A stretch of 34,467 nt of DNA, taken from positions 1 through 34,467 of the IMG/VR virus record IMGVR_UViG_3300042514_002044; one strand, written 5' to 3'. This document shows positions 1 through 34,467 of this stretch, one piece after another. How positions within the stretch are numbered: the stretch's first letter is position 1; the number at the start of each line of letters is the position of its first letter. The notes beneath the pieces were generated by a model. That model made no database searches. It had not been told where the DNA came from and saw nothing but the letters and a program-made list of their open reading frames with translations. The DNA comes from a virus. Position numbers and translations under genes: made by a program.

Positions 1-192
1 TGAAGTATATGCAGTTGGAGCTGTTGCAGATACCCAAAGACCGATACTACCAGTCAAACCTATTGGTCCGGCTAAGATTGAATCTTCTGCTTTATTATAA
101 GCAGAATCTATCATGTCTTCAAACTTTGATGCAGATGCTTGTTGACCTGTTGCAGTTTGTGCGACTAATTGTGTTCTTGTTTTAATTGACAT
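1..192 (-). CDS. Phage structural protein, N-terminal 64 residues only (3' end outside window)
   Basis: An open frame starts at the ATG at 192 and runs off the left edge without a stop. The visible part begins MSIKTRTQLVAQTATGQQ and is followed by an Ala/Ser-rich helix-like stretch, then a Gly/Pro-rich segment (LAGPIGLTGSIGLW). Polar helical N-termini followed by Gly-Pro-Ile/Val-Gly-type segments are common in phage fibre or neck/appendage proteins, but I do not recognise a specific family. The gene begins 10 bases after the stop of the 203-736 gene, with only an A/T-rich leader (TAAATAATTTACAATG), so the two are probably co-transcribed. A structural role is an inference from composition and neighbours. 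Confidence 0.6.
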   Translation of the reverse strand, partial: MSIKTRTQLVAQTATGQQASASKFEDMIDSAYNKAEDSILAGPIGLTGSIGLWVSATAPTAYTS

Positions 193-202
193 TGTAAATT
201 AT

Positions 203-736
203 TTAGTTTGCGTATAACATAGATACCGAAACTGGGTATGGAGATACGTTGTTTATTTTTATTTGAGGAGTTAAAATATCTTCAGTATTAACATGAAAGA
301 TGTCTTTATAAACTGTTGAATTTGTAGCAGCTGTTGCTCCTATATTAAAAGGAATGTACATCCCAATTAATCCTGGTTGTTGATTTACTACTATCTCTAC
401 GTTCTTTTCAGTTTCTAACGCATTTGATGGCCATGCATTCTTAACAAAAACATACTTAGAATTTATGTTTACTGTTGCATCTTGTCCAGAATCTAATAGT
501 ACGGTTACGAAGTTATAAGTACCTACTTCCTGAAACCAACTGCACATAGCTAAATCATCTGCAGTAAATAAAGTTTGTTGAGAACGAAAGACACTTGGCT
601 TACATCCTACCCAACGAATAATTTTACGTTTATCTATATCGGTACAACAGAATCCTGATTGTAAATCAAGAGTTGCTTGAGAAAAACGGCTAGTTAATAC
701 TCCGTCTATTGATGTGGTTAATGTATTATCTGACAT
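203..736 (-). CDS. Hypothetical phage protein, probably virion structural
   Basis: This 177-residue protein is not one I recognise. It has no signal peptide or membrane segment. It is rich in Val, Asn, Thr and aromatic residues in alternating patterns typical of beta-sandwich virion proteins, for example in the NINSKYVFVKNAW region (about residues 91-103) and at the C-terminus (NNVSPYPVSVSMLYAN). Cys 30 and 31 are adjacent in GFCCTD. It lies between a four-helix membrane protein and a partial structural gene, with gaps of 2 and 10 bases, so it sits in one operon. A virion role is inferred from composition and position only. Confidence 0.7.
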   Translation of the reverse strand: MSDNTLTTSIDGVLTSRFSQATLDLQSGFCCTDIDKRKIIRWVGCKPSVFRSQQTLFTADDLAMCSWFQEVGTYNFVTVLLDSGQDATVNINSKYVFVKNAWPSNALETEKNVEIVVNQQPGLIGMYIPFNIGATAATNSTVYKDIFHVNTEDILTPQIKINNVSPYPVSVSMLYAN

Positions 737-738
737 AT

Positions 739-1524
739 TTACATACCGCCAAACTTAACTGTAGGAGGTGTGATAGTTTCTTCTACGTTAGTTTCGCTTT
801 TAGTATATGTATCTTCCTCATCGATTTCTCGGATCTTCTCTTCAATCTGTTTTTTAAGTTCTGGATTCTTAGCTATCGCTTTCGCAATCTTTTGCTCTGT
901 TTTACGAGATTTTTCTTTGTCTGAGATTTCATCATTCGATTCGATTTTAGCAATTTCAGTTTTAATCTTTTCTATTTCTGCTAAATCTTCTTCGTTAGTA
1001 GGTACAAATTCCTCAATAGCTTCTCTTGCAATTTCATCTTCGATAGCCTTTTTAGTTTCATATTCCTCTTTAATCTCTTCTACTGTAGAAGGTCGAATAT
1101 AATCTACTAGAGATTTAATAAATCCTAAAGCAACAATAGGTAAAATAGCACCGGAAACTATGGAAAGGATTCTTTTTTGAAATATTGGCTCTTCTTCTAT
1201 CATACCAAATAGTTCTGACCAATTTTTATAATCAGTAAGATGAGTATATGCATAGTACATATTACCCATCATTTGCATTAAAGTTATCAAAATGAAAAGT
1301 AACCAAACCAGAGATTTGCTCGTTTTATCTAAGATGATAATGGCTGCAAGTGATGCAGCTGCACCAACTTCAAAGGCAATAGCTAATGTAATAGATAGCC
1401 ATTCTGGATTTGATAATCTAAAGAAATCGATAACGTGAATAGTAGATATTGCACTTACCATCACATAAAGACCTACAAATATAGATATTACCGACCATTT
1501 AATTATATTGTCTCTTTTACTCAT
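739..1524 (-). CDS. Four-helix membrane protein with acidic coiled-coil tail
   Basis: The 261-residue product has four predicted transmembrane helices in its first 145 residues: about 10-33 (WSVISIFVGLYVMVSAIS), 43-66 (LSITLAIAFEVGAAASLAAI), 73-94 (VWLLFILITLMQMMGNMYYA) and 121-142 (SGAILPIVALGFIKS). The last 115 residues are highly charged and probably helical (repeated EEI, KIE and EKI patterns), ending in a Thr/Pro/Gly stretch. The topology suggests an inner-membrane anchor with a cytoplasmic coiled coil. No enzyme motif is visible. Its start overlaps the end of the MazG-like gene by 8 bases (ATGAGTAA), which indicates translational coupling. A membrane-remodelling, takeover or lysis role would be speculation. 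Confidence 0.75.
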   Translation of the reverse strand: MSKRDNIIKWSVISIFVGLYVMVSAISTIHVIDFFRLSNPEWLSITLAIAFEVGAAASLAAIIILDKTSKSLVWLLFILITLMQMMGNMYYAYTHLTDYKNWSELFGMIEEEPIFQKRILSIVSGAILPIVALGFIKSLVDYIRPSTVEEIKEEYETKKAIEDEIAREAIEEFVPTNEEDLAEIEKIKTEIAKIESNDEISDKEKSRKTEQKIAKAIAKNPELKKQIEEKIREIDEEDTYTKSETNVEETITPPTVKFGGM

Positions 1525-1942
1525 TTTGTAATTGTTTTTCTATTTCTTCACGAAGAATCGTAGTTGCTAATTCTACTGCATCTATGGAAGTTCCATTAGT
1601 TTTGGCATCTTCGTAAATTTGTTCAGAAGTCTTAGATAGATCAGATTCTTTTACAAAAGTGCCATTAATCATTTGACCTTTTCTCTTAGCAATTACTGCA
1701 TAAGATCCATTAATACAATCTTCGATATTATAACCTTTTAGTTTTGCTAAATTAGTAAGTACTACCGTACAATCACCAATTGCATCTTGGAATTCTGCTT
1801 CGTCTTTAGTTAATAAAGATTTTGCTAATTCTCCTACTTCTTCTATTAGTTTTGCATATTGAGTTAAAGGATCGCCTTTCTCATATATGCCTTTATTGGC
1901 AGCCCAGTCTCGAATTGATTGAAATTCTGTTGTTAATTGCAT
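1517..1942 (-). CDS. MazG-like nucleotide pyrophosphohydrolase
   Basis: The 141-residue protein is a compact all-alpha NTP pyrophosphatase of the MazG/dUTPase superfamily. The sequence shows the typical first metal-binding helix (KLIEEVGELAKSLL, residues about 31-44; Glu 34, 35 and 38 are the likely Mg ligands) and the second (DAIGDCTVVLTNLAKLKG, about 53-70). These enzymes hydrolyse (d)NTPs to monophosphates, and phage versions are proposed to adjust nucleotide pools or (p)ppGpp-linked stress. It is followed, with an 8-base overlap, by the membrane protein gene. The C-terminal 40 residues are charged and helical beyond the core. Substrate specificity cannot be read from the sequence. Confidence 0.85.
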   Translation of the reverse strand: MQLTTEFQSIRDWAANKGIYEKGDPLTQYAKLIEEVGELAKSLLTKDEAEFQDAIGDCTVVLTNLAKLKGYNIEDCINGSYAVIAKRKGQMINGTFVKESDLSKTSEQIYEDAKTNGTSIDAVELATTILREEIEKQLQNE

Positions 1943-1953
1943 AATGTTATTGT

Positions 1954-2292
1954 TTATATATTTTCGTTAATATTGAAGTACTTAACTACATAATTAGTTC
2001 TAGCAGCTTCTTCATGAGCTTCATTCATTAAACGAAGAGAACCTAAATAGATGTTCTTTAATTTAAACCTAACTCGGTTATCGATAACTTTATAGCTTTC
2101 AACTTCAAATACTCCAAGTACTTCGTTTGCCTTTACTGGAAATAAGTACTTAATTGTTGACGCTGCTTCTTCGGTCATAACCCAATCTCCGGCAGCAACT
2201 CTCTTTAAATCATATAAAGGATATTTGCCATTGATTTTTGTAATTGATAACGTAACGTTTACGAATGCTGAATTGTGTGTTGTTGTTTCCAT
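1954..2292 (-). CDS. Hypothetical small phage protein
   Basis: This 112-residue protein is of unknown function. It has no membrane segment or recognised motif. Alternating hydrophobic strands (FVNVTLSITKI near residues 10-20, VLGVFEVESYKVI near 58-70, RVRFKLKNIYL near 73-83) suggest a small beta-barrel or OB-like fold, followed by an amphipathic helix (RLMNEAHEEAARTNYVV). A phage promoter-like ATATAATAAT element lies 17 bases upstream of its ATG, so it probably heads the unit that continues into the MazG-like gene, which begins 11 bases after it ends. Confidence 0.7.
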   Translation of the reverse strand: METTTHNSAFVNVTLSITKINGKYPLYDLKRVAAGDWVMTEEAASTIKYLFPVKANEVLGVFEVESYKVIDNRVRFKLKNIYLGSLRLMNEAHEEAARTNYVVKYFNINENI

Positions 2293-2305
2293 TTTTTTAT
2301 ATGTT

Positions 2306-2318
2306 TATTATTATATCA
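2306..2318 (-). promoter_or_regulatory. Phage promoter-like element ATATAATAATA
   Basis: On the minus strand the sequence is TGATATAATAATAAACA, 17 bases before the ATG at 2292. It matches the CATATAATAAT element found before at least seven other genes in the window. It resembles a -10 box and is related to, but not identical with, the T4 late box TATAAATA. The promoter role is inferred from recurrence and position. Confidence 0.6.
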
Positions 2319-2363
2319 TAAAGTAACATAAAGTTCTACAAAAAGAAAACTCTAGAACTGAAA

Positions 2364-2374
2364 GTTATTAACAA
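2364..2374 (-). repeat. Short repeat TTGTTAATAAC directly after a stop codon (copy 1 of 4)
   Basis: TTGTTAATAAC abuts the TAA stop of the gene ending at 2375. The core GTTA-A-TAAC is an odd palindrome, and its other strand (TTATTAACA) is one base from the DnaA-box consensus TTATNCACA. Identical copies are at 16543, 17346 and 31404. Confidence 0.55.
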
Positions 2375-2659
2375 TTAGCTATTAATCTGTACAATTCTTT
2401 CAGATGATTCTATTTTTGAAAAATCACCAGTTTGTAAATCTACAATTAGTTCAGTAACTAATTGTTTGATGTCCATATGATCGAAGTTTTGTAGACGATT
2501 CCATGAGAGTTCATGCCTGGATTCAATTCCATTAACATATAACTTATAAGTCTCAGTCATTTGTCCATCCTCGGTCACGAGTTTAACATCTTGACCAAAT
2601 TCTTGTTTGATACGCTGAGCCACTAGGTCAACGTATCTTTCTTGTGTTTCTTTACTCAT
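2375..2659 (-). CDS. Hypothetical small phage protein
   Basis: The 94-residue product starts MSKETQERYVDLVAQRIKQ, with an amphipathic helix, then a short strand-rich segment (KLVTEDGQMTETYKLYVNGI) and another helical region (MDIKQLVTELIVDLQ). It is acidic overall and has no membrane segment. I recognise no family. Its ATG overlaps the TAA stop of the UDP-glucose dehydrogenase-like gene (TAATG), so the two are translationally coupled. Downstream there is no clear terminator, only a TTGTTAATAAC repeat touching the stop codon and then the promoter of the next gene. Confidence 0.7.
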   Translation of the reverse strand: MSKETQERYVDLVAQRIKQEFGQDVKLVTEDGQMTETYKLYVNGIESRHELSWNRLQNFDHMDIKQLVTELIVDLQTGDFSKIESSERIVQINS

Positions 2660-3525
2660 TATTCTGCGCTTATTGCTCTACCTACTTGTTTAGTCCAATC
2701 TAAGTCGGTTCTCACTTCAGTATTTTTGTTAATAGTTGCGGTTAACATAGTAGTATCTACATTTAAACCTTTTGCTAAGAATTGCAAAGCTGCAATATCT
2801 TTAGGAAAACAATGTCCTCCAAATCCAAAATCTCCATCAGGTCCTGGTACTGACCAGTGTGAATTACCTAATCGGTCATCATATCTAGCATATTCAATTA
2901 CTTTGTCGTAATCAATACCTAGTCCTTGACATAATTGATAAATTTCGTTTGCATATGAAACTTTCATTGCTAAGAATGTGTTAGTTACATACTTAATAGT
3001 TTCTGCAATAGTAGAAGAAGTTTTAATGATAGGCACTTTAGGAAATGCCTTTGCAAAAATAGCTTTTACTCGTGTACTTCCAGGTCTTTCACCACCTACA
3101 ATAATTCGATTTTGATTTTTATAATCTTCGTTTGCATTTGCCTCAGTTAAGAATTCCGGATTGAAAACAATATCTAAATCTTGATAGATCGAATTTAACG
3201 TATTAGTAGATCCTGGTGGAATTGTAGATTTGATAACTACAATATAGCCATGTTTATTAAGAGCTTTTACACATTCAGAAATTTCATTTAAAGCCGAAGC
3301 TAAAATTCCTAAATCACACTCACCTGATTTTTTCATAGGAGTTGGTACGCATAAAAATGTTAATTCTGTGTTTTCTACAACTTCAAAAATACTTCTTACT
3401 GTACTGTCTTTTTTAGGGTCTTTATCGAATGCAACTATATCATAATAGTTTTTCATTCCTTCTCGAACTGCCGAGCCTACAAAACCCTGTCCTATCACTC
3501 CGATAGTTTCTTTTCGGTTTTTCAT
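2659..3525 (-). CDS. UDP-glucose/GDP-mannose dehydrogenase-like enzyme, short form lacking the C-terminal domain
   Basis: This is an NAD-dependent sugar-nucleotide 6-dehydrogenase homologue. The N-terminal Rossmann motif is GVIGQGFVGSA (residues 9-19). FLCVPTPM (58-65), STIPPGST (100-107) and NPEFLTEA (122-129) are family signatures, and the catalytic cysteine motif GFGGHCFPKD contains Cys 239. Family members usually have 390-450 residues; this one has 288 and ends just after the central helical domain, so the UDP-binding C-terminal domain is absent. It may act on another sugar nucleotide, need a partner, or be altered. It belongs with the epimerase and glycosyltransferases elsewhere in the window, and lies 1 base from the thioesterase gene. 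Confidence 0.85.
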   Translation of the reverse strand: MKNRKETIGVIGQGFVGSAVREGMKNYYDIVAFDKDPKKDSTVRSIFEVVENTELTFLCVPTPMKKSGECDLGILASALNEISECVKALNKHGYIVVIKSTIPPGSTNTLNSIYQDLDIVFNPEFLTEANANEDYKNQNRIIVGGERPGSTRVKAIFAKAFPKVPIIKTSSTIAETIKYVTNTFLAMKVSYANEIYQLCQGLGIDYDKVIEYARYDDRLGNSHWSVPGPDGDFGFGGHCFPKDIAALQFLAKGLNVDTTMLTATINKNTEVRTDLDWTKQVGRAISAE

Positions 3526-3526
3526 T

Positions 3527-3937
3527 TTATTTTTTATTTAGTTCTTCAATTAATTTACTTACTTTAATTCTACTCTTTTCACCAATAGGAATTGGATTTC
3601 CTTCTTCGTCAATATGCACAAATTTTATATGAGTTTTTAGTACTAAAGTTTGCTTACTAGTGTAAATATTATGTGCTCTCGCTTCAAGATACATTGTAAT
3701 TGATGTATGTCCTAAAGCACTTGGATGACCGTATATTTTTAGTAATTGGCTTTCTTTAGCTGGTTTTTCAAACACACATTTGTCGATTGATACGGTAACC
3801 ATTCGAGGAGAACCACACATTTCCATGGAATAACCTACTGCTGCAGCATCAATCCATGCGAGCAATTTTCCACCGAAGAGGTTTCCATGGAATCCAAGGT
3901 CAGATTTCTTAATAGGATGTGTGTTGAGTAATTCCAT
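3527..3937 (-). CDS. Acyl-CoA thioesterase, hot-dog fold (YciA/BFIT-like)
   Basis: The 136-residue protein matches the hot-dog acyl-CoA hydrolase family, which cleaves acyl-CoA to free acid and CoA. The signature HGNLFGGKLLAWIDAAA spans residues 17-33, with the conserved Gly-Gly 22-23 and catalytic Asp 30. It is followed by the strand VTVSIDKCVFEKPA and a C-terminal KFVHIDEEGNPIPI that fits the usual family ending. Length is typical of a single-domain subunit, and such proteins usually work as hexamers or dimers. It ends next to the dehydrogenase and starts right after the VWA gene, in one operon. A thioesterase is an unusual cargo for a T4-like phage, so a role in host lipid metabolism is possible but unproven. 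Confidence 0.85.
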   Translation of the reverse strand: MELLNTHPIKKSDLGFHGNLFGGKLLAWIDAAAVGYSMEMCGSPRMVTVSIDKCVFEKPAKESQLLKIYGHPSALGHTSITMYLEARAHNIYTSKQTLVLKTHIKFVHIDEEGNPIPIGEKSRIKVSKLIEELNKK

Positions 3938-4591
3938 TTATGATTTTACGTCTTCTCTATCTTCTTCGGTGAAACTTAATGCAGCATCTAGCTCTACTTT
4001 TGAAGCATTAACATTCATTTTAGCTAATCTAAAATTAGTTAATTTGTTAGAGAAGTTCATGTACATTTTACTATTTGAGGCATCATTTGCGTTATATGTC
4101 ATAGCATTCTTAGCAGAAATACCCATATCACCACCAGCTTTAATTGCATCTTGATTTGCTGCTAAGAACAAGAAATTCCAACCTGCTTTCTTTTTAGCTT
4201 CAATAGACTTGAAAACTCCATCTCTATTAAATTCTCTACTTGCATTTTCCATACCATCAGTAATGATTACCATAACGACGTCATTCTTAGTTTTAACTTC
4301 TGCAATAGTTCTACCAATAGCATCATACAATGCAGTCATTGCTCTAGGAACAAAAGTTTCACCTAAAATTAAGTCTTTTACATGTTTGATGTCTAGATTA
4401 GAATAATCTACTTGATATTGGTTGTCAAATTGTACTAATGTAAGATTTGCTTCACCTTCTGCGGCTCTTTGTTCTTTAATAAATGAATTGAATCCATCTA
4501 CGGTAGATTGACCTATGCTATCCATAGATCCACTTCTATCTAAAACAACGATAATGTCAGTTGCTTTGATTTTTTGTTTTGTTTTTGTCAT
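3938..4591 (-). CDS. Von Willebrand factor A (VWA) domain protein
   Basis: This 217-residue protein is essentially a single VWA domain. The metal-ion-dependent adhesion site is complete: Asp-x-Ser-x-Ser in VVLDRSGSM (Asp 18, Ser 20, Ser 22), a Thr in MTALYDAIG (near residue 99), and Asp in VIITDGMENAS (near 125). Such domains mediate metal-dependent protein binding, and in TerY/tellurite-type proteins and phage homologues they act in the cytoplasm. No signal peptide is present. It lies between thymidylate synthase (1-base overlap) and the thioesterase, in an operon of nucleotide and metabolic genes. The binding partner is unknown. Confidence 0.88.
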   Translation of the reverse strand: MTKTKQKIKATDIIVVLDRSGSMDSIGQSTVDGFNSFIKEQRAAEGEANLTLVQFDNQYQVDYSNLDIKHVKDLILGETFVPRAMTALYDAIGRTIAEVKTKNDVVMVIITDGMENASREFNRDGVFKSIEAKKKAGWNFLFLAANQDAIKAGGDMGISAKNAMTYNANDASNSKMYMNFSNKLTNFRLAKMNVNASKVELDAALSFTEEDREDVKS

Positions 4592-5868
4592 TAGTTATTT
4601 AGTTTAGCTTCGATTTTTTCATCTGATTCATATCCTATTAAAGAGAATTGTGATGGATCGTATTCTGAAATATCATCTCTTTCGTCAATATAATGATTGT
4701 TTTTGTCGAATTGATTAATTTTTAATTTTGGCAGTGGATGACCATATCTCTTGATTTGTTCAGCTGCAGCTGTTATATGATTATTATACAAATGAGTATC
4801 ACCTAACATTCCAATCAACTCATCTGGAATCATATTTACTTCTTTTGCAATAATTTCTAAAAGAAGTCCATAAGATGCAATATTAAATGGCAAACCTAAT
4901 AGAGTATCTACTGATCTTTGAGACCACATTAACGAAATAGCTCTTTCTGGAACTACTCGAGTCTTAGAAAGTTTCTTTTCGAACTTAGCATAGAATTCCT
5001 TTTCTTCAGCTCTTACCTTAGCAGCTTCTTCATATCGAAGAGCTTTAACAAAGGCATTTTTGATTAATAAGATTCCTCTGAGTTCTTGTTTTTCTTCAGC
5101 AGTACCTAATCGGTCAACTAACTCGAATTCACTTAATTTACGAGTATATAATTGAAATCCAATATGACAAGGAGGTAGCACAGCTTTATCAACATCTGCT
5201 ACATTCCAAGCATTAAGTAGGAGTCTTCTAGAATCTGGATTAGTTCTTAGGTCTTTAATCAAATTAGCAATTTGATCGAATGATTCAGGTTTGTAAAATA
5301 AACCTTGACGAGCATCTCTATTTTCTTCATCTAAAGCATTAGAATTAAAAAAGAAATCTTTATCAATACCTTCCCAATTTCTCCATTGCTTACCATAGAT
5401 AGATCCTAAATCACCAAACATTGAATTAAAATCGTCGTTTGCAAGAATATCTCTTTCAAATTCTTCTACGGTTAATTTAACTATTTTAGGAATTGCAACT
5501 ACTTCTGCAACTTTTTGTGCATCTTCCGTAGTAGGATTCGTATATTTTTCTTGTAGAGATTCAACCCATTTCTCATATTTCTTGTAAGCATCTCCTGTCC
5601 AAATATGACAGTTGTTTTCTAATAGATATCGAAGATCAGTTCTACCTTGTAAGAACCACATTAGCTCGGTTACCATTGTTTTGAATGCTAACTTTTTAGT
5701 AGTTATTGCAGGAAATCCATCGGCCATATCATGTCTAATCATATAGCCAAATATGCTTCGAGTTCCTACTCCAGTTCGATCACCTTTAAGATTACCATGG
5801 TGCATGATGGTTTGCAATAAGACCTTGTATTGATGGTCTAATTTGTTTGCTGAGTTTCCTATTTCCAT
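4591..5868 (-). CDS. thyA: Thymidylate synthase with two insertions, one UVR-like
   Basis: This enzyme makes dTMP from dUMP with methylenetetrahydrofolate. Core signatures are GDRTGVGT (29-36), ELMWFLQGRTD (68-78), the nucleophile Cys 234 in LPPCHIGFQLY, QRS (317-319), GLPFNIASY (325-333) and GDTHLY (356-361). Asn 329 is the residue that favours dUMP; dCMP hydroxymethylases carry Asp there. At 425 residues it is far longer than the usual 264. Extra segments lie at about 96-150 and 242-307. The second contains ALRYEEAAKVRAEEKEF (276-292), which resembles the UVR motif of UvrB/UvrC/McsA. Both insertions look charged and helical. It precedes the VWA gene with a 1-base overlap and follows a 69-residue gene. 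Confidence 0.93.
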   Translation of the reverse strand: MEIGNSANKLDHQYKVLLQTIMHHGNLKGDRTGVGTRSIFGYMIRHDMADGFPAITTKKLAFKTMVTELMWFLQGRTDLRYLLENNCHIWTGDAYKKYEKWVESLQEKYTNPTTEDAQKVAEVVAIPKIVKLTVEEFERDILANDDFNSMFGDLGSIYGKQWRNWEGIDKDFFFNSNALDEENRDARQGLFYKPESFDQIANLIKDLRTNPDSRRLLLNAWNVADVDKAVLPPCHIGFQLYTRKLSEFELVDRLGTAEEKQELRGILLIKNAFVKALRYEEAAKVRAEEKEFYAKFEKKLSKTRVVPERAISLMWSQRSVDTLLGLPFNIASYGLLLEIIAKEVNMIPDELIGMLGDTHLYNNHITAAAEQIKRYGHPLPKLKINQFDKNNHYIDERDDISEYDPSQFSLIGYESDEKIEAKLNN

Positions 5869-5870
5869 TT

Positions 5871-6080
5871 TTATATAAATTGCATTTGTACAGTTTTTAA
5901 TTCGGTTCCTTCAGGAAATACAGAATCTCCTAAATACATTTGTATGTTTTCTATTTCTGCAGTAGGAGCAAATACCATTGGCAGACTTCCTGTCATCCAA
6001 ATAACTTCATCGGTTATTGGTGACAGGTCAAAATGTATAAATTGTTGTTGTGTTTCGTTCCACAAAGTTTTAAATATCAT
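5871..6080 (-). CDS. Hypothetical small phage protein
   Basis: The 69-residue product (MIFKTLWNETQQQFIHFDLS at the start) is of unknown function. It has no membrane segment, is mildly acidic, and looks strand-rich (AEIENIQMYLGDSVFPEGTE, then LKTVQMQFI at the end). It is packed between the epimerase gene (its ATG overlaps that stop) and thymidylate synthase (2-base gap), so it is surely translated as part of the operon. Confidence 0.65.
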   Translation of the reverse strand: MIFKTLWNETQQQFIHFDLSPITDEVIWMTGSLPMVFAPTAEIENIQMYLGDSVFPEGTELKTVQMQFI

Positions 6081-6967
6081 TAGCTACAGTTTTTATTAAC
6101 ATATTCAGTTAGATAATCCATTAGGTCATGTTCTGCTCTCCAGCCTAAAGCTTTTTGAGTTTGTTTCCAATCGCATAAAGTTGATTGACCTTCATTCTTT
6201 CTTAAAGGAGTATGAATCCATCGACCACCTTCCATTGAACAAAGCTTCTTAGCAATATCAATAATTTTAATTGGATTACCTCTACCTAAATCAAAATTTA
6301 CACCTAGAGACGTGATATTTGATGCAGCAATAAGTCCTTTACAAATATCTTCAACATGAGTAAAATCTCGAGATTGTTCACCATCACCAACAACTGTAAT
6401 ATCTTCACCGTTTTTCCATTGTCTAGAAAATTTAGCAACAACAGTAGCCCATTCTCCTTCACGAGGTTCTCTAGGACCATAAACATTATAGAATGTACAC
6501 ATTGACATATTTAAGCCGAAACATTGTGCATAAGTTTTAACAATGCCTTCTCCTGCTACTTTTGAATACGTGTAAGGAGTTAAATAAGGAGTTCCGTGAT
6601 TTTTCGATGAAGTGGTTGCGTAGACTAATGATTTACAATCACTTAATCTAGCTAATTCACAAACTGCAGCAGTGCCTAAAGTATTAGATTCAAAATAATC
6701 AAATGGTCTTTCAAATGAAGGTTGTATTCGAGCTTCAGCTGCTAAATGGAATATTTTATCGAATTTCTTGTCGCCGTAATGTTTAATTACATTTTGCACA
6801 TCACCTAAGATGTATTCAGCAAATTGGTTTTGGTAATATAGAGATGCAGATTCTGACGATAGATTGTCAATACCATAAACTTCATGTCCTTGTGACACAA
6901 GCATATCTACTAAATTTGAGCCTACAAAACCCAAAGCTCCTGTCACTAAAATGATTTGATGTTTCAT
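6080..6967 (-). CDS. NAD-dependent sugar-nucleotide epimerase/dehydratase (extended SDR)
   Basis: A GalE-like extended short-chain dehydrogenase of 295 residues. The NAD-binding motif is TGALGFVGSNL (9-19), followed by the acidic ribose-binding residue in YGIDNLSSES (Asp 34) and FHLAAEARIQPS (73-84). The catalytic Tyr-x3-Lys is Tyr 132 and Lys 136 in PYTYSKVAGE, and GPREPREGEW-type and QSRDFTHVEDICKG segments are typical of UDP-sugar epimerases and decarboxylases. The substrate is probably a nucleotide sugar such as UDP-glucose, -GlcNAc or -glucuronate; the sequence does not decide which. It heads an operon, with a phage promoter element 18 bases upstream, and probably feeds the glycosyltransferases encoded at 8982-14225. 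Confidence 0.88.
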   Translation of the reverse strand: MKHQIILVTGALGFVGSNLVDMLVSQGHEVYGIDNLSSESASLYYQNQFAEYILGDVQNVIKHYGDKKFDKIFHLAAEARIQPSFERPFDYFESNTLGTAAVCELARLSDCKSLVYATTSSKNHGTPYLTPYTYSKVAGEGIVKTYAQCFGLNMSMCTFYNVYGPREPREGEWATVVAKFSRQWKNGEDITVVGDGEQSRDFTHVEDICKGLIAASNITSLGVNFDLGRGNPIKIIDIAKKLCSMEGGRWIHTPLRKNEGQSTLCDWKQTQKALGWRAEHDLMDYLTEYVNKNCS

Positions 6968-6983
6968 ACTTACTTTTTAATAA

Positions 6984-6996
6984 TTATTATATGCAA
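6984..6996 (-). promoter_or_regulatory. Phage promoter-like element TGCATATAATAAT
   Basis: TGCATATAATAATTATT on the minus strand lies 18 bases before the epimerase ATG and just after the terminator at 7024-7047. This is one of the best matches to the recurring element and also reads as an extended -10 box. It probably starts the transcript covering 6967 down to 2375. Confidence 0.65.
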
Positions 6997-7023
6997 AATC
7001 TTAAATAAGAATTCAATACAACA

Positions 7024-7047
7024 AAAGGCTAATTTTATTTAGCCTTT
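7024..7047 (-). terminator. Rho-independent terminator hairpin
   Basis: Arms 7024-7032 and 7039-7047 pair perfectly over 9 bases (AAAGGCTAA with TTAGCCTTT) around a 6-base loop, followed on the minus strand by TGTTGTATT. It ends the unit that finishes with the gene at 7059. Confidence 0.8.
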
Positions 7048-7058
7048 GTGATTGTAGA

Positions 7059-7340
7059 TTACTTAGAAAGTTGTTCAATTTCTTTATCGATTATAGATTG
7101 TCGGTTAACATCAAGAATTTTTCTATCAGTAGATTGAATCATTCGTTTTTCTGTTTTAAGTCCTTCGATTTGTAAATCCTTTTTGGTAACTGATTGGTCG
7201 ACCTTTTCGGTTAATTTATCAAGTCTTTTGTTGATGCTCTTAACATCACCAGATCCACAAGTGTTAAAGAAAATTAAAACAAGAAGAATCGTTGCAATTT
7301 TGCTAAAATGAAGATCCAAAAGTTTTGTTATTTTATTCAT
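7059..7340 (-). CDS. Small membrane-anchored or lipoprotein with coiled coil
   Basis: The 93-residue protein has one hydrophobic segment (IATILLVLIFFNTC, residues 15-28) followed by a polar, heptad-like coiled coil from about residue 35 to the end (INKRLDKLTEKVDQ, then a second helix). Cys 28 followed by GSGD could be a lipobox cysteine, although the preceding residues (FNT) are not a strong lipobox and the N-terminal part is long; a simple N-in membrane anchor is equally likely. A membrane-tethered coiled coil of this size is compatible with a spanin-like or envelope role, but no direct evidence exists. It overlaps the upstream zinc-motif gene by 1 base and is followed by a terminator. Confidence 0.7.
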   Translation of the reverse strand: MNKITKLLDLHFSKIATILLVLIFFNTCGSGDVKSINKRLDKLTEKVDQSVTKKDLQIEGLKTEKRMIQSTDRKILDVNRQSIIDKEIEQLSK

Positions 7341-7576
7341 TACATTTTCTTGTTTTTTGGTTTGATTGTAGTAGATGGTCTAGGAGTTTGCTGAGATTTC
7401 TTAGCATCATAGTAATCATCAGTATAGCATTCACATGGAAGTCTAGAAGAACCACATTTTGGACAGGATAGAGGCTCAGCCGGTGAATCCGGCTTTGGAG
7501 CTTCTATTTCTTCGATATCTTTATCTGATGGCTTTTTCTTTTCTAATATGAATTGGAAGAATTTCTTAAATGACAT
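7340..7576 (-). CDS. Small zinc-motif protein with a possible capsid-targeting N-terminus
   Basis: The 78-residue product starts MSFKKFFQFILEKKK, which resembles the T4 capsid-targeting peptide (MKTYQEFIAEA in T4 internal proteins) and contains I-L-E, a fit to the T4 gp21 cleavage consensus (Ile/Leu-x-Glu). A short metal-binding knot follows (Cys 38-x2-Cys 41 ... Cys 48-x-Cys 50), then a basic, Pro/Thr-rich tail (RPSTTIKPKNKKM). It may be a packaged internal protein, but a cytoplasmic zinc-ribbon protein is also possible. The minus strand carries GATAAATAACTT just upstream (7592-7599), one mismatch from the T4 late box. Confidence 0.65.
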   Translation of the reverse strand: MSFKKFFQFILEKKKPSDKDIEEIEAPKPDSPAEPLSCPKCGSSRLPCECYTDDYYDAKKSQQTPRPSTTIKPKNKKM

Positions 7577-7594
7577 GGTGTCGTTTTAAGTTAT

Positions 7595-8128
7595 TTATCT
7601 TCCTTGTTGAAGTGCTTGTTCTCTTTGTGCAGCTTCTACTAAATTCTCAACAGATATACCTTGCTCAGCAGCAACTAATTCAAGAGAATGGTCTCTTAAA
7701 ACTTGTCTATCGTCGTTAATTTCTTTCATTGGAAGTGCAAATTGATCGCAGATTCTTCTGAACATTTTAGCGTTTTCAACACCTTTACCTGGATAATTTT
7801 TCAAGAAGTGGAAAATAGCTTCAATGATTTCTACCTGAGTATTACCATTTAATGCTCCATCGACTACAATTCCTTGTAATTTTTCGTAAGTTTCTGAAAT
7901 TGCATAAGATTCATATCCTTTCCACTCAACTGTTTCGTAAAAATTTTCAAACAAGTATTTTGTTTCTTCAACAGTTAAAAGAACCGCGTAATTTTTAGTC
8001 TCCAGTAATTGACGGATAGCATCAAATTTTTCCTGAGCTTCAGCAACTCTTTTTGGATCGATTAGACTAGGTCCTTGTTGGTTTTGACTTGTTGCTTCTT
8101 GAACATCGTCAGCTTTAATTACTTTCAT
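7595..8128 (-). CDS. Hypothetical phage protein, helical
   Basis: This 177-residue soluble protein is of unknown function. It is predicted to be mostly alpha-helical (AEAQEKFDAIRQLLETKNYA near 29-48, QVEIIEAIFHFLKNYPGKG near 97-115) and ends in a Gln/Glu/Ala-rich helix (AAQREQALQQGR). No catalytic motif is seen. The segment ENAKMFRRICDQFALPMKEI is distinctive enough to be a family signature. It heads its own unit, with a GCATATAATAAT element 21 bases upstream, and the two small genes 7340-7576 and 7059-7340 follow within 20 bases. Confidence 0.7.
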   Translation of the reverse strand: MKVIKADDVQEATSQNQQGPSLIDPKRVAEAQEKFDAIRQLLETKNYAVLLTVEETKYLFENFYETVEWKGYESYAISETYEKLQGIVVDGALNGNTQVEIIEAIFHFLKNYPGKGVENAKMFRRICDQFALPMKEINDDRQVLRDHSLELVAAEQGISVENLVEAAQREQALQQGR

Positions 8129-8147
8129 ATTTTAGTTTTTGTTTTAA

Positions 8148-8159
8148 TTATTATATGCA
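8148..8159 (-). promoter_or_regulatory. Phage promoter-like element GCATATAATAAT
   Basis: TGCATATAATAATTAAAAC on the minus strand lies 21 bases before the ATG at 8128 and overlaps the gap right after the stop of the oxygenase gene. It is a near-perfect match to the copy at 6984. Confidence 0.65.
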
Positions 8160-8161
8160 CT

Positions 8162-8977
8162 TTATGATTTTTTGTTTCGATAAACTGATTCAAAAGTTGT
8201 AATTGATGACCTATCTTTTATTAATTTCTCAATTGAATCATTTCCTATTTGATCTTTAGTCGGAGCAAATTTAACTTTCATTCTTTCATCTGCATTTATT
8301 GCAGGAGGCATCAAATAATATGTTGCTAAGCTATTTCGAGTCAAATTTTCCGGTGAAGATATGTCATTACATATTCCGTGCCATGAGTTTTGAGTAGTAT
8401 TAAAAATTACTGCTCGATTGAATATGCAATCTACAATTTTCGAAGGCTGTGATTCTGGCATTCCAGTGTCTTTATTATGTTCCCATAAACCAAAAGATCC
8501 ACCATATTCAGATTTCCAATTAGGATTAATGTATAATATTAGATTAGCAACTCTTTGCATATGTAATTTTGGATGAATAGAATAATCTAAATGAGGATTT
8601 AATTTACCTCCAGATTTATGCGTATGAAACCCTCCTCCATGTAAACCAATATCGGCATACATATCATTTTCTCTTTTTCCAGTTACGATAAATTCTATTT
8701 TTTGAGTAAATTCCGGAGAGAGAACATGAGTAAAAAATTGATAGGTCTTTGGAGGAAATTTATTCCAATTATTAGAAGCCTTTTTTATTTCTAAAGGATT
8801 ATCATATGAATACCAAAAATCGTCATCAAAATCAGGGAATTCAGAAGATAAAGACATTGCATCTTCAATTGAAAGGAAATTATCAATTACAATATAATTA
8901 AAAGGAGTTTCCCTTCTAAAAGATTCACTCATATGAATGAGCTGTTCGTCGTTAAGATTATCTATGTAAGTTTTCAT
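8162..8977 (-). CDS. 2-oxoglutarate/Fe(II)-dependent oxygenase (prolyl 4-hydroxylase-like)
   Basis: This 271-residue protein carries the complete 2OG-Fe(II) oxygenase facial triad and cosubstrate residue: His 129 and Asp 131 in NPHLDYS, distal His 200 in NSWHGI, and Arg 214 in LTRNSLATYYLM. LILYINPNWKSEYGGSFGLW (147-166) is the typical strand-turn of the prolyl-4-hydroxylase clade. Such enzymes hydroxylate a protein side chain, sugar or small molecule with O2 and 2-oxoglutarate. It ends 4 bases from the glycosyltransferase at 8982, inside the sugar-modification block. Hydroxylation of a glycan, or of a virion protein residue as an attachment point, is a reasonable inference. The target cannot be read from sequence. 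Confidence 0.88.
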   Translation of the reverse strand: MKTYIDNLNDEQLIHMSESFRRETPFNYIVIDNFLSIEDAMSLSSEFPDFDDDFWYSYDNPLEIKKASNNWNKFPPKTYQFFTHVLSPEFTQKIEFIVTGKRENDMYADIGLHGGGFHTHKSGGKLNPHLDYSIHPKLHMQRVANLILYINPNWKSEYGGSFGLWEHNKDTGMPESQPSKIVDCIFNRAVIFNTTQNSWHGICNDISSPENLTRNSLATYYLMPPAINADERMKVKFAPTKDQIGNDSIEKLIKDRSSITTFESVYRNKKS

Positions 8978-8981
8978 ATAT

Positions 8982-9707
8982 TTAAGATAATGGACCGTAA
9001 GGTATATTCCATTTATTTTGAAATTTAACGTGTTGATCGTTAGTAGTTTTTTGCTGGTACTCTGAATCGAATTTTTTATGAGTCAATCCAAGAATTTCAT
9101 TATGATGATTTACTATTGAATCCGCAACTAGACAATGAGAAATACCATTTTTCTGTAATTCCATTCCATAATCATTATCACAATACCAATGAGTGAATGT
9201 TTCATCTAACTCTTTAATTATATCATAAATTTTTCTTTGTTGGAATATACACCATCCTGCTAATTCTCCTCTTACCCTTCTCCCTTCATATACATTTCCT
9301 GCATGCGTAATGTTATCGCCTTGGGTTTGAGGACACCAAGGAGAAGCAGAAAGAAATCTAGGATGAGCATCCATTACTTCAATAATCTTAGAAGACCAAT
9401 TTTTTTCATAAGTCAAATCAGAATTACATAGAACCACATAAGGAGAGTTTCCAACCTTTCGACCTAAATTCAGATATTTATGATAACCAAATTCTCCTAT
9501 CGGTCTTAGCGTAGTTGTAGTATGTCTTCTATCCAATTGATTATATTCATCGTAGTTAATATCAGGATTTGATTCCACTATATATGCATGAAAAGTCACA
9601 TCTGTTCCAGGCTCTGAATTAAACAAAGAATCTAATCCTTCACGAGTTACTTGAAGAAGTTCATCATCTTTTGCCCAGCTAATTATTATTACGTCTATGT
9701 GCTTCAT
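8982..9707 (-). CDS. Glycosyltransferase, family 2-like (GT-A fold)
   Basis: A 241-residue GT-A type transferase. The N-terminal strand DVIIISWAKDDEL (5-17) starts the nucleotide-sugar binding fold, YVVLCNSDLTYEKNW (90-104) carries the DxD-equivalent NSD (95-97), and WCIFQQRKIYDIIKELDE plus HWYCDNDYGMEL (about 177-188) match the acceptor/catalytic region of GT2 enzymes, with Asp-x-Asp after the Cys. It probably transfers a sugar from a nucleotide donor in the cytoplasm. It has its own promoter-like element 16 bases upstream and is followed by the oxygenase 4 bases later. Confidence 0.85.
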   Translation of the reverse strand: MKHIDVIIISWAKDDELLQVTREGLDSLFNSEPGTDVTFHAYIVESNPDINYDEYNQLDRRHTTTTLRPIGEFGYHKYLNLGRKVGNSPYVVLCNSDLTYEKNWSSKIIEVMDAHPRFLSASPWCPQTQGDNITHAGNVYEGRRVRGELAGWCIFQQRKIYDIIKELDETFTHWYCDNDYGMELQKNGISHCLVADSIVNHHNEILGLTHKKFDSEYQQKTTNDQHVKFQNKWNIPYGPLS

Positions 9708-9720
9708 TTTATTATTGTTT

Positions 9721-9732
9721 ATTATTATATGT
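9721..9732 (-). promoter_or_regulatory. Phage promoter-like element CATATAATAATA
   Basis: ACATATAATAATAAACAA on the minus strand lies 16 bases before the ATG at 9707, immediately after the stop of the gene ending at 9749. The following AAACAATAATAAAATG leader matches other starts in the window. Confidence 0.65.
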
Positions 9733-9748
9733 TGTTTTATGAATTAGA

Positions 9749-10348
9749 TTATCTTACGAGTTCAACGAAATATGAATTTTCATTAGGATGTTGAAAATGA
9801 ATTTCGCTTTCAGGTAAAAATCTTTTTAGGCATTTATAAATTCCATGCATATCAATAAATGGTCTAGGAGGATTAGCTAATAAATATTCTGCTGCTTGTA
9901 TCATATTAGGAATATGTTTTTTAGGTAACCAAAGAACTAAATCACTAACAAACTCATATTCTAACCAAGGTGCATGTGGTGGGTACATAAAATTAGTTTT
10001 GTTATAATCTATATTGCCTGTTTCAGTTACTTTTTTTAAGAAATTCAAATCAAATCGAGTAACAAAAATGAAATCTAGATCTTCATTTTCAACCATTTTT
10101 AAAGAATTTATAAAGGTGGTTATTTGATTAGATCCTTCAAATTGCAAAAGTCCTAAAGTCTTCGGTTCATATATCTCTTTTAATTCATCAATATGATCGT
10201 GATTGTATGTACAGACATAAACATTTACGTCATTTCCTGCTTCTACTAAAGGCTCATATAGATTAGTAGCTATATTATTTGAACATCTTCGAAAATCAGC
10301 TTTTCCATGTCCGAATGATATTCCTCTTATAAGTATTCCTATTTTCAT
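9749..10348 (-). CDS. Glycosyltransferase-like protein
   Basis: The 199-residue protein begins MKIGILIRGISFG and contains DFIFVTRFDLNFLKK (about 92-106), a V-x-R-x-D-type motif that also occurs in the gene at 10806 (VVIRSRFDV). Proteins of this type are found in capsule and lipopolysaccharide clusters and are thought to be GT-A-like transferases; the RxD motif would replace the DxD. It overlaps the phosphodiesterase-like gene by 4 bases (ATGA type). Its start has the leader AAAACAATAATATG, which recurs exactly at an internal ATG at 12272. The exact sugar is unknown. Confidence 0.65.
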   Translation of the reverse strand: MKIGILIRGISFGHGKADFRRCSNNIATNLYEPLVEAGNDVNVYVCTYNHDHIDELKEIYEPKTLGLLQFEGSNQITTFINSLKMVENEDLDFIFVTRFDLNFLKKVTETGNIDYNKTNFMYPPHAPWLEYEFVSDLVLWLPKKHIPNMIQAAEYLLANPPRPFIDMHGIYKCLKRFLPESEIHFQHPNENSYFVELVR

Positions 10349-10806
10349 ATTATTGTTTTGTATTTACTAACATAATCACTACAAACACCTAAACAACCTT
10401 CAATAGATTCGTCATTTATTTCTGGCATTACTGCTATGCTAGATTTTATGGGTTGCTTTCCTGGATATGCCCAAATGTAATTTAATGAAGTTAATGTGAC
10501 TGTATCTTCTTCATGCCAAAAATAATTAACAGGATAACCACACTCTTGAAAATAAACTAAAGCTTCTACATTTTTGCAATGAACCCAAAGCTTCGTTAAT
10601 CTATCTCGAAACCATCTAAAATCAATTCCGTAATCAGGTTTATCATGTCCTAAAAAAAGCTGCCAACTAAATTGTTCAGTTTTTATATACCAAACATCGA
10701 CTTCAACATCGAAACCTTCTTTTATTGCTTCATCTATGTATGTTGGTTCGTTTTCCCATGATTCAAATTTCCCATCAGTATTTCCTCGATGTGCAATATA
10801 TTTCAT
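10345..10806 (-). CDS. GDPD/PI-PLC-like phosphodiesterase domain protein
   Basis: This 153-residue protein starts YIAHRGNTDGK (3-13), followed by EN (residues 19-20) and FDVEVDVWY (32-40). HRG...EN...E-x-D is the metal and catalytic signature of glycerophosphodiester phosphodiesterases (His 6, Arg 7, Glu 19, Glu 35, Asp 37), and LGHD (52-55) supplies the second catalytic His. It is much shorter than the usual 240-residue barrel and is probably a compact TIM-barrel variant of the kind seen in surface polysaccharide clusters. It may act on a phosphodiester in a glycan or lipid. It overlaps both neighbours by 1-4 bases, in the same operon. Confidence 0.72.
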   Translation of the reverse strand: MKYIAHRGNTDGKFESWENEPTYIDEAIKEGFDVEVDVWYIKTEQFSWQLFLGHDKPDYGIDFRWFRDRLTKLWVHCKNVEALVYFQECGYPVNYFWHEEDTVTLTSLNYIWAYPGKQPIKSSIAVMPEINDESIEGCLGVCSDYVSKYKTII

Positions 10807-11465
10807 TAGTATCGTATTTCGTTTTTTAGCACATAAGCCATATTTGGATCGTTTACAAATTCTATTCCATTATAATTTAGCCAATTCCTAAATACATCTT
10901 CAGCATTAACGCAAGTAGAAATTATATTAGGTGTATAAAAAGATTCATCAGGCACACATTTTCTCATAGTAGAAGATGTACCATAAAATAAAATATCGCT
11001 AGGCATTCCATTAATAGGAGATAGTCTACCATATATTTTATTTTCTTCACATTTTAAATCATTAGGCATAATTAAATAGGTAACATCAAATCTACTTCTT
11101 ATTACTACATCATATTCATCATCGATTAATTGTATAGAATTCTTTATTTTAGTAAACATCAATAAAGTTCCTCTAACATTAACTCGAGAATCTCTAGGAA
11201 ATTGAAAATTAAAATTAGATAGATAATCGTATTTAGTACTTGAATCAATTTCTATCTTAGCTGGTCGATAATTAGACAGAAGACTATCAGAATTAATTAC
11301 ATCATCAATTTCGATATCACCTTTCCAAAAAAGTAAATTACTACCTCTATTTTTCCATGTTGAGATATAAACATCATCACAAATATCAAATAATAATTTA
11401 CTTGCTTCAGTAGGATGATTTTCATATCCTCTAGTGTGACCGGATATACATAATGCTATTTTCAT
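10806..11465 (-). CDS. Glycosyltransferase-like protein (capsule/LPS cluster type)
   Basis: I chose the ATG at 11465, giving MKIALCISGHTRGYENH; the frame is open 27 bases further upstream, but that extension overlaps other sequence and starts weakly. The 219-residue product shares its opening (CISGHTRGYE) and DVVIRSRFDVTYLI with polysaccharide-cluster glycosyltransferases and is a distant relative of the gene at 9749. It lacks membrane helices. The ATG overlaps the stop of a short orphan coding fragment (ATGA). The likely role is sugar transfer in the phage glycan pathway; donor and acceptor are unknown. Confidence 0.68.
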   Translation of the reverse strand: MKIALCISGHTRGYENHPTEASKLLFDICDDVYISTWKNRGSNLLFWKGDIEIDDVINSDSLLSNYRPAKIEIDSSTKYDYLSNFNFQFPRDSRVNVRGTLLMFTKIKNSIQLIDDEYDVVIRSRFDVTYLIMPNDLKCEENKIYGRLSPINGMPSDILFYGTSSTMRKCVPDESFYTPNIISTCVNAEDVFRNWLNYNGIEFVNDPNMAYVLKNEIRY

Positions 11466-11530
11466 AATACTTGATGTAGTTTTTCTACACATTCATCGAC
11501 TATACCTTTCCATTCAATTGAAATAAATTT
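11462..11530 (-). pseudogene. Orphan C-terminal coding fragment (possible gene remnant)
   Basis: Between the stop of the HAD-nucleotidyltransferase gene and the ATG at 11465 an open frame without a start reads KFISIEWKGIVDECVEKLHQ, then VL and TGA, with the TGA overlapping the next ATG as ATGA. The composition is protein-like and the coupled stop/start arrangement is that of a real gene end. I read this as the tail of a gene whose front was removed by deletion. The open frame continues upstream only about 9 codons, overlapping the end of the 11529 gene in another frame. Confidence 0.4.
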
Positions 11531-12893
11531 ATTTTGAATATTCGGAAAGATACGAGTTTAAATCTTCAGGAGTACCTAAACCCCACATTCCTTTTATATT
11601 GTATGTTCGAATCTCTTTGCCATCTTCTATTGCTTGATTGAAAACCGGACATACATAAAATTCATTGTTAACTCGAATATCTTTGTTAATCATTTGTTCT
11701 GCAAATTTAACATAATCTGATCCCTTCTTCCAATAATAAATACCTACTGTCGCAATATCAGATATAGGATTTTTTTCTGCAACTTCAGTAACTAATCCTT
11801 CTTCGTTTATTTTTGCAAAAGACCATTTAGGATGAGTAGAAGTAAAAGAAACAATTCCTCCGTCACAATCGGTTTCATTCATTTTATACATAAATTCATT
11901 AGAATCCCATACAACAAATTGATCTGAATTTGCCATAACTAAAGGCATATCATTATCTATAAATTCTTTAGCGAGTAAAGTAGTACATGCAGCACCTTCG
12001 GTTATTCCATCAACTTCAACTATTTTAGCATTAGGGGCAATTAAATTAAGTAAAGTATCTAAATTATATTTTTCTCTGTGAGATTTTTGTACTATGAAAA
12101 TATAATTTGCGTCAATATTAAGATTCTCAACGACTACTTGTATCATTGGCTTATTATTTACTTCAATTAAAGGTTTTGGGAATGTATATCCGGCCTTTTC
12201 GAATCTACTTCCAGCTCCAGCCATAGGTATCAAAACATTTAATTTTGAATCCTTCCATTTAGGTGTTGTCATATTATTGTTTTCTTTTATGTGTTTAATC
12301 TTTTCTTTTATATTAAGGTAAGTTACTTCAATTGGATTTTTAACCCTAAGTACATGAGACATACTTCTAGAAGCAGCTAATAATCCGTAAGGAGAATCTT
12401 CGACGATTATAGTTTCTTCGGCTAAACATCCTATGGTAGATATCGCTTTCCAATACATTTCAGGATGAGGTTTTGAATTACTTACATCTTCATTGGATAT
12501 AATCAAATCAAAAAACTCGATTATTCCTAGTTTAGAAAGTACGGTAAGTACTGTCTTTCTAATACTATTAGAACATACTACTAGCTTATAACCTTCATTA
12601 GATAACATTTGCATTGTAGTAATTAATTGAGAATCTGCTCGCAAATTTCTTAAAGCTTGTAAAGTATACATTTGTTTATCGCCCCAAACTTTGCTATGCA
12701 ATTCAACCGGAAGACCTTTATGTTTAGTCAACATATTTAATTTCTGGTTAGTTTTTAAACCATCATATATTGAAAGGTGTTCATTCCATTCTATAGCATA
12801 TTCTTCACCTAATGCTTTATTTAAAGCTTCATAGTGTATAGTTTTTGCTTCAACTAAAACTCCGTCTAAATCAAAAATTATTAACTTAATCAT
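11529..12893 (-). CDS. Fusion of HAD phosphatase and sugar nucleotidyltransferase
   Basis: The 454-residue protein joins two enzymes. Residues 1-200 are an HAD hydrolase of the beta-phosphoglucomutase type: FDLDGVLVE (7-15; nucleophile Asp 8 and Asp 10), VCSNS (106-110), SKPHPEMYWKA and VEDSPYG (164-170). Residues 208-454 are a sugar-1-phosphate nucleotidyltransferase: LIPMAGAGSRFEKAGY and FPKPLIEV near 220-245, and ANSDQFVV as the metal site. Together they could process a sugar phosphate and then activate it. Met 208 (ATG at 12272) is preceded by AAAACAATAATATG, identical to the start of the gene at 10348, so a separate nucleotidyltransferase may also be made from an internal start. Confidence 0.87.
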   Translation of the reverse strand: MIKLIIFDLDGVLVEAKTIHYEALNKALGEEYAIEWNEHLSIYDGLKTNQKLNMLTKHKGLPVELHSKVWGDKQMYTLQALRNLRADSQLITTMQMLSNEGYKLVVCSNSIRKTVLTVLSKLGIIEFFDLIISNEDVSNSKPHPEMYWKAISTIGCLAEETIIVEDSPYGLLAASRSMSHVLRVKNPIEVTYLNIKEKIKHIKENNNMTTPKWKDSKLNVLIPMAGAGSRFEKAGYTFPKPLIEVNNKPMIQVVVENLNIDANYIFIVQKSHREKYNLDTLLNLIAPNAKIVEVDGITEGAACTTLLAKEFIDNDMPLVMANSDQFVVWDSNEFMYKMNETDCDGGIVSFTSTHPKWSFAKINEEGLVTEVAEKNPISDIATVGIYYWKKGSDYVKFAEQMINKDIRVNNEFYVCPVFNQAIEDGKEIRTYNIKGMWGLGTPEDLNSYLSEYSK

Positions 12894-13686
12894 GTTTTTC
12901 TATTTTTGCTAAATAGGCAGAAGGCCAATTATAATAAGACAAACCAGCTTCTCTAGGATATTTTTGTCTAACTTCTTCTGAGTATTTGAGAGTATCGAAG
13001 AAAATATCTCCATTTTCTATTACTAATATATAATCAACTGGCTGCCAACCTGATTCTATTCGAGTTTTAGCTCTCTTTAGTGCTTGTTCTTTTGTTCGAT
13101 AAGTTATATGTTTATGACAAAAATCTACACTTATACTATTCATTGCTTGCGGAGGAATTGTTAAGCTGTGACTTTTACCATACACAAATTCTGGCTTCAT
13201 TCTAAAATATCGATGTTCAGGAAACCCAGGCATCATACAATATTCTAACATAGGTTCGATTAAACCTCCATTATTCGTATTTTCGATCCATGATTCCTTT
13301 TGTGAAGTATGTGGGAAAAAGTGAAGATTTCTAACGGTAACTGAATCAAAATCTAAGTGATCGATACTTTCTAGCATGGTCAAAGGATTACTTTCAGGAA
13401 ATTCATCTGGGTGAAGTACTGCTACCCATTTTTTTTCAGGTGATATTTCTTTTGCCTTTTCTAAAAGAAATCCTCTAATTGAATCGTTTGATACTCCATG
13501 TACAACGTTTTCATCTCTTTCGTAGTATTTTACTTCAGGAAATCTAGAACATATTTCTCTACCTAATTCATCTTCGCTACCATCGAGAACTAGAATTGGA
13601 TCGAAATATTTTGTGATTACATTCAAATATTCTTCGAGTATATCGTTTTCATCTCGCATAATTAAAAGACCTATCTGCTTTTCCAT
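12886..13686 (-). CDS. Glycosyltransferase family 2-like protein
   Basis: A 266-residue GT-A type protein. IGLLIMRDENDILEEYL (5-21) and PILVLDGSEDELG (30-42) match the first half of bacterial glycosyl transferase family 2 proteins, and VAVLHPDEFPE (88-98) holds the HxDEF variant of the metal-binding motif (His 92, Asp 94, Glu 95). PGFPEHRYFRM (near 173-183) is another family feature. It overlaps the HAD-fusion gene by 8 bases and the upstream glycosyltransferase by 1 base. A promoter-like ATATAATA element lies 11 bases before its ATG, inside the end of the upstream gene. No membrane segments are present. Confidence 0.82.
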   Translation of the reverse strand: MEKQIGLLIMRDENDILEEYLNVITKYFDPILVLDGSEDELGREICSRFPEVKYYERDENVVHGVSNDSIRGFLLEKAKEISPEKKWVAVLHPDEFPESNPLTMLESIDHLDFDSVTVRNLHFFPHTSQKESWIENTNNGGLIEPMLEYCMMPGFPEHRYFRMKPEFVYGKSHSLTIPPQAMNSISVDFCHKHITYRTKEQALKRAKTRIESGWQPVDYILVIENGDIFFDTLKYSEEVRQKYPREAGLSYYNWPSAYLAKIEKHD

Positions 13687-14225
13687 TATCTTAGTGTATT
13701 ATATGTTGAAAGAACTTTATTTATACGCAAAGGAGAAGTTTTAGAAGCACATTCATATGCAAATATACCATCAGCCGCATATATCCCTAATTCCCATCTA
13801 GTTTCTCCTATCAATGAATGAGAAACCACAAAATTATGACTGTCGGTATAATTAACTCCTATAGAATCTGCATTTAATCTTAAAGTACCATTAGGCCATT
13901 CCTGAGGAAATGTTAAAAAATCGAAATCAATATTTTTTATACTTTCGTACAAATCTTTATGTAAAATGGTATCGTCGTCATTAAAATAAACAAATCCCTT
14001 TTCGATTTTATCAATAGCAAAATTTCGTTGACCGTTGCCTGAAAAACTAGCAGGATCTTTATGTGGATATGGTTCACAATTTTCTGGAATTAAATCTGCT
14101 GATGGTAATTCTGCTGAATCGAAAACCACAATCCATCGATAATTTTCTCTAGGAATATTGATACTTTTAGCTATTGTATGTAGATTTTCTGGTCTACTAC
14201 AAGGTGTTATGATATTTAAAAACAT
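13686..14225 (-). CDS. Glycosyltransferase, GT-A fold with DDD motif
   Basis: The 179-residue protein starts NIITPCSRPENL (4-15), the classic first strand and loop of small GT-A transferases, and has FVYFNDDDTILHKDLYE (78-94) with the metal-binding Asp 83-85. GNGQRNFAIDKI (64-75) is also typical of this family, in which Arg and Asn contact the nucleotide. Near the end, SLIGETRWELGIYAADG may form the acceptor/catalytic site. It is one of at least four probable transferases in a row. The nuclease gene ends at its start, with a shared base. Confidence 0.82.
   Translation of the reverse strand: MFLNIITPCSRPENLHTIAKSINIPRENYRWIVVFDSAELPSADLIPENCEPYPHKDPASFSGNGQRNFAIDKIEKGFVYFNDDDTILHKDLYESIKNIDFDFLTFPQEWPNGTLRLNADSIGVNYTDSHNFVVSHSLIGETRWELGIYAADGIFAYECASKTSPLRINKVLSTYNTLR
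13695..13707 (-). promoter_or_regulatory. Phage promoter-like element CATATAATACA inside the upstream gene
   Basis: AACATATAATACACTAAG on the minus strand lies 11 bases before the ATG at 13686 and overlaps the last codons of the 14225 gene. It fits the recurring element over CATATAATA. Confidence 0.45.
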
Positions 14226-14953
14226 TATATTTGGTCTTTTATTGTTGAATGATATTGTACTACTTTATCGTAGAACATTTCAAAGTATTTTTTTATTTCT
14301 GATCGATTCATTTCAAACATCTGAACTTCTCCACTTTCGCAAGAAATCCAAATTTCGCAAGTATCAGGAAATATTCCATGTCTTTCTTTAAGAGCTACTG
14401 AATAACCCGCAGTTTGCATTTTGTAATTATCAATCCAATCTTCTCGTTTAGGCTTTTTACTTGACTTAAAATCAATTACTCTAGGAGTTTTTGGCTTACC
14501 CCAAATAGATAAATCCATTCTACCAGCATATCCACCACCCTTTAAAGACCAAAGAGGAATTTCTTGAAACATAACAGATTCTATACGTTCATAGAATTCA
14601 GAATTGTTATGAAATTGTAAGAATAGATTTTTACCACATTCGATTTCTTCAGGTGTCAAATGCTGACATTCCTGTCTAGCTTTAATAAAGGCTTGTTGAA
14701 GTGGATTTTCTTCTTGATAAACAAATCTAGAATTGAGGTAATGCTCGTGTAAAGAGTGCATATAAGTTCCTCGATTTGCCGAAAATTTAGAAATTCTATC
14801 AGCTTCTGCTTGACCTACTCGAGTAACCCAATCGTCTAATCCAGTTTTATCACCGGTTGCCGATAAAATTGTTGTTACTGAAGGAAGATACAATTTAGTG
14901 CTTTCATCTACTACATAATATCTACCTCCAGTTTTACCGGTTATAGTTTTCAA
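14225..14953 (-). CDS. RecB/Cas4-like PD-(D/E)XK nuclease
   Basis: This 242-residue protein has the RecB-type nuclease signature: RGTYMHSLHEHY (61-72, with His 66), GRMDLSI (144-150, Asp 147), VIDFKSSKKPK (159-169, Asp 161 and Lys 163) and the downstream NYKMQTAGY (176-184, Gln 180 and Tyr 184). These cleave DNA as exo- or endonucleases in repair and recombination. No Cys cluster typical of Cas4 is seen. The start is a TTG at 14953 that overlaps the upstream stop as TTGA; the first in-frame ATG is at codon 65, beyond conserved sequence, so TTG is preferred. It precedes the glycosyltransferase block. Confidence 0.85.
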   Translation of the reverse strand: MKTITGKTGGRYYVVDESTKLYLPSVTTILSATGDKTGLDDWVTRVGQAEADRISKFSANRGTYMHSLHEHYLNSRFVYQEENPLQQAFIKARQECQHLTPEEIECGKNLFLQFHNNSEFYERIESVMFQEIPLWSLKGGGYAGRMDLSIWGKPKTPRVIDFKSSKKPKREDWIDNYKMQTAGYSVALKERHGIFPDTCEIWISCESGEVQMFEMNRSEIKKYFEMFYDKVVQYHSTIKDQI

Positions 14954-15435
14954 GAAAATAGAGAGATTACATAGTTAATAATTGAATCTCCTGCAAATTT
15001 AATACAGATCTTATTAAGTAGAAATAAAGATCCTGCAACTAAACTACATCTAAATAACCAACTAATAAATTTCCATAAAGAGATTGAATCTGATGAAGGA
15101 GATAGAATTACTAAATAAGCAGGTTGTCCTTCTAGTCTAGATACATCTGGATAAACTAATTCATTTAAACGAAGAGTCATTAACAATTCATCTAATTCCC
15201 TCAGTTGTTCTAACATCCAAGGCCATGCTTGGTCTTGGTACTCAAGAGGCCAAAGTTCTTCTGGAATATTGATTACTGTATAGATTCTTCCTATTTTATC
15301 AACTCTTAATTCGTACTTAAAAGACTTGAATTTTTCAATAGTTTCTGATTCTTTTAATGCACCTCTAATAACAAACCATACCCTGATATCATCATAAAGT
15401 TCTTTAGGCCATTGCCAAATATTATACCATTTCAT
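14950..15435 (-). CDS. Hypothetical phage protein with C-terminal membrane helix
   Basis: I chose the ATG at 15435 (MKWYNIWQWPKELYDDIRVW), 7 bases after the stop of the coiled-coil gene; the longer frame upstream runs antagonistically through that gene. The 161-residue product is Trp-rich at its start, has a mixed alpha/beta middle and a hydrophobic stretch near residues 128-147 (WLFRCSLVAGSLFLLNKI) that may anchor it to the membrane. The conserved-looking segment WPLEYQDQAWPWMLEQLREL is not a motif I can name. The stop TGA overlaps the TTG start of the nuclease gene. Confidence 0.68.
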   Translation of the reverse strand: MKWYNIWQWPKELYDDIRVWFVIRGALKESETIEKFKSFKYELRVDKIGRIYTVINIPEELWPLEYQDQAWPWMLEQLRELDELLMTLRLNELVYPDVSRLEGQPAYLVILSPSSDSISLWKFISWLFRCSLVAGSLFLLNKICIKFAGDSIINYVISLFS

Positions 15436-15442
15436 ATTGTGA

Positions 15443-15742
15443 CTATATTTCGAAATCTTCGATGTCTTCGTCTCCGAGGGCTTTAGCGAAGATTGATTCT
15501 TTTTGTTTAACAATTTTATTTTGTGCGATAATTGCCTGCTTAAGCTCTTCTCTTTTATTCGGATCTTCTTTTGCTGTTTTGACAAATTCATTTTGTAGTT
15601 GTTGTAATTTTAACTGAGCATCATGATAATCTTCAGTAGCTTTCTGTAATTTCTTAGAAGCTTTCCCGGATGCTTCATCTACTTTTTTAATTTCAAATTC
15701 TTTGCTGAATTTTTTAAATGTAGGTAGTGAATCTTTTTTCAT
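15443..15742 (-). CDS. Small coiled-coil protein
   Basis: This 99-residue, charged protein is almost entirely helical: KASKKLQKATEDYHDAQLKL (28-47), then QQLQNEFVKTAKED and REELKQAIIAQNKIVKQKES. It ends in an acidic tail (DEDIEDFEI). Heptad spacing of Leu, Ala and Ile supports a coiled-coil dimer. No membrane segment or catalytic motif is seen. It is the first gene of its unit, with a leader nearly identical to that of the gene at 27303 and a further promoter element at 15789. Function is unknown; scaffold-like or adaptor roles are possible. Confidence 0.7.
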   Translation of the reverse strand: MKKDSLPTFKKFSKEFEIKKVDEASGKASKKLQKATEDYHDAQLKLQQLQNEFVKTAKEDPNKREELKQAIIAQNKIVKQKESIFAKALGDEDIEDFEI

Positions 15743-15748
15743 TTTGGG

Positions 15749-15769
15749 TTGATTTTCTTTTATATATCC
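15749..15769 (-). promoter_or_regulatory. Repeated leader/promoter, copy 1
   Basis: GGATATATAAAAGAAAATCA and one further A on the minus strand. It matches the leader at 27310-27330 at 20 of 21 positions and sits 7 bases before the ATG at 15742. It is probably a variant of the ATATAATA promoter class plus its transcribed leader. Confidence 0.55.
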
Positions 15770-15787
15770 GTTACACTATTCTATAAT

Positions 15788-15799
15788 CTATTATATGCA
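15788..15799 (-). promoter_or_regulatory. Phage promoter-like element TTGCATATAATAG
   Basis: TTGCATATAATAGATTATAG on the minus strand lies 47 bases before the ATG at 15742 and directly after the terminator of the sigma gene. It matches the recurring GCATATAATA element. Confidence 0.55.
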
Positions 15800-15808
15800 A
15801 GAAACGCA

Positions 15809-15842
15809 AAAAAGACTCAATCAACTTAATGAAAGAGTCCTT
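15809..15842 (-). terminator. Rho-independent terminator after the sigma factor gene
   Basis: On the minus strand AAGGACTC ... GAGTCTTTTTT forms a hairpin (arms 15835-15842 and 15811-15818, one bulged base) followed by a run of T. It sits 21 bases past the sigma stop codon. Confidence 0.7.
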
Positions 15843-15862
15843 AATACATCTAATTAAAAATA

Positions 15863-16465
15863 TTACATTTCGTATTGTTCTTTAAGAATACGTTTTCCAC
15901 GAGAAATACGATTCTTAACAGTATGAAGTGGTATTTCAAGTTTTTCTGCAATTTCTTCATATTTCAAATCATTGAAGATTTTTTCTTCGATTACAACTCG
16001 ATAATCTTCAGGCAATGTACTGAATAAAGTTCGTAAACGAGTTAAATTATCTTCATGTTCTCGTTTGTCTTCGATTGCAACTAAATCATCAACGTAACTA
16101 TCGATTGAATCGAATTCGATTTTAGAAAGTAAGTTTTTGTTTTCTGAGTTTTCGACATCAGTCATAAAAGTTACCTTTCTCTTTTTACGATTTCGCAATT
16201 CCATACAAGAATGAGTGTATGCAATTCGATAAATCCAAGTCGAAATATGCCATTTTGGATCGTATGTGTCGATTTTATTGTAAGCAACGGTCATTACTTC
16301 AGACACAAGGTTTTCTACATCGTCGGTATTTTTTACGATGCTGTAGATGTAATTGTAAAGACCTGGACGAATTCTATCGTATAATTCTTTGAATGCTTTC
16401 TCTGAACGAGTGGTTTTGAATTTGAATCCTAAATCTTTTAATGAATCTGCTTTTACTTTCGCCAT
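15863..16465 (-). CDS. Phage sigma-70 family (ECF-like) RNA polymerase sigma factor
   Basis: The 200-residue protein has only sigma regions 2 and 4. Region 2 spans about 24-95: AFKELYDRIRPGLYNYIYSI, DDVENLVSEVMTVAYNKI and the -10 recognition helix WHISTWIYRIAYTHSCMELR. Region 4 spans about 145-195: LPEDYRVVIEEKIFNDLKYE, followed by the helix-turn-helix EIAEKLEIPLHTVKNRISRG. There is no region 1 or 3. T4 uses the comparably small gp55 for late transcription, and this is the likely counterpart. It should direct host polymerase to phage promoters, plausibly the CATATAATA class. It has its own promoter with both TATATTTG and TATAAATA boxes, and its own terminator. Confidence 0.9.
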   Translation of the reverse strand: MAKVKADSLKDLGFKFKTTRSEKAFKELYDRIRPGLYNYIYSIVKNTDDVENLVSEVMTVAYNKIDTYDPKWHISTWIYRIAYTHSCMELRNRKKRKVTFMTDVENSENKNLLSKIEFDSIDSYVDDLVAIEDKREHEDNLTRLRTLFSTLPEDYRVVIEEKIFNDLKYEEIAEKLEIPLHTVKNRISRGKRILKEQYEM

Positions 16466-16484
16466 GTTTATCTTTATTTTGTTT

Positions 16485-16504
16485 TTATTTATAGTACAAA
16501 TATA
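16485..16504 (-). promoter_or_regulatory. Promoter of the sigma gene: TATATTTG plus TATAAATA
   Basis: The minus strand reads TATATTTGTACTATAAATAA, 20 bases before the ATG at 16465. TATATTTG fits the Bacteroidota -7 consensus TAnnTTTG, and the overlapping TATAAATA equals the T4 late box. It is similar to the elements at 17300, 29038 and 31336. Which box is used cannot be decided from sequence. Confidence 0.65.
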
Positions 16505-16507
16505 ATA

Positions 16508-16531
16508 AAAGTTTCTTTAATATGAAACTTT
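16508..16531 (-). terminator. Hairpin terminator, weak T-run
   Basis: Arms 16508-16515 and 16524-16531 (AAAGTTTC with GAAACTTT) pair perfectly over 8 bases around an 8-base loop, followed by TTATTATA on the minus strand. It ends the unit closing with the P-loop kinase. Confidence 0.6.
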
Positions 16532-16542
16532 ATTGATGTTTA

Positions 16543-16553
16543 GTTATTAACAA
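16543..16553 (-). repeat. Short repeat TTGTTAATAAC directly after a stop codon (copy 2 of 4)
   Basis: It touches the TAG stop of the gene ending at 16554. It is identical to the copies at 2364, 17346 and 31404. Confidence 0.55.
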
Positions 16554-16943
16554 CTATCGTAACTTAGTTACGAATCTACCTTCCATTCTTTCTAATGCTT
16601 CTTCTGGAACATTATGAACGTTAATACCACCATGACGGTTTTCTACAATTAAAGAGAAAACTGTATAACCAAATTCGTTGGCTAATTTGTAGTAATCATT
16701 TAACTCTCTTTCAGTAGTTAAGGTGTTTGATATCGTAATAGTTGGTTCGTTAGCTTCCATTGCAGCTCTACAAGAATCTTGGCAAATTTTATGAGCAACT
16801 CCTAATTTAGATGCATCGAATTCATATTTGCCGGTTTTCATAAAGTAAGAATCTGCTTCAAAGTTTTTTCCACCAATTGATTGTGATAGAGTAGATTTAC
16901 CAGCTCCTGGCAATCCTCGTAATAAGAATAAATGTTTTTTCAT
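16554..16943 (-). CDS. P-loop nucleotide kinase-like protein
   Basis: A 129-residue P-loop NTPase of the small AAA/zeta-toxin/polynucleotide-kinase type. The Walker A motif is GLPGAGKS (10-17), preceded by the hydrophobic strand LFLLR. FEADSYFM (29-36) matches the position of the substrate-binding Asp in 5'-kinases, and ISNTLTTERELNDYYKLA fits the P-loop kinase core. The arginine-rich lid of T4 polynucleotide kinase and a phosphatase domain are not visible, so only a kinase role is suggested. The substrate, which could be nucleic-acid ends or a small molecule, is unknown. It starts one base into the end of the membrane-protein gene. Confidence 0.8.
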   Translation of the reverse strand: MKKHLFLLRGLPGAGKSTLSQSIGGKNFEADSYFMKTGKYEFDASKLGVAHKICQDSCRAAMEANEPTITISNTLTTERELNDYYKLANEFGYTVFSLIVENRHGGINVHNVPEEALERMEGRFVTKLR

Positions 16944-17275
16944 TATGCAAATAAGTTAAAGAATAAATAGGCAAAACCCCATATTACTAAATAATTAACA
17001 ATCTTTAGTGCAATTTGTTGCCATGCGCTATAATCACCTTCCTTAGTTTTTTGTGGTAATCTAGAAACTAAAATACCTACACATACGGCTAAACCGAATG
17101 TTTGTAAGAATGTTAGTTCTTTGATAAATGGTACATTGTACAATCTAGACACATCACATAAGATATAAGCCTCTAAAGCTCCAATTGCAAAGATAGTTGT
17201 AAGGATAACAAATACTCCACCTACTAAGGCTAATAATGCAGTTCCTATTTCTGATTCTGATTCTGATTTTGACAT
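16943..17275 (-). CDS. Small three-helix membrane protein
   Basis: I chose the ATG at 17275 (MSKSESESEIGTALLALVGG); the frame is open to a TTG at 17356, but that extension would cross the promoter at 17300. The 110-residue product has three predicted transmembrane helices at about 12-35 (ALLALVGGVFVILTTIFAIG), 55-72 (TFLQTFGLAVCVGILV) and 89-109 (LKIVNYLVIWGFAYLFFNLF), with a charged loop SRLPQKTKEGDYSAW between the last two. It could be a host-membrane modifier or an exclusion protein; no family is recognised. It is followed, with 1 base shared, by the P-loop kinase. Confidence 0.68.
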   Translation of the reverse strand: MSKSESESEIGTALLALVGGVFVILTTIFAIGALEAYILCDVSRLYNVPFIKELTFLQTFGLAVCVGILVSRLPQKTKEGDYSAWQQIALKIVNYLVIWGFAYLFFNLFA

Positions 17276-17296
17276 TTTATTTAGTTTTAAGTTATA

Positions 17297-17307
17297 AGAC
17301 AAATATA
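17297..17307 (-). promoter_or_regulatory. Promoter-like TATATTTG element
   Basis: The minus strand reads TATATTTGTCTTATAACTTA, 25 bases before the ATG at 17275. It matches the Bacteroidota TAnnTTTG box and resembles the other three members of this class in the window, including the downstream TTATAA. Confidence 0.6.
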
Positions 17308-17345
17308 ACAAATTTAATCGATAATTAGAAATTTTAGAGACTGAA

Positions 17346-17356
17346 GTTATTAACAA
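17346..17356 (-). repeat. Short repeat TTGTTAATAAC (copy 3 of 4)
   Basis: This copy lies 17 bases past the terminator hairpin at 17374-17400 and 39 bases before the TATATTTG box. Unlike the other three, it does not touch a stop codon. It contains the TTG that opens the longer frame of the next gene. Confidence 0.5.
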
Positions 17357-17373
17357 TTTTTTGAAGGCAACAA

Positions 17374-17400
17374 AAACCAGGAGTAGCGAATTCCTGGTTT
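17374..17400 (-). terminator. Strong Rho-independent terminator
   Basis: Arms 17374-17382 and 17392-17400 pair over 9 bases (AAACCAGGA with TCCTGGTTT) around a 9-base loop, followed by TTTGTTG. It ends the unit closing with the gene at 17465. Flanking GGC/GCC (17361-17410) could extend the structure. Confidence 0.75.
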
Positions 17401-17418
17401 CTTTATAGCCGTAACTAT

Positions 17419-17458
17419 ACCGGTCCTAAAATGGAGACCTCTAAGAAGTCTCGCCGGT
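17419..17458 (-). other. Structured 3' untranslated element (nested hairpin)
   Basis: In the 3' untranslated region between the stop at 17465 and the terminator, two stems are nested. The outer pair is ACCGG at 17454-17458 with CCGGT at 17419-17423. Inside it, GAGAC at 17448-17452 pairs with GTCTC at 17434-17438 around a 9-base loop. The GC-rich stems stand out in this AT-rich genome. It could be a processed small RNA, an RNA-stability element or part of a longer terminator. Confidence 0.5.
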
Positions 17459-17464
17459 TAATCT

Positions 17465-18130
17465 TTATTCAGTGATAAATTCTTCGAATTCTCCTGCTTT
17501 GTATTTTTCATTAAGAGCTTTCCACATTTGGTAGTTATTCTCTATGATGGTTTTCTTTCTCGATCTTTCTGTTTCTTGTGCAATAAGGATATTTGCCTTT
17601 CGGATATCAGAAGCTCTTTTTACCATATCGTCGAATAGAGGATTAGATTTTAATTGAGATTCTATTTCATCTGATTCCATAATTACGGTATTAGATATTT
17701 GAACTTGATGTTTCGACCAAGCATGCTCAGTATTAAGTTCATCGATAGCTAATGTCATAAAAATCCTTTCAACAATTTGAAATTTATAAAGTTTCTCATA
17801 TATTGGATCAGGACATTCTATATCATCAATCCAATTCATCATAGAATCTTCATCCTGTAAAAATTGTTCAATTAATTCTTCTGGAGTAGATTTGAATTCT
17901 TCAAATTTAATGTTTAGTGGAATTCTGTGAAAAGTTCTAGAAGATTGGTATGGAGTTACTAGTTGGTAAGATTTTTCAATAGGACAAGTAAATACATTAT
18001 CTTCGATTTTGTATTTCTTAACTATTTTTTGTTCTTTCTCTACAAAGTCCCATACTCCTTTCGGAAACATGTTACGAGTAATGTTAATTCCATCTAAGAT
18101 GTTTTGTGTTTTTTCTATGGTATCGATCAT
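17465..18130 (-). CDS. Hypothetical phage protein
   Basis: I chose the ATG at 18130 (MIDTIEKTQNILDGINITRN), which lies 4 bases after the stop of the phosphoesterase gene; the longer frame to 18154 would start with TTG. The 221-residue protein is soluble, charged and largely helical at its end (RKKTIIENNYQMWKALNEKY, then KAGEFEEFITE). Residues about 130-160 (EKLYKFQIVERIFMTLAIDEL) form a probable helical core. No recognised motif is seen. It is the last gene of its unit, followed by an unusual structured 3' region and a terminator. Function is unknown. Confidence 0.72.
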   Translation of the reverse strand: MIDTIEKTQNILDGINITRNMFPKGVWDFVEKEQKIVKKYKIEDNVFTCPIEKSYQLVTPYQSSRTFHRIPLNIKFEEFKSTPEELIEQFLQDEDSMMNWIDDIECPDPIYEKLYKFQIVERIFMTLAIDELNTEHAWSKHQVQISNTVIMESDEIESQLKSNPLFDDMVKRASDIRKANILIAQETERSRKKTIIENNYQMWKALNEKYKAGEFEEFITE

Positions 18131-18134
18131 AAAT

Positions 18135-18638
18135 TTATGGTGTTTGTGTGTCAATTAATTCTTTAAAAAATTCAAATTCTATAGGTGACCCATTCCAATT
18201 GTGGATATTGGCATTAAATCGTTTTTCGTCTAAGTCCATTGGTAGACTTCCTCCATGTACATGAATTGCACCTTCGGCTTTTCCTGGCCAATCTTGTAAA
18301 GGCCAATGAGATATTACAACATTTTCTTCAGGAAGTACTGCAATTGCACCATAAAGTACATGATGTCTTTTTAATTTGATTAACGACATTTCTGGCAAAT
18401 GAGAATCATATTGTCCACCTAAAAAGGTAATTTTGCCATTAAGAAGAGCCATGGCAGCTTCACATGAAAGTGGATCCCAACTGAAATTTCCTAAATGATA
18501 GACGACATCATTTTTACCTACACGAGAATTCCAATTCTGAACATAAGTGTCCATCATAGCATCTTCATCTTCAAATTCTCGTTCTATTGCAGTAAGTTTG
18601 CGACCAAAGTAACAGTCGCTTGTAAAGAATATCTTCAT
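18135..18638 (-). CDS. Calcineurin-like phosphoesterase homologue with degraded active site
   Basis: This 167-residue protein matches the small phage metallophosphoesterase family over its whole length, including VQNWNSRVGKNDVVYHLGNF (33-52) and ISHWPLQDW (109-117). The metal ligands are changed: the usual Asp-x-His (DxHFGH) is DCYFGR (8-13), the Gly-Asp (LGDF) is LGNF (49-52), the GNHD is GGQYD (74-78), and HLHGHxH is HVHGGS (126-131). Only Asp 8, Asp 78, His 111, His 126 and His 128 remain at metal-binding motif positions. It is therefore probably catalytically inactive or altered, perhaps a binding protein. It has its own ATATAATA element 5 bases upstream and heads the unit with the gene at 17465. 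Confidence 0.8.
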   Translation of the reverse strand: MKIFFTSDCYFGRKLTAIEREFEDEDAMMDTYVQNWNSRVGKNDVVYHLGNFSWDPLSCEAAMALLNGKITFLGGQYDSHLPEMSLIKLKRHHVLYGAIAVLPEENVVISHWPLQDWPGKAEGAIHVHGGSLPMDLDEKRFNANIHNWNGSPIEFEFFKELIDTQTP

Positions 18639-18641
18639 AGT

Positions 18642-18653
18642 TTATTATATGAG
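18642..18653 (-). promoter_or_regulatory. Phage promoter-like element TCATATAATAAAC
   Basis: CTCATATAATAAACTATG on the minus strand ends only 5 bases before the ATG at 18638. If it is a -10 box, the transcript would begin at or very near the start codon, i.e. be leaderless. Confidence 0.5.
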
Positions 18654-18671
18654 AGATTAATAAATAAGTTT

Positions 18672-19244
18672 CTAAATTATTTCTAAAAAGGTTTTGTCAG
18701 GTACTACTGCAGATATACTCCCTTCGTCTTCTGCAATATTCGTATAATAGAATCCTGACTTTGCATTTCCGGCTTTAAGGGCTCTCATCATCATACCATT
18801 AGCTCTCATATCACTATGAGGTTTATTAGGAGTATTAGACATAGAACCTATTATTTTAACAGGAAATACTATAGGTTTACATTTCATAGAAATCTTTGTA
18901 CGATCTGAATAAGTTGCAACCTCTTCTCTTTGAGTAGGATAATAATCTTCTTCTGGTACATCACTACCTGCATTATAACCAGTTATACACCATTTGCCTT
19001 GTTTTTGTAGTGCTCTTAGCGTAGCTTTACCAGCTAATAAAGTTTTACCATATTCAGTTTTTCCTTCCCATCCTCCAATTGCCGGAACTCCTATTCTAGC
19101 TTCTAAGGCTTCTGTTGCTGCCAATTTAGTTCCAATATGAATTCCATTCTTACCTTCAAGTTTTTTGTCAGTAGATCCATGATAGTATTGAGTTACGTTA
19201 TATGATTCGTTTATGAATTGATTGTATGTAGGTAATTTTTTCAT
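18672..19244 (-). CDS. Candidate ejected internal protein, ADP-ribosyltransferase-like
   Basis: The 190-residue protein begins MKKLPTYNQFINES, closely resembling the capsid-targeting peptide of T4 internal proteins (MKTYQEFIAEA); the I-N-E fits the prohead protease consensus (Ile/Leu-x-Glu), with cleavage expected after Glu 13. The body has YYHGSTDKKLEG (20-31) and IHIGTKLAATEA (36-47), a pattern like the YHGT/HGS first motif of diphtheria-type and PARP-type ADP-ribosyltransferases. Near the end, GFYYTNIAEDEGS could hold the acidic catalytic residue. T4 Alt is an ejected transferase that modifies host polymerase, and a comparable role is inferred here. It overlaps the PhoH gene by 1 base. The family call is uncertain. 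Confidence 0.6.
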   Translation of the reverse strand: MKKLPTYNQFINESYNVTQYYHGSTDKKLEGKNGIHIGTKLAATEALEARIGVPAIGGWEGKTEYGKTLLAGKATLRALQKQGKWCITGYNAGSDVPEEDYYPTQREEVATYSDRTKISMKCKPIVFPVKIIGSMSNTPNKPHSDMRANGMMMRALKAGNAKSGFYYTNIAEDEGSISAVVPDKTFLEII

Positions 19245-19981
19245 TATGATTGTAATTCGTTGAAAACTTGTTCTATTTTTTTGATTAGCGGATTTCTAAC
19301 AATATCTTCATCTGAGAGTGCAATACATCCAAATTCTTCTACTTTAGAAAATTTCTCCATTATCATAGGTAACGATGAATTTTTCTTCATCTTAAGGTCT
19401 ATTTGACCGGTATCACCTAAGAAAATCATCTTACAATTAGAACCTATACGGGTCATAATGGTTCGCATGTTGTCATGAGTGATATTTTGACATTCGTCTA
19501 TTAAAACTATACAATCGTCGAAATTGATTCCTCTAAGGAATGCTATTGGCATCACTTCTATTGAACCATTGTCTCTGAGAGTTTTAGTTATAGAACGACC
19601 AACAATTTTTTCAAAGTTATGAATGAACGAGTAAATATAAGGTTCCATCTTTTCATCAAGAGTTCCTTTTAAAAATCCAATCTCTTCATCTTTTAATGTA
19701 GTAACTGACTTAACGATATAAATCTTTTTGTATCGTTGGTCGTTTTTAAACAGCTTAAGAGCTTGAGCGCAAGCAACATAAGTTTTACCAGTTCCAGCAG
19801 GACCTGAACAGATTACTATTTCTTTATCTTCAATATAAGAAGCAAATAGTTTTTGATTTGGGTTTTTTGCCTTTAGTTCGACTTTTACTTTAGTAAGTGT
19901 GCCGTTTTTAGGTGCAGTCATAATAGATTCGAGAACTTGTTGTTCTTCCTCTTCAGTCAATTTCTTTCTACGATTACTCAT
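19244..19981 (-). CDS. phoH: PhoH-like P-loop ATPase
   Basis: A 245-residue PhoH family ATPase, frequent in large phages. Walker A is GPAGTGKT (60-67) and Walker B is CIVLIDECQN (157-166). KIYIVKSVTTLKDEEIGFLK (86-105) matches the conserved region after the first strand, with Arg-to-Lys variation, MEPYIYSFIHNFEKI (112-126) is the usual MxPY motif, and TMIFLGDTGQIDL-type sequence near 185-195 (KMIFLGDTGQID) is the sensor region. It is predicted to act as a cytoplasmic RNA-associated ATPase or helicase core; its phage role is not settled. It sits 13 bases after the tape measure stop and overlaps the internal-protein gene by one base. Confidence 0.93.
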   Translation of the reverse strand: MSNRRKKLTEEEEQQVLESIMTAPKNGTLTKVKVELKAKNPNQKLFASYIEDKEIVICSGPAGTGKTYVACAQALKLFKNDQRYKKIYIVKSVTTLKDEEIGFLKGTLDEKMEPYIYSFIHNFEKIVGRSITKTLRDNGSIEVMPIAFLRGINFDDCIVLIDECQNITHDNMRTIMTRIGSNCKMIFLGDTGQIDLKMKKNSSLPMIMEKFSKVEEFGCIALSDEDIVRNPLIKKIEQVFNELQS

Positions 19982-19994
19982 AAATTTTTGTTTT

Positions 19995-22900
19995 TTAGAA
20001 CATAGATACTTTAGTCTTAACTGTAACTTGAGATAAAGCAGCTACCATAGCAGTTTCTATATCTCTTGCAGATATAGAAGCTCCTGGTTTAGACGATGCA
20101 TGAACTATTGGTTTTTCTTTCATAGCTTTTCCTGCAGGAGTAGCAGCAGAAGGAGTAGAAGCAGTTTCTGTACCACCAGTTGCACCAGCAGATGAACCTG
20201 AATCTTCACTAAGTTTCTTAAGTCCATTTAATAAATCTTCAAAAGCCTTTTCAATAGATTCTGCAATTTTTTCACCAATAACTTCAGGTGATTTAGACAT
20301 AATAGCTAATGATTTCATCATTGAGTCGGTTGTTGTAAGTTTTTCTAAGTCCATGCCATTAACATGACCTTTGAATAACTGCATAGATTTTTGAATTTTG
20401 TCGAAATTCACTGCTACTTTGTCTAATGAATTTTTAGGAGAAGCCATCGTAACAATGTTAGATGTGAACTTGTCCATATATTCTAATTTCTTAGGTAAAC
20501 CTTTATTTAATGCAGGATCGAATACTTTAAATATTGAACTTGTGAAATTTTGGAAATTTAATGTGGCTTTGTCGGTGGATTCCAATTTAGAAAATGTATT
20601 AATTCCAGTCGATAAAGATGACATTATTTTAATCATACTAGGTAAGTTATTAAGAGCTCCATTAATAACGTCTTGATTTTTATTATAGAAAGCTCCTACA
20701 TTATAAACTTCAGTACCAAATAAAGAAAATCCTTTTAAATTATTATTAGCCTTTTCAAATATAGACAAATCAGAAAATTTAATAATAGACTTAGACATAT
20801 CTAATAATATCTTAATCATATTAGGTAGAGTACTAAGAGCTCCATTGATAAGGAATTTGTTATTTTCGAAATATTCTCCTATTTTATAGATTCCTGTACC
20901 GAACGTAACTAATTTAGGTATAGTTTCAATTGCTTTATCTATACTATCTAATTTAGAAAATGTTGTAACGGATTCTGCTAATGAAGACATAGATTTTACC
21001 ATTTTAGGTATTGAACCTATAGCTCCATCAATAGTTTCAGCATGTTGCTTATAAAAAATACCAACATTATAGATTCCTTTACCTATAATCATCATTACTG
21101 AATTGATAGTTGTTCCTGCTTTTTTAAGCATAGCATCCGTTATAGCTACTGGAGTTCCTGGAACTAATTTAGTATTTGTGCCTGTACCTACTGCTGTCAT
21201 CGGAGTGATTGTACCAGTAGCAATTTTTATTACAGAATCAGTAACTTTAGCAACTACATCGCCAACTCCAGAGATAGCTTTTATACCTTTTGCGATATAT
21301 CCATCTCCCCAGAAAGAAGAAGAATCATCCTCTTTTTTACCTATATCATAAAATCCAGTAGCTATAACTTTAAGGATATCCATTATTGTAGTAGCAGCAT
21401 TAGTTAAATCTTTATCTGAAAGTATTTTCGGTTTTCCTGGTACTAGTTTAGCTTTAGAGGTTCCACCATCAATTAAATCAAAAGTAGGAATTTCTCGTTT
21501 AGCCATCATTAGAACTGAATCTACTATGTTTTTAAGATTTTCTCCTACTCCGGCTAAAGCTTTAACACCTCTAGCAATAAAACCACCAGCGAAAACTCCT
21601 TCAGAAGCTGCTTCATCTTTACCAATATCACTAAACGCTTTAGCTACAACTCCGATAACAGTAGCTATACTTTTACCAGCAGATTCAATTTCCTTTTCAC
21701 CTATTTTGGTTACACCTTTAGGTACTAATTTAGCTTTCGAAGTACCAGCATTAACAACCTCAAATTCAACAAATTGCATAGTAGCAAATTGCTTTACACC
21801 TGCTGCAAGAGAAACAATAGTATCTCCTGAATTTTTAAGAGATGCAACACCAGCAGAAACAAAACCTCCGCCGAATACCATATCATATAAAGGATTTCCT
21901 GATGGTTGTCCTTTATCGAGTCTTCCTACTAATGCAAATGGTTCAGCTATTGCAGTAATAACTTTTGCCATTCCGTTAGCCGCATTAGTAAAATCAGATT
22001 CACCTAATTTTCTTCTTGATTTTATAACTAACTTAGCTTTTGAAGTTCCTGCTCCAATAACTTCATATTCATTTACTTCTAAATTTGCCCATGCTTTAAC
22101 TCCTTCGGCTAATGACGATAGCACATTACCTGCCATACTAAGTGAAAGTATACCAGTCATCAAATCAATTGGATCTATATTAATTCCTAATTTTTTCTGT
22201 CTTTCTTTATCTGTAACTATTGTAAATGCTTTTGCAATAGAACCTATAGTTGATTCTAAAGCAACTCCATCTTCTGGAGTAAAACCAGAAGTTTTAAATA
22301 TAGTTAGTCCTTTGGATATTGCAATTAATGCAATACCTGCACCTACCATTGCTGGAACTGTTATGGTTAATAAGGCTGCTCTAGCTGCTGCTTGGCCAGC
22401 AAATTTAAGTCCTTCGAGAACTCCTCCAGGGAATCTACCTCCTAAGAATCCGTTAATTATTGAACTTAATCCATATTCTAAATTATCTCCATCTTCTTTA
22501 TTAAATCCAGCATTTTTAAATATCGCTAATGCACCAGTTATAGGTAATAAAGCTACCGAAGCAGCTGTCATTGCAAGTGAACCTAATAGTATAAGAGGAG
22601 AACCTAAACCAGCAAGTGCCATAGAACCTGCCAAACTTTTAACTGATGCACCTAATGCATCTGCATCAGGAATTGTCATTCCGGCAGTTTTAAATACGGC
22701 AAGAGCACCGGTTATAGGTAATAGGGCTACTGAAGCTACTAACATCGCAGCTGAACCTAAAAGAATAAGTGGAGAACCTAAACCAGCAAGTGCCATTGAA
22801 CCAGCTAAACTTGAAATAGATAAACCTAATGCTATCGCATCATCTTTTGTTACTCCTATAGTTTTAAATACTGCAAGTGCTCCAGATATAACTAATAGAG

Positions 22901-25823
22901 AAACTCCAGCTAAAATCATCGAGGCTGAACCTAATGCAATAAATATAGCACCAGCACCAGCAGCAGCCATTGCAAGTCCTAAACCTACAACAATTGCACC
23001 TAATATTAAAGCATCTTCGGTAGTAACACCTGCTTTTTTAAATACTAAAACTCCTGCAGCAATAACAACTAATGCAATTCCAGCAAGAATCATTACTCCA
23101 GCACCAAGACCAATTTCTACGAAATTATCTCCAGCTAGTTTCATTGCGATTCCTAAACCTGCAACGATAGCTCCTAATAAAATGGCATCGCCAACTCCTA
23201 CACCGGATTCTTTAAATTTAGTAAGAGCATAAGCTAATATTAATATTGCAAGAGAAGTAAATGCTAATACCATAGCACCTAGACCTATTTCCTTCCAATA
23301 TTGACCATAAAGATACATTGCCATTCCAGTTACTGCAAAAGCACCACCTAATAATAACAAATCAGTTACTTGTAAGTTAATTGATTGGAACATAGCTAAG
23401 CTATATGTAAAGAATAATATAGAAAGAGACATTAATGATAAAGCTAATGCTCCCATTGCAATAGTCTTCCAATTTTTACCTAATTGATATGCAATAAATG
23501 CAAGTAATCCCATTGCTAATCCAGTAAATAAAACTGCCATAGGTGTGACCGAAGCTGCAAATAACATTACAACTGACCCTATAATTAATGCACCGAGTGC
23601 AAATAAAGTTAATCCAATTACTGCTTTTGCAATATTTCCTAAGCTTTTATTTAACATTTCTCCTACTTGTTTAGCAATCCAAGCAATAAGTCCAATCATT
23701 ATACCAAAAGCTATTACTTGTAAAACTCCTGCTGCTCCTACTGATTGTGCAAAATGAATAACTAATTGAGTTATCAGTACAAGTCCTAACATAAATAAGG
23801 ACATAGCTATTAAAGTAGAACCTTTCATATTAGCACCACCCATAGCTTCAATAACCATAGCTGTAGTTTTTGCTAATATATAAGTCATCAAACCAAATAA
23901 TAATACAGATTTAAGAGACTGAGGTGGATTTTGCATTGCCTTTGAAATAACAACTAAAGATACTGCTTGTATTAAACCAGTCACTGCTGCAGATAAAAGG
24001 TCCATATTAGTTAAATCAGTCTTAGACTCACCTACCTTTTTAGCTAACATAAGGGTTATTTGAGATAGGATAAAAATAGCTCCAGTAAATAAAACAATAT
24101 TTAATGCGACTGTCGTCAAATCGTTTTGAGTATTAAATGCCATAATTGTTGCTGCAGCAGTAACTAACACCCCAAGTATAGTAGCTATAACCATTACGGT
24201 TTGAACATCGCCTTCAGTGACACCAGCATCTTTTATTCCTTGATTAACTGCAGTAATTCGTTTAACCATAAATCCAAGAACCATAGCACCAACTAATACA
24301 AAAGGAGCTAATAATCCGGCAATCACACACATAGTTAATAAAGTACCAATAGAAAAACTTAATGCAACTACAAATACTGCGGCAGCTAAAATATTTTCTG
24401 AATCTTTAACTACTTCGGAAATACCACCAATTAAAGTTTTAATTGCGATATTAGTGATTTTCACACCTAATATAATAAAAGGATTCCAAATAGCAGCTCT
24501 CCTTAAAGCACTTATAAGAATATCGACACCATATGCTAATAATGTAAATGAAAGTACACTCTTAATCGCAGTTTCATTATCAATTCCTTTAGAAGTAAGT
24601 AACATTGCTCTAACTGCTCCAGATAGATCTTCAGCTCTTCTAGTTAACACATTAGGTTTACTAAATAGGCCAGAAAGAAATCCAGGAGTTAAGGCTTTTA
24701 TTAATTTACCTATATTAGAAGCCGATAATACATTAATAGCAAAAACAGATTTTATAATAGTTTCTGGTATTAATCTTGAACCTGTCTTAAGTAAAATATT
24801 TACAGCCTTAGATAAATCTTCGGCTCTTCCAACCATAGATCCACCACCAAAAAGTTTAGATAAAAACGATTCAGAAAGAACTTTTATCAATTTACCAATA
24901 TTAGAAGCCGATAACATTGCATATGCAGTTATAGATACTGCAGCAGTTTTAAGATTGATTCGATTTCCTGCTTTTAATAAGATATTTGTTGCATCTGAAA
25001 TATTTTGAGCTAATCTAGACCAAAAACGACTTAAAATAAAATTCTTTATCGTCATATTCTTATTAAAGAATTCAACAAATTCACCTAGTTTCGAAGCTAC
25101 TATTAAATTATATGCAGCAATAGAAACTGCCGCTTGAGTTAAATCTATTCCTTTACCGGCATTAAGTAATATTCGAGTCGTATTTGATATAACAATTGCA
25201 AAATCCTCATACATTGAACCGAAAATCATATTCTTAATAGTCAATGTAGAACCTAGAAAATCAACAAATTCTTTTAATTTAGACGAACTAATCAATCCAT
25301 ATATTAGTAATGAATTTGCCGCAGTTCCCATATCCACTTCTTCAGACACAGAAAGTAATTTAATCATTGCTTGATTAAGATAACCTGCACCTTCTACTAA
25401 GAAATCTCCAAACAAATAAGAAACTGCTAATACTTTAACTAATTTCATTAATGCTTCAGGAATTGAACCTATTGCACCGGCTAAACCTCCATCATTGGCA
25501 GCGCCACCACCACCGACTGAGTCGCTTTTAGATAGTTTAGCAACTTTAATTTCAATAGATGATAATAAAGAGTTTTGTATAACCGAATGTTGTTCCATTC
25601 GATTCATAAGTTCTGCACTTATTCCAAATATGGATTTAAGGTCAGATAAAAGAGTTGTATGCTTCTTTAGCTCGAGAGAAACGTCATTTTTTACAACAGT
25701 TTCTATCGAGCCAAGAAGTATTAAAGAATTGTCTTCTGCTAGTTTAGTAGCACTTACCATTGCATCCATCTTCTTAAGAATGGATAACATTGCTTGATTT
25801 ACACCTTCTGCCCTAACAGCCAT
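19995..25823 (-). CDS. Tail tape measure protein, giant and repeat-built
   Basis: This 1942-residue protein is the tail tape measure: it is the longest gene, lies directly after the baseplate hub and chaperone-like ORFs, and combines long hydrophobic segments with flanking helical parts. The N-terminal 110 residues are a helical/coiled region (MAVRAEGVNQAMLSILKKMD) with a Gly-rich linker GGGGAANDGG. Then come four families of tandem repeats (listed separately), about 20 hydrophobic segments between residues 440 and 1150, and a polar C-terminus with Ala/Thr/Pro linker and KTKVSMF end. By the usual rule of about 1.5 angstroms per residue, the tail would be near 290 nm long. No peptidoglycan hydrolase domain is visible. 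Confidence 0.92.
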   Translation of the reverse strand: MAVRAEGVNQAMLSILKKMDAMVSATKLAEDNSLILLGSIETVVKNDVSLELKKHTTLLSDLKSIFGISAELMNRMEQHSVIQNSLLSSIEIKVAKLSKSDSVGGGGAANDGGLAGAIGSIPEALMKLVKVLAVSYLFGDFLVEGAGYLNQAMIKLLSVSEEVDMGTAANSLLIYGLISSSKLKEFVDFLGSTLTIKNMIFGSMYEDFAIVISNTTRILLNAGKGIDLTQAAVSIAAYNLIVASKLGEFVEFFNKNMTIKNFILSRFWSRLAQNISDATNILLKAGNRINLKTAAVSITAYAMLSASNIGKLIKVLSESFLSKLFGGGSMVGRAEDLSKAVNILLKTGSRLIPETIIKSVFAINVLSASNIGKLIKALTPGFLSGLFSKPNVLTRRAEDLSGAVRAMLLTSKGIDNETAIKSVLSFTLLAYGVDILISALRRAAIWNPFIILGVKITNIAIKTLIGGISEVVKDSENILAAAVFVVALSFSIGTLLTMCVIAGLLAPFVLVGAMVLGFMVKRITAVNQGIKDAGVTEGDVQTVMVIATILGVLVTAAATIMAFNTQNDLTTVALNIVLFTGAIFILSQITLMLAKKVGESKTDLTNMDLLSAAVTGLIQAVSLVVISKAMQNPPQSLKSVLLFGLMTYILAKTTAMVIEAMGGANMKGSTLIAMSLFMLGLVLITQLVIHFAQSVGAAGVLQVIAFGIMIGLIAWIAKQVGEMLNKSLGNIAKAVIGLTLFALGALIIGSVVMLFAASVTPMAVLFTGLAMGLLAFIAYQLGKNWKTIAMGALALSLMSLSILFFTYSLAMFQSINLQVTDLLLLGGAFAVTGMAMYLYGQYWKEIGLGAMVLAFTSLAILILAYALTKFKESGVGVGDAILLGAIVAGLGIAMKLAGDNFVEIGLGAGVMILAGIALVVIAAGVLVFKKAGVTTEDALILGAIVVGLGLAMAAAGAGAIFIALGSASMILAGVSLLVISGALAVFKTIGVTKDDAIALGLSISSLAGSMALAGLGSPLILLGSAAMLVASVALLPITGALAVFKTAGMTIPDADALGASVKSLAGSMALAGLGSPLILLGSLAMTAASVALLPITGALAIFKNAGFNKEDGDNLEYGLSSIINGFLGGRFPGGVLEGLKFAGQAAARAALLTITVPAMVGAGIALIAISKGLTIFKTSGFTPEDGVALESTIGSIAKAFTIVTDKERQKKLGINIDPIDLMTGILSLSMAGNVLSSLAEGVKAWANLEVNEYEVIGAGTSKAKLVIKSRRKLGESDFTNAANGMAKVITAIAEPFALVGRLDKGQPSGNPLYDMVFGGGFVSAGVASLKNSGDTIVSLAAGVKQFATMQFVEFEVVNAGTSKAKLVPKGVTKIGEKEIESAGKSIATVIGVVAKAFSDIGKDEAASEGVFAGGFIARGVKALAGVGENLKNIVDSVLMMAKREIPTFDLIDGGTSKAKLVPGKPKILSDKDLTNAATTIMDILKVIATGFYDIGKKEDDSSSFWGDGYIAKGIKAISGVGDVVAKVTDSVIKIATGTITPMTAVGTGTNTKLVPGTPVAITDAMLKKAGTTINSVMMIIGKGIYNVGIFYKQHAETIDGAIGSIPKMVKSMSSLAESVTTFSKLDSIDKAIETIPKLVTFGTGIYKIGEYFENNKFLINGALSTLPNMIKILLDMSKSIIKFSDLSIFEKANNNLKGFSLFGTEVYNVGAFYNKNQDVINGALNNLPSMIKIMSSLSTGINTFSKLESTDKATLNFQNFTSSIFKVFDPALNKGLPKKLEYMDKFTSNIVTMASPKNSLDKVAVNFDKIQKSMQLFKGHVNGMDLEKLTTTDSMMKSLAIMSKSPEVIGEKIAESIEKAFEDLLNGLKKLSEDSGSSAGATGGTETASTPSAATPAGKAMKEKPIVHASSKPGASISARDIETAMVAALSQVTVKTKVSMF
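20590..21080 (-). repeat. Tape measure repeat family D: three ~60-residue copies
   Basis: Three copies with a period of about 180 bases, centred near 21030, 20850 and 20670. Each reads like xNGALxxLPxMIKIxxSLSxxIxxFSKL, followed by xxFGTxxYxVGxFYxxN. The bases diverge more than the residues, so the repeat is old. Confidence 0.75.
21150..22060 (-). repeat. Tape measure repeat family C: four copies around GTSKAKLV
   Basis: The segment GTSKAKLVPKG/PGKP followed by a helix (xxDxTNAATTIxxVIxxIAxxFxxIG) recurs with a period of about 290 bases near 22030, 21740, 21450 and 21170. The last copy is divergent (GTNTKLVPGTPV). Confidence 0.75.
22480..23430 (-). repeat. Tape measure repeat family B: six ~58-residue hydrophobic copies
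   Basis: About six copies, each roughly 175 bases, with the landmark FKxxGVTxxDAxxLG near 22515, 22690, 22860, 23035, 23210 and 23370. Two adjacent copies (22560-22810) are nearly identical in protein: SMALAGLGSPLILLGS followed by ASVALLPITGALA. They look recently duplicated. Confidence 0.8.
24500..25340 (-). repeat. Tape measure repeat family A: about five ~60-65-residue copies
   Basis: Copies near 25280, 25095, 24910, 24720 and 24530 share the pattern TAAVSIxAYxLxxASKLGxFxEFxxxxMTIKNF or the variant SASNIGKLIKxLS, followed by a helix xxRxxDLSxAVNILLKTGxxI. The period is about 190 bases. Confidence 0.75.
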
Positions 25824-25831
25824 TTACGTTT

Positions 25832-26122
25832 TTATAATTTTAGAGAAGAGGGGATTCCAGGGAATGCTGCCGGAGAATATGATGGCATTTTTGGCATTTT
25901 AACTCCAGAATTTTTCATCATCTGATTAGGATTCATATCTGCGTGGGACTTAGTTTGTCCTTCTTCAGCTTCCTGTTTCTCTTTTAGTATATATATCAAG
26001 TTTTGGACGATGTACTCAAACTCATAAAAGGGCAGCCTTTCCACTTCAGAAGGCTGCAACCTAAGATGATATAGAAGATACGTTTTAGTCTTAAAGAAGT
26101 TCTCCAGAGATATCTGAAACAA
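25832..26122 (-). CDS. Tail assembly chaperone-like ORF without ATG start, possibly made by frameshift
   Basis: This 96-codon frame lies between the baseplate hub gene and the tape measure, the place of tail chaperones (T4 gp51; lambda T frame). It has no ATG before residue 63. Its only early start-like codon is a TTG at 26122. It overlaps the end of the 27062 gene by 32 bases in the +1 frame, and a CTT-TAA context at that stop could allow a +1 shift, making a fusion that continues KTKTYLLYHLRLQPSEVERL. The region after the overlap is well folded in appearance (PFYEFEYIVQNLIYILKEKQ), then a Met/Pro/Ser-rich tail (MNPNQMMKNSGVKMPKMPSY). The function is inferred from position. Confidence 0.7.
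   Translation of the reverse strand: MFQISLENFFKTKTYLLYHLRLQPSEVERLPFYEFEYIVQNLIYILKEKQEAEEGQTKSHADMNPNQMMKNSGVKMPKMPSYSPAAFPGIPSSLKL
26091..26110 (-). other. Candidate +1 ribosomal frameshift site (CTT-TAA)
   Basis: The minus strand reads CTCTGGAGAACTTCTTTAAG, ending in the stop TAA (26091-26093) of the hub gene. CTT in the P site can slip +1 onto TTT while TAA waits in the A site, as at the CUU-UGA site of the RF2 gene. A GGAG lies 5 bases before the last CTT, rare in a genome that otherwise lacks Shine-Dalgarno sequences. The shift would enter the frame of the 25832-26122 ORF. Confidence 0.5.
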
Positions 26123-27062
26123 CGAAAAGACCTTTGATGCCTCCGGGAAAACTAATCGGGGTTGTCACCTCCGACTGACACTTTTCACAGATTGTATTAA
26201 ATTTTTCTTTAACTCCGATTCTACACATATCGGTTAATGAATATAGAGTTTGGTATTTTGTAGTTGACCAAGACATAGCTTCTATTTCTAAATTGTTAAT
26301 AGCAGCTTCGTTAAATCCTCTCCAGTCTTGTGACATATATGGCAAGATTTTAATAAATGATTGGTCAATCTTTTTACCTTCTTGTTGACGTTTTTGGATG
26401 TATTTAGTTACTTCCATCATAACACCAATTGATGGTGGAGTTAATTTTATGGTTCCACTTGATTTTGTAGTTACATGGAACATTCTTGAATCATAATCAT
26501 AGTACTTCATTAGTTTATCGTCTATCTCAGTAGCTTCAAAAACATCATTTTTGATTTTGATTTCATTTTCATGATTACATTCTACACATGGAGCTTTAAT
26601 AACTAATTGATTTTCTCCATTAGGGAAAGTTAATTCTCTGATAGCTAATATCAGGTGGATTCTATCTTCTTCTCGTAAATCCTTAAACGAAGATTGTCTA
26701 CCTGGTTGTCTAGTCATCATACAAGATTTTAAAATCTCGTTTAATGCTTCATCAATAGAAAATGGATCTTGTTCGTTGATAGTAGAGAAATGTCTAATTT
26801 CTTTTACTTCTGCAGCACGAATAAAAAATCTCGTATTTTCTGGATAGAATAAACCTTTTGACGGAAAGTTTTCTGCCCATATTTCATGATAACCTGGTAA
26901 TAATGCCGGTTCATCACTTCTGTCATTTTCGTAACCTGCTGCTTTACCAAGCGATGTAGGTTTAACGTCTATTTTTATTGTTTCTGGTTTTTGAGTTTCC
27001 TCAGCTTGAAATTCTCTTTGTTGTAAATCTCTTTCAGCAGCTTCTTCGAAGTTTGTGTCCAT
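26091..27062 (-). CDS. Baseplate hub protein, T4 gp26-type, with zinc knuckle
   Basis: The 323-residue protein resembles the T4 baseplate hub assembly family. Hallmarks are WAENFPSKGLFYPE (48-61), LPxG-like LIKAPC followed by the first Cys pair CVECNHE (about 178-184), and a second pair ICEKCQSE near residue 295, together likely binding zinc. The middle has SGTIKLTPPSIGVMMEVTKY (about 215-235), and the end is PISFPGGIKGLFVVSD. It lies just before the frame-shifted ORF and the tape measure, matching T4-like order for tail hub genes. Its start, MDTNFEEAAERD, follows an A-rich leader and lies 1 base after the 27064 gene. Confidence 0.75.
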   Translation of the reverse strand: MDTNFEEAAERDLQQREFQAEETQKPETIKIDVKPTSLGKAAGYENDRSDEPALLPGYHEIWAENFPSKGLFYPENTRFFIRAAEVKEIRHFSTINEQDPFSIDEALNEILKSCMMTRQPGRQSSFKDLREEDRIHLILAIRELTFPNGENQLVIKAPCVECNHENEIKIKNDVFEATEIDDKLMKYYDYDSRMFHVTTKSSGTIKLTPPSIGVMMEVTKYIQKRQQEGKKIDQSFIKILPYMSQDWRGFNEAAINNLEIEAMSWSTTKYQTLYSLTDMCRIGVKEKFNTICEKCQSEVTTPISFPGGIKGLFVVSDISGELL

Positions 27063-27063
27063 A

Positions 27064-27303
27064 TTATGTTGTTTTTTGGAAATTTGTTTGTTTGATTATA
27101 TCCTTTATCTTTGCATCGACAAAGGAACATTGTTCACCCTCATACTCTTTAATGTGATTAAGTATTAGCTCTCGAACATAAGCTGAAGATGTCATAAGTC
27201 TATCATTCATCATGGAATAATTCAATATGATATTTTTCAGTTTATGATTGTCAGTGCTAGAGAGAAGAACTTGGATCTTTTCGCCTTTGTTCTCTTTGCT
27301 CAT
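27064..27303 (-). CDS. Possible ribbon-helix-helix protein
   Basis: The 79-residue product has a strand EKIQVLLSSTD (8-18) followed by helices KLKNIILNYSMMNDRLM and SSAYVRELILNHIKEYEGEQ (about 39-58). The pattern of short strand then two helices with S-x-A-Y-V-R-E-L-I is reminiscent of ribbon-helix-helix DNA-binding proteins such as MobC or Arc-type regulators. No contradictory features are seen, but the sequence is too short to be certain. It has two promoter candidates (27310 and 27411) and is the first gene of the baseplate/tape-measure unit, so a regulatory role for that unit is conceivable. Confidence 0.6.
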   Translation of the reverse strand: MSKENKGEKIQVLLSSTDNHKLKNIILNYSMMNDRLMTSSAYVRELILNHIKEYEGEQCSFVDAKIKDIIKQTNFQKTT

Positions 27304-27309
27304 TAGTAC

Positions 27310-27330
27310 TTGATTTTCTATTATATATCC
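27310..27330 (-). promoter_or_regulatory. Repeated leader/promoter, copy 2
   Basis: GGATATATAATAGAAAATCA and one further A on the minus strand, 6 bases before the ATG at 27303. It differs at one of 21 positions from the copy at 15749-15769 and contains the recurring ATATAATA core. Confidence 0.6.
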
Positions 27331-27410
27331 AGGAAAGATAATAAAATAATATAAAAATCAAATAATATTTTATCTAAAAAGTTGATGATATATGTGACAT
27401 CTAAGGAACG

Positions 27411-27439
27411 GTATTATGAGATATAAGATATTATGTCAA
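27411..27439 (-). promoter_or_regulatory. Sigma-70-like promoter TTGACA-17-TAATAC
   Basis: The minus strand has TTGACA (27434-27439), a spacer of exactly 17 bases, and TAATAC (27411-27416), about 108 bases before the ATG at 27303 and right after the topoisomerase terminator. Bacteroidota hosts normally use TTTG/TAnnTTTG, so the classical layout is unusual here. It may be chance in AT-rich DNA. Confidence 0.4.
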
Positions 27440-27444
27440 ACAAC

Positions 27445-27479
27445 AAAAGGTCCACTAGATTTATTCCAGTAGACCTTTT
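27445..27479 (-). terminator. Strong Rho-independent terminator after the topoisomerase genes
   Basis: Long inverted repeat: AAAAGGTCTACTGG and CTAGTGGACCTTTT pair (14 bases with G-T pairs) around a short loop, followed by TGTTG. It lies 17 bases past the stop at 27496. Confidence 0.8.
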
Positions 27480-27495
27480 TATTGAGTAGGTAAGT

Positions 27496-28872
27496 TTATT
27501 TAGCTAACTTTTTTCTTAGCTCTTTTAAATCGTCTCGGTACATATCTTTAGGTAAGATAGATTTGATTCTTGTCAATTCAATTTCGTTTTCAGCTATTTG
27601 TTTTAATAACTCTTCATAACGTTCTTTCGTCATTGAGTAAATAGACATATTAAGTAAGTAATCAAAAGCATCTTCTTTCTTTTCGAATTTAGCCTTTTCC
27701 ATATCTTCAATAATATCGGCTTTCGGTCTATTACTAACTTTTAATTTGCCATCAATAATCATTTTGATGAATTTGGCTCTATTAGACATTGTTTTGTGTT
27801 GTTCTAATAAAATTTCTATCAATTTTGCTTTTCGTTTATCGTAAAAAGATAGACGGAATTTTACAAAATAATTAATAAGCTCAGTTGTAGATTTGAAAAT
27901 TATTAACTTACCATTTTCATCTAAACAAGTAAGATTTTCAGTTTCATTTTCAACTAATTTTAGTAAACCTTCTAATTGACCTTTCTCAATTCGAGAAGCT
28001 AATTCTGCTCTTTGAAATTTAATATTGATAGTAAATTCTTTCTTGGTACTTACATCATCATATTGTTGAATGTAACCTTTGTCTTGTAATGAATTAAGAT
28101 GTGCTTCATATTTTTGATATGTCATTGATGGTGGCAACTCGGTAATTTTTACTGTAGTTGTATTGACAACTTCAAATTTACCTCGGATTTGAAATGATGA
28201 AGTTTCACCTTCGTTTTTAGTTACGATACCATTGAAAGCTGACCACCATGGAAGAGGTTCGCTGAATTTTTTACCTTCTAAAGATTTCATCGAAGCATCA
28301 ATCAAATCGATTGCATTTCTATTTAAGATGTTAGTTGAGAAACCAACTGCAATTCCTGATGAACCATTAAGCAAAACTGCAGGTATAATTGGCAAGAAAT
28401 ATTTAGGTTCAATTTCATAGCCTTCTTCAAATTGAGATTCTAGTAAATTGAAGTCTTTATAAAGCAATCTAAAGTTACCATTTAGCTTTGTTGAAATATA
28501 TCTAGCAGCACCTGGTTCTGGTGACCGTAGTGAACCGAATTGACCAATACCGTCAAGTAAAGGCATAGAGTTCTTAAATGTTTGAGCCATACTGATAATA
28601 CCAGAATTTAGAGAAGTATCACCATGATGGTATTGAGCATCAGATGCAATTTTACCACCTAATTGAAAAACTTTAAGAGGTTTATCATTACCACCTTTCC
28701 AAACTTGATTTGCAATGTAAATAATCTTACGTTGAGTAGGTTTGAATCCATCGATTACCGAAGGAATTGCTCGATTTTCAATTGTGTACATACCATATGC
28801 AGCATAATCTTTATCTAAGAATTCAGTAATAGATTTCTCGGTTATTTGTTTGGTTTTACTAGATATAGACAT
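27496..28872 (-). CDS. DNA topoisomerase II medium subunit (T4 gp52-like)
   Basis: The 458-residue protein is the DNA-cleaving subunit (GyrA/ParC type). The active-site tyrosine is Tyr 125 in PGAARYISTKL, with the preceding GQFGSLRSPEPGA (110-122) and conserved HHGDTSLNSGIISMAQTF (82-99) helix of the winged-helix region. VLLNGSSGIAVGFSTNI (162-178 approx.) is the typical tower segment. There is no C-terminal beta-pinwheel domain, as in T4 gp52 (442 residues), and the C-terminal half is a long coiled coil. It works with the ATPase subunit at 29099 to relax or cut DNA during phage replication. The gene is followed by a terminator. Confidence 0.93.
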   Translation of the reverse strand: MSISSKTKQITEKSITEFLDKDYAAYGMYTIENRAIPSVIDGFKPTQRKIIYIANQVWKGGNDKPLKVFQLGGKIASDAQYHHGDTSLNSGIISMAQTFKNSMPLLDGIGQFGSLRSPEPGAARYISTKLNGNFRLLYKDFNLLESQFEEGYEIEPKYFLPIIPAVLLNGSSGIAVGFSTNILNRNAIDLIDASMKSLEGKKFSEPLPWWSAFNGIVTKNEGETSSFQIRGKFEVVNTTTVKITELPPSMTYQKYEAHLNSLQDKGYIQQYDDVSTKKEFTINIKFQRAELASRIEKGQLEGLLKLVENETENLTCLDENGKLIIFKSTTELINYFVKFRLSFYDKRKAKLIEILLEQHKTMSNRAKFIKMIIDGKLKVSNRPKADIIEDMEKAKFEKKEDAFDYLLNMSIYSMTKERYEELLKQIAENEIELTRIKSILPKDMYRDDLKELRKKLAK

Positions 28873-28886
28873 ATAATTTTGTTGTT

Positions 28887-29027
28887 TTAATTATTGAACA
28901 TCTCAACATATATTTTAGCCTGAGATTTAATATTTGTTATTTGACTTTTTGTACGTCTAAATTTTTTAGGAGTGTTATCAAAAATTATTTGATATTGCAT
29001 TTTCCAGGTAATCGTAGAATTTGACAT
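28887..29027 (-). CDS. Small 46-residue protein gene between the topoisomerase subunits
   Basis: The frame starts at the ATG at 29027 and ends with TAA at 28887-28889. The product is MSNSTITWKMQYQIIFDNTP, then a very basic middle (KKFRRTKSQITNIKSQ) and AKIYVEMFNN. Support comes from its own promoter element (29038-29058) about 11 bases upstream, the tight 14-base spacing to the medium subunit ATG, and a protein-like composition. The KKFRRTKSQ patch suggests nucleic-acid or protein binding. T4 carries a comparable small topoisomerase-region gene (gp60), but this one shows no homology to it. Confidence 0.6.
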   Translation of the reverse strand: MSNSTITWKMQYQIIFDNTPKKFRRTKSQITNIKSQAKIYVEMFNN

Positions 29028-29037
29028 AATGTAGTTG

Positions 29038-29058
29038 TTTAATTATAGTGTAAATATA
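29038..29058 (-). promoter_or_regulatory. Promoter element TATATTTACACTATAATTAA, copy 1
   Basis: The 21-base element (the 20 bases above plus one A) on the minus strand is identical to the copy at 31336-31356 and similar to 16485-16504. It lies 11 bases before the ATG at 29027, in the gap after the large-subunit gene. It resembles a TAnnTTT[G/A] box followed by a phage-specific ACTATAA tail. Confidence 0.65.
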
Positions 29059-29098
29059 ATCATAATTCCCGAAAGAAAAAAATAAAATGTAACTTATT

Positions 29099-30928
29099 TT
29101 ATGCTAAAAGTTTCTTTTTTCTTAATCCAGAATCACCACCAAACCAAGCATTTAAGGATTCCTTACCTAATTTATCGTTTGTAATTTTGATAGTCTTAGG
29201 ATTTTGAATGATTTGCTCATATTCAGCATCTTCAAGTGCGGCAAGTCCTTTCTTATATTCTGAATTCCAACCTTTAGTATTTGTTTTAGATTCCCATTCT
29301 TGATATTCCTCTTTTGAATAGAATGATAACCAATCTTTGCCTTTTTGTGATACTACGATTGGTGTGAGTACTCGATAGATTCTGCCTTGGTCAAATAGTT
29401 CAGGCCAATATTTTGCAAGAAAGTTTATCAATAAACCTGCAATTGCATCACCATCAGGATCGGCATCGGTGTAAATTAAAATCTTACCGTATCGTAGGTT
29501 GTTAGGTTCTTCACCTAAACGAAGTCCTAATGAACCCATTAGGTTGATTACCTCTTCGTTCTTAATTACTTCAGTATTTTTCATTTCTGAAACATTTAAG
29601 AATTTACCTTTAAGCGGAAAGGCACCAAATAATTGAGGATCTCTAAATTGTCGAACTGCAGATTTAGCCGAATCACCTTCAAATATTCCTAATGTACAAC
29701 CTTCTCTATTGTCTTTTGATTTTGCATCAATCAACTTAAGAATTTTAGAAGTATTTAAGTCTTTGTTTAGCTTTCGTAATTGAGCTCGTTCTTCAGCTTG
29801 TTTTTTACTTTCAATCCAATCAAGAATTGAAGCAACAATTTCTGAACCAAAGATTTGCTTAATCATTTTATCACTAACTTCATGAGTTGAGCCAAAATCT
29901 TTAGGTTCGGTAATTAGTTTTTCTTTAGTTTGCGAAGAGAAAGCTGGATTGATGATTGTAGAATTAATAAACACCATCATATGATTTTTGATATCGGCAG
30001 GTCGAATATCTACTTTATGTTTTTTCTTAATCATAATACGTAGCTTATCGATAATTTGATTTGCTATGTAATTTACATGATTACCACCTTCTTTAGTTTC
30101 AATTGAGTTAACAAATGATATTGCAGTGTAGCCTAAATTAGTAGGTGCAATTGCAACTTCCCAATTGTCAGAACGTTCATAGAAACATGAGTCAACATAA
30201 AGTTCTGCATAATCTTTGAATGTTCTAAATTTGAATTTTTCGTTATTGTATTGTATTTTAACTGTTGGATTACAAGCAGCAATGTCCATTAGACGTTTTC
30301 TCATCATATCGATGTGAACTTGGTCAACTCCATCCATTCCGAATTGTTTATAATCTACAATATAAGATAATTCAGTAAAGTTTTTATCCGAAGGTGTGAT
30401 TTTGGGTTCGGTACGTTTTGACATATTGTCAGAAAATACTTGTACAAATTGATTTTTACCATCGGCAGTTTTGATAGTAAATTTTTGAGAAAATATATTT
30501 GTAAGTGAAGCACCTACTCCGTTAGTTCCTGCAACAGTTCGGTCTTGAGTATCATCAAAGTTAGAACCTGCTCTAAGATTAGAAAAGATTAATTCTGGAA
30601 TCCAAATTCCATGGTCAGTATGTTTGATGACCGGAATTCCACCATTATCCCATACTGATATTTCACCATTCTTTGGATTGAATGTAACATGGACTTGATT
30701 TAGCTTTGGATTTCTTTTAGATTCATCAATTGAATTTGATACAATTTCATCAAATAATTTAAGGAATCCTGGATTGTAAGTAACTTCTTCTTGATGAAAT
30801 TTTTCACCATCAAATAAAAATTCTTTTGAACTATGAGGTTTTGTTGAACCAACATACATACCTGGCCTTTTAAGGACATGTTGTATCTCATCTAATAATT
30901 CATATTTCTTACTTATTTCTTTTGACAT
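29099..30928 (-). CDS. DNA topoisomerase II large (ATPase) subunit (T4 gp39-like)
   Basis: The 609-residue protein is the GyrB/ParE-type ATPase subunit. The GHKL domain shows FDEIVSNSIDES (about 59-70, with the Asn for Mg), VWDNGGIPV (93-101) and GTNGVGASLTN (about 134-144). The transducer region has QTKEKL around residue 345, and the TOPRIM domain has IFEGDSAKSAV (Glu at the E-x-D motif) and YTDADPDGD (metal-binding Asps). In T4 the corresponding function is split between gp39 and gp60; here it is one ORF. It provides ATP-driven strand passage with the subunit at 27496. A strong terminator is absent at its end. Confidence 0.95.
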   Translation of the reverse strand: MSKEISKKYELLDEIQHVLKRPGMYVGSTKPHSSKEFLFDGEKFHQEEVTYNPGFLKLFDEIVSNSIDESKRNPKLNQVHVTFNPKNGEISVWDNGGIPVIKHTDHGIWIPELIFSNLRAGSNFDDTQDRTVAGTNGVGASLTNIFSQKFTIKTADGKNQFVQVFSDNMSKRTEPKITPSDKNFTELSYIVDYKQFGMDGVDQVHIDMMRKRLMDIAACNPTVKIQYNNEKFKFRTFKDYAELYVDSCFYERSDNWEVAIAPTNLGYTAISFVNSIETKEGGNHVNYIANQIIDKLRIMIKKKHKVDIRPADIKNHMMVFINSTIINPAFSSQTKEKLITEPKDFGSTHEVSDKMIKQIFGSEIVASILDWIESKKQAEERAQLRKLNKDLNTSKILKLIDAKSKDNREGCTLGIFEGDSAKSAVRQFRDPQLFGAFPLKGKFLNVSEMKNTEVIKNEEVINLMGSLGLRLGEEPNNLRYGKILIYTDADPDGDAIAGLLINFLAKYWPELFDQGRIYRVLTPIVVSQKGKDWLSFYSKEEYQEWESKTNTKGWNSEYKKGLAALEDAEYEQIIQNPKTIKITNDKLGKESLNAWFGGDSGLRKKKLLA

Positions 30929-30974
30929 AGATTTAATTATTTTACGTTTTATGCAGGTTTTTCTATTTTGATTA

Positions 30975-31325
30975 TTATAGTTTAGTTACTGAAACAAATC
31001 CATCAAGACCTCTACAATTACCAGTATTACATGTGGTAAACGATACTAAATAATTTTCAGTGGCTTCTTTAACGGTTTTTCTTTCATCAGATACGGACCA
31101 CTCATCCATTAAAGTAACTACGCATTCAGTACTTTTACCTGTCGAATATACATTTACTTTTTTAGTTTCTTTATTACCATACCATTCAACTAATTGTTTT
31201 GTAGCATTCCAAATGTAATCTCCTTTTCTACAAGGAGCACCGTAATCACAAGCATCTTCAAATATTCTGGTTGAATCTGATTCAATTAAATGAATTGCGT
31301 GGTAACCTTCTTTATAAACTGACAT
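30975..31325 (-). CDS. Hypothetical small phage protein, Cys-rich
   Basis: The 116-residue product has a conserved-looking YHAIHLIESDSTRIFEDACD (8-27), three cysteines in DACDYGAPCRKG and CNTGNCRG, and strand-rich ends (KKVNVYSTGKSTECVVTLMD, LDGFVSVTKL). No signal peptide or membrane segment is present. The distribution of Cys could allow metal binding or disulfides, but only one pair (CNTGNC) is closely spaced. It is preceded by a clear promoter element (31336-31356) and a terminator, and is the first gene of the topoisomerase unit, with the large subunit 46 bases downstream. The function is unknown. Confidence 0.7.
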   Translation of the reverse strand: MSVYKEGYHAIHLIESDSTRIFEDACDYGAPCRKGDYIWNATKQLVEWYGNKETKKVNVYSTGKSTECVVTLMDEWSVSDERKTVKEATENYLVSFTTCNTGNCRGLDGFVSVTKL

Positions 31326-31335
31326 AATTTGAGTT

Positions 31336-31356
31336 TTTAATTATAGTGTAAATATA
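31336..31356 (-). promoter_or_regulatory. Promoter element TATATTTACACTATAATTAA, copy 2
   Basis: It is identical over 21 bases to the copy at 29038-29058. It lies 10 bases before the ATG at 31325 and begins immediately after the terminator at 31364-31389, the expected order of end and restart of transcription. Confidence 0.7.
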
Positions 31357-31363
31357 AACAAAA

Positions 31364-31389
31364 AACTCGATACTTGGAAATATCGAGTT
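31364..31389 (-). terminator. Rho-independent terminator after the CAP lipoprotein genes
   Basis: Arms 31364-31372 and 31381-31389 pair over 9 bases (AACTCGATA with TATCGAGTT), loop of 8, followed by TTTTGTTT. It ends the lipoprotein unit. Confidence 0.8.
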
Positions 31390-31403
31390 AAAAGTTTCAA
31401 AAA

Positions 31404-31414
31404 GTTATTAACAA
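31404..31414 (-). repeat. Short repeat TTGTTAATAAC directly after a stop codon (copy 4 of 4)
   Basis: It touches the TAA stop of the lipoprotein gene ending at 31415 and precedes the terminator. It is flanked by CTTTTTGAAACTTTT on the minus strand. Confidence 0.55.
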
Positions 31415-31873
31415 TTATTTAGCAAATGTTAAGGTGTAATATTTTTTGCCTGAAATACTAGTGGTTATTGATACTCCAAAATCCGTAAAATCACCTCTTA
31501 GTATTTTTTGAGTTTCTATGTTTGTATTAATTGCGTTTAGTGCACTTTGGTTTGTGCTAAAATTATAGCAGACAATAGCTCCTACTCGGTCGTATCCTAC
31601 TCTTTGTAAATTTTCAACTCTGTCTTGGAAATGATAATGTTTAACGTCGTTATAAGAAATCATATAGTTGTTGCTTTGCTCACAAAGCGCACTTATATGT
31701 TGAACTTCAGTTAGAGAATTTACTAAGTTAGATGTTCGATATTGATTTATAAGTTGTATCATTTCTAACTCTTGAATATTATATTCGTAAGGTAATATAA
31801 CAATCGGCGATTCGTCATTAGTTGAACAACTAAAAGACAATAAAAGAGTTAGTATTAATATAATTTTCTTCAT
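31415..31873 (-). CDS. CAP-domain lipoprotein paralogue 1, active-site residues lost
   Basis: I chose the ATG at 31873 (MKKIILILTLLLSFSCSTND), giving 152 residues with a type II signal peptide; lipid Cys 16 is followed by STNDES, an acidic run like the Bacteroidota surface-export signal. The CAP/SCP-like domain (33-152) shows LINQYR (41-46), HYHFQDRVENLQ (79-90), DFGVSIT (131-137) and a final strand YYTLTF. Compared with its neighbour at 31903 it lost the Glu of GEN (GAI at 98-100) and the second His (TQK in place of GHK). It is a divergent duplicate, perhaps a binding module on the host surface. Its promoter element lies only 4 bases upstream. Confidence 0.75.
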   Translation of the reverse strand: MKKIILILTLLLSFSCSTNDESPIVILPYEYNIQELEMIQLINQYRTSNLVNSLTEVQHISALCEQSNNYMISYNDVKHYHFQDRVENLQRVGYDRVGAIVCYNFSTNQSALNAINTNIETQKILRGDFTDFGVSITTSISGKKYYTLTFAK

Positions 31874-31875
31874 TA

Positions 31876-31888
31876 TTATTATATGCAA
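31876..31888 (-). promoter_or_regulatory. Phage promoter-like element TTGCATATAATAATA
   Basis: ATTGCATATAATAATAATGA on the minus strand. The box ends 4 bases before the ATG at 31873, so a transcript from it would start at or within the codon, i.e. be leaderless unless a transcript from upstream is used. Confidence 0.55.
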
Positions 31889-31902
31889 TTAAGATAAAAA
31901 GG

Positions 31903-32364
31903 TTATCTACTTATTAGTATAAGAGTTATGTAATTTTTTTGATTAGAGCTTCGAGTTATAGATAATCCAAAATCCGTATAATCTCCTTCAATAATTCTTT
32001 TATGTCCAGAACTATTTAACCATGCATTTAATGTCGATGAAGGATTTTGATAATTATAAGCTATATTTTCACCGACTCTTACTGCACCTAAAGTATTTTG
32101 TAAATTATTTACTCGTTGTTGAAAATAGTCATGATTTACAACATTATTTTCTATCATATAGATATTGTGCTCATAACATACATACGATATATGTTGATTA
32201 GGTTGAAGCTCATTAAGACCTATGTTATTTCGATAGGCATTTATTACATCAAATAATTCTATTTCCTTTTCAGAATATTGATAACTATATACTTGTGGTA
32301 TAATCGATTCATCATTTTTAGTACACGATAAAATCAAAATTATTAAAATTAAAAATTTTCTCAT
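31903..32364 (-). CDS. CAP-domain lipoprotein paralogue 2
   Basis: The 153-residue protein has a short signal peptide with ILSC (lipid Cys 14) and then TKNDES. The CAP domain has INAYRNNIGL (41-50), NHDYFQQRVNNL (77-88; His 78), VGENIAYNYQNP (97-108; Glu 99), NAWLNSSGHKRIIEGDYTDF (113-132; His 121) and GLSI. The two His and Glu are the conserved cavity residues of CAP/SCP-PR1 proteins. The closest paralogue is the gene at 31415, 15 bases away. Surface exposure is inferred from the acidic residues after Cys. It may block later phages or act on the cell wall; it lies just after the holin. Confidence 0.82.
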   Translation of the reverse strand: MRKFLILIILILSCTKNDESIIPQVYSYQYSEKEIELFDVINAYRNNIGLNELQPNQHISYVCYEHNIYMIENNVVNHDYFQQRVNNLQNTLGAVRVGENIAYNYQNPSSTLNAWLNSSGHKRIIEGDYTDFGLSITRSSNQKNYITLILISR

Positions 32365-32396
32365 GAGAATCGATATTTAGAATATTTATTCAACAC

Positions 32397-32424
32397 AAAA
32401 GGTCCGAATTAATTCGGACCTTTT
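32397..32424 (-). terminator. Palindromic terminator after the holin gene
   Basis: A 28-base perfect palindrome, arms AAAAGGTCCGAATT and AATTCGGACCTTTT, with flanking A/T runs. It lies 17 bases after the holin stop and could work in either direction. Confidence 0.8.
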
Positions 32425-32441
32425 TAAATGTATAAGTTTTA

Positions 32442-32618
32442 TTATTTTGTTGCTGGTTTCTGTTTATCTACAATTGACCATACAACACCTACTAATGTTA
32501 AAGCTGCACCAGAAAGTTCAGCCCAAGCTCCATCAGCAATAAAGCCTTTAGCGATTAGGATTCCACCAACTGCAGTCATAGTGTGTCTTAGTACTCCAAA
32601 AATTTGTTCTTTTGTCAT
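32442..32618 (-). CDS. Holin, Pam3-gp28-like
   Basis: The 58-residue frame begins MTKEQIFGVLRHTMTAVGGI and ends VDKQKPATK. It has one or two hydrophobic segments (TAVGGILIAKGFIA, 15-28, and GAALTLVGVVWSIVD, 37-51), a short charged N-terminus and a Lys-rich tail. The pattern K-E-Q-I-F-x-x-L-R, G-G-x-L-I-x-K-G and L-x-G-V-V-W-S matches small phage holins of the Pam3-gp28 type. It would oligomerise in the inner membrane to time lysis. The gene has its own T4-late-type promoter with 5' hairpin and a strong terminator. It begins 113 bases after the end of the tail tube gene. Confidence 0.82.
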   Translation of the reverse strand: MTKEQIFGVLRHTMTAVGGILIAKGFIADGAWAELSGAALTLVGVVWSIVDKQKPATK

Positions 32619-32639
32619 GATATTAAATTTGTTTTTTCG

Positions 32640-32657
32640 TGTGTGGTATTACACACA
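32640..32657 (-). other. 5' leader hairpin in front of the holin
   Basis: TGTGTG (32640-32645 on plus) pairs with CACACA (32652-32657) around a 6-base loop. If the TATAAATA box at 32661 is used, transcription begins at about 32654-32656, so the hairpin would form at the very 5' end of the holin mRNA. Confidence 0.55.
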
Positions 32658-32660
32658 TTT

Positions 32661-32668
32661 TATTTATA
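32661..32668 (-). promoter_or_regulatory. T4-late-type promoter box TATAAATA for the holin
   Basis: TTTATAAATAAAATG on the minus strand contains the exact T4 late consensus TATAAATA. It is 43 bases before the holin ATG and after the tail tube terminator. Late timing fits a lysis gene. Confidence 0.65.
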
Positions 32669-32690
32669 AATGCTCCACGTCGACATAAAA

Positions 32691-32711
32691 AAAGGACTCA
32701 CTGAGTCCTTT
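32691..32711 (-). terminator. Rho-independent terminator after the tail tube gene
   Basis: AAAGGACTCA (32691-32700) and TGAGTCCTTT (32702-32711) form a perfect 10-base inverted repeat with a small loop, followed by TTTTATG on the minus strand. It begins 19 bases past the stop. Confidence 0.8.
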
Positions 32712-32730
32712 GTAATTTGTTCTAGTAAGA

Positions 32731-33282
32731 TTAAACGATGTTTTCTTCCCACCAGTCGCTTCTCCATTTAACGGCAAGCACTTGTGCATCTCCTGAACCA
32801 TAATCTCCACCGTAATCTGGCATATCTCCAGTAGGAAAACAATCATGGAAAGTACGTTGCCAGAATATATCTCCTTTACGGTTATAGTTGGTAACGATAA
32901 TAGTTCCTACGTAATCTTTCTTAAGACCTTGTTCACCGGTTAAAGGGTTATAAATAAGTCTCTGCCAATTACGAAGAGTTTTGTATACATAAAGTTCGTT
33001 AGCGTCATTTAAGTTAAGAGAAAATTCAACCTCAATATCATTGATGGTATCAGTTGGATCTCCTTTAGCGTAAGAACGTTTTGCGAATTTATATTTTTGT
33101 TCGATAACTTCTGAACCTCTATCTTGAGTAAGACCAGAAATCTTATTTACATGTTCAAGTAGGATAGACCCACCAGCAACAGTATTTGGAGGAAGTATTG
33201 TTACTTCAAATAAGTTTTGGTAAAATGGTTCGTAATATTTGGTAGAAGCTTTTGCGTTTAAAAAATGTGGTAAACCTGGCAT
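32731..33282 (-). CDS. Tail tube protein (T4 gp19-like)
   Basis: The 183-residue protein has the features of the T4 gp19 family: MPGLPHFLNAKASTKYYEPF at the start, NLFEVTILPP (22-31), the loop KFAKRSYAKGDPTDT and the C-terminal strands VLAVKWRSDW. The length is close to T4 gp19 (163). It polymerises as hexameric rings inside the sheath around the tape measure. It follows the sheath gene, with a terminator in between, as in T4 (gp18-gp19). The stop is followed by a strong terminator, and upstream there is a GATAAATA box (33329-33336), one mismatch from the T4 late box. Confidence 0.9.
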   Translation of the reverse strand: MPGLPHFLNAKASTKYYEPFYQNLFEVTILPPNTVAGGSILLEHVNKISGLTQDRGSEVIEQKYKFAKRSYAKGDPTDTINDIEVEFSLNLNDANELYVYKTLRNWQRLIYNPLTGEQGLKKDYVGTIIVTNYNRKGDIFWQRTFHDCFPTGDMPDYGGDYGSGDAQVLAVKWRSDWWEENIV

Positions 33283-33328
33283 GTTCTAATATTCTTTTTT
33301 ATTTTCAATTTTTTAATTGAGATTTAGT

Positions 33329-33336
33329 TATTTATC
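33329..33336 (-). promoter_or_regulatory. Late-like box GATAAATA before the tail tube gene
   Basis: AGATAAATAACTAAATC on the minus strand lies 47 bases before the ATG at 33282 and after the sheath terminator. One base differs from TATAAATA. A matching GATAAATAACTTAAA lies before the 7576 gene. Confidence 0.35.
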
Positions 33337-33353
33337 TACGTGATGATAAAAAA

Positions 33354-33378
33354 TAAGCCGACCGATTAGATCGGCTTA
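33354..33378 (-). terminator. Rho-independent terminator after the tail sheath gene
   Basis: TAAGCCGA (33354-33361) pairs with TCGGCTTA (33371-33378) around a 9-base loop, followed by TTTTTTATC on the minus strand. It begins 8 bases after the stop. Confidence 0.8.
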
Positions 33379-33385
33379 ATTTATA

Positions 33386-34467
33386 TTAAATGTAGTTACC
33401 TGTTGCGATAGTACCAGTTCTAAGAATTGTAGTTCTATGAACTAATACACCCATTCCTCTTACTGGTTCGATGTAAGTATCAAGAATACCGATGTTGTTA
33501 TCAATAATCTCGTTAGTATTATTAGTCGAATCCATGATGTTGTTGAAATCGTAAAGACCTCCATCAGAAAGGATTTGAGATAAGAAATTATCTGCAAGAG
33601 TTTTAATTTCTAATCTATTTTGAGCTGTGTTAAATTCCCAACGGTAATTTTTAAGAATAGCTTCGATACCATCTTGAATGTATATCAATAATTCTCTTAC
33701 GTGAATTTGAGAAAGTGCAGATTTAACTGTTTGTTGAGCAGTTTGGTTAGCATTAATAGTTAATCCAAAACCTCTCTTGTTAACAATTGCGTTGTATCCG
33801 AATGGTTCGATCCAATCTAAATCAACTCTATCGAATGCGTATTCAACTCCAACTAATCCAACTCCGGTTACAACACCTCTACGAGGACCAGCAACTATTG
33901 AATATGGAAGAGCTAAGTTATATTTGTCAATGTACAAGTTAGAAACGTGTGCAGCACATGGAACTGATGTATTACTTCCATTTTCTCTTATTACTAAGTT
34001 AGGACCATAGAATGCTCCATAATTAGCACCATCAGCAATACCTGGTAAGGTAAATACATTAGATGGGTTAGATGCTAAATTACCTCCAGTAGATACATAT
34101 TGAGTGTCAAATGAAGTAGTTGAATCCATTTTAAATAATGGATTAGTACTTTCTTTAAGTTGCTTAACCGATGGCATATTTAAGATAGCTAAAGCTGATT
34201 GACGATTCTTAGCTAACTTAGTTAATCTAATTTTTGAAGCTGGTTCAATTAATCCTTCGAATGAATCGACGATATAACGGAATGTAATAACTTCTCTATC
34301 AGTTAAACCTTGAGCAATGTTTGTATCAGTCATTACATCTAAGATAGCGTTTTGTCTGTCTCCTGAACCGTTAGGTACTTGAGCATCTCTTAAAGTATAA
34401 CCATTAAGAGCCGAGAATCTATAATATTGAACGAAGTTTCTAATATCTTTATATCTTTCTACTTCAT
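33386..34467 (-). CDS. Tail sheath protein (T4 gp18-like), 5' end outside window
   Basis: The open frame continues past the right edge (EVERYKDIRNFVQYYRFSAL at 34465-34406), so the ATG at 34333 is internal and the real start is beyond 34467. The visible 360 residues match the C-terminal half of contractile tail sheaths: GFGLTINANQTAQQTVKSAL, the strand-rich VRELLIYIQDGIEAILKNYR, and IKTLADNFLSQI, ending TTILRTGTIATGNYI. This half carries the conserved sheath-to-sheath contacts. The protein contracts to drive the tail tube through the envelope. Its gene precedes the tail tube, and a terminator lies 8 bases after the stop. Confidence 0.9.
   Translation of the reverse strand, partial: EVERYKDIRNFVQYYRFSALNGYTLRDAQVPNGSGDRQNAILDVMTDTNIAQGLTDREVITFRYIVDSFEGLIEPASKIRLTKLAKNRQSALAILNMPSVKQLKESTNPLFKMDSTTSFDTQYVSTGGNLASNPSNVFTLPGIADGANYGAFYGPNLVIRENGSNTSVPCAAHVSNLYIDKYNLALPYSIVAGPRRGVVTGVGLVGVEYAFDRVDLDWIEPFGYNAIVNKRGFGLTINANQTAQQTVKSALSQIHVRELLIYIQDGIEAILKNYRWEFNTAQNRLEIKTLADNFLSQILSDGGLYDFNNIMDSTNNTNEIIDNNIGILDTYIEPVRGMGVLVHRTTILRTGTIATGNYI

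Follow-up and report, generated by a model that had tools for sequence, protein, structure and literature searches.

Phage glycan islands are commonly written off as "LPS genes". Glycosyltransferase (GT) islands of pelagimyophages and cyanomyophages, including a host recognition cluster (HRC) and LPS-type clusters, have been published (PMC7029224), and resemble the locus described here in that they occur in T4-like phages, are hypervariable, and combine several GTs with sugar-nucleotide enzymes. The locus is a block at positions 8162-14225 (minus strand) of a viral sequence of 34,467 nucleotides (IMG/VR record IMGVR_UViG_3300042514_002044), referred to here in its entirety as the window. The published HRC lies between VrlC and gp14 together with tail fibres, whereas the block is situated between an exonuclease gene (14225) and a small ORF at 7595 of unassigned function; it is therefore not the HRC itself, but a similar cassette located elsewhere. 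The block further differs from the published islands in having a 2-oxoglutarate (2OG) oxygenase and, in the version carried by a sister phage, a RuBisCO-like protein. A literature search of incomplete coverage returned nothing relevant on a GDPD-nucleotidyltransferase pathway or on a RuBisCO-like protein in glycan loci.

The window derives from a T4-like jumbo phage. Profile searches gave a T4_baseplate match (4.4e-5, marginally below the curated cut-off), the topoisomerase II large subunit is similar to those of T4-like and huge phages, and tail-tube-like and sheath-like ORFs were recognised by eye; megablast of window positions 1-25000 against phage records gave no match. The virus infects aquatic bacteria and carries a removable set of genes to make and attach an unusual sugar. 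The block is interpreted as a recombining glycan cassette (probability about 0.72) on the basis of what was observed: its genes with their folds and conserved motifs, the way they co-occur, the exchange seen between sister phages, and the lack of the export genes searched for. Its chemistry and acceptor are inferred.

Exchange of the block between sister phages

A 294 kb sister contig (L109/G001) is 94-95% identical to the window in DNA on both flanks of the block, but within the block shows ~70% identity or no DNA match. In the L109 cassette the oxygenase is absent, and the HAD-nucleotidyltransferase of the window gives way to a bare nucleotidyltransferase accompanied by a cupin and a RuBisCO-like protein; a second syntenic relative (L006) carries a third set of genes at the same place. 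Gene content of the block is hypervariable among these three close relatives, and the block is a recombining, exchangeable glycan cassette of the kind already described for marine T4-like phages. As two near-identical phages differ most in the block, the trait it confers would be under strong selection. Both the exchangeability of the cassette and the wide occurrence of its core, described below, are beyond what the initial annotation could see.

Enzymes of the block and its surroundings

Eight ORFs in an operon-like arrangement make up the block, encoding the 2OG oxygenase, a HAD-nucleotidyltransferase, a miniature GDPD-like protein and five GT-A-like transferases. All of the reading frames named in the initial annotation are intact and lie end-to-end or with overlaps of a few bases, and with domains or folds matched on this single minus-strand array, its description as a compact sugar-modification cluster was confirmed. 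The HAD-nucleotidyltransferase (11529..12893) is, as had been proposed, a fusion of a beta-phosphoglucomutase-like HAD domain (HAD_2, 2.4e-29) and a nucleotidyltransferase (NTP_transferase, 5.4e-12); in each half the motif residues do not vary among 17 homologues, and the protein is 58% identical to Synechococcus phage proteins.

The miniature GDPD-like protein (10345..10806) has no Pfam match, and its assignment comes from an AlphaFold2 (AF2) model (pLDDT 96.6) and from motifs. The model aligns with GDPDs at Z ~10 across 141-145 of 153 residues (for 1o1z, Z 10.2, 144 aligned, rmsd 3.4); by Foldseek alone the E-values are weak (best 0.019), though GDPDs rank top. The predicted barrel fold and the HR, E-x-D and HD motifs are shared with GDPD/GlpQ phosphodiesterases and bear out the earlier designation as GDPD-like: H6, R7, E35, D37 and H54 are invariant and D55 is at least 90% conserved among 56 sequences, and residues 2-53 align with the P. 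furiosus GDPD. The protein differs from GDPD/GlpQ enzymes in length (~140-153 residues, compared with ~220-250), in being invisible to Pfam, in being encoded with a nucleotidyltransferase, and in probably having His76-x-Lys78 where E-x-K is expected, at a point beyond the end of the residue-level alignment to solved GDPDs. His76 probably replaces the metal-binding Glu, and the reaction may therefore differ from standard phosphodiester hydrolysis.

Support for the transferases is uneven. The GT2-like enzyme at 12886..13686 passes the Pfam cut-off (PF13704) and is 87% identical in L109 and 57% in L110. The GT2-like GT-A enzyme at 8982..9707 matches a PHROG glycosyltransferase family (4.5e-14) and falls just below the cut-off for PF00535 (0.001); it is retained in both sister cassettes (66% identity in L006, 73% in L109). 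A short GT-A-like transferase at 13686..14225 has a weak match to PF03360 (6.5e-4) and is 94% identical in L109. The initial annotation, which had termed all three clear GT-A enzymes, was thus somewhat optimistic by sequence for the latter two. It had also named two R-x-D type transferases. For one of these (10806..11492; phrog_13607, 6e-9) a GT-A fold is predicted (AF2 pLDDT 82), with glycogenin as top Foldseek match (4.6e-5), and the start codon is probably the ATG at ~11465, since homologues begin there. The other (9749..10348) has the R-x-D motif in common with that family and may be a GT-A-like transferase, an assignment based only on weak alignment to the 10806 family; it is 56% identical in L109 and 25-28% in seven viral loci. 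A new fold for the R-x-D transferases had been considered and was dropped when the GT-A structural match was found.

The oxygenase (8162..8977) belongs to the prolyl-4-hydroxylase-like Fe(II)/2OG family (PF13640, E=3e-14), in agreement with the type first assigned to it, with the HxD motif at residues 129-131 (H129, D131) and the distal histidine at H200. It is an accessory component, missing from both sister cassettes, and no DNA match to it was found in the sister phage. As no close relatives were found in a scan of viral contigs, its context was taken from three distant homologues: those with 41-45% identity lie within sugar-nucleotide/GT clusters of two marine viruses, and a weaker one is present in a SAR11 chromosome. 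This context points to glycans, and not peptidyl-proline, as the putative substrate.

Two further minus-strand genes of the window are possible suppliers of donors. The NAD-dependent sugar-nucleotide epimerase/dehydratase (SDR) at 6080..6967 is beyond the exchanged block and syntenic in L006 and L109; it belongs, as annotated, to a genuine epimerase family (PF01370, 1.1e-45), and its closest solved structures are UDP-glucose 4-epimerases. The short UDP-glucose/GDP-mannose dehydrogenase-like (UGDH-like) enzyme at 2659..3525 was borne out for its N-terminal and central domains (PF03721, 3.4e-25; PF00984, 1.5e-25) and its GGHCFPKD motif, but not for a C-terminal domain, where no match was obtained. 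The UGDH-like gene is close to the HAD-nucleotidyltransferase in several further viral loci.

The core pair in phages and SAR11

The new element is the core of the cassette, the pair formed by the HAD-nucleotidyltransferase and the GDPD-like protein. Relatives of the former are encoded in 598 viral stretches. Of 84 related viral loci, 63 have a GDPD-like gene near it, cyanophages included, and the two genes also lie near each other in cyanophage sugar clusters; S-CAM9, B23, S-SM2 and Bellamy have homologues of the nucleotidyltransferase and of the GDPD-like protein. When bacterial loci were anchored on the GDPD-like gene, the same nucleotidyltransferase was present in 20 of 23, and two of the three loci without it end at a contig edge. 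These bacterial loci are mostly from SAR11, which is among the commonest bacteria of the ocean, and several are SAR11 clusters with polytopic membrane proteins. The core pair is common to hundreds of marine and freshwater viruses and to SAR11 surface-sugar clusters.

For the third partner there are two alternatives, a HAD domain and a RuBisCO-like protein, which do not occur together. In SAR11 surface-polysaccharide loci (the L087-L101 series), as in phages, the GDPD-like gene is next to a HAD-nucleotidyltransferase, or to a nucleotidyltransferase and a RuBisCO-like protein. Across 50 viral records PF00016 was found in the sister phage only, and the RuBisCO-like variant is therefore rare in phages.

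The bacterial loci differ from those of phages in export genes, as they also carry polytopic, flippase- or polymerase-like membrane proteins. At least six transmembrane segments were predicted for 28 of 267 ORFs in 19 bacterial loci, but for none of the 1364 ORFs lying up to 8 kb away in 85 phage loci. Neither PF02397 nor PF00953 was found in 22 phage records, most viral records being fragments in which missing genes are not proof of absence; PF00953 was present in all three SAR11 genomes searched, whereas PF02397 was uninformative as an export marker, the same SAR11 genomes also being without it. With no lipid-carrier transferase or flippase-like protein detected in the phages, the glycan is probably assembled in the cytoplasm, with either a virion protein or a lipid-linked sugar of the host as its acceptor.

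Proposed pathway and acceptor

In the proposed pathway the HAD-nucleotidyltransferase and the miniature GDPD-like protein would prepare a small sugar or polyol phosphate in nucleotide-activated form. Soluble GT-A enzymes would attach this unit in the cytoplasm, along with other sugars drawn from host UDP-sugars, which the UGDH-like and SDR enzymes of the phage may first modify, and the oxygenase, judged from its neighbours in other genomes, would hydroxylate the glycan. The acceptor may be a phage virion protein, which is put at a little under even odds, or, only slightly less probably, an intermediate of a host surface-glycan pathway. When near-identical phages swap GTs and accessory enzymes, the glycan would change, as expected of a trait under recognition or superinfection pressure. 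Of the complex, hydroxylated glycan originally envisaged, good support exists for a pathway that builds and transfers a decorated glycan; homologues of the oxygenase turn up repeatedly within other glycan clusters, and hydroxylation of the glycan is inferred.

Glycosylation of phage DNA, by which a hydroxymethylated base made elsewhere would be extended by the cassette GTs with a pentose or uronic-acid donor from the UGDH-like and SDR-like enzymes of the window, as in arabinosylated 5hmC phages, is considered unlikely. T-even 5hmC glucosylation or arabinosylation and base J likewise pair oxygenases with GTs, and the sister genome has a dCMP-hydroxymethylase-like protein, with D where thymidylate synthases have N (by eye) and ~51% identity to T4-like phage proteins, some annotated as dCMP hydroxymethylase. 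Its gene overlaps a 448-aa putative GT-B ORF, with a kinase and an SDR adjoining; yet this operon, with its own putative transferase, is at 40 kb and the cassette at 193-199 kb (~150 kb apart), which makes DNA the less likely target of the cassette. The block also differs from T-even and base J systems in its prolyl-hydroxylase-type oxygenase and GT-A enzymes, and neither a known DNA glycosyltransferase family nor a TET/JBP family was matched in Pfam, PHROGs and NCBIfam scans of it. No base hydroxymethylase was seen in the window. The window ThyA (4591-5868) was rejected for this role: its matches are to thymidylate synthases, and the Asn typical of dUMP enzymes is retained (FNIASY), so that it provides no evidence for 5hmC, though its C-terminus departs from the usual end and hydroxymethylation of dUMP is conceivable. 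Among 22 viral records, PF00303 gave a divergent hydroxymethylase-sized match in only three, and Synechococcus phages carry the core yet are absent from the ten leading organism groups of hydroxymethylase matches. The core is also carried by phage records that gave no hydroxymethylase match. Bacteria, moreover, have the core pair in their surface-polysaccharide loci, and DNA is not a target there. The base-J and 5hmC comparison made initially is thus unsupported for the block.

Remodelling of the host surface, with cassette GTs acting on lipid-linked O-antigen or capsule intermediates to alter the receptor and block superinfection, is a distinct possibility, put only slightly below the virion protein. 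O-antigen GTs are often soluble, and the core pair recurs in SAR11 surface-polysaccharide loci; this reading has also been favoured for the related pelagimyophage islands (PMC7029224). Against it, no polytopic membrane protein occurs near the core in the 85 phage loci, and a one-step conversion would need less than sugar-activation enzymes and several GTs. An accumulation of unrelated host metabolic genes with no joint function could account for gene sets that differ among close relatives, but is very improbable given that one core recurs in phages and bacteria that are not related, and given the single strand and overlapping gene ends, and the conserved catalytic residues.

For the recombining glycan cassette, it is tentatively suggested that the GDPD-like protein, the nucleotidyltransferase and an interchangeable HAD or RuBisCO-like partner make up a hitherto unrecognised pathway. 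Its product would be a new nucleotide-activated building block that SAR11 uses for its surface polysaccharide, and hundreds of aquatic phages would have captured the pathway. If so, glycan synthesis would become a role of the marine RuBisCO-like class, which would also have a member encoded by a phage, and, should the RuBisCO-like protein substitute for the HAD domain, an orphan RuBisCO-like class would be tied to cell-surface chemistry. The recurring core points to one definite, unnamed biochemical step in common ocean bacteria and aquatic phages, testable with soluble enzymes.

Phage identity and exchange at the cassette site

The window is a viral record of 34,467 bases with T4-type genes for a baseplate protein and a two-subunit topoisomerase II, as well as tail tube and sheath genes identified by eye, and nearly every gene lies on the minus strand. 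The large topoisomerase subunit is 55% identical to that of uncultured phages of 635 - 642 kb, and a 294-kb contig (L109/G001, the sister phage) comes from nearly the same phage. The ORFs of the initial annotation were all present at their assigned positions, with ends abutting or overlapping. A 1942-amino acid protein (19995-25823) is internally repetitive, with some 25 stretches predicted to be hydrophobic; a family match was sought and none found, and it is perhaps of the tape-measure type. Two neighbouring, related lipoprotein-like ORFs (31415-32364) have, by eye, a CAP/SCP-domain appearance, and the thymidylate synthase (4591-5868; 425 amino acids, 97% identical to the sister phage's copy) has an unusual C-terminus and extra insertions, one UvrB/UvrC-like by eye.

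Positions 13-8162 and 12923-34467 match sister phage DNA at 94-95% identity; between these flanks only 9098-11039 aligns, at 70%, and the left breakpoint falls where the 2OG oxygenase gene (8162-8977) ends. In the sister, the glycosyltransferases GTc (13686-14225 in the window; 94% protein identity) and GTb (12886-13686; 87%) are followed by an unfused nucleotidyltransferase (41% identical to the corresponding domain in the window), a protein of 106 amino acids judged cupin-like by eye, and then a RuBisCO-like protein (PF00016, 1.9e-33) and a methyltransferase. Next come the R-x-D protein at 10806-11492 (49%), the GDPD-like protein (10345-10806; 70%), the R-x-D protein at 9749-10348 (56%) and GTa (8982-9707; 73%), after which lies the 7595 gene of no assigned function (100%). 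In the more distant syntenic relative L006, a third set occupies the same site: a glycosyltransferase-like ORF, the HAD-nucleotidyltransferase (11529-12893; 82%), a DUF1796 protein, methyltransferase-like and R-x-D-like ORFs, GDPD (74%), and GTa (66%). With three gene sets at one position, the site is therefore fixed, while most glycosyltransferases and accessory enzymes turn over; a nucleotidyltransferase, the GDPD-like protein and GTa are retained.

In the sister phage (L131-L145), 45 of 355 ORFs start with a common leader (e.g., MKNLPTYEEFLNES), a pattern found at internal positions at 0.5%; window ORF 18672-19244 also bears it. The leader resembles the one that targets internal proteins of T4 to the capsid, so dozens of sister-phage proteins may be taken into the capsid and delivered together with the DNA on injection. 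Injected T4 proteins are described in PMC12373910.

Enzymes of the cassette

The fusion protein matches HAD_2 (2.4e-29) and NTP_transferase (5.4e-12), and the catalytic motifs of both halves are invariant across 17 homologues. Mannitol-1-phosphate phosphatase and beta-phosphoglucomutase are the closest structures to the HAD half, and 4evw (deposited as "nucleoside-diphosphate-sugar pyrophosphorylase") to the other. The 153-amino acid GDPD-like protein has no Pfam match; its model (pLDDT 96.6, from a 56-homologue alignment) superposes on full GDPDs with Z ~10 over 141-145 residues, so that as modelled it is a GDPD barrel cut by about one third. At ~141-153 residues, such a barrel is unusually small for the fold. 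His6, Arg7, Glu35, Asp37 and His54 are invariant in the 56 homologues, whereas a later motif reads H-x-K, probably in place of the E-x-K of GDPDs, judging residue correspondence by the order of the motifs. The R-x-D protein at 10806 adopts a GT-A fold.

The oxygenase (PF13640, 3e-14) has no close viral relative that could be found, and its homologues lie in sugar clusters in three of three cases (gene names partly by eye): beside an SDR, an RfaE-like nucleotidyltransferase, a kinase, and HAD-like and cupin-like ORFs in marine virus AG-345-E08; beside glycosyltransferases, SDRs, and NeuA-, DegT- and NeuB-like genes in AG-345-L05; and beside GT4-like genes on a SAR11 chromosome. The economical reading is that it hydroxylates a glycan or glycan precursor. 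The apparent NeuA-, DegT- and NeuB-like genes of AG-345-L05, a marine member of the Kyanoviridae (L147:9616-12313; by eye), suggest that this phage makes a sialic-acid-like sugar.

A shared core in phages and bacteria

As a phage glycan island, the cassette is of an already known kind. The HAD-nucleotidyltransferase is 58% identical to proteins of Synechococcus phages S-CAM9 and S-8S55 and 57% to that of B23, each with a GDPD-like gene nearby; the S-SM2 and Bellamy sugar clusters hold divergent copies. One viral-contig scan returned at least 598 relatives, and in 63 of 84 viral loci examined the GDPD-like gene is close, often immediately adjoining. A GDPD-nucleotidyltransferase core with HAD or RuBisCO-like partner is undescribed as far as the literature was searched, with incomplete coverage.

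Scanning bacterial genomes with the GDPD-like alignment gave 23 loci, predominantly SAR11/Pelagibacteraceae, and profile searches found the same nucleotidyltransferase family no more than a few kb away in every locus except L086, L103 and L105, the latter two cut by a contig end. In 12 bacterial loci the nucleotidyltransferase is fused to HAD and no RuBisCO-like protein was seen, whereas L087, L094, L095, L099 and the sister phage pair an unfused enzyme with a RuBisCO-like protein nearby. Counting phages L109 and L110, this protein occurs in 0 of 13 fused versus 5 of 9 unfused loci (Fisher p ~0.005 by hand, indicative only, as the loci are related). The sister phage's copy (L109:9828-11012) keeps the Lys and KEDE motif region; this protein was found in only one of 50 related viral records and had no match among 50,697 phage records.

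The acceptor

DNA modification, raised in the initial annotation, has a genuine basis at another locus of the sister phage, where a candidate base-modification operon (L129; L132:16065-18941; L133:2228-3034) holds a 241-amino acid thymidylate-synthase-family protein (~51% identical to T4-like phage proteins, some annotated dCMP hydroxymethylase), an overlapping 448-amino acid ORF of GT-B appearance without a family match, an adjoining nucleotide kinase and SDR, and a further glycosyltransferase-like ORF. For the cassette, DNA ranks least likely of three acceptors, because this operon lies ~150 kb away and, as far as fragments show, some core-carrying phages have no hydroxymethylase-like gene that could be found.

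Among the bacterial loci, L089, L092 and L094 also carry sugar-nucleotide genes and several polytopic membrane proteins, the content one would expect of loci of the O-antigen type. By a simple hydropathy count, ORFs with at least six predicted transmembrane segments number 28 of 267 in 19 bacterial loci and 0 of 1364 in 85 phage loci (within 8 kb of the HAD-nucleotidyltransferase); PF00953 is present in three of three SAR11 genomes searched and was not found in 22 viral records. Thus the phage appears not to encode a full pathway for a surface polysaccharide. PF02397 was uninformative as an export marker, since it was found neither in the viral records nor in the SAR11 genomes searched. The phage glycosyltransferases could be lent to the host's own pathway, as proposed for pelagimyophages (PMC7029224); otherwise the cassette would modify an acceptor that is soluble, the simplest candidate being a virion protein.
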